Shown here: positions 1 through 64,000 of the stretch, in pieces
Layout: every line of letters starts with the position of its first letter
Position numbering within the stretch: position 1 is the first letter of the stretch
NCBI RefSeq assembly: GCF_037392515.1
Contig: NC_090292.1
Location: forward strand, 44,753,747 to 44,817,746
Length of the DNA: 64,000 nt
Source of the DNA: Haliotis asinina
Taxonomy: Eukaryota > Mollusca > Gastropoda > Lepetellida > Haliotidae
Reading direction: 5' to 3'
Notes under the pieces: model-generated
Told to the model about the DNA's origin: nothing
Databases searched by the model: none
Seen by the model: only the letters and a program-made list of their open reading frames with translations
Translations under genes and position numbers: made by a program

Positions 1-1442
1 TGGCATTACGCCATGGAGGAAATTTGCCAGACGTCCATATTTTATGAAATATGTCTAAACGTGTGACCAGGTATGGCTCACGTAAGTGTTTCAGTAACCG
101 GTAATGTATATTATCATCACCCGTTGCAGTGTCATGAGCTTGCTCAAGAGCAGTATGTAGCTCATGTAATGAAGACACTTCCTTATAATCTTCACGGTTA
201 CTTGATTCAAAATTGAGTTTTCTCTTTTCCTTTTGTTTCTGATATCTCTGAAACTCAGGAACATAATTTGCTGATAAAGAATTTTTGGCAAGAGTTTCGC
301 CAATTTTATTAGCAATTTTACAGTTATCAGCAATTAAATTCTCACCATCTTTAAGATGGTGAACAGCCGACTTTGAGCATTTGTCTTTTATTCTCTGAAT
401 CATGTTCCATACTTTGGACATAGGCGTTCGTGAATTAATTTTGGAAATATAGTTCCTCCAAGATTGCCGTTTGTTTTGCTTGAAGGTACGACGTGCCTTC
501 GCATTAAGTATTTTAAACTTATTTCAGTTATAGACAGTTGGGTGATGACGAAAATATTTCTCTGCCTTTTCCCTTGCTTTCCTAGCATTTTTGCAGTCTG
601 TATTTCACCATGGCTTCCGTACACGTGGAGCTGTACAGGAACTTGGTATACACTCATCAGCAATTATATTTAAGGCATCAGAAAACACCTGAATAGGATC
701 AGTAATATCCAAGAAACATTCGGGTCCTAGTCTAGATGTGCATAAGGTTTGAAATAAGGACCAATCTGCTTTGGAAAAATTCCATCGTGTGTGAGATGCA
801 GAATCAGTTGGAGAAGTTCCTGATAGTATCGTAGGAAAGTGATCACTTCCACAAAGGTCAGTGTGGACTGACCATTCAAATCCATTAAGTACAGCAGAGT
901 CTGCAAGAGACAAATGCAGTGAAGAATAGGTGCCGGTTGCAGGATGCAGGTAAGTACTCGAACCATCGTTGTATATACACAAATCGTTATTGGAGATGAA
1001 ATCTTCCAGTGTTTTACCTTTAGTGTTGGTATTTGTATCACCCCAGATTGGACTATGGCCATTAAGATCACCCATTATAATGCAGGATTTCGGAAGTTGA
1101 TCATAGAGAGCTTGAAGATCAGACACATGAGGTGTGGAAGAAGGCGGAATATACAGTGAGCATATTGTAAAAGCAATATGAAGAGTTAGTCTCACTGCAA
1201 CGGCTTCAAGGTTAGTTTTTAGTGTTACAGGGCTGTGAATAATATTTTGTTTAACAAGGATCGATAATCCACCGGTGGCCCTATCATCCGGAGGTGAGAA
1301 AGAATGATATGCATCAAACTGACGTAAATTAAAAGTATCTGTCTGTTTCAGGTACGTTTCCTGTAGACAGAAAGCTCATGGTGCAAACATTTGGACTAAT
1401 AGCTGTAATTCATTAAAATGTGTCCTCAATCCTCTACAATTC
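1..1442 (-). pseudogene. LINE A ORF2, endonuclease and start of RT (broken)
   Basis: This is the ORF2 of copy A: an AP-type endonuclease that nicks target DNA, followed by the linker and start of the reverse transcriptase. The clearest open part, 605-1195, carries the GDLNGHS metal/catalytic motif and a GSDHFPT motif typical of this nuclease family. The frame then hits a TGA just after KPW (near 605), although homology continues down to base 1. The start is unusual: ORF1's TAA overlaps an ATG as TAATG (about 1469-1473). That is the arrangement used by some LINEs for termination-reinitiation, and ORF2 would begin with MSSNNIVQWN. Other copies have lost this ATG. The copy is not functional as it stands. 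Confidence 0.8.
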
Positions 1443-1467
1443 CACTGTACTATATTGTTGGATGACA

Positions 1468-2140
1468 TTATCTTTTGGGTGGGTTGATTGGGGACTTTTT
1501 TGAGGGCGACAAACTGTGGGCCCTAGGATGGACGTTTTCAGAGATGTCCATGTGGTCGAGAGATCCATATTTGTTATATAGCTGAATTCTATTTTCCGAC
1601 CCTTTTGGGGCTCTGCCACTTTGCTTTTTGGCAGCATCGAGCTTCAGCTGAGGTTTGCTTTCCACATCTGGCTGACTATCGGATGATGACTGAAACTGTG
1701 AACGTGATTGAGAAGACGACGTATGATTAGATGATTGTTGTGAAACTTCCTCTGACGTACTAGGTATTGATTCCGCAGTTTGAGATGATGTAGCAGGATA
1801 TAGATTCTGTGAAGAGTTGCCTTTTATCCAAGTCAAGTTTGTTTGGCAGCTTGTGGTTGATTTAGATACTTTAAGGCTTAACTCGATTGGTGTTTTGGTT
1901 ACTGACGCATAACTTTCTGTCAGTTCCGATCTCTGTACAAGTTTTTTTGGCATCAGAAAAACTAATGTTAAATTTGATGGGTAAATTTGATCTTGTTGAT
2001 CTGCATTTGTTCTTTCCAAATTGGACATTCTTCAGAGGAAGGAGAATGATCACCTGAACAGTTGGTGCATTTCTTAAAAGTACTTGTACAATCTTCCGTT
2101 GTGTGTGTCTCCTGACCACAGTGAGCACACACAGCAGACA
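1468..2140 (-). pseudogene. LINE A ORF1 (gag-like), internally deleted
   Basis: This is the C-terminal half of the ORF1 nucleic-acid-binding protein. Two zinc knuckles survive (CAHCGQETHTTEDC and CTNCSGDH...C), followed by the Ser/Gln-rich tail and the conserved SGRAPKGSENRIQLYNKYGS segment near the end. The first knuckle and the N-terminal half are missing. At about 2140 the text jumps straight from the knuckle region to 5' UTR sequence. The join falls on ACAATG, which occurs at both breakpoints in intact copy C, so a microhomology deletion of roughly 0.65 kb is likely. A frameshift near 1970-2030 separates the knuckle part from the tail. Confidence 0.8.
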
Positions 2141-3061
2141 ATGCTAAAAACAAACGGATCTCCAGCTTGCAGCACCAAGGATACCCGGATGATATACTTA
2201 AGCAGAATAATATAAAAGTAATTATTCCACCTGATTGGCCCATGAGCCACCTCCTTCTGGGCATACGACTCTAGTCAAAAACATACACAACATGATACAT
2301 TTGAAAAAATAGCCTCAAGATATGACCAAACATGAAAAATTAAATTGACAATATCATAAATTGTGAGCATTACACAGTTGCAGCTCAGGGCTTGGCGTGA
2401 CCTGCCGATTGATAGAACTGGGCCAGTTCTACCACCCGTCTAGGTGAAGTAAGGATCGAAGTGGTGTGTTGAGCAAAAGGAGCAAAGTGGTTCAGTCTCC
2501 TACTGCCCTCAACCACCAGACTACCGTCCTCCACCGACACGGGATGCAACACAAGGCAAACACGTGGCCCAATTTGGTCGCCTCTTACGACCAGCAATGA
2601 GGTGCTATGGACACATCCTGTCCCGGATCCACATGGAAGAAGAGCACTTAGCCTTACCCAGTACTCACGACGAGGAGGTGGCCAACTGCAATGGAAATCA
2701 TTCAGCATATTCTAAGGATCGCCCCACGTGGAAAATGCAGATGGAGATCAACATGATTAAATACACTAATAATATCAGTTTTACTGAAGCCAAAAAGTTG
2801 ATACAGTCAAGGGACACTTGCGAAACTTAAGCCTCCATCGCCAGAATACCATCAAAAATGACCAACAGAGAAAATACTTCTCCAGTCATTACCTTGTCAC
2901 ATGCCTGTCAAACAGACTTGACGTGAATAAACACAGACGTTTCTAAAAACCTTTCTCCTGAGCAATCAGCACAGACAGCAGAATCACTTCCTGATCAGCA
3001 GAACTTTTCTCAGCAACAATCTCCCGTTTCTCAACTTCGATCACAAGCATGGAAAAATGAG

Positions 3062-3333
3062 TGAGTGAGTGAGTTTAGTTTTACGCCGCACTCAGCAATA
3101 TTACAGCTATATGGCGGCGGTCTGTAAATAATCGAGTCTGGACCAGACAATCCAGTGATCAACAACATGAGCATCGATCTGCACAATTGGGAACCGATGA
3201 CATGTGTCAACCAAGTCAGCGAGCCTGACCACCCGATCCCGTTAGTCGCCTCTTACGACAAGCTGAGTCGCCTTTTATGGCAAGCATGGGTTGCTGAAGG
3301 CCTATTCTACCCCGGGGCCTTCACGGGTCTGGT
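3062..3333 (-). mobile_element. SINE with LINE-like 3' end (V-SINE/RUDI-like?)
   Basis: A 272-bp insertion in the ORF1 remnant of LINE B, flanked by the direct repeat AAAATGAG (3054-3061 and 3334-3341). Read on the minus strand, the head lies at the right. It contains two tandem near-copies of a 20-nt motif ending AGGCGACT (about 3240-3285). The 3' end carries a hairpin (3084-3119) and an ACTC repeat tail. This end aligns with the LINE 3' terminus. The head is probably a pol III promoter of tRNA origin, but I could not place A and B boxes with confidence. I recall similar sequences as common molluscan SINEs; the family name is a guess. Confidence 0.8.
3084..3119 (-). other. SINE 3' hairpin, counterpart of the LINE 3' hairpin
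   Basis: CGCCGC (3084-3089) pairs with GCGGCG (3114-3119) around a loop that includes GCAATATT. The LINE copies have CGTCAC pairing with GTGACG at the equivalent place, followed by the same ACTCACTCAC tail. The differences are two compensatory pairs, T:A to C:G and A:T to G:C. Confidence 0.75.
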
Positions 3334-4644
3334 AAAATGAGAAACAGACAGGTAAAACAAAGATCAAGTCAAGGTCAGACACTTCAAGACCAAATCGAGC
3401 TGCTAAAAGGTCAGACAAGATCAAATTATTTAACAAGTTTGGGTCACTAGAAGATATGGATGTGTCTGATAACATCTATCCTCAGGCACATAGTGCGGGA
3501 TAGATCCCCAATCAACCCACCATAGTTTCTTCCAAAAATGTAATACTAACCTCCAAGCTTGCAGTGAAGCAACTCGTCACGTTACTTTTACACTATGCTT
3601 TTTGTATATACCGCCTCCCTCTGCACTCCAACAGTCAGATCTGCAAGGTCTCTATGATCAACTTCCTAAGCCGTGTATCATAATGGGTAATCTCAGTGGC
3701 CATAACCATCTATGGGGTGGTACAAACACAAACTCAAAAGGGTAAATACTGGAAGATTTTATCTCCAATAAAGACTTATGTTTATACAATGCTGATTCAA
3801 GCATTTATCTACACCCAGCACCCAATCCTACTCTTCTCTGGATCTGTCTCTTGCAGACTCTACTTAATGAGTTTGATTGGTCAGTCCACAATGATCTCTG
3901 CGGAAGTGACCATTTTCCAACTATATTATCAGAACTTAGTCCGTCTGGCCGCCCATCATATACGAGATGGAATTTTCCCAAAGCAAACTGGTTCTTATTT
4001 CAAACGCTATGCACATCTAAACTAAGACCCGAATATGTTAGTGACATAGCTGATCCTATTCAGTGTTTTTCAGACGTTTTAAATGAAATTGCTGATGAGT
4101 GTATACCAAAGTCCTCTACAACTCCACATGTGCGGAAACCATGGTTTAATACAGCTTGTAGACAAGACAGGAACGTGAGCAAAAAGGCAGAAAACTATTT
4201 CCGCCATCACCCAGCTGTCCACAACTTAAATAAATTTAAAATTCTCAATGCGAAGGCACGTCGTACCTTCAAACAAAATAAACGGCAATCAACTCACGTA
4301 CGCCAGTGTCTAAGGTATGGAACATGGTTCCAAGAATTAAAGGTAAAGGTTCAAAAGCTGCTGTTCACCATCTTAAAGATGGGGATAATGTAATTACTGA
4401 CACATCTGAAATTGCAAATAAAATTGGCAAAACTCTTGCCAAGAATTCATTGTCAGCGAATTATGTCCCTGAGTTTTAGAGATATCAGAAGCAACATGAA
4501 AAGACAAAACTTAATTTCAATTCAACTAACGGCGAAGATTACAATGAAATGTTTTCGTTACATGAGATCCATATGGCTTTTGAGCAAGTTCATGACACTG
4601 CAACAGGTGATGATAATATACATTACCAGCTACTGAAACACTTA

Positions 4645-5680
4645 GGATAACTGTATATGGATGACAACTTCTTCAATACTGGAACACGACGTTTCGATAC
4701 AGGTTCTTGTATCGTTTTCAAAGTGTAAATGATACAGGGAGAGAACAGGCGGTATATATACATAAACTAATTAACAAGTAATGATAAAGACAACGGGTAA
4801 AAAGGATAACATGGAAGCCAGTAGTGCACAGAGCCTAGTATGAATACAAGTTAACAAAGTGATGATAACTAAGGAAGCCAGTGAGGTACACAGAGTGGGT
4901 TGTTTGTACAGTAGGCTAGAGGGGTTTGATGAGCTCATCGTAAGCTGTGGGGATGGGGAAACCTTGGTCTCTGTTAATCAGGGGTCGTATCTTTTGATGT
5001 CGATTGCTTCAGTTATTTTCCTTTTGGTAAAGTCTGATTGGTTCTTTGAGAGGATGGTGTAGTCAGTCCAGTTGATTTGGTGATCGGGATGGGCCGCTAT
5101 GTGATCTGACACTGCTGATTTCTGGTCCGATTTGATGGTAGATTTCTGATGTTCCTTGCTTCTGGTGTCGATAGGCCTGGATGTTTCTCCTATGTATGAG
5201 TGCTCACAATTGCAGTCAATTTTGTAGATTACATCCTTGGGGTTGGGTTTTATGGCTTGTGGGTGCTTTCTTCCATTGGCCTGTAGGAGAGTGTTGATGG
5301 TGACAGAGGTGGTGAAGGTGGTGTCTATTCCTGCTTGTTGCTTAAGAAGCCTGCTGATCTGGTGGGAGGGCTTGCCGGTGTATGGGATGGAAATCTTTAT
5401 TGGAGCAGATTCAGGTCGAGAGGGTTAGGAAGTAGGTGGTGATAAAGTTGCTGCAATTTTCCTGTTCACTAGCTGGGGTTGGTAATCATTAAGGTTGCCA
5501 AAAACATCTCTCAGGTGGTTGATCTCCTCATGCAGTTTTATAGAACTTACGTTCTTAGCTCTTCTTGTAAGTGTGGAGATAATACCTGACTTCACTCGTG
5601 GAGGGTGGTTGGACTGATAGTGGACGTACTGGTTGGTGTGGGTTGGTTTCCGGTATACTGTTGTCTGAAGCTGGTTAGAA
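4645..5680 (-). mobile_element. Penelope-like element, 5'-truncated
   Basis: Flanked by ACTTA on both sides (4640-4644, 5681-5685), with LINE B sequence resuming exactly after it. Read on the minus strand it holds the end of a Penelope-type reverse transcriptase, a GIY-YIG endonuclease and a 3' region (4915-4645) ending near GTTATCC. The 3' part contains an AACGTCGTGTTCC-like stretch of the kind I associate with Penelope 3' ends. The RT body is missing, as expected for a 5'-truncated copy. Confidence 0.8.
4916..5680 (-). pseudogene. Penelope RT C-terminus + GIY-YIG endonuclease (broken)
   Basis: No ATG opens this frame, so a simple ORF scan misses it. Minus-strand translation from 5679 gives the Penelope RT thumb-like segment with TTVYRKPTHTNQYVHY and SNHPPRVKSG. 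A linker follows, then a single in-frame TAA (near 5427), then VIYKIDCNCEHSYIGETSR at about 5235-5175, which is the GIY-YIG core. The GIY position reads VIY, the YIG position is intact, and the downstream Arg is kept. The frame ends at TGA 4978-4980. A one-base shift restores the family's typical C-terminal LINRDQG segment, which ends at TAG 4916-4918. The + strand ORFs here are antisense shadows. Confidence 0.8.
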
Positions 5681-5772
5681 ACTTACCTGAATCATGTTTG
5701 ATGACACTTTTGGATCTATCTGATAAAATATGGCCGTCTGGCAACTTTAATCCTTCGTCACGAAATGTCATT

Positions 5773-6434
5773 TGTTACGGTTACGAATTTACCATGACAA
5801 ACTATTGAACAAATCCCCTTGTAAACCAGCAAAACAGAACAAAGACAAGTTGTTTACGTTCAAATTCTGTATTGTTAAACAACGAGAGCAAGATATACAG
5901 AGTCACAAGTCAATATAACAATGTAGATTTCAGGTACATTTCAAGAGAGACAAAATCTAAGTCAGTGGGTCACAAAAAATACAATATTTCAAACTCACCC
6001 AAGTCTTGATGTGAGAGGGAACAGCTATGGCAAAATGTAAACAAAGCGACCGGTGCGACAGCAGATAATGTAGACAGGATTTCAAGCGTGGCAGAGATGT
6101 AAATCCAGCAGATATGAATGAGTGTCAGTGTGAGTGTCGCCCTCAACACGGCAACCAGCCTATTTATATATATAACTAAGTCACTTCCCGAAAGTTCGGG
6201 CACAAACGGACGTCTTTAACACTGTAGAATGGTCTCGAAACAGTATCCCGGAAGTGAAACATCGAAAACTAGGAGAAGGTACATTCCGGAATGCCAGAAT
6301 GCTAAAAGTGTTGACCAGATATTAAAACGAAATGTGACCCGTAATATTTACTATTCAAAACACTAGACATTGTGACCCAATAATAATTAATACAGAGGTG
6401 ATAAAAAATATACAGGAAGTACACACTCGTAACA
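5773..6434. mobile_element. Probable solo LTR
   Basis: A 662-bp insertion begins TGTTACG and ends CGTAACA, so it has the TG...CA ends and short inverted termini of an LTR. It is flanked by CATT (5769-5772 and 6435-6438), and LINE B's RT resumes at once on the right. Nothing coding was found inside. A TATA-rich stretch at about 6162-6178 could be a promoter. Most likely this is a solo LTR of a Gypsy-type element left by recombination; a non-autonomous DNA element is the alternative. Orientation is not determined. Confidence 0.55.
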
Positions 6435-7227
6435 CATTGTAGTTCATATACGAAAACCTGGCAGGAATCATACAGATCCGTCGAATTATAGACAAATATC
6501 GTTAACCAGCTGTGTGTGCAAAACCATGGAACGTATGGTGAATAATAGAGTAGCTTGGTATCTTGAAACCAAAAACCTTATCACAAATATTCAATGTGGT
6601 TTCAGGAAAAATCACAGTACCATTGATCATTTGGTACGTTTAGAATCCTTTGGTCAATAAACAACATGCTGTATCAATTTTCTTGAAAAATCTTATGATA
6701 CAACCTGGAAGCATGGCATTTTGAAAGATCTGCATGATTTTGGTTTGAGAGGCCGTTTGCCTCTTTTTACATGACATTTTTTAAAAGACAGGCAATTTCA
6801 AATTCGTACAGGTTCAACTCTGTCTAATGATTGCAATCAGGGTCAGGGTGTTCTCCAGGGCAGTATTCTGTCTGTGACCTTATTTAGCATTAAGATCAAT
6901 AGTTTATCCAAAGTTTTAAATGATTCAATTGGTGGATCACTTTTGTGGATGATTTTAATATTTCCTGTCGTGGTAAAAATATGCATACCATCGAACGGCA
7001 AATGCAGTTATGTTTAAATAAAATAAATAAATGGTGTCCTGAAAACGGTTCCAAATTCTCAAAGTCGTAAACTAACTGTTTACACTTTTGTAGGAAATAT
7101 AAACCGCATAAGGACCCAGAACTGTATTTAAGTGGCACTCCCATTAAAGTTGTAAAGGAGTCCAAGTTCCTGGGCCTAGTTTTCGACTCCCATTTAACCT
7201 TCTTACCGCACTTTGAATTCCTTAAAA

Positions 7228-7239
7228 CCAAATACCTGA
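7228..7239 (+). repeat. Left target-site duplication of LINE C
   Basis: CCAAATACCTGA here is repeated at 13316-13327. Both copies are part of LINE B's ORF2, and joining B across them restores continuous homology (LKTKYLKALDLL region). Confidence 0.95.
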
Positions 7240-7259
7240 GTGAGTGAGTTAATATTTAG

Positions 7260-7294
7260 CGTCACATCGGCAATATCTCAGCCATATCGTGACG
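7260..7294 (-). promoter_or_regulatory. Conserved LINE 3'-terminal hairpin
   Basis: CGTCAC (7260-7265) pairs with GTGACG (7289-7294), with an inner GGC/GCC pairing. The same structure ends C, M, E (44652-44686), G and F and the short 3' copies. Being the last structure before the repeat tail, it is the likely RNA site recognised by the element's reverse transcriptase for target-primed synthesis (inference from LINE biology). Confidence 0.75.
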
Positions 7295-7770
7295 AGAACG
7301 TTAAATACTGAAATGAAATATATGGATGCTAAAAAAACCTGTCAACGAGGGACAGTAAAACAACTAGAATATCACAATTTGGATTAAAACTAGTGTGGAA
7401 AGATAAAACTAATATCACTATTCGGACAATACAACATAAAAACAGGCTATAGATCGCCAACAACTGAAGGTAGATCACCATACTAGGGGCCATGGGGACT
7501 TACAGTACGTTTGCTACCTGCATGGTCCCTAGCTGGGTTTACACCATCCCCTCAGCTGCTGGCGACTGTATCCAAGATTAGCCACAATTTAAAATGACAT
7601 ATATTCTACGATTAAAAAGTGGAAGATTAAATCTGACTTATACTGTTTTTGGACTTACGTACCCTCTCAGGAGGACAATAATTTTACGGTACTTCAACCC
7701 CCTTCGAGGATACAGCCACTAACAATCTTAAGTTGATAATTCAACTTCCAATTATAAAATAGTAATCTAT

Positions 7771-10700
7771 TTACAAGTCATGTAACAGTTCTAATTCTTT
7801 TAAAAATGCAATGATTAAATGAGCACTAACATTACTAAAAAGATCCTTCATAGTTCTTGATTTAAAAAAGTTATCCCTTGTGATGGAATATTCCACACAG
7901 TCAAGCAAGACATGCTTGACTGTGATTCTTTCATCACAAGGGATACAAAACGGAGGATCTTCACCTTTAAGCAAATATTCATGTGTGTATCGTGTGTGGC
8001 CAATACGACATCGTCGCATGATGACCTCTTCAAATCTGGACTGACAACCCAAGTAGGTGTAACCAATATAGGGTTTTATTGCATGTAATTTATTTATGCC
8101 CACTTGGGTGTCCCACTTCTTCTGCATCAGATCACGGATGTAAGTTCTAATGCTGGCTTTATAATCAGAGTATGGAATAAGAAGTGGTGTCACAGATTTG
8201 TTGAGTGCTGCCTTGGCAGCAAGATCGGCCATCACATTCCCAGAAATACCTACGTGACTGGGTAACCAACAAAAGACGATGTCGTATTGGCCAGTAGCAA
8301 GAGTATTATACAATTCAATAATTTCAATTAAAAGCGCATGTTTACAAGAAATGTTTTTAATAGCCTGAAGACAAGAAAGAGAGTCGGAATATATTATATA
8401 CTGTTTACGTTTAGGGTGTCTTTGAATATATTTAAGAGCTGTTAATATGGCGTTAGCTTCTGCTGTAAAAATAGAACTATTATCTGGTAATCTAGAAGAT
8501 ATTGTTCTGGATCCAATGACAGTAGCACAAGCTACTGCTCCACCGTCCTTGGACCCATCTGTAAATAAGGATTTGTGATTGTTATATGTATGTTTCAATT
8601 GATTATATTCTTGTTTATACTGTAATTCATTAGTTTCTGATTTTTTAAATGTAGTTAATGTTAGGTCAACCTGTGGCCTAACCAACTGCCATGGGGGAGA
8701 GGAAAGAAGACGGGAAGGAGCTATATTGTTCAGCTCAATACCAGCAGCAGCAATAAACGGCTTTATTCTGAGCCCAAGAGGTGGAACAAGAGAAGACTTT
8801 TTGCTATACAAATCCTCATAAAGGGGATTGAAGACACAGTTATATGCAGGGTTAGATTCGTTAGAGTATAGTTTTATGATATATTGTAAAGATAATTTGA
8901 TACGGCGTTGTGCAAGAGATGGCTCATCGGCCTCAACGTAAAGACTGTCAATAGGTGAAGTTCTGAAGGACCCAAGACAAAGTCTTAGACCTTGGTGATG
9001 GACAGGATCAAGAAGTTTAAGATTGCTTTTGCAGGCTCCACCATAGACGATGGAGCCATAATCAAGTTTAGAACGAACGAGTGATCGATATAAATGGAGA
9101 AGGGTAGCTTGATCCCCTCCCCATTTTGAATTTGAAACCACTTTCAACAAGTCAAGAGCTTTCAGGCATTTACTTTTAAGTGATTTAATATGTGGTAAAA
9201 ACGTTAAGTGTGAATCAAAGATTAGACCCAAGAACTTGGCTTCCTTCACAACCTTAATGGGCGTCCCATCTAGAGACAGTTCAGGGTCTTTATGTGGTTT
9301 GTATTTTCGACAAAAATGTATGCAGTTAGTTTTTGATTTAGAAAATTTAAAGCCGTTTTCTAGACACCATTTATTAATCCTGTTTAAACACAACTGCAAT
9401 TGCCGTTCAATGGTATGCATATTTTTACCACGACAAGAAATATTAAAATCATCCACAAATAACGACCCATCAATTGAATCGTTTAAAACTTTAGATAAAC
9501 TGTTGATCTTGATGCTAAAAAGAGTGACTGACAAAATACTGCCTTGTGGAACACCCTGATCCTGATTGTAATGATCAGACAGGGTAGAGCCCACGCGGAC
9601 CTGGAATTGTCTGTTATTTAAAAACTTGGCAATAAATTCAGGCAAACGACCTCGCAAGCCGAAGTCATGTAAATCTCGTAAAATGCCATATTTCCAAGTA
9701 GTGTCACATGCTTTTTCAAGATCAAAAAAGATAGACACAGCGTGTTGTTTGTTAATCAGTGCATTTTTAACAAATGATTCTAAACGCACTAAGTGATCGA
9801 CAGTACTTCTGTTTTTGCGGAAACCACATTGTATATCTGTGATAAGGTTATTAGTTTCCAAGTACCAAACAAGTCGATTATTTATCATGCGTTCCATGGT
9901 CTTGCAAACACAGCTTGTTAATGAAATCGGACGATAATTGGATGGATCCGTATGATCACGTCCAGGTTTAGGTATTGGTACTACTATGGCATCACGCCAT
10001 GACGGAGGAAAGTTACCCAATGTCCAAATATCATCAAAAATATTTAGGAGAGTTTCTAGGCAGGATTCTGGTAAGTGCTTCAGGAGTTGATAATGTATGT
10101 TATCAGCTCCAGTAGCAGTGTCATGAGCCTGATCAAGAGCAGTATGGAGTTCATGAATAGAAAACGTTTCATTATAATCTTCCCCATTATCAGAATTGAA
10201 ATTAATAGTTTTCTTTTCTTGTTCTTTTTGATACTGCTGGAATTTAGGTAAATAATTAGAAGAGGAAGAGTGTTTAGCGAGTGTTTCGCCCAATTTATTT
10301 GCGATATCTGATTTATCAGTAAGTAATTGATCTCCATCTTTAAGATGATGGACAGTAGATTTAGTACCTTTACCTTTGATTTTCTGGACCATGTTCCATA
10401 CCTTGGACATGGGTGTCCGAGAATTTATTTTAGATACATAATTTTGCCAAGATTGGCGTTTGTTCTGTTTAAAAGTACGCCGTGCTTTAGCATTTAAAAT
10501 TTTAAATTTATTTAAATTATGCACCATAGGATGGCGACGGAAATAATGTTCTGCCTTTTTCCTTGCCTTCCTAGCTTGTTTGCAGTCATCGTTGAACCAT
10601 GGTTTTCTTATGTGTGGAACTACAGAGGACTTTGGTATACACTCATCAGCTATGGAATTCAGTTCATCCGAAAAGCATTTAATAGCATCGGGAACGTCAA

Positions 10701-11457
10701 TAAAACGTTCAGGTGTAAGTTTTTCAGCACACAGTGTTTCATATAAAGGCCAGTTAGCCTTTTTAAAATTCCGTCTTGATGATGGAGGAACATCAGATGG
10801 AGTTACAGCTTTTAATATAGTAGGAAAATGGTCACTTCCACAGAGGTCATCGTGGACGGACCATTCGAATTCATTTAATAGTTCGGAATTTGTCAATGAC
10901 AAGTCGAGAGCAGAATAAGTCCCTGTACCAGGGTGTAAATATGTGTTGGAACCATCATTATAAATACATAAGTCATTGTCAGGACAAAAGTCCTCCAACA
11001 TTTTGCCTCTAGTGTTTGTATTAACACTACCCCAGAGTGGGTTGTGCCCATTTAAATCTCCCATTATAATACAGGGCTTCGGGAGTTTGTCATATAGAGC
11101 TTGAAGATCAGTTTTAGTGAACGTCGAAGACGGCGAAATATAAAGAGAGCATAGCGTAAACGCTACGTGTAAGGTAATTCTCACTGCAACAGCCTGCATA
11201 TTAGTATTAAGTGAAACAGGGCTTTGAATAACGTTTTGTCTGACTAAAACGGATGACCCGCCAGTAGCTCTATCACCCGGAGGTGAAAAAGAATGATATG
11301 CATTAAAATGACGAAGGTCAAATGTATCTGTTTGCTTTAAATATTTCTCTTGGAGACATATCGCTGAAGGTTTGAAATCTTGGACTAATAGCTGTAATTC
11401 ATGTAAATTAGTCCTCAATCCTCTGCAGTTCCACTGTACAATATTATTGGAATAAAC
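7771..11457 (-). CDS. LINE C ORF2: endonuclease - reverse transcriptase - RNase H
   Basis: This about 1,228-residue polyprotein nicks chromosomal DNA, reverse-transcribes the element RNA at the nick and can degrade the RNA strand. The N-terminal endonuclease starts at IVQWNCRGL and shows CLQE, GDLNGHN and GSDHFPT. The central RT has the FFDLEKACD motif A, VPQGSILS and the FVDD catalytic box. A thumb-like region follows, then RNase H with TDGSKDGG, TAEANA, YSDSLSC and MADLAAK, which supply all four acidic residues. A Cys/His-rich C-terminus (CRIGHTRYTHEYLL...CIPCDE...H..LDC) closes it. The frame has no internal stop. There is no ATG near the start: the codon at 11457 is GTT where copy A has ATG, and the frame overlaps ORF1's stop. 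Motif A has Cys where every relative here has Tyr. Confidence 0.92.
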   Translation of the reverse strand, partial: VYSNNIVQWNCRGLRTNLHELQLLVQDFKPSAICLQEKYLKQTDTFDLRHFNAYHSFSPPGDRATGGSSVLVRQNVIQSPVSLNTNMQAVAVRITLHVAFTLCSLYISPSSTFTKTDLQALYDKLPKPCIIMGDLNGHNPLWGSVNTNTRGKMLEDFCPDNDLCIYNDGSNTYLHPGTGTYSALDLSLTNSELLNEFEWSVHDDLCGSDHFPTILKAVTPSDVPPSSRRNFKKANWPLYETLCAEKLTPERFIDVPDAIKCFSDELNSIADECIPKSSVVPHIRKPWFNDDCKQARKARKKAEHYFRRHPMVHNLNKFKILNAKARRTFKQNKRQSWQNYVSKINSRTPMSKVWNMVQKIKGKGTKSTVHHLKDGDQLLTDKSDIANKLGETLAKHSSSSNYLPKFQQYQKEQEKKTINFNSDNGEDYNETFSIHELHTALDQAHDTATGADNIHYQLLKHLPESCLETLLNIFDDIWTLGNFPPSWRDAIVVPIPKPGRDHTDPSNYRPISLTSCVCKTMERMINNRLVWYLETNNLITDIQCGFRKNRSTVDHLVRLESFVKNALINKQHAVSIFFDLEKACDTTWKYGILRDLHDFGLRGRLPEFIAKFLNNRQFQVRVGSTLSDHYNQDQGVPQGSILSVTLFSIKINSLSKVLNDSIDGSLFVDDFNISCRGKNMHTIERQLQLCLNRINKWCLENGFKFSKSKTNCIHFCRKYKPHKDPELSLDGTPIKVVKEAKFLGLIFDSHLTFLPHIKSLKSKCLKALDLLKVVSNSKWGGDQATLLHLYRSLVRSKLDYGSIVYGGACKSNLKLLDPVHHQGLRLCLGSFRTSPIDSLYVEADEPSLAQRRIKLSLQYIIKLYSNESNPAYNCVFNPLYEDLYSKKSSLVPPLGLRIKPFIAAAGIELNNIAPSRLLSSPPWQLVRPQVDLTLTTFKKSETNELQYKQEYNQLKHTYNNHKSLFTDGSKDGGAVACATVIGSRTISSRLPDNSSIFTAEANAILTALKYIQRHPKRKQYIIYSDSLSCLQAIKNISCKHALLIEIIELYNTLATGQYDIVFCWLPSHVGISGNVMADLAAKAALNKSVTPLLIPYSDYKASIRTYIRDLMQKKWDTQVGINKLHAIKPYIGYTYLGCQSRFEEVIMRRCRIGHTRYTHEYLLKGEDPPFCIPCDERITVKHVLLDCVEYSITRDNFFKSRTMKDLFSNVSAHLIIAFLKELELLHDL

Positions 11458-12728
11458 TATCTTTTGGGTGGATTTATTGGGGATCTACCCCGCACTCTTT
11501 TGGAGGGCGACAAGCTATGTGCCCTAGAATGGACGTTTTCAGAAACGTCCATGTCTTCAAGAGACCCGTATTTATTAAACAGTTGAATTTTGTTCTGTGA
11601 CCCTTTAGGAGCTCTGCCACTTTGTTGTTTTGAAGCATCAGGCTTTGGCTTCGGTTTACTTTTCACAGTGTGTTGACTATCAGCTGTCGATTGAGACTTT
11701 GAGTGTGACTGAGAGGATTTGTGATCAGAAGAAGACTTTGATGTACCAGGAAGTGATTCCTCAGTCTGTGATGATATAGCAGTGCACAAAGTCTGTGGAG
11801 AATCACAATTGACCCAAGTCAAGGTAGTTTGGCACCCTGTGGTTGATGTTGTTTTAGAGCTACACCCCGATGATATTTTTGTTACTGCAGCATAACTTTC
11901 CGAAAGTTCAGATCTCTTTACCAGTTTTTTGGCCTCAGAAAAAGAGATATTTGGTGTAAATTTGATTTTATTGATCTCCATTTGCTCTTTCCAAATAGGA
12001 CACTGTTTAGAAAATGACGAATGGTCGCCTGAGCAATTGGTACATTTTTTATAGTCACTGTCACAATCTTCTGTTGTGTGTGTCTTCTCACCACAGTGAG
12101 CACACACAACAGACAATGTGCAAGTATTTACGCCGTGTCCATATTTCTGGCATTTAAAACACCTGAGCGGGTTGGGGATGTAGGTATCAACTGGAATGTT
12201 ACAGTAGCCTGCCTTCACTGATTTGGGAGCATTAGGACATGAAAAAGTAAACAGATAAGTGTTCGTTTTGATGGTTTCACTGTTTCTCCGAGTTGAAAAG
12301 CGCTTGACAAAGAGTACACCTTGATCCTTCATTTCAGATCCTATATCAAGTTCAGACATATCATCAAACAATCGGTCTCGATCTCTAACGATACCTTTGC
12401 TTGAATTCAAGGTTTTGTGTGCAGAAACCGTGACCGGAATACCCACGAAAGATTTGATGTTCAGCAAATTAGTTGCTTGTTGCTTTTTTCCGCACTCTAC
12501 TAACAGGGCACCTGAACGTAAGCGTCTTATGTTCTTCACATCCCCTGCAATACCTTGAATACCCTTGGATACAGCAAAGGGGTTCAACTTTAATGATGTC
12601 TTGTCAGGAGTCTCAATAACAATGAAACGCGGCCAATACTCAATCGATGCAGACGGTCTATGGTCAGTATCAACAGGGTCAATATCAAGTGGACGTTTTG
12701 TTTTTTTTGTTGGGTTCTCATAAGCCAT
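11457..12728 (-). CDS. LINE C ORF1: gag-like nucleic-acid-binding protein
   Basis: ORF1 proteins of this LINE group bind element RNA and form the ribonucleoprotein. I start it at ATG 12728 (MAYENP...). The same ATGGCTTAY start is kept in E and F, whereas the longer frame upstream is not. The order is a basic N-terminus (KKTKRPLD), a conserved RRM-like or esterase-unrelated central domain with YWPRFIVIET and LNPFAVSKGIQGIAGDVKN, then three knuckles: CFKCQKYGHGVNTC, CAHCGEKTHTTEDC and CTNCSGDH with SSFSKQC. A Ser/Gln-rich tail follows, then SGRAPKGSQNKIQLFNKYGS and a basic RVRGRSPINPPKR end. It is uninterrupted at 423 residues. Nature of the central domain is inferred from position only. Confidence 0.92.
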   Translation of the reverse strand: MAYENPTKKTKRPLDIDPVDTDHRPSASIEYWPRFIVIETPDKTSLKLNPFAVSKGIQGIAGDVKNIRRLRSGALLVECGKKQQATNLLNIKSFVGIPVTVSAHKTLNSSKGIVRDRDRLFDDMSELDIGSEMKDQGVLFVKRFSTRRNSETIKTNTYLFTFSCPNAPKSVKAGYCNIPVDTYIPNPLRCFKCQKYGHGVNTCTLSVVCAHCGEKTHTTEDCDSDYKKCTNCSGDHSSFSKQCPIWKEQMEINKIKFTPNISFSEAKKLVKRSELSESYAAVTKISSGCSSKTTSTTGCQTTLTWVNCDSPQTLCTAISSQTEESLPGTSKSSSDHKSSQSHSKSQSTADSQHTVKSKPKPKPDASKQQSGRAPKGSQNKIQLFNKYGSLEDMDVSENVHSRAHSLSPSKRVRGRSPINPPKR

Positions 12729-13257
12729 GTTTAGTTTAAATGGTTCATCATCCGAGCTCCCCACCCACCACGGAGTATCACAAGGACAATGCTAAAGTAA
12801 GCGGGCCTCCAGCTTACAGCACCAAGGATATTCGGATGATATACTCCAGCAGAAGAATTAAAACATTAATAATTCCACCAGATTGGCCCATGAGCCACCG
12901 CCTTCTGGGCATACGACTCTAGGCAAAAATATGAATTAGTAAAATTTGAAATTCAGAAGATCCAAAAATCGGCCAAGACCTAATAATATCCATCTTACGA
13001 TTCTCAAAATTTTGTGTAACATTACATACAGTAATGCTCAGGGCTTGGCGTGACCAGCCGATTGGTTGAACCGGGCCCATTCAACCACCCGTCTAGGTGA
13101 AGTCAGGGCCGAAGTGGTGTGTTGAGCAATAGGAACACTGGTCTTGCTCCCATTGCCCTCAAACACCAGGATCCCCTCCTCCACCGACACAGGGCCGCAA
13201 CCCACGGCAAACGGGTTGGTGGACCAAATATCCCCCCGGGTCCACTACGGGGGTGTC

Positions 13258-13315
13258 GGCGAGCTCTTGGCGTTACCCAGCACCCACCACGAGGAGGTGG
13301 CTCGCCACGGGTGCC
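13258..13315 (-). ncRNA. HDV-like self-cleaving ribozyme at 5' end of LINE C
   Basis: The RNA starts at 13315. P1 is GGCACCC with GGGUGCU, including the hallmark terminal G-U wobble. P2 is GGCGAG with CUCGCC, P3 is CCAC with GUGG, and L3 is CUCCUC. The segment after P1 reads GGGUAAC and then GCCAAG, where the first C is the candidate catalytic cytosine. The target duplication begins at 13316, so the element's physical end equals the predicted cleavage site. Cleavage would free the element's 5' end from upstream transcript. Confidence 0.85.
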
Positions 13316-15060
13316 CCAAATACCTGAAAGCACTTGATCTGTTGAAAGTTGTTTCCAACTCAAAGTGGAGAGGGGATTAAGCTATGCCTCCATCATATAT
13401 GGTGGAGCCTGCAAAAGCAGCCTTAAACTTCTTGATTCTGTCTACCACCAAGGTTTAAGACTTTGTCCTGGGTCTCTCCGAACTTCACCTGTTGACAGTC
13501 TTTACGTTGAGGCCGATGAACCATCTCTTACACAACGTCGTATAAAATTATCCTTACAATACATTACTCTAATACTCTAATACTCTAATGAATCTAACCC
13601 TGCATATAACTGTGTGTTCACACCACTTTATGAGGATATGTACGACAGGAATCTTCTCTTGTTCCACCTCTAGGGCACAGAATTCAAAACTTTCTTTCTT
13701 CGGCTGGCATTGAGCTTGAGCTTAATTCTTCTCCTCCTTGGAAGTTGGTTAGGCCACAAGTCGACCTAACAGTAACTTCAATTTAAACATGAGAAACGAA
13801 TGAATTACTATATAAACAAGAATATAATCAATTAAAAAGTAAATATACGAATTACAAACCCTTATTTACAGGTGGATCCAAGGACGGTGGGGCACTGGCT
13901 TGTGCCTCTGTCATTGGATCCAGAACAATATCTTCTAGACTACCAGATAACGGTTGTATTTTTACAGCTGAAGCAAACGCCATGCTAACGGCTTTTAAAT
14001 ATATTCAAAGACAATTTAAACATAAACAGTATCTATTCCGACTCTCATTCTTGTTTTCAGGCTATTAAAAATATTTCTTGTAAACATACACTTTTAATTG
14101 ACATTATTGAATTGTATAATAATCTTGCTTCTGGCCAATACGACATCGTCTTTTGTTGGTTACACAGCCATGTAGGCATTTCTGGTAACACAATGGCCGA
14201 TCTTGCTGCTGAGGCAGAGCTCAACAAATCTGTGACACCAGTTCTTATTCCATACTCCGATTATAAAGCTACCATTAAATTCGTATAAAACCGTATATTG
14301 GTTACACCTACTTGGGTTGTCAGTCCAGATTTGAAGAGGTTATTTTACGACGATGTCTTGTTGGCCATACTAGATATACTCATGCATATCTCTTAAAATT
14401 TGAGGTTCCTCCATTTTGTATCCCTTGTGATGACAGAGTCACAGTCAAGCATATCCTGCTTGATTTGTGTTGAATTCTCCATCCGAAGGGATAAATATTT
14501 CAATGTCAAAAGTATCAGAGATCGCTTTAGCACCGTTAGTTTTCATGTAATCATTGTTGTTGTTTTTTTGAAAGAAAATTGATTTCATAATTCAATTTGG
14601 AGAAATATGTTTAGACCTCTTTTAATGATTTAAATTAGTAACTAGAAGAGGTTGAAGCATTGTAAAATTATTTTCCTCCTCCGAGGGTAAGTAGGTCCCA
14701 AAACATTTGATGTAAATTTAAGTCTACCAGGTTTTTATTCGTAGTATTTATGTTATTTTAATTTTGGCTAGCATTTCATACACTCTCTAGTGGCTGAAGG
14801 GATGATGTAAATCCAACTAGGATCCATGCAGGTAGCAAAGTTGGTCCCCATGGTCCCTAGTATGGTAATCTACCTTCGGTTGATGGAGATCTATAGCCTG
14901 TTTTTATTTTGTTTTTTTCCAGATAGTGATATTAATTTTAACTTTCCACGCTAGTTTTAATTCACAATGTGATATTCTAGTTATTTTACTGTCCTTCTGG
15001 GACAGGTTTTACAATGTACATGTAATGTTTTTCATTGTTGAATGTTCTCGTCACGATACG
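13316..15060 (+). mobile_element. LINE copy B, right segment
   Basis: Continuation of B after LINE C. It begins with the right copy of the 12-bp duplication (13316-13327) and holds the end of ORF2 and a 3' UTR (about 14586-15060) homologous to that of F and G. The final hairpin is degraded: near 15045-15060 the text ends at TCTCGTCACGATACG without the ACTC tail. B is therefore old relative to C. Confidence 0.85.
13328..14585 (+). pseudogene. LINE B ORF2 C-terminal part (RT thumb, RNase H; broken)
   Basis: Homologous to the last third of C's ORF2. IYGGACKSSLKLLDSVYHQG is near 13396-13455, RNase H begins near 13860 with TGGSKDGG (first Asp changed to Gly), and the C-terminal Cys/His segment lies near 14310-14470. 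Frameshifts occur near 13560, 13640 and 13780, and a deletion before 14285 removed part of the linker. It is non-functional. Confidence 0.8.
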
Positions 15061-15273
15061 TCTCTTGACACTGACACAAACATAGTCTATATACATAATG
15101 CAAACATTCACAAAGAATGCACATGTTACATTTAAGGTCCTGCTAACACAACAAGGTCCAAAGGGTGTTGTAGTTGCCGACGTGTGAATTTACTTGGTTG
15201 CTCTCCCTCCATCTCACCAATGATCCCAGCGACGTGACATGTTGCACCAACTCAAAAAGTCATCTTTGACGGG

Positions 15274-16502
15274 CTAAGTCAACAGATTTTCACCATCGTT
15301 ATCTTTGATTGAGCGTCTAGCTCCATTATTTACGAGTAGTTCCACCACATTCTCATATCCCTTATCTGCTGCTACCATTACCGGTGTCATCTGCTTGTTT
15401 CCCCTGCTGTTTATGTCCAGCAGGTTCAGCGAGAGGAGGTATTTAACTACATCAAATTTTCCCTTCCCACAGGCAAGGTGAAGGATGTTGTTTCCCGTTT
15501 CAACAGTGAGTGACAGATCAGCTCCATGTTTTACGAGTAATTCCATCACTTGTTTATGTCCATGGTAAGCTGCTAACATGACTGGTGTCATCATATTCCA
15601 TCCTCTGCAGTTTACGTCAAAATAATTCAGTGAGAGGAGATATTTAACTACATCAAATTCTCCCTGAATACAGGAGAGGTGAAGAATTTCGTTGTTCGTT
15701 GCCGTACTAAGTGACAGATCAGCTCCATGTTTTACGAGTAATTCTACCACTTTTTTACGTCCTTTGAAGGCTGCCACCATCACTGGTGTCCTCTCATTCC
15801 ACCCTCTGCTGTCTATGTCCACCGAATTAAGCGAGAGCAGATATTTAACAACATCGAAGTGTCCCCGACTACAGGCAGTGTGAAGGATGTTTCCCATTTG
15901 TGCACGAAGTGAGAGATCGGCTCCACGTTTTACAAGTAATTCCACCACTTCTTTATATCCCTGGTTTGCTGCCACCATGATTGGCGTCATCTTCTTCCAT
16001 CCCCTTCTGTTTATGTTGATGGAGTTCAGTGAGAGAAGATATTTAACTACATCCAATTGTCCCCCGTAACAGGCAAGGTGCAGGACGTTGTCACCTGTTT
16101 TAACCTTGAGTGATAGGTCAGCGCCTTTCTCCACAAGAAATTCCACCACATCATTGTGTCCGTTCTCTGCCGCCAGCATGAGAGGTGTTTTCCAGCATGG
16201 CATTGTAATACCAATGCTAAAGTTGATCTGCGATAGGACATACTTCACTAACTCTACGTTTCCTCCAAGACAGGCTGCTTGAAGGATATTGATGCCGAAT
16301 CTATCTTTGTGTAACACTTTAGCTCCTTTACTGACAAGTAACTCAAACACTTCTCTGTGTCCTCCAATGGCTGCCCACATCATCGGTGTTCTGCGAATCC
16401 ACTCTTTACAATTCACGTCCACGTGTTTCTGTGACAACAAGAATTTAACCCTTGACAGGTTCCCATTCTTTGAGGCGGTATGAAGGGCACACAATGGTGG
16501 AA
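15274..16502 (-). CDS. Ankyrin-repeat protein, 3'-terminal exon
   Basis: One open exon of about 409 codons made almost wholly of ankyrin repeats, about twelve, with consensus pieces such as TPVMVAAxxGxxxVVELLVKxGADLSL. Two repeat types alternate, so the real unit is a pair of about 67 residues repeated six times. It ends at TAG 15274-15276 with GENLLT. No ATG opens it. Upstream is a good 3' splice site, a T-rich tract ending ACAG at 16505-16503, so the exon begins at 16502 in phase. Earlier exons must lie beyond it on the minus strand; I did not find them. Ankyrin arrays mediate protein binding and no other domain is visible, so the function is open. It is the only convincing host coding sequence in the window. 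Confidence 0.8.
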
Positions 16503-16565
16503 CTGTAACAGAAAATTAAACTTTGTACGTTTACACATTTCTAAACGATAGTTTGGAATGGGTGC

Positions 16566-16612
16566 GTGAGTGAGTGAGTTAGTACTTAACGTCACATCGG
16601 CAATATCGTGAA
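16566..16612 (-). repeat. Relic of LINE 3' end
   Basis: GTGAGTGAGTGAGTTAG followed by TAACGTCACATCGGCAATAT is the LINE tail and half of its 3' hairpin on the minus strand. It lies in the presumed intron upstream of the ankyrin exon. Only about 45 bp are recognisable. Confidence 0.6.
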
Positions 16613-18417
16613 TGAATGAGTTAATATTTAACTCATTAAGCCCGAGAGCCACTTCACTGCTCAATACCTGGAACCCCGTGCTGATTAAGTGGCTGACTGT
16701 AGCAAGACTAATTAGGGCTATTCACGCTTGATATCCCTGGCAGGTTTCGGAGATTACAGGAAATTGTCTCGTCATACGAGCAAGTCCTTATTGTTTAATT
16801 GTTTATTTGCGTTGTAAAGGTATATGTTGAAAGACAGCAGGAGTGAATACATGTCATATATGTAACGTTTTACGTAATTTTATTACACTTTCTTTTGTAG
16901 ACTTTTGGTGGCGCGTGTATTTTCTTAACACGTTTGTATTCTTTGTATGTAAGACATACTTAAACATATTGTCCCTGTCATATCATAGTGTCAGGTTAAA
17001 TTGTTCCAAACATCTATGTCAATGGCAGTAAAGAAGAATTTAGGCACATGCGTAATAATCTTTTATGAAAGAAGCGTTTTCGCTGATACGTTACTAGTAT
17101 ATACTGAATATTTTAAGGTAAGTACTAATAAGCTAATGTGTGACTTACATGGAACAGATTCACAGTTTGTCACTTTGGTTCATCTAGATTTAATGCAGAA
17201 AACATACGTTATCACACGAACATACATGTATGCATATTGTATAATGCTATTCCTTGCACATACATAAGACAAAGGGTCATGGGATGGGCGTCATCAAAGT
17301 TCCCGAATAGGACGTTTTGTATCTCAACTGTTCAATATAGTGGCTGATTTGTTATCTATGACGAATCGTATCATGAGATACCTGTCACAGAGGAAATCAC
17401 AGGTGATGGGGCGTGGGCTAAATTTCTGAAGAGCACGTTCGGTTACTAGGCAGCTTGGATACAGATTGACTATTGGTTAGATTGTTGACCAATCGTTACG
17501 CTAGATTTCGACTTTATCAACTCTAACTATCATGAAAAGGTTTGTGTATCGTGAACATACATAATCGTAAGGATGTAAAATGTACACGTAGGACTAACAA
17601 GCACTTTGATTGGTTTATTTTTCTTTAAGGCGCTCAAAGCGCTACAATCCGATTATTTTTACTCCGGATAACCCAATCCAACCATTGAGTAGAGATAGTA
17701 TTTATTTACGTATACATTTTGCGCCCACTACTTCTACATCAAACATAATGGCTTGCTGAACATTTCAACATAATCTGCACATTGTTACGAATAAATATCA
17801 TAATTCAAGTACATGTATTATAGAATTCAAAAAAGTTACACGATACTGATTTATTGTGATGTATACACTTGCAGTTGAATCTCCCCAAATGTTTATGAAG
17901 ATGGGCATACTTATATTTGTTTTGAAAGCAAACGAGGTTCAGAAGATTAACAATGGGCGTGACTCCACAAAACAGGTTGTGCAATGATGTAACAGCGCAT
18001 AAGTTTGTTTTACACTTGTCACGGGACAAAACTTTACCTGGACATGCATTCGGCCAGAGGCAGTTATTTTTAGGTTAAAAGAGGTGTTCATATGTCTCAA
18101 TTAGTGTTGTCTGATTGAATGGTTATACGCATCAATTCCGTAACTGATATATTATCCTCCTTTTATTGACGATCTGATACACGTGATCATTACACTGGGT
18201 AAGAAAATACAAACGTTTCTTACACAGTGCTTATGTAAACTGCATTGAAAAATCACATTTCAAATCAATCTTAAACAAAATACCCCAGTTACCTTTGTAT
18301 GGGTTATGTGTATTATGAGTTATCACTTCATATTCGATAAGGTATTATTGTCAACTTTAAAAAAAACATTAGTCGCAAATAAATTAGGTCTAAATTAGTA
18401 ACTTGGTTTATTTAAAG
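16613..18417. other. Non-coding stretch, no feature recognised
   Basis: AT-rich, with only short ORFs that look random. A short inverted motif, GGCGCTCAAAGCGCT (17629-17643), lies near its middle and may mark a small degraded element. The region would hold the upstream intron and exons of the ankyrin gene if the gene extends this way. Confidence 0.4.
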
Positions 18418-19372
18418 TGAGTGAGTGAGTGAGTTAATATTTTACGTCACATCGGCAATATCTCAGTCATATCGTGACGAGAACATTTAAATGAAATATA
18501 TGCATGTGGTAAAATCTGTCAACGAAGGACAGTAAAACAACTAGACTATCACAATTTCAATTAAAGCTAGCATGGAAAGTTAAAACTAATATCACTATTT
18601 AGACAATACAATATTAAAACAGACGATAGATCGCCAACAACATAAGGTAGATCACCATACTAGGGACCATGGGGACTTAAAGTACCTTTGCTTCCTACAT
18701 GGACCCTGGTTGGATTTACACCATCCTTTCAGCTGCTGGCGATTGTACGAAAATTTAGCCAATATTAAAAGAACATGAATACTACGATTAAAAATCTGGT
18801 AGACTTACATTTACTGTGAATGTTTGTGGACTTGTGTACCCTCTCAGGAGGACAATAATTTTACAATACTTCAACCCCCTTTGAGGGTACAGCCACCAAC
18901 GATTCAAGTTACTAATTCAAATTACCAATCATGAACATACATCTATCTACAGAAACACACTATTCAAAATTCAATAAAAAAATCAATTTCTTTTTATAAA
19001 CCTATAATTAAATTAGAATTGACGCTGGTAAAAAGACCCTTCATTGTTTTAACTGTAAAATACTTATCCCTTGTGATGGAGAATTCCACACAGGCAAGCA
19101 GAATTTCCTTAACTGTAACTCTCTCACCACAAGGGATACAAAAAGGAGGATCCTCACCTTTTAACAGGTACACATGAGTATATCTAGTGTGGCCAATACG
19201 ACATCGTCGCATGATGACCTCTTCATATCTGGACTGACAACCCAAGTGGGTATAACCAATGTAAGGTTTTATGTCATGTAACTTATTGATACCCACTTGG
19301 GTGTTCCACTTCTTTTGCATCAGATCACGGATGTAAGATCTAATGGTGGCTTTGTAATCACTATAAGGAATA
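18418..19372 (-). mobile_element. LINE copy M, 3' end, cut by LINE D
   Basis: Minus-strand LINE 3' portion. The tail and hairpin are at 18418-18480, the 3' UTR runs to about 18990, and ORF2's C-terminus occupies 18994-19372. It stops abruptly in the RNase H/C-terminal linker, where plus-strand LINE D begins with its ribozyme at 19373. The rest of M was not found beyond D. Confidence 0.85.
18994..19372 (-). pseudogene. LINE M ORF2 C-terminal fragment
   Basis: About 126 residues homologous to the end of C's ORF2. They run from PIPYSDYKATIRSYIRDLMQ through GYTHLGCQSRYEEVIMRRCR and the Cys/His segment CIPCGERVTVKEILLAC, to a stop 15-20 residues earlier than C. The frame is intact within the fragment but has no start, because LINE D interrupts it. 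Confidence 0.8.
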
Positions 19373-19430
19373 GGCACCCGTGGCGAGCCCCCTCCTGGTG
19401 GTGGGTGCTGGGTAACGCGAAGAGCTCACT
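19373..19430 (+). ncRNA. HDV-like ribozyme at 5' end of LINE D (partly decayed)
   Basis: P1 GGCACCC/GGGTGCT is intact. P2 GGCGAG now faces CTCACT, so it has one mismatch and one wobble. P3 CCCC/GTGG has one mismatch. The catalytic stretch reads GCGAAG instead of GCCAAG. That keeps the C and the AAG, and matches the GCGAA of HDV itself. It is probably weaker than the C, E and F versions. Confidence 0.7.
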
Positions 19431-20203
19431 GACACCCCCGCTGTGGACCCCGGGGTATATTTGGTCCACCAACCCGTTTGCCATGGGCTGCGGCCCTGTG
19501 TCGGTGGAAGAGGGGATCCTGGTGGTTGAGGGCAATAGGGGCCTGGAACCGTGTTCCTGTTGCTCAACACACCACTTTGGTTCTATCAATCGGCTGATCA
19601 AGCCACGCCCTGCGCGTGGACAACATTCTTATTGCATCAGTTGAATGTCATTGTGCATTTGTGAAATGAATGTTTATGTCAGAACTTATTTACTATTGGT
19701 TTGCCTAGAGTCCTATGCCAGAAGGCGGTGGCTCATGGGCCAATCTGGTGATGTCGACCTCTAAATTCTGTATGTCCCCAAGTTTCTGTTAAGAGCCAAA
19801 TCAGCCTGACATTATATTTGGTGGACAAATATAGCTCTTTATGTCGTATTCACTGGAGTATATCACCCTTGTATCCCTGGTGTTTGCATGCTGGATATCC
19901 GCTGCAGATGGACACTGTCCTTGTTGACACTCGGTGGCGGGTGGGGAGCAAAGGTGCTGAACATCTCAGATACATCATGAATCAATTACATTCTGGTTCT
20001 GCGAGAAATGACAAGAAAAGGCGCCTGGAGGCTGAAGATATTTCAGTTCCAAAACAACAAGACAACTGGTAAAAATTATAGTCATTGAGGCTACAAATGG
20101 TGGACCCCTCAAATTAAATCCTTTTTTGATTTCCAAAACAATCCAATCTATATGTGGAGAAGTCAAAAACGTCTCATGTCTCCGTGGTGGTCAGCTCCTT
20201 ATA

Positions 20204-21819
20204 TACACCTGGAAATTAATCAAGCAACACCCCAATTTTTTCTATTGGAGCAACTTTGAAGTGTTCTGACAATCAAAATATGCCGGGTTGATATAGTTTG
20301 ACACTTTTTTATTCAACAGACGATCTCTGACAAACAACTTAAAGGGAAAAAGTATCAAGACTTTGCTTTATTGCAACGAAATCCAAATTCTTAAAACTGT
20401 CTTAAATTCATGAAAAAATGGACACAATTTACTATTCATCCACAGACGTTGTTGTCAGGTGTATTAACACAAATGTCACATGGAAAGAAAGAACAGTCAT
20501 CTGAGAGTCTGCACACCGACTTTCATCAATATCTAGTGTGTCCTCCCTGCGCACGCACCACCGATTCCAGACGCCTCCTCATTCCTTGGATGAGTCTCCG
20601 GATCTGATTCTGGGGGATCCTGTTCCACTCCTCATGCAGGGCAGCCGTCAATTCGTTGAGATTATGGACTGGTGGGTCTCTCTGCCTCACACGACGGCCA
20701 ATAAAGTCCCACAAATGTTCAATGGGGTTGAGGTCAGGGCTCATGGCAGGCCATGGAATTCTGTCAATTGCATTTTGCCGCAAAAAATCATTTACAGCAT
20801 GCGCCCTGTGAGGTCTAGCATTGTCGTCCATAAATATGGGTCTCGTTGCCAGAGGATGGTTCTCAAAATGAGGTACCACAGCCCTGTCAAGAACCTCCTG
20901 TTGGTAACGAACACCGTTAAGGTTGCCACGGATGGTAATGATATCCAACTTGCAGTTCATGGAAATGCACCCCCATACCATAACGGAACCTCCCCCAAAG
21001 GCCACAGTCTCCTGGATGTTCCGTGGAGCCATTGCTGTGTTCCTCTGCCTCCAGACCCGAGTACGACCGTCCACCATGTGCAGCAAGAACCGGCTCTCAT
21101 CTGAGAAATGGACCTTCCTCCAAGAGGCAATGTTCCAGTGCAAACGGTCATTACACCAGGCCAGTCGGGCTGCCTTATGGGCTGGAGACAGTCTGGGTCG
21201 CTTGATTGGCCTCCTTGCCCGGTATCCTGCAGCTTTCAGACGATTCCGAACAGTCCTGTTCGAGATGGGTCTCCCTGGAAGCCACTCCTGTCTCAACCGA
21301 GAGCTCGAGTCGAAGGACCTGCGCCGTACAAGTCTCAGTAAAGCTCTGTCCTCCCGGACTGTGGTCTTCCTGGGTCTTCCTGGTCTAGGCAGGTCTTTAA
21401 CTTCATTAGTGGCCCGGTATTTTTTCAAAAGTTTTGAAATTATGGAATGATGTCGTCCGATTTGAGTCCCGATTTGTCTTAGAGACATACCAGCATTCCT
21501 CATGCCGATTATTTGCCAACGAGTGGCCTCTGATAATTTCCTACGTGCCATGACATTGAAATGAATGAAAAACCGAATGCAATCGACAACCTGCGCTTGT
21601 AAACACCCCAGGGAAAAAGTGCATTTTTCGAAAGTTGAGGTTAAAGCAATGCACGTGCGCTGTGCAAGCTTCACGCGCGTCATATCAACCCATGAAAAGC
21701 TCATGTTGTATGTCAATACATCAAAATTGAATAATCAATCATCAAAATTACTTCGTTAAACTTTGTTAAGTTTTTATGTGTCTTTGAATTTGGTGTTGCT
21801 TAATTAATTTCCATATGTA
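20204..21819 (-). mobile_element. Tc1/mariner transposon, apparently intact
   Basis: A 1,616-bp element flanked by TA duplications (20202-20203, 21820-21821). Its imperfect terminal inverted repeats begin TACACCTGGAAATTAAT on the left and, reversed, TACATATGGAAATTAAT on the right, and continue as AAGCAACACC. It encodes one uninterrupted DD34E transposase. Removing the element plus one TA restores LINE D's ORF1 frame exactly, so the insertion is clean and postdates D. Confidence 0.92.
20526..21551 (-). CDS. Tc1-family transposase (DD34E)
   Basis: A 341-residue protein, the usual Tc1 length, starting at ATG 21551 (MARRKLSEATRWQ). The frame stays open upstream to 21716 but without homology. It binds the inverted repeats, excises the element and inserts it at TA. 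The N-terminal paired-like helix-turn-helix covers LSEATRWQIIGMRNAGMSLR to ISKLLKKY, followed by a GRPRKT AT-hook-like motif. The catalytic triad is HFSDES, MDDNARPH and SPDLNPIEH, with 34 residues between the second Asp and the Glu. No stop or frameshift was seen, so it could be active. Confidence 0.93.
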   Translation of the reverse strand: MARRKLSEATRWQIIGMRNAGMSLRQIGTQIGRHHSIISKLLKKYRATNEVKDLPRPGRPRKTTVREDRALLRLVRRRSFDSSSRLRQEWLPGRPISNRTVRNRLKAAGYRARRPIKRPRLSPAHKAARLAWCNDRLHWNIASWRKVHFSDESRFLLHMVDGRTRVWRQRNTAMAPRNIQETVAFGGGSVMVWGCISMNCKLDIITIRGNLNGVRYQQEVLDRAVVPHFENHPLATRPIFMDDNARPHRAHAVNDFLRQNAIDRIPWPAMSPDLNPIEHLWDFIGRRVRQRDPPVHNLNELTAALHEEWNRIPQNQIRRLIQGMRRRLESVVRAQGGHTRY

Positions 21820-22711
21820 TAGAATGTGCAAGGAGACAGCAGTCAATTAATCTATTGCAACAACACCAGTTTGCAAATGTCATCGTTAAGGTCACTGAAC
21901 ATAAAACACTCAATTCGAGTAGAGGAATTGTGCGTGACCGAGCCCGTTGTTTGTCGGACATGTCAGTAGAGGAAATCGTTGAAGAACTTAAAGATCAAAA
22001 TGCCACGTCTGTAAAGCGTTTCACAGTCAAGAAACAAGATGGTAGAACTGTTCCAAGCAACACCTATCTGTTTACTTTTTCATTGAGCACACACCCTAAA
22101 TCATTAAAAGCTGGTTATTTCAGTATCGGAGTGGAAGTGTACATCCCGATTACACTCCGCTGTTATACATGTCAGAAGTTTGGACATGGTTCAAAATCCT
22201 GCCGAAATGTACATCGTTGTCACCGTTGCAGTGAGGATCATGAAGATGCTCACTACAGCAAAGATCCTAAATGTGTAAACTGCAGAGGTGAACAAGTACA
22301 TCAAATGCAGTCGACATCATCTTCGACCATCAGTTATTCAGCTGCTGTCTCCAGAAAACCCCCATCAGTGTTAGTTTCATGCCAAACTGATTTGACTTGG
22401 ACTAAATCCAAACAACCAATTTCTGTGCAAACTATTAATGACCAGACTACTGTGACATCAGCATCTCAGACCGTCAGCCAATCAGATCAAACGGTTGCTC
22501 AGAAAACTGTTCATCTTGATGAGAATGTTGAAATGTCGAAGGCTTGCCGGAAACGCTTAAATCGGAAACATGCATCCAAAAATCCCTCTATTGTAGAGAC
22601 GCCTGTTATAGTAGAGGTTCACAACTCCTTTGAACCCCTGGAGATGGAGGTAACTCCACCTTCAGAAAACATGCTTAGGAGTTCTCGTGAGAGGTCGCCA
22701 ATACAACCACC

Positions 22712-25205
22712 ATGAGACAAAATCCTAAAGTAATACAGTGGAATTGCAGAGGCCTTAAGACCAATTATGATGATCTACAATTATTATCTTATTAGACTTT
22801 GAACCATCAGCCTTTAGTTTACAGGAGACATACCTGAAAAATACAGACAAATTTGATCTTCGTCAGTACAATTCATTTCATTCGTTTTCACCTCCAGGTG
22901 AGAAAGCCAATGGTGGCGCTTCCATCTAGGTGAGGCAGGGTGTGATACATAAACCTGTTCCTCTCCAAAGCAATCTTCAGGCCATTGCTGTCCGCCTCTC
23001 TTTGCAAATAACATTTACGCTTTGTTCACTGTACATTTCTCCATCTTCGGCTCTTCAACAGTCCGATCTTCAGGATCTCTACGATCAGCTTCCCCAACCC
23101 TGTATTATCATGGGTGATCTTAACGGACACAGCTAACAATAAAGGCAAAATCCTCGAAGACTTCATTTCTAATAATAATTTATGCATATTTAATGATGGA
23201 TCAGCCACTTATTTACATTCTGGTTTGGGAACCTATTCTGCACTTGATCTGTCTCTGACAGATCCCAATATTTATAACGAATTTGAATGGTCAGTCCATG
23301 ATGACCTGTGTGGAAGTGACCATTTCCCCACAATACTTTCTGCTATAACCCGATTGATGACCCACCTGCAACAAGGTGGAATTTTAGTAAGGCCATTTGG
23401 ACAATTTTTGAAACGATGTGTACTGACAACTTGAAATATGAGTTTGTTTCCTCTGCTCAGGATCCAATTCAGTTATTTTCTGATAAACTGAAAATTATTG
23501 CTGATGAAACTATACCTAGGTCCTCTGCAATTCCACATATTCGTAAACCATGGTTTAATCGGGACTATAAACAAGCCAGAAAGAGTAGGAAGAAGGCAGA
23601 AAAATATTTTCGCCGACATCCTACAGTACATAATTTAGGTAAAGTTAAAATTTTAAATGCCAAGGCTCGACGTGCTTTTAACCAAATAAGCGTCAGTCTT
23701 GGTGAAAGTATGTTTCCCACATTAATTCACGCACACCGATGTCAAAGGTGTGGAACATGATTCGACGCATAAAAGGCAAAGGCTCAAAATCTGCTGTCCA
23801 CTATTTGAAGGAGGGTGATAATTTATTGACGGAAAAAGATGACATTGCAAATAAGCTTGGCGAAACACTTGCCAAGCATTCCTCTTCATCCAACTATGCA
23901 ACGGAGTGTCAGAAACATAAGGCAGAACAGGAGAAGATAACAATTAATTTTAACTCAGACAATGGTGAAGACTACAATGAACTATTTTCACTACATGAGC
24001 TACGAACTGCCCTTGAGCAAGCTCATGATACAGCAACAGGGGCTGATAATATACACTATCAGCTCTTGAAACATTTACCTGAATCATGTTTGGGAACACT
24101 TTTGAATATATTTGATACAATATGGACAACAGGGAATTTCCCAACTTCGTGGCGTAATGCCATTGTAGTCCCTATTCCAAAACCTGACCGGGATCATTCT
24201 GATCCATCTAATTACAGACCAATCTCTTTAACGAGTTGTGTCTGTAAAACCATGGAACGAATGATAAACAATAGATTAACTTGGTATCTTGAAACCAATA
24301 ACCTTCTAACAAATATTCAGTGTGGTTTCAGGAAGAATCGTAGTACCATTGATCACTTGGTACGCCTATAATCCTTTGTGAAAAATGCAATAATAAATAA
24401 GCAACATGCAGTATCAATATTCTTTGATCTCGAGAAAGCGTATGATACCACCTGGAAACATGGCATTTTGAAGGATTTACATGATTTGGGGTTGAGGGGT
24501 CGTTTACCTCTTTTTATATCTCAGTTTTTAAAAGATAGGCTATTTCTAGTCCGGATGGGCTCAACTCTGTCTGACCATTACAATCTGGATCAGGGTGTTC
24601 ACCAAGGCAGTATCTTATCTGTCACACTTTTTAGCATCAAGATCAACAGTTTGTCCAAAGTTTTAAACGATTCAATTGATGGATCGTTATTTGTGGATGA
24701 TTTTAATATTTCTTGCCGTGGTAAAAATATGCATACTATTGAACGGCAACTGCAGTTGTGTTTAAACAAGATAGATAAATGGTGTCTTGAAAACAGCTTT
24801 AAATTTTCTAAAACCAAGACTAATTGTATACATTTTTGTAGAAAAATATAAACCGCATAACGATCCTGAACTGTTTCTAAATGGATCTCCCATAAAAGTT
24901 GTAAAGGAGGCCAAGTTCTTGTGATTAATTTTTGACTCACATTTAACGTTTCTACGTTCTACGTTCTGTGTATGGTGGAGCCTGTAAAAGCAACCTAAAA
25001 CTTTTAGATTCTGTTCACCATCAAGGTCTAAGACTCTGTCTTGGCTCCTTTCGAACTTCACCTGTTGACAGCCTGTACGTTGAGGCCGATGAGCCATCTC
25101 TTGAGCAGCGACGTATCAAATTAGCTTTACAGTAACAAAATTATATTCCAGTGAGTCAAACCCTGCATATAACTGTGTTTTCAGTTCTCTGTGTGAGGAT
25201 TTATA
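22712..25205 (+). pseudogene. LINE D ORF2, endonuclease and RT (broken, BEL-interrupted)
   Basis: Begins at ATG 22712 within the ATGA overlap with ORF1, giving MRQNPKVIQWNCRGL, so D keeps a canonical start. A frameshift follows near 22790. Endonuclease motifs include GDLNG (23113) and GSDHFPT. A deletion near 23130 removed a few residues. RT covers 23739-24851 with FFDLEKAYD, a HQGSILS form of the usual PQGS, and FVDD. A stop at 24371 and a frameshift at 24850 break it, and a deletion near 24950 removes part of the thumb. The gene continues at 31717 after the BEL element. Confidence 0.82.
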
Positions 25206-25210
25206 CAATA

Positions 25211-25686
25211 TGTTCAAACGAACTACTAAATTTTTCTCCAAAAACAACTCAGGATGATAACATTTATAACCTAAGACGATAAAAAATGATATAACTTGAA
25301 CTCAACAAACTAAATGTGAATGACTCTTACTTTTCAAACTAAATTTTGAGAATTTCCTATATGTTAAATGACTTCTGCTAAACTAATGGCCTGAACGAAT
25401 ATTTCAGGTTATGCAGATTTGAATTATATCTGCTAAACTCCACAGAGTGTATAAAAAATCTAATCACTAACGGCAAAACCTAACCCTGAGCCACACAAGC
25501 TAGCCCAACCAATCCCGACAACCCACGTGGTCCGCTCACCCCAGCCTAGCAAGCAGCACGTGAATCCTGCTTTTTGTCATGATGATGTGTTTTGATGTGG
25601 TGTTTCTTGTCTATGAACACTTACTGTGTTGCGTTTTCAAGCCAAATTTTGCATGTCAAGGAACAAAAAACGTAATCTTCACAACA
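25211..25686 (-). repeat. BEL left LTR (3' LTR in element sense)
   Basis: 476 bp, TG...CA ends, matching 31237-31711 almost throughout. In element sense it follows the purine tract at 25687-25697. Confidence 0.93.
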
Positions 25687-25697
25687 TACCCCCTTCC
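25687..25697 (-). promoter_or_regulatory. BEL polypurine tract
   Basis: On the minus strand GGAAGGGGGTA lies immediately before the LTR, the normal place for the plus-strand primer. Confidence 0.75.
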
Positions 25698-25818
25698 ATG
25701 ATAGAACTGTCTATCATTTAAACAAAACAAAAACAACAACAATGTTTCACACAAAAAGCAGATTATTTACAGACGACTATTTACACATGTAACTATCCTG
25801 GGAAGCAAAGTCTGAGAA

Positions 25819-28800
25819 CTAATCCAGAGTCCATTCCAATGGACAAATCTTTGTTACAGGTCTTGTCAATCGGGATTTCCCAACTTGTAGGACCACAACT
25901 CTCACATGACCATCTTTACCAGGAAACACCTGAAGAACTTTTCCTAACGGCCATGAACCACGTGGAGTATCTGCTGAAACAACGAGGACAATATCATTCA
26001 CTGCAATATCCTTGCTGGATGACACCCATTTCTTTCTGACTCCAAGAGATGGAAGTCATTCCCTTATCCACCGTTTCCAAAAATGGCGGATGAGTTCCTG
26101 AACCCGTCTCCATCTCTTCTTGGGATTGAATGACTCATCATCCAGAGATGGTGCAAAAACACCTCCAACTTGTCCAATCAAGAAATGATTGGGTGTCAGG
26201 GGTATCTCATCAGCAGGGTGTGCAGACTGATAAGTGAGTGGTCTGGAATTTAAAAGAGATTCAACTCCCACAAAAGTTGTTACCAGTTCCTCATCTGTAA
26301 CGTCACTCTTTGTCAAAATAGCAAACATTGCCCGTTTAGCTGATTTGATGAGTGACTCAAACACTCCTCCAAAATGGGGTGCATGAGGAGGATTAAATCT
26401 CCAAACCACTCCAGATTTTGCCAACGAAGTTTGAACTTTATCTTGATCTATTTGACCAAGAACATCTTTCAGTTCTTTGGATGCTGCCACAAAATTTGTG
26501 CCATTGTCTGACACCATTTAACTTGGCATACCTCGTCTGGATGCCATCCGAAAGAATGCATTTAGGAATGAATTGGTATCAAGACCATACGCCATTTCCA
26601 AGTGTACGGCACGTGTTGACATGCACGTGAACAGACACAGATAGCGTTTTTGACGCTTTTTCGACCGACCTTGTACTGTCACAAATGGTCCTGCATAATC
26701 AACAGCAGATTGATCAAAGGCCCTCAACGAATATTTCACACGGACAGCAGGTAATGGTGCCATGATTTGAGAAGATGGTTTGGCTTTGCGACGGACACAT
26801 ACGGCGCACTCTCTCTCCCAACTTCTAATTTCCTCTCGGGCAGAAGGAATCCAGTATTTAGAAGACAGAGCTGCTAATGTACTGTTTGTGCCCATGTGAT
26901 GACACTTCTCATGAAACCATTTGACTAAGAGCCCTGTTACCATGTACTTTCGAGGAAGTATTACAGGACATCTGGCATCATATGGGAGGTCAGCATAAGC
27001 TAAACGTCCAGCTGATCTCATTAGCCCATCCTCATCTAAGAAAGGCTGTAGTGCTGCAATTTTACTAGAGCTAGCAAGTTTCCTTTTCGATGCCAAAGCA
27101 GCATAGTCATCAGGAAAGCCTTTCCTCTGGGCATCAACAATGAGATGTGTTACAACATCATCCATCTCCTCAACCTCAAGCTCACCTTTTTTCTGTAGTG
27201 AATGTGGTTTCCGGGCGTTATTGATGAACCGATAGACCCATGCCATGATTCGGCATAACTTTGACCAATCAGAAAACCAGGATGGATCTAACTTGAAATC
27301 GGCAAGTTGCATTGCATTGGCCCACAATGAGGTCTGTTTCAACTGTAACATTGGTTTTGATGAACACACCTCGGGCTGAGGTGGCCATTCATTTTCATCA
27401 TGAGTTAAAAACTCAGGACCGTGTAACCAGCATTTTTCTTTCAGCATGTGTGCAGAAACTCCTCTTGTAAGCATGTCTGCAGAATTCATAGCAGATGGTA
27501 TGTACAGCCATTGACCTGGACATGAATGCTGATGTATGTATCCCACACGATTCGCCACAAATGGCTTAAACACACGACTTTGGTTCCGAATCCACCACAA
27601 GACATTTTGGCTGTCTGACCAAAATGTTGTGCACTGAATCGATGCACCTAAGGCATTCAGAACTGCCGTCACCAGTTTCACACCTAGCACTGCTGCCATC
27701 AGCTCTAATCTTGGGATGCTCACCGATTTCAATGGTGCAACCATGCTTTTTGATGCAACGGGAGAGACTGACTTTTCATCATTCTGGGTAGTACTAAGGT
27801 ATATGACGGCCCCATACGCTCCTTCAGAAACATGCAGTTTTGCATCAGAGGGCAGACTGGGAACATTGATGCATCTCTGGAAGCGCAACAATTCCAACAC
27901 TTTAAGTTCGGATAGCCATTCAAAACAACTGCTTTCAATTTCAGGACTCAACCTTTCATCCCAGGCTACTCCAGATAGCCACATCTTTTGCATGATCATC
28001 TTTCCCCTAATGGTGAAAGGCGCTAAAAACCCAAGGGGATCAAAGATCTTGGCAATCTCACTGAGAAATGTACGTTTGGTAAATAGTGATGGAAGGTGTA
28101 TTTTCTCCTTTCCAAAAACGAAATTCATCCAACTCTGCATTCCACATTAGACCAAGAGCCTTAACCGAAGGGAGGTCTTGTAGACTAACATCAATCTTGG
28201 AAGATCTATCATCAGGAGGAATGATTTTCAGCAGTTCAGCAGAATTTGACAGCCATTTGTGGGCATGCATGCCCGCTGAATTCCAAAGTGCCCTTAGATC
28301 TTTGTATAATTCAATGCCCTCTTGTACAGTTTGTACAGAGTCAATGGTGTCATCCATGTATGTAGATTTCAAAATGGTTTCAGAAGCTAATGGATGTTCA
28401 TCAGTTGAACGTCTTGCATGTTCTTGGGTTACATATTGTGCAAGAAAAGGAGAACAGTTCATACCAAATACACCCCTGTTGAACTTAAACACCTCTGGTT
28501 CTTTTGATTGATCCAACGATCGCCATAAAAACCTCAAACAACTTCGATCTTCTGGAGCAATACCAATTTGCAGGTACATCTCTGCAATATCACAGATGAT
28601 CGTCACAGGGTATTTTCTGAACCGAAGTAATATATCAAAGACATCATTTTGGAGTTTGGGGCCTTGGAAGACGAGATCATTCAACGAGACACCACAGCTC
28701 TTAGCTGAAGCATCAAACACTATCCTAATCTTTGTTGTTTGTCGATCGAGTTTGACAACTGGGAAATGGGGTAGGTACCATGTACCAGCAATGGTTTCAT

Positions 28801-30091
28801 CATCTGTCACCTTAGATATGTAACCTTTCTGCAAGTACTGTTGTATGACTTCATCATAACCTTTTCCAAGAGCATCATTCTTTAAGAGTTTCTTTTCTAC
28901 ATTTTTCAGTCTATTTAACGCCATATCACGACTGTTTGGCAAACTACTTTTATCACCTTTTCAAGGTATTTGGACTTCATATCTGGAATTTGTGTACGTC
29001 AGTGATGCTTGAACTTTATCAAGTGCACACCTATCATCAGCAGACATTGGTAACACTGTTTGGGAAGGAATGTTTTCAACATCCCAAAATTTCTGCAACA
29101 GATTATCCAGGTTATCATCTGAACTGGAGTATCCTGAAATTGAGCTAGCAAAGAAAGATTGACTACACTGGATGTCATTGCAAACACCTGACACGTTTCC
29201 CACACAAGTCCAACCCAAAGGCGTTTTTCTGGCAACTGGCTCTCCAGGAAGACCAACAATTTCATGGATAGATGAATGGAGCTCTATATAATCCATGCCA
29301 ATCAGTAAATCAACTATAGGACGACGACTTACTTTTGGAAATGGCACTCCTTTTAGATGAGACCATTTGTGTCTGTATAACTGCCAATCAATGACTGACA
29401 TTTTACCTGTAACCTTCGTAGTGGTCAAAGCCTCCATTGTTGTATCTACTGATCCATCAGTGCTCTCCAAACCCATTGTCACCAACTTTGTGTCAAATGT
29501 TCTGGTCATGTTGTTTAGAACATTGACAGATATCCTTTCAGACTGGCCCTCTAAACCAAGTTCAAATGCAACATCTTCATTTATGTATGAGCAAGTGCTC
29601 GCATCATCAAGAAGAGCATTTACCATAATTCTACGCTCTCCATTTTTGAGTATGACTGGAATGGTTCTAAGAGCAGAATAGAAAGATTCCCTGGAGGTGG
29701 ACATCGTAGTTTGTGATGTTCTATTGACTGATGTTCTATTTGGCACCTGAACTTTCAATGTTGCATCAGGTTTGTGTACATGCAGTAATTGGTGATGATT
29801 TGCATTACACCCATTAATGTCACATTTACTGAACCTTTTACATGACTTACCTTGGTGGCCAAAACAAAGACATCTAAAACAGAGTCTTAACTCTTTTGCC
29901 CTTTGCCATCTCTTTTCAACTTCAAGTGATATAAAGTTGCGGCATTTCCAAATACCATGTCCTAATTCATGACAGAAGGCACAACCTTTAGATGTACTTC
30001 CACTCTGCATGCCAAAATACATTTCGGATTTAGAGCGGCGATTTTCAGAACCACTGTTAACTGAAACACCATGTTTAGCTTCAGAGGCCAT
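25819..30091 (-). pseudogene. BEL pol: protease, RT, RNase H, integrase (broken)
   Basis: In element order: two CCHC knuckles (CAFCHELGHGIWKC, CFRCLCFGHQGKSC), an aspartic protease of the DUF1758 type (NALLDDASTCSYI), RT with the YMDD box (STYMDDTID), and RNase H remnants (FWSDSQN). The integrase has an HHCC-like zinc region (HEKCHHMG...CAVC) and catalytic VDYAGPF, VSDNGTNF and GVFESLIKSAKR. A DUF5641 tail (DIVLVVSADTPRGSWPLGKV) completes it. Breaks: TGA after YEVQIP (about 28958), a one-base expansion of a T run near 28110, TAA before VSDNGTNF (26518-26520) and TGA near 26056. The homologous frame continues past each break. The enzymes would have made and integrated cDNA; this copy cannot. 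Confidence 0.9.
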
Positions 30092-30112
30092 TGTCAGAAA
30101 TTCAGCTTCTTT

Positions 30113-31143
30113 CTATACCCAATCTCTCAAACATTCTACTGATTCTTGCCGTTCATGCTCATACACCCATCTCTTGTAATGGGTAATCATACTTTCAGTC
30201 ATTTTGCTTAACAACAATGCATAGAGGCAACCATCACCAAGTTCCTCAACTTTATCAGCCTCACGCAAGTTGATAACAGCGAGATCAAGCATATCTGAAA
30301 ATTTATCTAAATCTTTAGAATTTTCCGGTCGCAAGGGCCTAAAATTTCGAATCTCCTCCCATATTTACGATCAAGTCGTTCGAGAGCGACGTCATATGCA
30401 GTTGCAGAATGACCTAATTTGGCAACAAGTTGAGCAGCAGAACCACCAAGATACTGCTTTAATTGCAATAATTTATATTCATTCGTAGCTGGGGCACGAT
30501 CCACACATGCCATAAAGGCTGCTTTCCATCCTTCATACAATTTGACATCACCCGTGAACACTGGTATTGTGACTCTTTTCAATTGCCTCCACATGTCCTC
30601 CCCAAGATCATGTTTCATGGAAGGCAAACTACTAAAAGTAGGAGGAAGTGCAGTTACAGAGTGCACACTACACGCCTCTGCCTGTTCACCTGGCTTGTCT
30701 GCAATTGATACATTATGGTCTACCTTTTTTCTATGATCAACTTTTGGCTTCTCAGATTTGAACAACCTAGACAAACCAGACTTACTACTTCTTGTTGAAG
30801 TGGTATCAGAACAATTTCGAAGAAAAGAGTTGGCTTGCCGAATAACAGCATGTATGTCCTCTTCAACTTCATCTAACTCATTTGACAACTTTTGAAAACT
30901 GTCATCATTTTTTGAATTCTTGTAAATCTGACACATGTCAGCTATAAGACCAACTAATTTGGCCTGTAAAGACGAAACCTCATCAACCGTGTCCCTAACA
31001 ACCTTTTTGTTCAAAGGTTCAATCTCCAACAAACTAACTAGCTTGTTTTTAGATTTTGTCAAAGCTGATTTGGACACAGCCTTTTTCTTTTTCAAACTGA
31101 CAAGTTTCTTGTCTAAATCAACCAAATCACTCGACTGTGACAT
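30113..31143 (-). pseudogene. BEL gag (DUF1759-type), broken
   Basis: Starts at ATG 31143 (MSQSSDLVDLDKKL) with a coiled-coil-like, Lys/Leu-rich N-terminus. The conserved gag core follows, with VTIPVFTGDVKLYEGWKAAF and LLQLKQYLGGSAAQLV, as in Pao-type gag. A frameshift near 30330 and a TAG at 30113-30115 separate it from pol, whose frame continues directly. Gag would form the particle around element RNA. Confidence 0.85.
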
Positions 31144-31216
31144 GTTTCTAACGTTTGCCTACTTTGTGGAAAATATGTAATGACAAAACTGTAAACTCGA
31201 AACTAACTAAAGAATC

Positions 31217-31234
31217 AACCACGCTCTGCTACCA
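31217..31234 (-). promoter_or_regulatory. BEL primer-binding site
   Basis: In element sense TGGTAGCAGAGC follows the 5' LTR after a two-base AT spacer. It starts with the TGG expected to pair with a tRNA CCA end. The tRNA identity was not determined. Confidence 0.7.
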
Positions 31235-31236
31235 AT

Positions 31237-31711
31237 TGTTCAAACGAACTACTAAATTTTTCTCCAAACACAACTCATAATGATAACATTTATAACCTAA
31301 GACGATAAAAAATGATATAACTTGAACTCAACAAACTAAATGTGAATGACTCTTACTTTTCAAACTAAATATGAGAATTTCCTATATGTTAAATGACTTC
31401 TGCTAAACTAATGGCCTGAACGAATATTTCAGGCTATGCAGATTTGAATTATATCTTCTAAACTCCACAGAGTGTATAAAAAATCTAATCACTAACGGCA
31501 AAACCTAACCCTGAGCCACACAAGCTAGCCCAACCAATCCCGACAACCCACGTGGTCCGCTCACCCCAGCCTAGCAAGCAGCACGTGAATCCTGCTTTTT
31601 GTCATGATGATGTGTTTTGATGTGGTGTTTCTTGTCTATGAACACTTACTGTGTTGCGTTTTCAAGCCAAATTTTGCATGTCAAGGAACAAAAAACGTAA
31701 TCTTCAGAACA
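31237..31711 (-). repeat. BEL right LTR (5' LTR in element sense)
   Basis: 475 bp, starts TGTTCAAACG on the plus strand and ends AGAACA. It is nearly identical to 25211-25686, which indicates a fairly recent insertion. Confidence 0.93.
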
Positions 31712-31716
31712 CAATA

Positions 31717-32396
31717 TGAAATCTTCGCTTGTACCGCCTCTTGGTTTAAGAATTAAACCATTTCTTGCTGCTGCCGGCATTGAGCTGGAAAAATGTGGCT
31801 CCTTCCCGTCTTCTTTCTTCTCCTCCTTGGCAGTTGGTTAGGCCCCAAGTGGACCTAACACTGACCACTTTTAAAAAATCAGAAACTAATGAATTACAGT
31901 ATAAACAAGAATATAATGAATTGAAACATAAATGTAACAATTATAAATCCTTATTTACAGATGGGTCCAAGGACGGTGGCGCAGTAGCTTGTGTCACTGT
32001 CATTGGATCCAGAACAATATCTTCTAGAATACCAGACAGCAGTTCTACTTTTACAGCTGAGGCTAACGCCGTCTTAACAGCTCTTACATATATATTCAAA
32101 GACGCCATAAACATAAACAATATATAATCTATTCCGACTCTCTTTCTTGCCTTCAGGCGACTAAAAATCTTTCTTGTAAACATCCACTTTTAATTGACAT
32201 TATTGAATGATATAATGATCTTGCTCTGGCCAATACGACATCGTCTTCTGTTGGTTACCCAGCCACGTTGGCAGCACTCAACAAATCTGTGACACCACTT
32301 CTTATTCCTTATTCTGACTAAAAAGCTAGCATTAGAGCTTGCACTCGTGATCTGATGAAGAAGAAATGGGACACCCAAGCAGGTATAAACACAATT
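31717..32396 (+). pseudogene. LINE D ORF2 remainder (RNase H region)
   Basis: Resumes LINE D directly after the BEL target duplication. It encodes the segment before RNase H (SSPPWQLVRPQVDLTLTTF), then TDGSKDGGAVAC and FTAEANA, followed by a frameshift near 32095, a SDSLSC-like stretch and a WLPSHV-like stretch. A deletion joins the latter to AALNKSVTPL. Homology ends in the C-terminal linker at about 32396, and no 3' UTR follows. Confidence 0.82.
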
Positions 32397-32539
32397 TAAT
32401 TCTGAACTCACAAAAGTCCAGAAACTCTCAGCACTGTGGCCACTCTCTCACAAGGGATTTGGAAAAATTAAACAGGCAGCTGTTATGTATAGGTGCTAAT
32501 GATGAAAAAATGAAAACAAAAATTCGAAAACCCAAAATG

Positions 32540-33540
32540 TAAACTCGCTCGATCAGTGGCCAATGGGTAGGCCCATGGGCGAAAGTGTTTAATTTCATCC
32601 AGAATAAACGTTTTGGAGGTTGTAAATGAATGAAAAAATGTTAATAAGTATCATGACACAAATTTCAACTTGTTGTGACTTGACTCTGCTAACTGACAGC
32701 GATTTAAAAAAAATCTCGCCCATGGGTGAAAAACATATTGGCCCATGGACGAGAATAATTAATTTCATTGAAACTACATGTTTTTTTTCAAGCTTTGCAG
32801 TTTTTCAATAAATGAACGTGTATTTATTAGTGTCGTGACACGAAATTAAGCTTATTTTGACTTAATTCGGCTAATTTAGAGTGATTTTTCAAAACGCCTC
32901 GCCCATGGGCGAAAACCATTTGGCCCATGGGTGAGAATATTTACTTTTACTCAAAATACACCTTTTCCCATGTTTTGGAGGTTGTGAATGGATGATAGTA
33001 TGTTCATAAGTATCATGTCACAAAATTCAACTCATTTTGAATTAATTCCGTTAATTTAGAGCTATTTAACAAAATCTCACCCATGGGCGAAAAACATTTT
33101 GGCCTATGGGCGAGAATATTTCCTTTTACCCCAAACACATCTTTTCCAATATTCGGAGGATGTAAATGAATGAAAGTACATTTATGAGTATCATTACAGA
33201 AATTTCAACTCATTTTGACTTAATTCCTCTAAATGAGAGCAATTTTGAAAACTCTCGCCCATGGGAGAAAGACATTTTGGCCCATGGGCGAGAATATTTG
33301 CCTTCACTCAAAATACATCTTTTCCTGTGGTTTGGAGGTTGTAAATGAATGAGGATATATTTATGAGTATCATGGCACAAAATCCAACTCATTATGGCTT
33401 AATTCTGCTAATTGAGACCGATTTTTAAAAACATCTCGCCCATGGGCGAAAAACATTGGGCCCATGAGCGAGAATATTTCCTTTTCACTCAAAATACATC
33501 TTTCCTAATGTTTTGGAGGATGTAAATGAATGAAACTTCA
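32540..33540. repeat. Satellite-like array, about 180-bp monomer
   Basis: Roughly 5.5 diverged copies, judged from the recurring GGAGGNTGTAAATGAATGA (near 32621, 32811, 32983, 33161, 33340, 33521), spaced 178-190 bp. Each monomer contains CTCGCCCATGGGC, then a short A/T-rich spacer, then GCCCATGGGCGAG, a 13-14-bp inverted repeat whose arms are themselves palindromes. No protein signal. Confidence 0.85.
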
Positions 33541-33639
33541 TAGATATAGGTTGAATTTTGTTATATTTATAGAATACCTAAATTCAAAATAATCTCAAGG
33601 CTTAGTATTCTAAGTGTACTGTATATGTTGCTGGAAGTA

Positions 33640-33806
33640 AAGCTCTGTGTTCGGGACCCGTGAAGATCTGGAGTAGAAGAGGGCTTCAACAACCCATGCT
33701 TGCCATAAAAGGCGACTATGCTTGTCGTAAGAGATGACTAACGGGATCGGGTGGTCAGGCTCGCTGACTTGGCTGACACATGTCATCAGTTCCCAATTGT
33801 GCACAT
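33640..33806 (+). mobile_element. SINE 5' portion fused to LINE G
   Basis: Plus-strand copy of the SINE at 3062-3333, from its head (GGACCCGTGAAG at about 33655), through the two tandem GGCGACT motifs, to CCCAATTGTGCA. It then passes directly into LINE G sequence without the SINE's own tail. Confidence 0.8.
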
Positions 33807-34922
33807 CTATATCGATCACTCGTACTTTTTAAACTTGATTATGGCTCCATCGACTATGTTGGAACCTGCAAAAGCAACCTTAAACTTCTTGATTCTGTCC
33901 ATCACCAAGGTCTAAGACTTTGTCTTGGGTCTTTCCGAACTTCACCTATTGATAGTCTTTACGTTCGGGCCGATGAACCATCTCTTCCACAACGCCGTAT
34001 CAAATTATCTTTACAATATATCACAAAATTATACTCTAACGAATCTAACCCTGCCTATAACTGTGTCTTCAATCATCCTCTCTATGAGGATTTGTATAGC
34101 AAAAAGTCTTCTCTTGTTCCACCTCTTGGGCTCAGAAAAAAAGCCGTTTATTGCTGCTGCTGGTATTGAGCTGGACAATATGGCTCCTTTCCGTCTTCTT
34201 TCCTCTCCACCTTGGCAGGTGGTTAGACCACAGGTTGACCTAACATTAACTACATTTAATAAATCAGGAACGAATGAATGACGGTTTAAACAAGTATATA
34301 ATCAATTGAAATATACATAACAATTACAAATCCTTATTTACAGATTGGTCCGAGGACGCTGGAGCAGTTGCTTGTGCCACTGTCATTGGATCCAGAACAA
34401 TATCTTCTACATTACCAGACAATAGTTCTATGTTTACAGCAGAAGCTAACGCCATATTAACAGCTCTTAAATATATTCAAAGACACCCTTAATGTAAACA
34501 TTATATAATGTATTCCGACTCTCTTTCTTGCCTTCATGCTACTAAAATATTTTTTTGTAAGCATCCATTTTTAATTGAAATTATTGAACTGTATAATACT
34601 CTTGCTACTGGCCAATACGACATCGTCTTTTGTTGGTTGCCTAGTCACGTAGGTATTTCTGAGAATGTGATGGCCGATCTTGCTGCAAAAGCAGCACTCA
34701 ACAAATCTGTGACACCACTTCTTCTTCCATATTCAGATTACAAAGCTTGCATTAGAACGTGTATCCGTGATCTGATGCAGAGGAAGTGGGACACTCAAGT
34801 AGGTATCAATGAATTACATGAAATGAAACCGTATATTGGTTACACCTACTTGGGTTGACAGTCCAGATTTGAAGAGGTCATACCACAATGATGTCGTATT
34901 GGCCGAACAAGATATACCTATA
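33800..34922 (+). pseudogene. LINE G, RT thumb to RNase H, left segment
   Basis: Homologous to the last 40% of C's ORF2. It runs from the SLVLFKLDYGSIDYVG region, with a +1 shift near 34130, through a damaged RNase H (the first motif reads TDWSEDAG), FTAEANA, SDSLSCL and WLPSHVGISENVMADLAAKA, to GYTYLG. A stop (TGA) follows at 34856, and homology continues to GATATACCTA at 34920. The text then breaks at the 12.6-kb insertion and continues at 47510. Confidence 0.85.
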
Positions 34923-36430
34923 GCACAGCAAAAGTAACTTAGTTTCCGTTTTTTCGGAAACCCAATGGATACTGGGTAATGTAGGTTTCAGCTGGGTTTC
35001 AGTACATGGAAACACGCAATGAGAGTTTCCGTATAGTTTACAAAACTGAAACTAACAAATCTTAGTTTCCATCATGTTTCTGCGACTGAAACTGTCTTTG
35101 GGAGTTTCCACTTGGTTTCAATTCGTTGAAACATTCATAGTAGGAAGACCTTGGCTTCCGCTGTTGCGGGAACCTTGTGGATACTAGGTAATGTAGGTTT
35201 CCGCTAGGTTTCTGTACCCGGAAACAGAGAAAATATAACAACAAAAAAGATTTATCTGAACCGACAAGCTTAGCTTGGTGTTGTTCCATTGGGGACTATA
35301 TTTACGTATTTCGAAAGACAATAAGAAAGCAAAAATAATAAGATGTCGAGATTTCCGGAAACCTACATGAAAAATGTCAGTTAATTAAAATTTATGTCAA
35401 ATCATATAAGTTAATGGAAACTATTGTTGTTGCTTTACGGCAGTTTCCTGTGGCTGAAAGTATCAAGATTACTTTCAGCGTCTGGAAACTGTCTGAAGAA
35501 AACAAGGTTAGTTTCCAGGAAAGTATCATTGTTAGTTTCCACTGCATAAAACAAGTGGAAAACATCATCGAATGAAACGATTGTAGAAAATAAATGTGCC
35601 TGTATATGCATAGAACCGAGGCCAATATTAAACTGCCCATGTGCTGTGTTCAACCTGGTGATCTCAGTGTTTCTGTACACCAGAATTCAAATAGAGGATA
35701 TTGTCACATAAAATAATATTAACTTCAGGACAACGGAAACCTAATTGAAAGAGTATGAAAACTTAAGATTCTACGTACTCAGTCTCTTTTAGGTTTTGTT
35801 TGGGAAACTTAGGAACAATCTTAAGCTTAGGAATTACTGAGTAAGGCGCCATTGGGTTTCAGTTTCCATTTGTGATATATCTCAATGTGGTACATACTGA
35901 TATACAGTAACTGGGAGTGGTCAGGCACATTACATATAACTGTACCAAAAAGAACAATATGTTCCTGAACGTTCTAGGGCAGTATTATATTTTGTACAGC
36001 AACATAACACAAGACACAACAAATCTGTTTTAGTGAATTTATATAATTTGTTCTAGGGTACATAAAATATAAGTGAATCATATTTCACACACATTTGCCC
36101 CAACTGTAACTTGTTGTCTGTCTCGCCTAGAAGAACTTCCCGGTGAAAAGAAAGTTGAAATGCAATGACCTTTTATAATGTTTTTACAAGAAAAATGAAA
36201 ACAAAACATAGATATCAAACTTAAAACAAGCTAACGTTAACCATTAGGTTATTGCCTTGTTCGAGGAATGTACCCATCAATATTCACACGAGAAAGTCCA
36301 AGGACATGCTATTCACCTGCAGCTGACAAAAGACCTGTTCCGTGTCATGTGCCCTTTTTTAGGTTGTTTTGTTTTTCGCATTGGTGTATCTTCTCAACGA
36401 ACACCTGACAATTTAGTGGGGGCATGTTGT
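34923..36430. repeat. Left subterminal region with dispersed GTTTCC/GGAAAC motifs
   Basis: Both orientations of GTTTCC recur densely from 34940 to about 35880 (for example GGTTTCAGCTGGGTTTC, GGAAACCTACATG), then fade. Such subterminal motif clusters are typical transposase-binding zones of large DNA transposons. No coding signal was seen, and the ORFs at 35392-35680 look incidental. Confidence 0.55.
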
Positions 36431-36442
36431 GACAAGGTATTA

Positions 36443-36724
36443 GTGAGTGAGTGAGTGAGTGAGTTAATATTTAACGTCACATCGGCAATATCTCAGCCAT
36501 ATCGTGACGAGAACATTTTTTACTGAAATGAAATATATGTATAGTGAAAACCTGTCAACGACGGACAGTAAAACAGCTAGAATATCACAAATGGGATTAA
36601 AACCAGCATGGAAAGTTGAAAATAATATCACTATTCGGACAAAACAATATAAAATCAGGCTATAGATAGATCACCAACAGCTGAAGGTAGATCACCATAC
36701 TAGGGGCCATGGGGACTTACAGTA
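36443..36724 (-). mobile_element. 5'-truncated LINE, 3' UTR only, with 12-bp TSD
   Basis: 282 bp of the LINE 3' end on the minus strand, from TACTGTAAGTCCCC (36724) to the hairpin and GAGTGAGTG tail (36443). It is flanked by GACAAGGTATTA on both sides (36431-36442 and 36725-36736). It is a clean retrotransposed copy that shows the last ~280 nt suffice for mobilisation. Confidence 0.92.
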
Positions 36725-36736
36725 GACAAGGTATTA

Positions 36737-37581
36737 ACGGGCGCTTAGCCCCAGCAGCTATTACTGTCTCCAGCTGACGGTGAACTGTGTTGAATGATGG
36801 GTTTTGTTCGGCATTATACTTTAAAGGTGTCATGTATCATGTGTGAATAGTATATGCATTGTTCAGCTTTTTGTGTATCAGAGAAATGGTGACGAAAATG
36901 CGAGCATCATGTATGTCATGTATCATGTTCGTATCGTATGATGTTTTTATATTATATTTTAAAGGGATCAAGTATCATGCGTGAATGTTGTATGCTGTAG
37001 TACAATAAATTTCAGAACAGGCTGTTCTTATTCCCTTGTCAATCTCCCCCGCGCCCCCCCTCCGCGCTTAGTCAGTTACCTACGGGTGACTGATGCACAC
37101 CCTGAAACAAATCGATTGACAAATCCGCTGTGCAAGATAAAAGTAATAAATCAATTAGATTGTTATCGGTTAATCCTTTCATCCGTGTTTGTTATTTTAA
37201 CCCAGTTGATAATTCCTTTTGGTCTTCTTCCAACCATACATTACACAACATACAATACATCAGCCCTTGAGTTACAAGTTTGAATAGTAAGTGCAGACAG
37301 ACATCAGAAATCCTAAATGGGAATCATTGTCGGGCAATTTCGGCATCACAACCAGACTACATCCATTGATACTATTGTTTCATTTATTTAATGCCTGCCA
37401 AGGAAGACAGTCCCTGTGTCCGTCACGGCTGATGGAGCAGGCACTGTCCACCTATCAGCCAGACTACGTAACCGGAAGCGCTTGATTAGGAATGAATAAG
37501 GCCTCGCGGGATGTGATGTCATTGTGAAAGCAAACAATTTTGTTATACACATATTGCAGTTATCACGGTTTTTCTAAAAGT
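36737..37581. other. Non-coding stretch inside the 12.6-kb insertion
   Basis: No recognisable gene. It contains an ATGTATCATGTGTGAAT-type motif repeated near 36832-36845 and 36970-36985, and a C-rich run at 37049-37063. It ends before a short ATG-initiated frame at 37582. Confidence 0.4.
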
Positions 37582-37722
37582 ATGGAGGGTAAGCAGACTA
37601 GTGACATGTTTACAGTAGAATTTAGAAAATTATTGTGCACCCATAAGTCTTTGTTTGAAATGCCGCTATCTTTGTTCAAACGTACAAGCGCGAGATTGGA
37701 AAAACTTCGTTCTTGTTTTGAA
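37582..37722 (+). other. Candidate first coding exon (low confidence)
   Basis: ATG at 37582 opens 47 codons (MEGKQTSDMFTVEFRKLL...) that run without stop to a good donor, GAA|GTAAGG, at 37722/37723. The composition (acidic/basic, Phe and Leu spaced as in helices) resembles a small DNA-binding domain such as MADF, but I see no decisive motif. It may belong to the large insertion's own gene or be chance. Confidence 0.22.
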
Positions 37723-37869
37723 GTAAGGTCTGTGCGATGGCAGTCTGTATACTTGCTACAATTTTCTTGAGATGTGGCAACGTGTTTCACAATTGCAGCT
37801 TTGGAACTAAGGATCTGGCAACCTTTGAGCGATCGCAACGGACACCTAGGGCAGAAAAATTAACAGTAC

Positions 37870-38600
37870 ATCATCCTTGCCATGCTTTCAGCACATCCTG
37901 CCAAAAGGTTATATCAATCTTAATGTAATTTCAATGTCATTGAAACGTATATTGCATGGGTTATCCTTATCACATCTTTTGCAATATCATCTTAAAGTAG
38001 ATAATTTCAAAGTGTCCATAAATGTTTTAGTATCAATCATGCTCAAACCCCCTTCTTTATAGTTGTTTTGACTTTGTTTTAGTTTATCATTCTTTTCCTT
38101 CCAAACAAATCTACAACAAATCATTTTTTCAAGGGAAGTGATATAGCCTGCGGTTGATTGGGAGGGAATTGTAAATATGAACCAATTTTATTATTGTTAT
38201 TTTACCAACAAGTGTTACATTTCTTTTTCTCCAAGACTGCTAAGAGTATATTAATCTCCTCCAGTCTTTTTCTTGTATTGTTTACCCACTACTCTTCGTG
38301 ATCTGGTGTAAATTTAATATCTAGTGCATCAAATACACCAACTATCCATTCAATTTTCTGATCATTACGTATCTTATCAATAGATTTATCTTTTAATCCA
38401 ATCCAGATTGCTTTCGATTTATCTTAATTTTCTCAATGTCTCTTCAGCCCCATCAACATTATCAAGAAACAGTTCAGTATCATCAGCGTATTGTTCCAGT
38501 TTATATTAATTATCATTGATAACGTTAGCTTTGATGTTTTCATTATTTCTTATAATGCAACCATAATATCTAGTAGAATTGACGTAGCACACCAAGGCTT
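37870..38600 (-). pseudogene. L1/Tx1-like LINE reverse-transcriptase relic
   Basis: Minus-strand translation in alternating frames gives IIRNNENIKANVINDN, then LEQYADDTELFLDNVDG with the YADD catalytic box (about 38495-38445). KAIWIGLKDKSIDKIRNDQK comes next, and further down FVWKEKNDKLKQ and YKEGGLSMIDTKTF, a combination characteristic of L1-type RT C-terminal regions. Stops and shifts are frequent and no ATG frame covers it. It is unrelated to the main LINE family here and clearly old. Confidence 0.8.
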
Positions 38601-38815
38601 TGTGTAGTGCATATTTTCTACTTCATCATGTTGATCATGTTAATATTAATAGAAATCTTATGTTACCCTTTTAGTAATGCACATACCACAGTTACTTATT
38701 ACTTTGTTTGATACAGTGTACATGGTGAATATGATAATAATCACAATAAGGGTTGTGGGATTGTAATAATATACTATTGGAAAATCAAAATGAACGCATA
38801 CGATTTTCTTTACAG

Positions 38816-38919
38816 AAGCCTTCAAGGGAATATGGAGGAGCAAGAGGGACCATCGACATGACAGAAGGCAGGAAAGAATGGAAATCACACAGGAGGTGCT
38901 AAAACAAAAGAAAGAATCT
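38816..38919 (+). other. Candidate internal exon (low confidence)
   Basis: A T-rich tract ending TTTACAG (38809-38815) precedes 104 bp ending at GAATCT|GTAAGT. One frame is open throughout and gives a highly charged peptide (AFKGIWRSKRDHRHDRRQER...QEVLKQKKES). Its phase does not fit the candidate exon at 37582 directly, but it does fit an acceptor near 45055 (KLQQRMKNPATS then stop). If real, LINE E sits in its intron. Confidence 0.22.
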
Positions 38920-39074
38920 GTAAGTTCCTGAAACTGGATTACTTAATACCACTTGTACCAGTTTATATACACTACCTGACACCAGGGTTTGAAACACCCT
39001 GAGTCATTTTTCTGACATACATGCTGCGTATTGTCACATCACAGCATAACTGTAATAAACTAACTTTTCTTATC

Positions 39075-39087
39075 TCAAGACTTTACC
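39075..39087 (+). repeat. Left target-site duplication of LINE E
   Basis: TCAAGACTTTACC, repeated at 44711-44723. Its right edge abuts the first G of the ribozyme. Confidence 0.93.
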
Positions 39088-39145
39088 GGCACCCGTGGCG
39101 AGCCACCTCCCCGTGGTGGGTGCTGGGTAACGCCAAGAGCTCGCC
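39088..39145 (+). ncRNA. HDV-like ribozyme at 5' end of LINE E
   Basis: Identical fold to that of C and F; the only difference is loop L3, CTCCCC instead of CTCCTC. P1 39088-39094 pairs with GGGTGCT (39118-39124), and P2 GGCGAG (39097-39102) pairs with CTCGCC (39140-39145). The element's target duplication ends at 39087, immediately before G1. Confidence 0.85.
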
Positions 39146-39666
39146 GACACCCCCGTAGTGGACCCGGGGGGATATTTGGTCCACCAACCCGTTTGCCGTG
39201 GGTTGCGGCCCTGTGTCGATGGAGGAAGGGATCCTGGTGGTTGAGAGCATGGGAGCAGGACCATTGCTCCTATTGCTCAACACACCACTTTGGCCCTGAC
39301 TTCACCTAGACGGGTGGTTGAATGGGCCTGGTTCAACCAATCGGCTGGTCATGCTAAGCCCTGTACATGTAAATGTTGTTCACAAATTTGAGTAAATATT
39401 TATTTTTTTTGTCTTGGCTTCATGATGATTCATTTGTATTTCGATTGTACAATTCAAATTTCGTAACTTGCCTAGAGTCGTACGTCCAGAAGGCAGTGAC
39501 TCATGGGCCAATCAAGTGGAATAATTACTTTTGTATTATTCTGCTTGAGTGTATCATCCGGGTATCCTTGGTGCTGCAGGTAGGAAACCTGCCTGCTTTT
39601 AGCATTGTCCTTGTGATACTCCGTGGCGGGTGGGGAGCTCGGATGATGAAACAATATAAACTTACC

Positions 39667-40959
39667 ATGGCTTACGAAACTGCCCTAAAAAAACCAAAAC
39701 GTCCTCTTGATACTACTGATCCTGATGTTGAAGACCAAGGACTGTCCACATCCATTGACTACTGGCCACGGTTTATTGTAATTGAGACCACTGACAACAC
39801 TCTGTTAAAGCTGAACCCTTTTGCGGTATCAAAAGGCATACAGGGCATTGCGGGTGATGTTAGAAACGATAGACGTTTACGAACAGGTTCTTTCCTTGTT
39901 GAGTGCAATAGGAGGCAACAGGCAACCAATCTCCTTTCAACAAAATCATTTGTAGGCATTTCGGTATCAGTCTCTCCTCACCGTACTCTTAACACTAGTA
40001 AGGGTATTGTGAGAGACCGTGATAGACTATTTGCGGATATGCTGGAAATTGACATCGCTGCAGAGATGAAGGACCAAGGTGTGTTATTTGTGAAACGTTT
40101 CACAACCCGAAGAAACAACCAGATCCAACAAACAAACACCTATTTATTTTCATTTTCCACTCCAGCGGCTCCAAAATCAATAAAGGCCGGCTACTGTCAC
40201 ATCAAAGTGGAAACTTTTATTCCTAATCCACTCAGATGTTTCAAGTGTCAAAAGTATGGTCACGGTGTAAATTCCTGCACATTGTCTCTTGTGTGTGCTC
40301 ACTGCGGTGAGAAGACCCACACAACAGAAGATTGTGACAGTAATTACAAGAAATGCACCAATTGTTCAGGAGACCATTCGTCTTTCTCAAAAGAGTGTCC
40401 GATTTGGAAGTACCAGATGGAAATAAACAAACTAAAATTTACTCAAAATATCACCTTTGCCGAAGCAAAACAACTTGTTCAAAGATGCGATCCACAAGAA
40501 ACATATGCTTCTAAAACAAAACCATCATCTGAACCATCCTCTAAGACTTCTAAGTTTTCTTCAGCTGCTCAAACAAACTTGACTTGGGTGCACACTGATT
40601 CCCCAGAGGTTTTTTCACCCGCTATTTCCACTCAGACCGCTGAGCTACTTCCTCGCATGTCGCAAAGTCAATCAGGGCCAGCTTCGGATCATGATTCATC
40701 ATCACAGCCACCTGCAAGGTCTCAATCTTTGTCAAATGTCCAACAAATTCCTAGAGGAAAAACTAAGCCTATGCCTTATTCTTCAAAAAAGCAAAGTGGC
40801 AGAGCCCCAAAAGGGTCTGAAAACAGAATTAAGCTTTATAATAAATACGGATCACTTGAGGACATGGACGTGTCCGAAAACGTCCAATCAAGGGCGCACA
40901 GCTTCTCGCCCTCAAAAAAAGTACGGGGTAGATCCCCAATCAACTCGCCCAAACGATAA
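39667..40959 (+). CDS. LINE E ORF1: gag-like nucleic-acid-binding protein
   Basis: 430 residues from ATG 39667, in an ACCATGG context; the frame stays open further upstream but without conservation. It has the same architecture as C's ORF1: basic KKPKRPLD start, YWPRFIVIET, LNPFAVSKGIQGIAGDV, knuckles CFKCQKYGHGVNSC, CAHCGEKTHTTEDC and CTNCSGDH...C, a Ser/Gln tail, then GRAPKGSENRIKLYNKYGS and the basic KVRGRSPINSPKR end. It is uninterrupted. It stops at TAA 40957-40959, where copy A has TAATG; here the following base makes TAATC, so the overlapping ORF2 start is lost. Confidence 0.92.
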   Translation: MAYETALKKPKRPLDTTDPDVEDQGLSTSIDYWPRFIVIETTDNTLLKLNPFAVSKGIQGIAGDVRNDRRLRTGSFLVECNRRQQATNLLSTKSFVGISVSVSPHRTLNTSKGIVRDRDRLFADMLEIDIAAEMKDQGVLFVKRFTTRRNNQIQQTNTYLFSFSTPAAPKSIKAGYCHIKVETFIPNPLRCFKCQKYGHGVNSCTLSLVCAHCGEKTHTTEDCDSNYKKCTNCSGDHSSFSKECPIWKYQMEINKLKFTQNITFAEAKQLVQRCDPQETYASKTKPSSEPSSKTSKFSSAAQTNLTWVHTDSPEVFSPAISTQTAELLPRMSQSQSGPASDHDSSSQPPARSQSLSNVQQIPRGKTKPMPYSSKKQSGRAPKGSENRIKLYNKYGSLEDMDVSENVQSRAHSFSPSKKVRGRSPINSPKR

Positions 40960-43900
40960 TCCATTCCAAAAATATTGTACAGTGGAACTGTAGAGGCCTA
41001 AGGACCAATTTCAACGAGTTACAGCTACTTGTCCAGGATTTTGCACCATCCGCTTTCTGTCTCCAGGAAACCTATCTGAAGGAGACAGACGCTTTTGATC
41101 TACGTCAGTTCACTTCATATAATTGTTTTTCACCTCCAGGTGATAGGGCCACTGGTGGGTCTTCAATTTTTGTAAAACAGGATGTTATCCATAGTCCTGT
41201 AACACTCACAACTAGTCTCCAAGCTCTTGCAGGGAGACTAACTCTTCACGTTACCTTTACACTATGCTCTTTATATATTTCACCTTCTTCAGCACTCCAG
41301 CAGTCTGATCTTCAAGCTCTCTATGACCAACTTCCTAAACCTTGTATTTTAATGGGTGATCTCAATGGACATAACCCGATTTGGGGTGGTACAAATACAA
41401 ACTCTAAAGGTACAATACTGGAAGATTTTATAGCCAATAATGACTTGTGTATATACAATCATGATTCAAGCACTTATCTGCACCCTGCAACTGGCACCTA
41501 CTCTTCTCTGGATCTGTCTCTTGCAGACCCTTCTCTACTAAATGAATTTGAGTGGTCAGTCCACAATGACCTCTGTGGAAGTGACCACTTTCCAACTATC
41601 TTAACAGCAACTAATCCATCTGATTCTCCATCTTATACAAGATGGAATTATTCCAAGGCAGACTGGTCGTTATTTAAAACGTTATGCACATCTAAACTAC
41701 GGCCGCAGTGTTTCAGTGAAGTAACTGATCCTATTCGGCCTTTTTCTGACACTTTAAATGAAATAGCTGATGAGTGTATACCAAGGTCTTCTACTGCTCC
41801 ACATGTACGGAAACCATGGTTCAATTCCGATTGTAGGCAAGCCAGAAAAGCGAGGGAAAAGGCGGAAAATTATTTCCGCTATCATCCAACTGTCCACAAC
41901 TTGAATAAGTTTAAAATCCTCAATGCGAAAGCCCGTCGTACCTTCAAACAAAACAAACGGCAATCTTGGATGAACTACGTTCCCAGGATTAATTCGCGCA
42001 CGCCAATGTCCAAGGTATGGAACATGGTTCAAAGAATTAAAGGTAAAGGTTCAAAATCTTCAGTTCACCATCTCAAAGATGGTGATAATTTAATTACTGA
42101 CAAGTCCCATATTGCAAATAAAATTGGCGAAACACTTGCCAAAAATTCTTCATCGGCAAATCATGTCCCTGAGTTTCAGAGATATCAGAAGCAACAGGAA
42201 AAGAAAAAACTTAATTTCGAATCAAATAATGGTGAAGACTATAATGAAGTTTTCTCATTACATGAGTTATATACAGCTTTTCACCAAGCTCATGACACTG
42301 CAGCAGGTGATGACAATATTCATCATCAGCTACTGAAACATTTGCCTGAACCATGTCTGGTCACACCTTTAGATATATTTGACAAAATATGGACGTCTGG
42401 AGCATTTCCTCCTTCGTGGCGTAATGCCATTGTAGTCCCAATACCAAAACCTGGCAGGGATCATACAGATCCGTCGAATTACAGACCGATATCTCTCACT
42501 AGCTGTGTCTGTAAAACCATGGAACGTATGGTGAATAATAGAATAGTTTGGTATCTTGAAACCAATAATCTCATTACAAATATTCAGTGTGGTTTCAGGA
42601 AAAATCGCAGTACCATTGATCATTTGGTACGCTTAGAATCCTTCGTGAAAAATGCAATAGTAAATAAACAACATGCTGTATCAATTTTCTTTGATCTTGA
42701 GAAAGCTTATGATACGACCTGGAAGCATGGTATTTTGAGGGATTTACATGAATTTGGATTGAGAGGTCGTTTGCCTCTTTTTATATCAGAGTTTTTAAAA
42801 GACAGGCAATTTCAAGTCCGAGTAGGTTCTACCCTGTCTGATCATTACAATCAGGATCAGGGCGTCCCTCAAGGTAGTATTTTGTCTGTCACTTCGTTTA
42901 GTATTAAGATCAACAGTTTATCCAAGGTTTTAAATGATTCAATTGATGGATCATTATTTGTGGATGATTTTAATATTTCTTGTCGTGGGAAAAATATGCA
43001 CACTATTGAAAGACAACTGCAGTTATGCTTGAACAAAATAAATGAATGGTGTCTTGAAAATGGCTTCAAATTTTCTAAATCCACAACTAATTGCATACAT
43101 TTTTGTAGAAAATATAAGCCGCATAAGGACCCTGAACTATCTTTAAATGGCACTCCCATCAAGGTTGTAAAGGATTCTCATTTAACATTCTTACCACACA
43201 TTAAATCCCTTAAAGCTAAATGTCTGAAGGCACTAGATTTGTTATAGGTTGTTTCAAATTCAAAGTGGGGAGGGGATCAAGTTACCCTCCTTCACTTATA
43301 CAGATCATTGGTACGATCTAAACTTGATTATGGCTCCATTGTGTATGGTGGAGCCTGTAAAAGCAACCTCAAACTATTAGATTCTGTCCATCACCTAAGA
43401 CTTCGTCTTGGATCTTTTCGAACCTCACCTGTTGCCAGTCTCTATGTTGAGGCTGATGAATCATCTCTTTCACAACAATACACAACTTTACAATACACTA
43501 CTAAACTATATTCTAATAAATCTAACCCAGCCTATGACTGTGTGTTCAATCCGCTTTATAAAAATGACAAGAGGTTTTCTCTTGTTCCACCTCTAGGACA
43601 CAGAATTAAACCCTTTCTTTCTTCGGCCGGAATTGAGCTGGAAAACATAGCTCCCTCCCGTCTCCTTTCTTCTCCTCCTTGGCAGTTGGTTAGGCCACAA
43701 GTTGACCTAACATTAACTTCCTTTAAAAAATCAGAAACTAATGAATTACAATATAAACAAGAATATAATCAATTAAAACATAAATATAGCAATTACAAAC
43801 CCTTATTTACAGATGGATCCAAGGACGGTGCTGCAGTAGCTTGTGCCACTGTCATTGGATCGAGAACAATATCTTCTAGACTTTCCGATAACAGCTCTAT

Positions 43901-44590
43901 TTTACTGCAGAAGCAAACGGCATATTAACTGCTCTTCAATATATTCAAAGACACCCTAAACATAAACAGTTTATAATCTATGCAGACTCTCTCTCTTGCC
44001 TTCAGGCTATTAAAAATATTTCTTATAAACATCCACTTTTAATAGAAATTATTGAATTGTACAATAATCTTGCTACTGGCCAGTGCGACATTGTTCTTTG
44101 CTGGTTACCTAGTCACGTTGGCATTTCTGGTAACACAATGGCCGATATTGCTGCTAAAGCAGCACTCAACAAATCTATGACACCACTTCTTATTCCATAC
44201 TCAAATTATAAAGCTGCAATAAGATCTTATATCCGTGATTTGATGCAGAAGAAGTGGGACACCCAAGTGGGTATAAATAAATTACATGAAATAAAACCTT
44301 ATATCGGTTATACTTACTTGGGTTGTCAGTCCAGATTTGAGGAGGTCATTATGCGACGATGTCGCATTGGCCATACGAGGTATACTCACGGGTATTTATT
44401 AAAAGGTGAAGATCCTCCGTTTTGTCTCCCTTGTGATGAAAGAATCACAGTCAAGCATGTCCTGCTTGACTGTGTTGAATAGTCCATCACAAGGGATAAA
44501 TATTTAAATTCACGAACTTTGAAGGATCTTTTCAATTCTGTTAGTTCTCATTTAATTATTGCATTTTTAAAAGAATTAGATTTGCTAAAT
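40959..44590 (+). pseudogene. LINE E ORF2 (EN-RT-RNase H), lightly damaged
   Basis: The frame is open from the ORF1 stop through IVQWNCRGL, CLQETYL, GDLNGHN (first ATG only at 41352) and GSDHFPT, and RT motifs FFDLEKAYD (Tyr kept), VPQGSILS and FVDD, to TAG at 43245. Relative to C it lacks nine residues between VVK and DSHLTF (27-bp in-frame deletion near 43170). After the stop the RT thumb and RNase H continue (43308-43928, TDGSKDGAAV) with a frameshift near 43905, then 44057-44482 to the C-terminal Cys/His region. A TAG replaces a Tyr codon near 44480. The missing ATG and these lesions make it inactive. Confidence 0.88.
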
Positions 44591-44651
44591 GAATTGTCCG
44601 TCGTCGACAGGTTTTTATCATATACATAGATTTCTTTTTTAAGAATGCTCT

Positions 44652-44686
44652 CGTCACGATATGGCTGCAACACTGCCGATGTGACG
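44652..44686 (+). promoter_or_regulatory. LINE E 3'-terminal hairpin
   Basis: CGTCAC (44652-44657) pairs with GTGACG (44681-44686), followed by TTAAATGTTAACTCACTCAC. Same structure as in C; putative RT recognition site. Confidence 0.7.
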
Positions 44687-44710
44687 TTAAATGTTAACTC
44701 ACTCACTCAC

Positions 44711-44723
44711 TCAAGACTTTACC
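44711..44723 (+). repeat. Right target-site duplication of LINE E
   Basis: TCAAGACTTTACC, matching 39075-39087. The first bases could also be read as part of the ACTC tail. Confidence 0.9.
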
Positions 44724-44763
44724 CATCATCGTAATGTTTCATTATCTACTTTGACCAAGCACT

Positions 44764-45030
44764 GCTCCCTAGAATATATGATGGACACAACTTCACCGCT
44801 CCCTAGAATATATGATGGACACAACTTCACCGCTCCCTAGAATATATGATGGACACAACTTCACCGCTCCCTAGAATATATGATGGACACAACTTCACCG
44901 CTCTCTAGAATATATGATGGAAATGACTTCACCGCTCCCTAGAATATATGATGGAAATGACTTCACCGCTCCCTAGAATATATGATGGAAATGACTTCAC
45001 CGCTCCCTAGAATATATGATGGACTTAACT
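44764..45030. repeat. 34-bp tandem repeat, about eight copies
   Basis: Unit starts GCTCCCTAGAATATATGATG, with period 34 (starts at 44764, 44798, 44832 and so on). Early units read GGACACAACTTCACC and later ones GGAAATGACTTCACC, so the array has two blocks of subtypes. A separate near-perfect duplication of about 54 bp follows at about 45097-45205. No coding meaning is apparent. Confidence 0.9.
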
Positions 45031-45205
45031 TATGCATTAGCTGTATTTCTTTCCAGAAACTCCAACAGCGCATGAAGAATCCAGCTACTAGCTGACTGGA
45101 CTGAGAAAGGAAACAGAAGGTGACTGTAGTCATAACCCCAGAATTGAGAGTGGACTGAGAAAGGAAACAGAAGGTGACTGTAGTCATAACCCCAGAATTG
45201 ACATC

Positions 45206-46021
45206 GCCTGTGGAGTTTGACACAGAGGATTGTAACCTTGTCTTCTCTGTTGGAGTTTCATGGGAAAGCGAGGAGCTACTACACTGTTAGACTTTACCAG
45301 ACAATGAACGAATGGCTCCAACGTGTTCCAGAGCCAGGCCAAAAAGGAAGACCTTGCAACGACACCAAACAAGATGCATTCATTCCTTGCCATCTAAAGC
45401 TCTTCCAGCCTGGTCATTGAGAATATGATTCAGGATAGTTAAGGGTAAGACAGAATGTCTAAATGTACATTTGATAATTTCATGCGTTCACTATGTTTAG
45501 GAAAGCAACACCTAAAGAGTCTGTTTTTGAGTCACCATTCCGTCACACGTTCCAAACATGTAGGTTCTGAAAACACTTAACCCTGTTCCTAGAAAAATGA
45601 TCAATAATAACTATAAATATGCATGTATGTAGGCGGTTTATGTGCTTGTGAGTGGGCAAGTCATTCCTCTCTGAATGAAGAGAAATCTACTGACAGGATT
45701 TTGTGATTTGTGACAATGCATATTTGCAACATTGAAACACAGACACACAATGAGAACAATGTGATGTAAATATAGGTGGTATTGTTTTTGTTATGATTGT
45801 GCATTCCTACATGTTAATGCTATTGAGCAAATTTTGATGATAGATTTTAAATCAATGTTTATGATGAGTAAAGAGAAATCAACTGACTGATTTTGGTTAT
45901 ATGTCCAGGTGGTGTTGAGATAACTGAAGTGAACATGTATTGTCTTATAATTTACACAATCATCGATCATGGGGACATATGGTAATCGCTGCATACTAAT
46001 AACCAATTATAAACCAAATAT
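45206..46021. other. Unassigned stretch inside the 12.6-kb insertion
   Basis: A 67-codon plus-strand frame (45217-45420) shows no recognisable motif. A T-rich tract ending TTTCCAG (about 45049-45055), just upstream, could be an acceptor. The rest is AT-rich and featureless. Confidence 0.3.
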
Positions 46022-47456
46022 AGCCACTGGGTAACGGAAACTCAATGAATCCCTACAGGAATCTGGGTAGCAGAAACGCACTGGAGCCCATACTGGAATC
46101 TGGGTAGCAGAAACGCACTGGAACCCATACTGGAATCTGGGTAACGGAAACGCACTGGAGCCCATACTGGAATCTGGGTAGCAGAAACGCACTGGAACCC
46201 ATACTGGAATCTGGGTAACGGAAACGCACTGGAGCCCATACTGGAATCTGGGTAGCGGAAACGCACTGGAGCCCATACTGGAATCTGGGTAGCGGAAACG
46301 CACTGGAGCCCATACTGGAATCTGGGTAGCGGAAACGCACAGGAGCCCAAACTGGAATCTGGGTAACGGAAACGCACTGGAGCCCATACTGGAATCTGGG
46401 TAACGGAAACGCACTGGAGCCCATACTGGAATCTGGGTAACGGAAACGCACTGGAACCCATACTGGAATCTGGGTAACGGAAACGCACTGGAGCCCATAC
46501 TGGAATCTGGGTAGCGGAAACGCACTGGAGCCCCTACTGGAATCTGGGTAACGGAAACGCACTGGAGCCCATACTGGAATCTGGGTAGCGGAAACGCACT
46601 GGAACCCATACTGGAATCTGGGTAACGGAAACGCACTGGAGCCCCTACTGGAATCTGGGTAACGGAAACGCACTGGAACCCATACTGGAATCTGAGTAAC
46701 GGAAACGCACTGGAGCCCATACTGGGATCTGGGTAACGGAAACGCACTGGAGCCCCTACTGGAATCTGGGTAACGGAAACGCACTGGAGCCCATACTGGA
46801 ATCTGGGTAGCGGAAACGCACTGGAGCCCATACTGGAATCTGGGTAACGGAAACACACTGGAGCCCATACTGGAATCTGGGTAACGGAAACGCACTGGAG
46901 CCCCTACTGGAATCTGGGTAACGGAAACGCACTGGAGCCCATACTGGAATCTGGGTAACGGAAACGCACTGGAGCCCATACTGGAATCTGGGTAACGGAA
47001 ACGCACTGGAGCCCATACTGGAATCTGGGTAACGGAAACGCACTGGAACCCATACTGGAATCTGGGTAACGGAAACGCACTGGAGCCCATACTGGAATCT
47101 GGGTAACGGAAACGCACTGGAGCCCATACTGGAATCTGGGTAGCGGAAACGCACTGGAACCCATACTGGAATCTGGGTAACGGAAACGCACTGGAGCCCC
47201 TACTGGAATCTGGGTAACGGAAACACACTGGAGCCCATACTGGAATCTGGGTAACGGAAACGCACTGGAGCCCATACTGGAATCTGGGTAACGGAAACGC
47301 ACTGGAGCCCCTACTGGAATCTGGGTAACGGAAACGCACTGGAACCCATACTGGAATCTGAGTAACGGAAACGCACTGGAGCCCATACTGGGATCTGGGT
47401 AACGGAAACGCACTGGAGCCCATACTGGAATCTGGGTAGCGGAAACGCAAGTTTCC
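46022..47456. repeat. 37-bp tandem repeat array, about 38 copies
   Basis: Unit GGAATCTGGGTARCGGAAAC plus GCACTGGARCCCATACT, period 37. Because 37 is not a multiple of three and the unit has no minus-strand stop, all three minus frames stay open, producing long false ORFs (up to 465 codons) with a 37-residue cycle. The GGAAAC core matches the motif dispersed at the other end of the insertion. The array lies about 55 bp inside its right terminus. Confidence 0.95.
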
Positions 47457-47509
47457 ATTTTGTTTCAGTTAGGTTTCCGGTGTCCGGAAACGCAGTTATT
47501 TTTGCTGTG

Positions 47510-48285
47510 TAAGTACCTGTTAAAAGGTGAGGATCCTCCATTTTGTATCCCTTGTGATGATAGAGTCACGGTCAAGCATATCCTGCTTGACTGTTTTGAA
47601 TTCTCCATCACAAGGGATAGTTTTTCAATGTCAGAACCGTCAAGGATCTTTTTACCACTGTTGCTTCTCATTTAGTCATTTTTGTTTTTAAAGAAATTGA
47701 TTTTTTGGTTGAATTTTAAGTGATATGTCCTGTAGAAAGATGTATTTTAAATATTGGTAGCTTAGATTAGTAACTTGTATTGTTAGTGGCTGTACTCTCA
47801 AAGGGGGTTAAAGTATTGTAAAATTATTGTCCTCCTGAGAGGGTACGTAGGTCCACAAACATTCGATGTAGATTTAAGTCTACCAGGTTTTTAATCGTAG
47901 TATTCCTGTTGTTTTAATTTTGGCTAGCATTTCGTACACTCGCCAGCAGCTGAAGGGATGGTGTAATTCCAGCTAGGGTCCATGCAGGTAGCAAAGGTAC
48001 TGTACGTCCCCGTGGTCTCTAGTATGCTGATCTACCTTCAGTTGTTGGCGATCTATAGCCCAGTTTTATAATGTATTGTCTTCTTTAATTACATTTTTTT
48101 TAGTTTTTCATGCTGGTTTTATATTCATATTTGTGATATTCTAGTGGTTTTACTGTCCTTTGTCGACAGGTTTTTATATTACACATATATTCCATTTCAG
48201 TGTTAAGTTCTCGTCACGATATGGCTGAAATATTGCCGATGTGACGTTAAATATTAACTCACGCACTCACACTCACTCCCTACAG
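47510..48285 (+). pseudogene. LINE G, ORF2 end and 3' UTR, right segment
   Basis: Picks up LINE G exactly where 34922 left it: YLLKGEDPPFCIPCDDRVTV with the Cys/His C-terminus and a frame end near 47675. A 3' UTR follows, with hairpin (about 48212-48246) and an ACTC-type tail ending near 48280. Confidence 0.85.
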
Positions 48286-49325
48286 AGGGTTATGACCATT
48301 ACTATCACCCATGATGAGACAGGACTTTGGGAGCTGATCAAATAGATCCTGAAGATTGGACTGCTGAACAACCGATGGAAAAATATACAAAGAACAATGT
48401 GTAAAGGTTATCTGTAAAGTAAGACGGGCAGCAACAGCCTAAAGATTGGTTTTAAGAGGAACAGGGCTATGCATAGCACCCTGCCTCACCACAACAGAAG
48501 CACCACCGGTGTCTTTATTCCCTGGGGGTGAGAATAAATGACATGAGTTGAACTGACGCAATTCAGATCTATCAGTACTTTTCAGGTATGTCTCTTGTAG
48601 ACTAAAAGCTGATGGTTTAAAATCTTGAGATGATAACTGTAGAACGTTAAAATTGTTCCTAAAACCCCTTCAATTCCATTGTATTAAATTGGTAGTACTA
48701 TTCACGGCGGTTAAACAGGGGATCGTGTACGAGAAGAACGACTTCTCCCATGTACTGGTTGTGAAGGTGTAACCTCCATATCGAGAGGTTCAAATGTATT
48801 ATGATCTGTTACAGACGAAGATGGGGTAGACGGTACTTGTAAATGTTGTAGAGTTTTTGCCCTTCGCTGCTGTTTTTTTTCCTTATTCGTCAAAGTGGCT
48901 CTTCCTTGTCCTGACTGTTTGTTTGATTCAATCTCTAGGTCTACTTCTGTCTGTGAAGCCGACGTTATTAAACCTGGTTGATTTTAAGAAATTATATTTT
49001 GTTCATTGAGAGTGATTTGTTTGTCCTGCACCCAAGATATAGTTGTCTGACATGAAGTGGAAACCTTTTCAACAAGACCATGAACAGGGTCGGAAACAGT
49101 GGATGAATATGTTCGACTCTGAGACTGCAAGGATAAAAACCTTTTGGCTTCTTGGTAGGAGAGGTTGTTTGTGATTTTTATTTGTAGAAAATTTTCCTTC
49201 ATACGAAAAATTTGGACAGGATTTGGATGATGCCATGTGCTCACCAATACAGTTGGCTAATCTGATGGCCTCTCTGCATTCACTGTTATCATGAGCCCCA
49301 CTGCAACGGGAGCATACTATCTTTC
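48286..49325 (-). pseudogene. LINE copy N (D-like subfamily), ORF1 end and endonuclease
   Basis: On the minus strand: ORF1 from a knuckle region (about 49325) through ITNNLSYQEAKRFLSLQSQS and a Ser/Thr tail to the PLDMEVTPSQP segment shared with D. The ORF2 endonuclease start follows (WNxRGF near 48660, LQETYLKS near 48590), ending near GDxNGH at 48300. Several stops and shifts. Its sequence is closer to D than to C or E. The 3' part is missing. Confidence 0.75.
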
Positions 49326-49334
49326 GTGCAAGAT

Positions 49335-49680
49335 GTGTCTATTTTGCGAACAGCTGAGGGTATGATGTGAATCCAACTAGGGTCCATGCAGGTAGTAAAT
49401 GTAAAGTAAGTCCCCCATGGTCCCTAGTATGATGTTCTACCGTCAGTTGTTGCAATCTATAGCCCATGTTATATATTGTATTGTCCTTCATAGTTAAACT
49501 GTTAGTCTTAAATGGATATCTGTGATATATACTAGTGGTTTTACTATTCTTAGTCTACTGGGATTTTGTTTCTTATATTCATTCATTCTATAATTACTTC
49601 TCATTATTACTTATTATCGCCATGATGTGGCTGAAATATTGCCGGTGTGACGATAAATATTAACTCACTCACTAAATCAA
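49335..49680 (+). repeat. LINE 3' UTR copy, diverged
   Basis: From GCGAACAGCTGAGGGTATG through GGTCCATGCAGGTAG and the hairpin to TTAACTCACTCAC (49675). The hairpin arm is CGCCAT here, so pairing is eroded. No ORF2 sequence; an old 5'-truncated copy. Confidence 0.75.
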
Positions 49681-49689
49681 TCAGTCAAA

Positions 49690-50300
49690 GCTAAACACCT
49701 GAAAACACTCGATTTGTTGAAGGCTCTTTCAAATTCAAAGCAGGCAGGGCATCTACGCTGCTTTACTTATATATGATCACGCATTCTCTCCCAACTTGAT
49801 TATGGCTCCATTGTATATGGTGGAGCCTGTATAAGCAACTTTAAACCGTGAGTTTAAAGTACAATAACATTACTGTCCTCCAAGAGAGTACAGAAGTACC
49901 AGAACATTCCAAGTCAATTTAAACGTTCCAATTATTCAAATATTGCATATGTGTATTTTTAATTTATAGTTAGATGTGCCTAAATTGCTAACGGCTGAGG
50001 GTATTATGTAAGTCAAGCAAGGGTCCATGCAGGAAGCAGATGTACTGAATGTCCTTAGTGTGGTGATCTAACGTCAGGTGTCGGTAATATATAGCTTGCT
50101 TTTTCATTGTATTGTCCTGTATGCGTAACATGTTTTAGATCTAGTTGCTAGTTTTACATTCCAATCGGCTTCACTGTTCTTCACTGACAGGTTTTGAAGC
50201 ATTACCATTAATTATCATGTATCAAATTAATTGTTCTCATCACAGTATGGCTGAAATATTGTCGATATTACGATAAGTTTTAACTTACTCACTTACTTAT
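49690..50300 (+). pseudogene. LINE copy K, RT fragment plus 3' UTR
   Basis: 49690-49850 encodes the KALDLLKxxSNSK and LDYGSIVYGGACxSN region of RT, then jumps by deletion into the 3' UTR (GTCCTCCAAGAGAGTAC near 49876). It ends at a decayed hairpin and TAACTTACTCACTTAC (about 50296). Old. Confidence 0.75.
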
Positions 50301-50392
50301 ATTTCAAATAGTATGACTGATCTGTGTGTTCACTAGACTGAGTGAGACAATATTGAAATGAATGTCGTGAATATTCTGCTTAATACACCTAC

Positions 50393-50477
50393 CTTTCATG
50401 CAGGTCTTTCGACAGCCTTCATTCACACATTCGGAAGTCTCTTTGCAGACCTCATATCCACAGGATGCAGTGGTGAC
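50393..50477 (-). other. Candidate cysteine-rich coding exon
   Basis: On the minus strand TATTCTAAG precedes 85 bp ending ATGAAAG|GTAGGT, a plausible acceptor and donor. The open frame reads TASCGYEVCKETSECVNEGC and then RKTCMK, with five Cys in 21 residues, as in extracellular disulfide-rich modules (EGF- or TIL-like). No neighbouring exon was identified. Confidence 0.3.
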
Positions 50478-50489
50478 CTTAGAATATAT

Positions 50490-50615
50490 ACACAAAAAAA
50501 GGTGATTTACAAAAATTTCAAAATGTAAATGTTATATTTACAAACATTTACAACGATTTTAAAGGTGATGTTTACAAGGCTTGTAAACCTTTGTAAATTT
50601 AGGAAGGATTTTACC
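50490..50615. repeat. TTTACAA/TTGTAAA motif cluster, left
   Basis: TTTACAA and its complement recur six or more times in about 120 bp, including GATGTTTACAAGGCTTGTAAAC. The same pieces occur inverted at 57680-57805. Confidence 0.55.
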
Positions 50616-53279
50616 ACTACTTCTTTCAATTTTGTCATTTCTCAAGAATCCCCATGACTCTGTATACTTACTAATCTATTATTTTTTTTGTTCTGTTAGA
50701 GTTCTTTCTGTTGATATGCATAATAGATCTTGCATGTGACATATTTATTCATGAAAACTGAATGGAATGATGGAAAGGAATAAGCCATAATTTGTATAGT
50801 CCATTTGTGCTTTATATCAATGCAACTGCGTCTGGTGCATGAAAACATGAAAGTTGATGTGTACGGCCAGCATTGATCTATATACCAAGTACTTGTGACT
50901 GTTAAAACAGATGTCTTGCCATTGTTCGAGATCATCATCCCAAGCTCATTCCGGTGATTTTACCACTCTACTCCGTGGGAACTATATGCATTTTCTAAAT
51001 AACACCTGTCACCAGACCTTTTATGTTGGTGCTCATTAATGGTGTTATGCAATTGGCGTATTCAAGAAATCTCATAAACATGTCAATAGATAGTTGGTTG
51101 TGATGTCAGTACGTGTGGATTGGAGCAAATACTCAAATGAATTAATACAAATCATTGTGTAACAAGATTTATATAATCATTTACAAGAAGTATGTTACAG
51201 AATATTTAAATGGTGTGTGCCGGTCTATCATTTGTTTGTTTACATTGTTTACATTGTTTCGGCGTACATAATTTTTTTATTTATCATTCATACATAAAAC
51301 ATAATTTACATAACTGTACACTCTGTTTTGCATTTGGTAACTTTCGCAAATATAAGAAATTCTTAAAGTACTACACAATCATACATCATAAGTGTCAACA
51401 GTGATAGTCCACTTTATACACAACTGACTCAACAAAATGGGAAAAAACTTTTCCATACTCTGTCATGGTCTTCCTTTCTGCTTGAAGATGTTTTTTGTCT
51501 TTAGTCTATGATTACTTCGGTGAGCATCCATAATTTTACTATCAAGACACCAAAAACAATTATCTTACCAATAACATTCTCATAAATGCTCTATATTAAT
51601 ACAATTAGTTTGTATGTGTGGAATGCACTTTACAAAGGTAAATAAACCAAAGTTCTAATACAAGATTATCATATGACAAACCACGAGGTTAATTCTTTAA
51701 TCATGTTTAGTATCAAATCTAAAAGAAGAAGTGACGAAGAGGTAGGCAGATCTTAAGATTTGATACCGATTATTAAGATCAGATAATTCACTATTTCCAT
51801 ATAAGATTGTCTTCAAGCTTTACCCATGTTTGTAATTCAAATTTATATACATATGTGACAACACATGCTGCATTTAAATTGTGTATTGTATGTTGTATGG
51901 TATCGGTGTCGATATAAACTGTAAAGCTGTTCACAATTCCATTTCATTTTTTTTTTCAATAAAAAACAAACACAATAATTAAGCACAAAAAATGAGATGT
52001 GTAAATTATTCCCTCTACTGGTGATGGCTGTGTGGGATTAGTTAAACGACCAAACCCAGTTGAGCATGCCTTATAATCCTCTTACTCTTAAAATAAACAA
52101 CTTCAGTCCAAAGAGGATATCACGAGTGGGATTATTTGGCTGATTTGAGTTAGTGTTTTGATAACGCTTAGTCTTGATGAACAATAGTCTATTTCAACAA
52201 CATGGTCAATTGGTAAAATTCATGTTAAAGTGACATACCTTTATTTACATGTTTCACAAACCGTTGTGTACACGTGCACTGTCCATGGTATTTCTTGGTT
52301 GGAGAAGTTACAGAGAGGAAGAGTAACTCAAAGTAATTTGATGACCTTTTGACATCTAAATACATATGAACACCCGTTTGGAAAATGCAGTTGATCATTG
52401 CACACCAACATACGGATATTTTTGCTGTCGTGAATTTGAGACTTTACATCTACAAAGCCGTTCAGAATGTCTGTCAGCGATATTTCTTCAGAGGGCACAT
52501 TCAGCTCAGGTGAAGGCAATCCTGATGACTCCATGTGTTCCTTCAGCAGCATGGTTGTTGAGAAATCTTACACTCAAGACTACCATATCATTTAGCAGGG
52601 AGCTCAATACACAGAGTCGTAGAGTATCCCTGCCATTCAGTAAGTGTTTAGTATATTGAATCACAATATGAGAACAACAGCCCGACTAATTGGCTGATCA
52701 AAGGTTTACTACATGTCATAAATATCCTTCCTGGGACTCATTCAGGCTATGGGGGTGGAATATATTCCCCAGGTAACACCAGCTGTTTTTTTGTGGTTGA
52801 GTTGAAGGATTACCTGTTGCATGTAATTTCAATTATAATGTATAATTAGTATAAGACTGATTTTGGACGTATTCGTACAGACGTAAAACGTTCTGTTTTA
52901 TGTTTTAAGACATAGGTTTCATCAAAAACAACAATGACGGAGCAATACAGACTAATCCCAGTATTTATGCATATACATATTTTGGGTTCCAATATCACAC
53001 GTCATTATATGGATGGAATAGTGACCTTAATAGATTTATCCTTTTCAAAATCGCTGAGGCATTTCAAAATCAAATTTAACACAAATATATTTTAAAAACT
53101 AAATTGATTGTTTATCTCTTTGTAAATGTTTGTAACGTTTTCAGACAGGAAATTCTTATACGATGTTGTATTAGCAGTAATTCGACTTTATTTAGGACTT
53201 TAGTTGTAATACCAGCTAGTCATTTTGTTAGGTTTTTCAAAATGCTAATTGCATTTTTCCCATGAATGTACTTTCACAG
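50616..53279. other. AT-rich stretch without a supported gene
   Basis: ORFs are short. At 52328-52660 both strands are open for 70-100 codons and a donor-like CATTCA|GTAAGT closes the plus-strand frame at 52639. No frame has a recognisable domain, so I make no gene call. Confidence 0.35.
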
Positions 53280-53346
53280 ACATATGTGAGGCAGGCTCTA
53301 CGGAATATGAGTCTGTAAGAGGAATGACCCTAAATCCACAACAGAT
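53280..53346 (+). other. Candidate exon 1 of a caspase-like fragment (weak)
   Basis: TTTCACAG precedes 67 bp ending CAGAT|GTAAGA. The frame that starts two bases in is open (ICEAGSTEYESVRGMTLNPQQ) and leaves two bases that join in phase to the exon at 53500. RGMTL at this place recalls the RGxALIxNN strand of caspases. Confidence 0.3.
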
Positions 53347-53499
53347 GTAAGAATATAATTTAATATGATTTAAATACAGTAACTGCAAGAGTTTCAATGC
53401 ATTAAACCATTCAACAAGTAAAACTTCTGGTGTGTCTACAATAACCTCGACATGAACTTATCTTCATTGTGCAATAAATTTTGAATTGTATTTTTTCAG

Positions 53500-53566
53500 G
53501 TTGGAAACAGGACAGAATAAGGACGCTAAGCAGCTCTCCCTGTTATTCCGCACGCTGAGTTTCAAG
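53500..53566 (+). other. Candidate exon 2 of a caspase-like fragment (weak)
   Basis: TTTTTTCAG precedes 67 bp ending TTCAAG|GTATTG. Joined in phase to 53280-53346 it reads LETGQNKDAKQLSLLFRTLS and FK, which resembles the caspase p20 segment DxDAxxLxxLFxxLGF. The catalytic His and Cys regions were not found downstream, and the next candidate exon (53866) is out of phase. It is either a pseudogene piece or a chance match. Confidence 0.3.
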
Positions 53567-53865
53567 GTATTGCAGTTCTGCTTAATGCTCTGTCCTATAT
53601 GCATCAGTGCACAACAAAAATGAGCACAACCTACTGTCATGTAAATAAAAATGCTCATTTCTTGAGCTCCAAACGTGACTTTTGTTGCACAATAAAATTA
53701 TGTAGCAAAATGTGATGTTCAAGGGCGATTTTGTTCAACCGTTTGAATCGGTTGCATATGTTTATTGACGACTTCTTGTTATAATTCTGTAATCACTCTA
53801 TCATATACGTCAGTTTTATTGAAACATAAAGTTTCTGTCAGGGTATTGTATCTTGTTTGTTGCAG

Positions 53866-53972
53866 TGGCTATGACAAGATGTTTGCAGACAAAAAAGGAA
53901 ACCATCCCAAGAAAGAAAAACAACCAAAACAAACACAGTGATGTCATGAGAAAATGTTCCAGAAAAACTACA
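53866..53972 (+). other. Candidate exon, basic peptide (weak)
   Basis: TTTGTTGCAG precedes 107 bp ending ACTACA|GTAAGT. One frame is fully open and Lys/Arg-rich. It would join in phase to a terminal piece starting at 54622 after TTTTCTTCAG (KSSRRDATGRPPQP then TAA), with AATAAA at 54829-54834. Transcript evidence would decide. Confidence 0.25.
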
Positions 53973-54828
53973 GTAAGTAAACATGAAAACCAATTTAACT
54001 AGCTTTCGGGAATCAAGAATTAGATGAAACTGTTTTAAGAGAATGCACTACGTAACTTAGCTTACCATCAATTAACAAGGAAGAAGGCATGTTAATTGAT
54101 GAATCTCAACTGAGATGATATCAAGGTATTAGGCCTTGTTAATTAATGAACCCTTACTGGCATGACTTGCTCATCAATGAACAAGGGATTAGACCTTGTT
54201 ATGTGTTGAGGCTTTGTTCAAGGCTGGGAGATACAGTAACAATCACCCCACAGTATTAATCCTAGTCTGTTGTACAGACCCTGAAGTATATATCCAAGAA
54301 AGCCCACGTAAGTCTAGAAAATATGACAAGTCTAGATTTCCTTAGCTTCAGAAAATGAAGAAAGTCTCAGGGCTCCATTTCATTATTTTTTTCACAATGA
54401 ACGTTTTTTTCTGTAAAATATGTTCATTTCAGAGACTAGCTGTTAGTCTATTTTAATCCGTGTGATCTTTCAAAGGAGACATAAGGTTGTACCATACAAC
54501 ACCTGTGTTCTAATGCACTAAATATACAAGTATCAATAATACTTGCTATGAGATTATGAGAATAACCATTGGTTTACCATTCACTTAATGCAAGTATAAT
54601 CGTATTGACTGTTTTCTTCAGAAATCGAGTCGAAGGGATGCGACAGGCAGACCTCCCCAGCCATAAGAAAGCAAAATATGAACCAGTATTAAAGAATGCA
54701 CAACTACAATGCTACCCCATTGTTTTTTATTGTATATTTGATGATAATGTGTAACATGTTTTCCGTAAATTTGTAAATGGAATGTTTTGTATGAAATTTA
54801 ATCTTCCTCTTTCTTGTTGTAATCTGTA

Positions 54829-54834
54829 AATAAA
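54829..54834 (+). terminator. Possible polyadenylation signal
   Basis: AATAAA about 160 bp after the candidate last coding segment at 54622-54666. Confidence 0.3.
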
Positions 54835-54859
54835 CATCTAGTGTAAGCTTGACACTGTC

Positions 54860-57660
54860 TATTTGTTTTGGGGTAATTTAATTCGCATGAAAGACATGAG
54901 TATTATAAAAGTGAAACAAATTCCGCATTATAGAATACCATTTCCATCAACACTGCAGTATTGACCACGGAGCACTATCAAGCGAACATCAAATTTATTT
55001 CAATGTTATGCTAAATCCTTGTTCACGCGTCATGAAACAAATTCAGCACATTACAACTTTCACAACCTAAACAACCCACTCCTCGGCGCATTATCGCGAT
55101 GATGACACTGCAAGATGTCCAACCAGCCTACAACTCAGCAGAAACAACTTCAAAATGTTTTTTTATCCATTTTTTTATCCAAGAAAGATGCAGTAGAGTT
55201 GCGGGGGAAATGGAAGCAGTGTGACTCGCCACACCTCAAATATGGTTCCTATGCCATATGAATAAAATGACAATGCACAAAGCCGAACGAAGGCCATTTT
55301 GTGTATTTTACAGGCACAAGGTGGATAAGAACTTACTAGTATTGATCACGAGATAAAAAAAACCCAAAACATATGAAATATCAACATGTCAAATATTCCA
55401 CCACTATAAGTACTAGTAACATATGTTCCATTATATCAATTCTGCTCTTTGTAAGAAAATAAATAAAATTACAAGCGTACAATCGCGATTCAGAAGTGCA
55501 ATATGTTGTACCAGGGAGCCTATATAGAGTATTGTAGAGTATCCCTGGTTGTACTTGGACTTTTGTCCCTCGTAGGGAAACCCGCGGGAGACCAAACCCA
55601 GTCATAGCTGGTGGATGTGCACTCAAGTGTAACGACGGCAACCGATTGTCTGCTTCATTTGCCGACACGCCGAGCGCTCATAAGGTGGGGCCCATAGTGT
55701 TTTCAGAAAGATGTATTTGATGGGCATTTTGGAAGTATGGCGAGTCACAAGAAAGTAAGATTCTCTGTAGATATCAACGTTTTGCATTGTATATGATGCA
55801 TTGTTTCAGTATGGATTGATATACCGTTGTCAAACAAAATCATATACACTATGTTGTTATCCATAAAGAATGTATGTAGAGATGTTGGGTTTTGTAAATC
55901 TCTGAATTTGTGTTCGATCCAATAAAAAATCATCTCAGTCGAGATGGTGAACTACTGGAAACTGTCATTCGTCCAAGTACAAAGCAGGACTTGAAACTGA
56001 CAAGCGTTTGCACCTGTTTCCGTGAGATCCAGTCATCCAGGAGAAACGGATGTAGTTTGTTTGCAACCCAGAGAAAACATGACATATGTACAAGTATCAC
56101 ACCTGCTTTATTGCATAATGTGGCTGAGACAGGACTCGGGTGCATGAGTCATCAATCAATTTATTTAGTTTATGGCGTATAGCCTGATAGGTGTTAAGTT
56201 TAAATGGCATGTGGTCAATGATTGAAGCTGTGTATTGCATATTGTCTTTAGCAGACAGGCAGCCATACATATAGGTGTCAATAAACCAGACATTAAGCTT
56301 TCTATGTGATAGAGGCTGCTTCTTACAATCAACATGTTTTTTTATGTAAGGAGTAGATTATTTACTTGTTTGTGTACACAACCAAGATTAGACTACTGCT
56401 CACGACCTCATACTCCGGGCATGCTGTTTCAAGCTCCGCGAACCTATTCACTGCGCATGCGTTATGGGCGCAGCGCAGCACAACTGTTGAAACAACTTCT
56501 TCCCCCGGCGCTGGGTGAAATTTAGTGAATCGCTTGAACTCCGAATTCGCGGATTTTTTTTCCATCGCGGTTTTTTTCTTTATAGGTTGAATTGGCATTT
56601 TCTATGATTTGTTTCGGTAACTGCATACCGAAAGGTATCAGAATCTGCAAAGTTGTGTTTTCCTTTTTTATGTGACCTTTTAGAAAGTTTCGTTCCATGA
56701 GATAACCTGTCAAAATAATACATATAAATAATGCCCTATGCTCCAGGGTGGGCAGTTCTCTCTGGAGGTCTTGATGTTTCTTTTTCTTTGGGACAGTGTC
56801 TGGCCAGCACTATGTTGCACCATGTTCAGTTTATTAATTTGCGTCCCCAGTCCAACATGAAATTTATCACCTCGAAAACGTTGGGATGGGTTTTTCGAAC
56901 AAGTTACTTTAACCTCCCATGCCAACCTCTTACCTGTTATTTGTCCAGGGCACATTTCTGTCATGGAGTTCCATTCCTGAAGGTTGTTGTTTAGTTATGT
57001 TAAATATAGCAGTATGTGTTAACTGCAACTAGCCCGTGTACAACAGGTGTAGTCCCACGAAGCCTAAAATTATTCAGTTAGGTACAGTTCACTCGGCTTA
57101 TTGGACTTCATGCCTCAATGATTTTATGGGATTATGGTGGATTGTTGCTTGGCTGACCACAGAAAGGAAGAATCAACAGAAACAACAGAAATCAAATATG
57201 ATTGTAAAGTATTTCAAAAGGTGACCTATCCCATCTGTATCACTGGTACTATTGGTAAAGGTTGGATCGACCACGTGATTCATAGCAACATATACTGTCA
57301 TGTGTTATGTTATCACAACACAATCTCTATCATTTAGCATATTATCACAGGTGATATTGTTTATGGTATTGTTATTCACTGTTCCCAAACACAAAATAAG
57401 TGGGATACTGAGACAGAATTCTTTTCTAAAGAGCTTGCGCATAGTGAAAGAAACACCCATGCATCTTCACTCCACCGAACACCGTGGTAAGAGCATCAGT
57501 ATCCTACCCCTAACAGAGTGACCACTCTCCACTGAACAGTGGTCTGTCCCACTCTCATTTCATGCCCCAATTACCTCATTAATTATGTCCAGGGGTCAAA
57601 GTGTAATTAGTCTTTGGGATTTATTAGGTGTGAATTTGAGGCCTTGCGGACCGTTTTACC
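54860..57660. other. Stretch with little recognisable content
   Basis: A TATA-like sequence (CCTATATAGAG, near 55519-55529) lies upstream of ATG 55736, where MASHKK runs straight into GTAAG. This could be a first exon, but nothing downstream supports it. A GC-richer patch at 56410-56530 contains CTGCGCATGCG. No protein domain was identified in either strand. Confidence 0.3.
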
Positions 57661-57679
57661 ATCACCCACCAGTTATCTC

Positions 57680-57805
57680 CCCTTGTGGATCTTTACAAGT
57701 TGAAAATGTCTTGTAAACATCATCTTTCCAAGCTTGTAAATGTCTTGTAAACATCATCTTTACAAGAGATTTACAAGCTTGTAAAGGTGAACGTTTTTTC
57801 CAGTG
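57680..57805. repeat. TTTACAA/TTGTAAA motif cluster, right, ending CCAGTG
   Basis: Seven or so copies of the motif in both orientations, ending GGTGAACGTTTTTTCCAGTG at 57805. Reversed, this gives a CACTGGAAAAAACG start followed by TTTACAAGCTTGTAAA, a typical DNA-transposon terminus. It mirrors the cluster at 50490-50615. Confidence 0.5.
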
Positions 57806-57809
57806 AGAG

Positions 57810-58096
57810 GTACTGTAAGTCCCCATGGTCCCTGGTATGGTGATCTGCCCTCTGTTGTTGGCGATCAATGGCCTGTTTTTATATTGTACTGTCCAAATAG
57901 TCATACTATATTTTTTTAAGTTTCAAAGCTAGTTTTAATACTAGCTGTGATAGTCTAGTGGTTTTACTGTCCTTCGTAGACAGGGTGTTCATAATATGCA
58001 TATATATTCTTTTTTGTCATGTATGTTCTCGCCACGATATGGCTGCAATATTGCCGATGTGACGTTAAATATTAACTCACTCATTCACTCACTCAC
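57810..58096 (+). repeat. 5'-truncated LINE copy, 3' UTR only
   Basis: Starts at GTACTGTAAGTCCCC, the same point as the copy at 36443-36724, and ends with the hairpin (about 58023-58058) and CACTCACTCAC tail. No target duplication was recognised. Confidence 0.85.
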
Positions 58097-58378
58097 ATAC
58101 AAATTACTATTTATATCTCAGATAGGTCTAAGGAAGGTGGCGCAGTAGCGTGTGCCACTGTCTTTTGATCCAGAACAATATCTTTTAGATTACCTGATCA
58201 CACCTCTATTTTCACAGCTAAAGCAAACGCAGTATTAACTGTTCTTAAATATATTCAAAGACACCCTGAACTCAAACAAAACATAACCTATTCAGACTCT
58301 CCTTTTGCCCTCAGGCTATGAAAAATATTTCTTGTGACCATCCACTTTAATTGATACTATTGAATTACATAATGATCT
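58097..58378 (+). pseudogene. LINE copy J, RNase H fragment, cut by LINE F
   Basis: Homologous to the RNase H start of C's ORF2 (SxxxGGAVACATV, then TAxANAVLT), with shifts. It breaks off at AATGATCT (58378), where LINE F's ribozyme begins; the downstream half of J was not found. Confidence 0.8.
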
Positions 58379-58436
58379 GGCACCCGTGGCGAGCCACCTC
58401 CTCGTGGTGGGTGCTGGGTAACGCCAAGAGCTCGCC
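58379..58436 (+). ncRNA. HDV-like ribozyme at 5' end of LINE F
   Basis: P1 GGCACCC (58379-58385) pairs with GGGTGCT (58409-58415), P2 GGCGAG (58388-58393) with CTCGCC (58431-58436), and P3 CCAC (58394-58397) with GTGG (58404-58407). L3 CTCCTC (58398-58403) can form P1.1 with the G's at 58416-58418. The candidate catalytic C is 58424. L3 and the GCTGGG-AAC segment match the HDV ribozyme nearly base for base. LINE J's sequence ends exactly at 58378. Confidence 0.87.
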
Positions 58437-58510
58437 GACACCCCCGTTGTGGACCCGGGGGGATATTTGGTCCACCAACCCGTTTGCCGTGGGTTGCGGC
58501 CCTGTGTCGG
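58435..58510 (+). other. Structured 5' UTR domain after the ribozyme
   Basis: An outer stem CCGACAC (58435-58441)/GTGTCGG (58504-58510) encloses two hairpins: GTGGACC/GGTCCAC (58449-58455, 58469-58475) and CAACCC/GGGTTG (58476-58481, 58491-58496). The stems are kept in C and E and mostly in D. Function unknown; promoter, translation or RNP roles are possible. Confidence 0.6.
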
Positions 58511-58965
58511 CGGAGGAGGGGATCCTGGTAGTTGAGGGCAATAGGGACCTGTAACCGTGTTCCTCTTGCTCAATATACCACTTTGGCCCTGACTTCGCCT
58601 AGACGGGTGGTCGAATGGGCCCGGTTCGACCAATCGGCTGGTCATGCCAAGCCCTGTGCATGGACTGTGTATGTGTCATTGCACAAATATTATTTTGAAT
58701 TGTTCGAATTTTCTTGGCACTACTATTGATCTCTAACGTTTTGGATTGTGAAATATGATCATATGAATTTTGCCTAGAGTCTTATGCCTGAAGGCGGTGG
58801 CTCATGGGCCAATCTGGTAGATCAATTATTTATAATTCTTCTGCTGGAGTATATCATCTGAGTATCCTTGGTGCTGCAAGTCGGAGCCCACTTGTTTTTA
58901 GCATTGTCCTTGTGATACTCCGTGGTGGGTGGGGAGCTCAGATGATGAACCATATTAAAGTAACT

Positions 58966-60390
58966 ATGGCTTACACAACCCCCATTAAAAGAAACAAGCG
59001 TCAACTTAACAATGATGATGATGAACTACGACCGTCTATTCCGACCGTTGAATACTGGCCACGATTTCTAGTGATCGAGACTCTTGACAAATCACCTTTC
59101 CAATTAAACCCATTTGCGGTATCTAAAGGTATACATGGCATAGCAGGTGAGGTACGAAATATCAGACGACTGCGTTCAGGTTCCCTACTTGTAGAATGTA
59201 GCAGGAAACAGCAATCAACCAACCTGTTGTCAACTGAGCTCTTTGTTGGAGTCCCGGTTTCAGTTACTCCACACAAGACTCTGAACACGAGCAAAGGCAT
59301 TGTTAGAGACCGAGATCAATTGTTTGCAGATATGACTGAGTGTGACATCGTATCAGAAATGAAAGATCAAGGGGGATCATCCATTCTAGTCAGACAAAAC
59401 GTTATTCAAAGCCCTGTTCCACTTAATACTAATATGCAGGCTGTGGCAGTGGAAATTACTTTACATGTAGCGTTTACGCTATGCTCTCTTTATATTTCGC
59501 CGTCTTCAACGTTTGCCAGAACTGATCTTCAGGCTCTGTATGACCAACTCCCGAAGCCCTGTATTATAATGGGAGATTTAAATGGACACAACCCACTCTG
59601 GGGTGGTGTAGATACAAACACTAAAGGTAAATTGCTGGAGGACTTTTGTTCTGACAATGATATATGTATTTATAATGATGGTACCTATTCTGCTCTCGAC
59701 TTGTCATTGACAAATTCAGAACTATTAAATGAATTCGAATGGTCAGTCCACGATGACCTATGTGGAAGTGACCATTTTCCTACTGTATTAAAAGCTGTAA
59801 CTCCATCTGATGTTCCTCCATCATCAAGGCGGAATTTTAAAAAGGCTAACTGGGCTTTATATGAAACACTGTGTGCTGAAAAACTTAAACCCAAACGTTT
59901 TATTGACGTTCCTGATGCTATTAAATGTTTTTCTGATGAATTGAATTCCATAGCTGATGAGTGTATACCAAAGTCCTCTGTAGTTCCACACATAAGAAAA
60001 CCATGGTTCAACGATGAGTCCAAACAAGCTAGGAAGGCAAGGAAAAAAGCAGAACATTATTTCTGTCGCCATCCTATGGTGCATAATTTAAACAAATTTA
60101 AACTTTTAAATGCTAAAGCACGGCGTACTTTTAAAGAGAACAAACGCCAATCTTGGCAAAATTATGTATCCAAAATAAATTCTCGGACACCCATGTCCAA
60201 GGTATGGAACATGGTCCAGAAAATCAAAGGTAAAGGTACTAAATCTATTCTCCATCATCTTAAACATGGAGATCAGTTACTTACTGATAAATCAGATATT
60301 GCCAATAAACTGGGTGAAACCCTTGCTAAACATTCTTCCTCTTCAAATTATGTACCAAAATTCCAGCAATATCAAAACAACAAGAAAAGA
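58966..60390 (+). pseudogene. LINE F fused ORF1-ORF2 remnant
   Basis: ATG 58966 (MAYTTPIKRNKRQL) opens ORF1 with YWPRFLVIET and LNPFAVSKGIHGIAGEV. At about 59371 the frame jumps from SEMKDQG directly into the ORF2 endonuclease (GSSILVRQNVIQSPVPL), in frame, losing the zinc knuckles and the WNCRGL/CLQE part of the nuclease. GDLNGHN and GSDHFPT remain, then the linker, and a frameshift near 60380 ends the conserved reading. The product would be a chimera lacking RNA-binding knuckles and part of the nuclease active site. Confidence 0.85.
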
Positions 60391-62790
60391 AAACTATTAA
60401 TTTTAATTCCGATGATGGGGAAGATTATAATGAAACGTTTTCTATTCATGAACTCCATTGTGCACTTGATCAAACTCACGATACTGCTACAGGAGCTGAT
60501 AACATACATTATCAACTAATGAAACATTTACCAGAATCCTGTCTTGAAACTCTCCTAAATATTTTTGATGGTTTTTGGACATCGGGTAACTTTCCTCCTT
60601 CATGGCGTGATGCCATAGTAGTACCAATACCTAAACCTGGACGTGATCATACCGATCCACCCAATTATCGTCCGATTTCATTAACAAGCTGTGTTTGCAA
60701 GACAGTGGAACGCATGATAAATAATCGACTAGTTTGGTACTTGGAAGCAAATAACCTTATCACAGATATACAGTGTGGTTTCCGCAAAAACAGAAGTACT
60801 GTCGATCACTTAGTGCGTTTAGAATCATTTGTTAAAAATGCACTAATTAATAAACAACATGCTGTGTCTATCCTTTTTGATCTCCAAAAAGCATATGACA
60901 CAACATTTTGAAATATGGTATTTTAAGAGATTTACATGACGTCGGCTTGCGAGGTCGTTTACCTCAATTTATAGCCAACTTTTTAAATGATAGACAGTTA
61001 CAAGTTCGAGTGGGTTCTACCCTGTCTGATCACTACATTCAGGATCAGGGTCTTCCACAAGCAGTATTTTTTCTGTTACACTTTTTAACATAAAGATTAA
61101 GAGACTATCAAAAGTTTTAAACGATTCAATTGATGGATCGTTATTTGTGGATGATTTTAATATTTCTTGTCGTGGGAAAAACATGCATATTAATGAAGGG
61201 CAACTGCAGTTGTGTTTAAACAAAATAAATAAATGGTGTCTTGAAAACGGCTTTAAATTTTCTAAATCCAAAACCATTTGTATACATTTTTGCAGAAAAT
61301 AAAAGCCACATAAGGACCCTGAACTATCACTAGATGGCACTCCCATCAAAATTGTAAAGGAGGCCAAGTTCTTGGGCCTAATCTTTGACTTCCACTTAAC
61401 GTTTCTGCCTCATATTAAGTCCTTTAAAACTAAATGCCTGATGGCGCTTGACTTGTTGAAAGTTGTTTCCAACTCAAAGTGGGGAGGGGACCAAGCAACA
61501 CTCTTACATCTATGTCGATCATTCGTCGGTTCGAAACTCGATTATGGCTCCATCGTATATGGTGGAGCCTGCAAAAGTAACCTTAAACTTCTTGACTCTG
61601 TCCACCATCAAGGCTTAAGACTTTGTCTTGGTTCTTTCAGAACCGATGAACCATCTCTTACTCTACGTCGTATAAAATTGTCTTTACAATACATTACTAA
61701 ATCATATTCTAATGAATCTAACCCTGCATATAACTGTGTCTTCAATCCCGTTTATGAGGATTTATATAACAAAAAGTCTTCTCTTGTCCCACCTCTTGGG
61801 CACAGAATTAAACCATTTATTTCTTCTGCCGGTATAGACCTGGAAAGTATATCGCCTTCCCGTCTTCTTTCTTCTCCTCCTTGGCAGTTGGTTAGGCCAC
61901 AAGTTGACCTAACATTAACGACATTTAAAAAATCACAAACGAATGAATTACAATATAAACAAAAATATAATCAATTAAAACATAAATATAGCAATTACAA
62001 ACCCTTATTTACAGATGGGTCCAAGGACGGTGGCGTAGTTGCTTGTGCCACTGTCATTGGATCCAGAACAATATCTTCTAGATTACCAGATAATAGTTCT
62101 ATTTTTACAGCTGAAGCTAACGCCATATTAACAGCTCTTAAATATATTCAAAGACACCCGAAACGTAAACAGTATATAATATATTCCGACTCTCCTTCTT
62201 GCCTTCAGGCTATTAAAAACATTTCTTGTAAACATCCACTTTTAATAGAAATGATTGAATTGTACAGTAATCCTGCTACTGGCCACTGCGACATAGTCCT
62301 TTGTTGGTTACCTAGTCACGTAGGCATTTCTTGGTAACACAATGGCCGATCTTGCTGCTAAGGCAGCACTCAACAAATCTGTGACGCCACTTCTTATTCC
62401 ATACTCTGATTATAAAGCTACAATAAGATCTTATATCCGTGATCTGATGCAGAAGAAGTGGGACACCCAGGTAGGTATAAATAAATTACAAGAAATAAAA
62501 CCTTATATCGGTTATACTTACTTGGGTTGTCAGTCCAGATTTGAGGAGGTCATTATGCGACGATGTCGCATTGGCCATACGAGATATACTCACGACTATC
62601 TATTAAAAGGTGAAGATCCTCCGTTTTGTATCCTTTGTGATGAAAGAATCACAGTCAAGCATGTCCTGCTTGACTGTGTTCAATATTCCATCACAAGGGA
62701 TAAATATTTTTATTCAAAAACTTTGAAGGATCTTTTTGAAAATGTTAGTTCTCATTTAATTATTGCATTTTAAAAAGAACTAAATTTGCT
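60391..62790 (+). pseudogene. LINE F ORF2: RT and RNase H (broken)
   Basis: RT resumes in another frame (MKHLPESCLETLLNIF at 60519), with DLQKAYD motif A. A shift at 60905 and a GS-motif deletion near 61060 follow, then FVDD (61147) and a TAA at 61301. The thumb and RNase H are open from 61372 to 62337 (TDGSKDGGVV, TAEANA, SDSPSC). An extra T at 62332 then shifts the frame before MADLAAKA (62342-62773). The C-terminal Cys/His region is complete. At least five lesions. Confidence 0.87.
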
Positions 62791-62871
62791 AAATGAATTG
62801 TAAATATATAAATATTTTATTCTTGCAATTTCGAATTAGGAACTTAGAGTGTTAGTGGCTGTATCCTCGAG

Positions 62872-62887
62872 GGGGGGGGGGGGGGGT
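62872..62887. repeat. Poly-G run in LINE F 3' UTR
   Basis: A homopolymer of about 16 G where other copies have a shorter G run (GAAGGGGGTT). Prone to slippage and sequencing error. Confidence 0.85.
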
Positions 62888-63350
62888 TTAAAGCACTGTA
62901 AAATTATTGTCCTCCTGAGAGGGTACGTAAGTCCCAAAACATTTGAAGTCAAATTTGATATTCCTGTTTTTTAATCGTGGTATTTCTGTCATTTTAATTT
63001 GTGGCTAATCTTGCATACAGTCACCAGCAGCTGAGAGGATGGTGTACACCCAGCTAGGGACCATGCAGGTAGCAGAAGTACTGTAAGTCCCCATGGCCCC
63101 TGGTATGGTGATCTACTTTCAGTTGTTGGTGATCTATATAGCCTGTTTTTTATATTGTGTTGTCTGAGTAGGGATACTAGTTTCAACTTTTCACGCTAGT
63201 TTTATTTCTCATTGTGATATTCTAGTTGTTTTACTGTCCTTCGTCGACAGGTTTTTATCATATGCATAGATTCCATTTTTAAGAATGCTCTCGTCACAAT
63301 ATGGCTGCAATACTGCCGATGTGACGTTAAATATTAACTCACTCACTCAC

Positions 63351-64000
63351 TTATATTTATGTTTCAATTGACCATATTCTTGTTTATGCTGATATTCATT
63401 GCTTTCTGATTTTTTAAATGTAGTTCATGTTAGGTCAACTTGGGGCCTAATCAAATGCCAAGGAGGAGAAGAAAGAAGACGAGAGGGAGCTATATTTTCC
63501 AGTTCAATGCTAGAAGCAGCAAGAGATGGCTTAATTCTGAGCCCAAGAGGCGGAACAAGGGAAGATGTTTTGTTATACAAATCCTCATAGAGACACAATT
63601 AAATGCGGGATTAGACTCATCAGAAGCTAATTTTGTAATGTATTCTAAAGATAGTTTGATACGACGTAAGTTGAGAGAAGGTTCATCAGCTTGGACGTAT
63701 AGACTGTCGACAGGAGATGTTCTAAAAGAACCGAAACAAAGTCTTAGGCCTTGGTGGTGAACAGGATCAAGTAGTTTTAGGTTGCTTTGACAAGCTCCAC
63801 CATACACGATGGAGTCGTAATCAAGTTTAGATAAGACCAGTGATCTATATAAGTGAAGAAGGGTAGTTTGATCCCCTCCAAATTTTGATTTTGAAACAAC
63901 CTTTAATAAATCGAGTGCCTTCATGCATTTGGCGTTAAGGGATTTAATATGCGGCAAAAAGGTCAAATGTGAGTCGAAAATAAGTCCCAAGAACATGGCC
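63351..64000 (-). pseudogene. LINE copy H, RT thumb region, truncated by window edge
   Basis: Minus-strand ORF2 fragment entering at 64000 with FLGLIFDSHLTFLPHIKSL, through the LDYDSIVYGGACQSNLKLLD and SPVDSLYVQADEPS segments (63490-63996), to the region before RNase H. A deletion and frameshift lie near 63590. It stops at about 63351, where LINE F's tail begins, so H and F lie tail to tail. Confidence 0.85.

Follow-up and report, generated by a model that had tools for sequence, protein, structure and literature searches.

The stretch of Haliotis asinina DNA analysed here (64,000 nt, hereafter the window) holds several copies of one LINE family that share a 58-nt sequence at their 5′ ends, which raises the question of what this sequence does and whether it sets the point at which the element begins. 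A well-supported answer, in which function is deduced from sequence, is that the 5′ start of this abundant LINE is an HDV-like ribozyme. The LINE copies concerned are:

7237..13315 (3′ end approximate), minus strand: copy C, full length, with ORF1 (12764-11457) and ORF2 (11418-7771) open and a (CTCA)n 3′ tail
39088..44713 (3′ end approximate), plus strand: copy E, with a target duplication flush with G1 and an interrupted ORF2
58379..63351 (3′ end approximate), plus strand: copy F, with broken ORFs and no target duplication found

LINEs of the I superfamily encode an APE endonuclease, a reverse transcriptase (RT) and an RNase H in ORF2, together with a CCHC-type ORF1. The 1,215-aa ORF2 of copy C matches Pfam PF14529, PF00078 and PF00075, which correspond to these three domains and bear out the initial annotation's description of an RNase H-bearing family. 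Three CCHC-type knuckles were recognised by eye in ORF1, and the two ORFs together show the domain set of the I superfamily. The best named relatives of ORF1 come from Haliotis species. According to the accessible part of a survey focused on bivalves (PMC10294476), molluscs have Nimb, Ingi and one unknown clade from this superfamily. The open ORFs of copy C and the exact target duplications suggest that the family is apparently young.

Relatives by ORF2 (L001-L004) were found in Solemya and in a Sulfurovum MAG; none was found in viral contigs, and the pattern matches L005 and L006 were taken as chance. L002 was the only one observed to extend to the 5′ end of the element, where neither the ribozyme descriptor nor Rfam detected a ribozyme. 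Its ORF1 and ORF2 matches lie at about 7890-14050 of a 537-kb scaffold labelled as Solemya velum gill symbiont, and represent either host contamination joined during assembly or a real transfer.

The window also contains a broken BEL/Pao-type retrotransposon at 26518-31143 (minus strand) with Peptidase_A17, integrase zinc-binding and DUF1759 pieces, its RT and protease pieces falling just under the cut-off. A Tc3/mariner-like transposase ORF of 396 aa lies at 20526-21716 (minus strand), between pieces matching copy C downstream of copy D, and a tandem array of about 68-bp units follows directly after copy E at 44760-45031 (plus strand).

The 58-nt fold in the window

With G1 placed at 58379 in copy F, the sequence forms P1, P2, P3 and P1.1 in the order of the HDV double pseudoknot. 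P1 (1-7/31-37) ends in the wobble pair G1-U37, with the predicted cut directly 5′ of it; P2 (10-16/52-58) has seven Watson-Crick pairs and P3 (18-20/28-30) three base pairs. L3 (21-27) reads UCCUCGU, and P1.1 joins C22 and C23 to G38 and G39. J4/2 is GC(C)AAG, in which C46 is the candidate catalytic residue. P4 is absent, GUAAC (40-44) separating P1.1 from G45 of J4/2; because GUAACG (40-45) is too short for a helix, the fold lacks a defining part of the HDV ribozyme proper (RF00094). The features in the window are:

58379..58436, plus strand: HDV-like ribozyme of copy F, intact, identified by descriptor, Rfam below gathering, pair check and covariation
58379-58385/58409-58415, plus strand: P1 of copy F
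58388-58394/58430-58436, plus strand: P2 of copy F
58396-58398/58406-58408, plus strand: P3 of copy F
58399-58405, plus strand: L3 of copy F
58400-58401/58416-58417, plus strand: P1.1 of copy F
58424, plus strand: candidate catalytic C of copy F
58378/58379, plus strand: predicted cut of copy F
13258..13315, minus strand: HDV-like ribozyme of copy C, intact and identical to F, G1 = 13315
39088..39145, plus strand: HDV-like ribozyme of copy E, with the single L3 change U24C, G1 = 39088
19373..19430, plus strand: decayed HDV-like ribozyme of copy D, with P3 and P2 mismatches and a changed L3
2639..2696, minus strand: ribozyme remnant of copy A (a fifth, 5′-damaged copy), recognisable from L3 to J4/2, its 5′ strand lost or replaced

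The complete double pseudoknot, with every pair present, occurs in copies C, E and F. The initial annotation had located C, D, E and F correctly, and the terminal G-U pair of P1, P2, P3 and the GCNAAG segment that it described are present in C, E and F. Its assignment of one fold with L3 CUCCUC or CUCCCC to all four copies holds for these three but not for D, which has lost the A-U pair of P3, carries one P2 mismatch and has L3 changed to UCCUGGU.

A mechanical HDV descriptor run on both strands of the window returned three sites, exactly C, E and F, with three matches in total across 30 whole-window dinucleotide shuffles and none in 3,000 local shuffles; an earlier, looser version had given 12 window matches, mostly noise, and was tightened. 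At gathering score, Rfam has no match in the window. Below that score HDV-F-prausnitzii (RF02682) falls exactly on C, E and F, and a search with 58330-58530 alone listed four matches, three of them of HDV type (RF02682, E 0.02; RF00094, E 0.094; RF01787, E 0.72). The structure-based search that the initial annotation had proposed picks out the three intact copies, but not at gathering level. Since the scores remain sub-gathering (22.7 against 44 for RF02682, 24.2 against 50 for RF00094), the ribozyme is not filed in either family; it resembles both in core layout and in its 3-bp P3, and its L3 and J4/2 residues align to the Rfam HDV consensus. The nested folding energy is ordinary (z -0.30) as computed by a program that cannot represent pseudoknots. 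A longer, G-U-rich P2 partner in the descriptor output (58482-58490) is unsupported by the subfamily data and was rejected, because the GAACGGC copy in L019 keeps GTTTGCCGT unchanged although its 52-58 strand is GCCGTTC.

Physical ends and compensatory variation

In copy C, a 12-bp target duplication (TCAGGTATTTGG) stops one base before G1, as does the duplication of copy E (CTCAAGACTTTACC), which confirms the initial annotation on both. No duplication was found for copy D (19700-37000 searched) or copy F (62800-64000 searched). Both D and F begin where a fragment of a same-family copy ends (18422-19372, minus strand, and 58119-58378, plus strand, respectively). Twenty long copies with the exact start, taken as 8-kb stretches with 19 distinct flanks, extend these results: a duplication is flush with G1 in 14, of which 11 are exact, at least 10 nt long and adjoining the (CTCA)n tail, and three (L019, L028, L034) carry one or two substitutions. 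The other six (L016, L024, L025, L029, L031, L032) gave none. As a control, pairing each 5′ flank with the 3′ flanks of other copies (396 pairs) produced no match longer than 5.

The same end is reached when copies are selected by an internal landmark, which has 2,275 exact matches in total. The 67 tested are all those from the part of contig C1 that both match lists span; 54 have the exact 17-nt start 86-94 nt upstream of the landmark, and the remaining 13 have mutated ribozyme-derived sequence there, with at least one substitution and with bad damage in L093, L095 and L099. The initial annotation had proposed that the ribozyme defines the 5′ end of the family and had staked this on full-length copies starting at GGCACCC. 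As far as sequence can tell, that proposal stands, the fold lying at G1 of full-length copies. No common motif emerges from 74 upstream flanks (at most 0.29 bit over the 12 positions before G1). G is depleted at -12 to -10 (3, 5 and 6 of the 74 flanks), close to the distal edge of the target duplication, a possible sign that the endonuclease has a weak preference.

Conservation is concentrated at this end of the element. The first 120 nt are 98-100% identical among C, E and F, against 79-90% in the next bins and 40-56% in the worst (bins of 90-100 nt). The exact first 17 nt have 1,753 + 1,695 = 3,448 matches in the H. asinina genome and 0 + 0 for the reversed control. A pattern forcing position 11 off consensus, whose matches cannot overlap the exact set, adds 656 + 710 = 1,366 copies with an altered 5′ strand of P2. 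Common 5′ flanks mark some copies as segmental duplicates of a single insertion (L031/L032, L061/L062).

In the HDV-like class the active-site C of J4/2 precedes N-A-A or N-G-A, and HDV J4/2 tolerates variation in a way that agrees with a free position 47 among fixed 46 and 48-50. Across 25 copies with the exact first 17 nt, C46 and AAG at 48-50 are invariant, and position 47 is C in 14, T in seven and G in four. A second set, an alignment of 28 sequences that takes in more decayed copies, has C46 in 25 and the G1-U37 pair in 25; C46 is lacking in L035, L036 and L053.

The most informative changes are those in P2. Among 100 listed of the 1,366 variants, a count by eye gave 78 with a plain GAAGAGC or GAACGGC 5′ strand and 22 others. 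Every fifth of these 100 places was sampled (20 copies, 19 distinct flanks), and 16 keep seven of seven standard P2 pairs: in 15 the strands are GAAGAGC/GCTCTTC or GAACGGC/GCCGTTC, and L066 has one wobble. The exceptions are L062 and L074 (six of seven), L073 (five of seven) and L065, which has its sequence replaced beyond the core. A further 14 rare variants picked by eye mostly have one or two mismatches, indicating decay, with L087 alone fully paired. P2 exists in three subfamilies matched on both sides. In the 28-sequence alignment, four of the seven P2 pairs are altered on both sides (27 such cells), and the P2 covariation score of 0.457 was reached by none of 500 shuffles, slid registers giving at most 0.083. 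Paired cells (94.7% of cells over the 28 sequences) and double-change cells likewise lie above all 500 shuffles. This does not extend to how many pairs are altered on both sides or how many further pair types occur (311 and 399 of 500; 99 and 207 of 500 in the other run), because the P2 changes come in three subfamilies and so amount to few independent events.

P1 hardly varies. Covariation was sought among 57 matches with an off-consensus base 34, of which 53 keep A4; a compensating T4 occurs in two, one of which looks like a chance match while the other, the credible L053, has lost C46. Of 20 copies from this search, 14 entered the alignment, and L040, L041, L044, L049, L050 and L052 were left out, their sequence being interrupted or out of register past L3. 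Failure of pair 4-34 in 12 of 28 sequences thus reflects an alignment chosen in part by forcing position 34 off consensus. L054 contributes to the alignment a second ribozyme start within its stretch (G000:C13:40372417-40372628), where a GAACGGC-type ribozyme is broken after P3 by a copy starting exactly at GGCACCC. This is either one element inserted in the ribozyme of another or a template jump.

Proposed self-release and competing explanations

Taken together with the fold, these patterns make it very likely that the first 58 nt act as a P4-less HDV-like self-cleaving ribozyme, which would release the element at G1 during transcription and precede full-length reverse transcription. A read-through RNA spanning a copy would fold into the double pseudoknot and be cut just before G1, freeing an element RNA that begins GGCACCC. 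If this cut RNA serves as template, reverse transcription running to its end would give new copies starting exactly at G1, and each full-length insertion would bring its own cutting device to the new site.

An internal promoter starting at G1 could also set the 5′ end, with the conserved sequence acting as promoter DNA and its structure incidental. Transcription from +1 would likewise give flush ends and a conserved 5′ 120 nt, and the accessible text on L1Tc describes Pr77 as both promoter and ribozyme (PMC4035085). However, neither the paired changes in P2 nor a free base 47 amid fixed neighbours is required of promoter DNA, and the explanation appears unlikely. By analogy with L1Tc, a promoter and a ribozyme may coexist at the same place.

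The conserved fold might instead be a non-catalytic structured RNA, such as a protein-binding, packaging or translation element, or a ribozyme that has lost catalysis. Cleavage is a prediction, and a second possible structure lies directly downstream:

58441..58475, plus strand: possible H-type pseudoknot just 3′ of the ribozyme, with S1 58441-58446/58456-58461 and S2 58449-58455/58469-58475

Its stems (CCCCCG/CGGGGG and GTGGACC/GGTCCAC) recur at the same place in C, D and E, and one of 300 shuffles was as good. The GAAGAGC subfamily can form TCCCG/CGGGA with TGTGGAC/GTCCACA, an automatic search in the GAACGGC subfamily did not pick the same S1, and the L002 pseudoknot is a weak one, equalled in 43 of 300 shuffles. 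In alignment, the fixed residues nevertheless correspond to those of HDV models, and the start of the fold coincides exactly with the element's physical terminus, the position a cut site must have, which leaves a non-catalytic role decidedly improbable.

A different repeat lies at about 3330-3150 (minus strand) and about 33655-33800 (plus strand); it is presumably a short repeat common in abalone that ends in a (CTCA)n tail. Its 5′ part can fold into a comparable pseudoknot of different sequence (TGAAGGCC/GGCCTTCA). It bears the TCGTAAGAGGCGA motif, as do L002 and copy A.

A nested 14-pair hairpin (1-15 with 23-37), at -21.5 kcal/mol in copies C and F, competes with the active fold and counts as evidence against the ribozyme. 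Conservation of this hairpin as such is scarcely credible and was rejected on covariation: it does make up most of the minimum-energy nested fold predicted for F, but its pairs 12-26 and 13-25 are broken in nine and six of 28 sequences, its covariation does not exceed shuffles, and the changes that break it are compensated in 52-58, so that with P2 kept at seven of seven pairs in variants a plain hairpin is insufficient as an explanation.

Relation to known systems and implications

L1Tc bears an RNase H, and the 5′ RNA of R2 contains a pseudoknot. That LINEs can begin with an HDV-like ribozyme is established for R2, R4, RTE and L1Tc, as the accessible parts of two articles state (PMC3774820; PMC4035085). 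The ribozyme of abalone would thus join a known class, and the initial annotation overstated how notable it is, as the L1Tc/ingi ribozymes (PMC4035085) and a ribozyme reported from Haliotis discus illustrate. The latter is described as HDV-like, P4 being replaced by 5 nt (Webb and Luptak 2011, cited in PMC3774820), which fits GUAAC (40-44) of the present ribozyme in a species of the same genus. It is very probably the same ribozyme family, matched by description and not by sequence.

The L1Tc/ingi LINEs of trypanosomatids, which carry the HDV-like Pr77, inhabit unrelated hosts, and the activity of Pr77 was measured whereas that of the abalone ribozyme is predicted (PMC4035085, in its accessible part). 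Like the abalone LINE, R2, including the P4-less silkmoth ribozymes, has a 5′ HDV fold that frees the element from a co-transcript, with P4 dispensable (PMC3774820, as excerpted). Unlike it, R2 inserts site-specifically into 28S genes, with a cut that most species place upstream of the junction (PMC3774820). The abalone LINE has 5′ flanks with no common motif, and its predicted cut coincides with the element end. Literature searches, with key subscription papers outside their coverage, found no publication on this abalone LINE. A ribozyme at a LINE 5′ end is an already known trick; what the analysis adds is the carrier element with its flush ends, its copy number and its compensated P2 subfamilies.

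A more far-reaching proposal is offered tentatively, as a possibility that may well prove wrong: that one LINE family outside L1Tc/ingi has spread through the host genome in thousands of copies (at least 4,814 matches to the exact patterns, segmental duplicates among them), each of which brings in a self-cleaving cassette lacking P4 together with an R2-like pseudoknot, and that subfamilies rebuilt P2 in step. If true, a ribozyme-plus-pseudoknot 5′ module would be common to R2-type and I-type LINEs, and host transcripts would acquire sense-strand cut sites from copies throughout the genome.

Ultimately, the analysis ties a putative HDV-like ribozyme to an abundant molluscan LINE family with flush ends and natural compensatory variants. 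Ribozyme-set 5′ ends thereby become testable outside R2 and trypanosomatids, and the thousands of copies with three versions of P2 form a ready mutational series.
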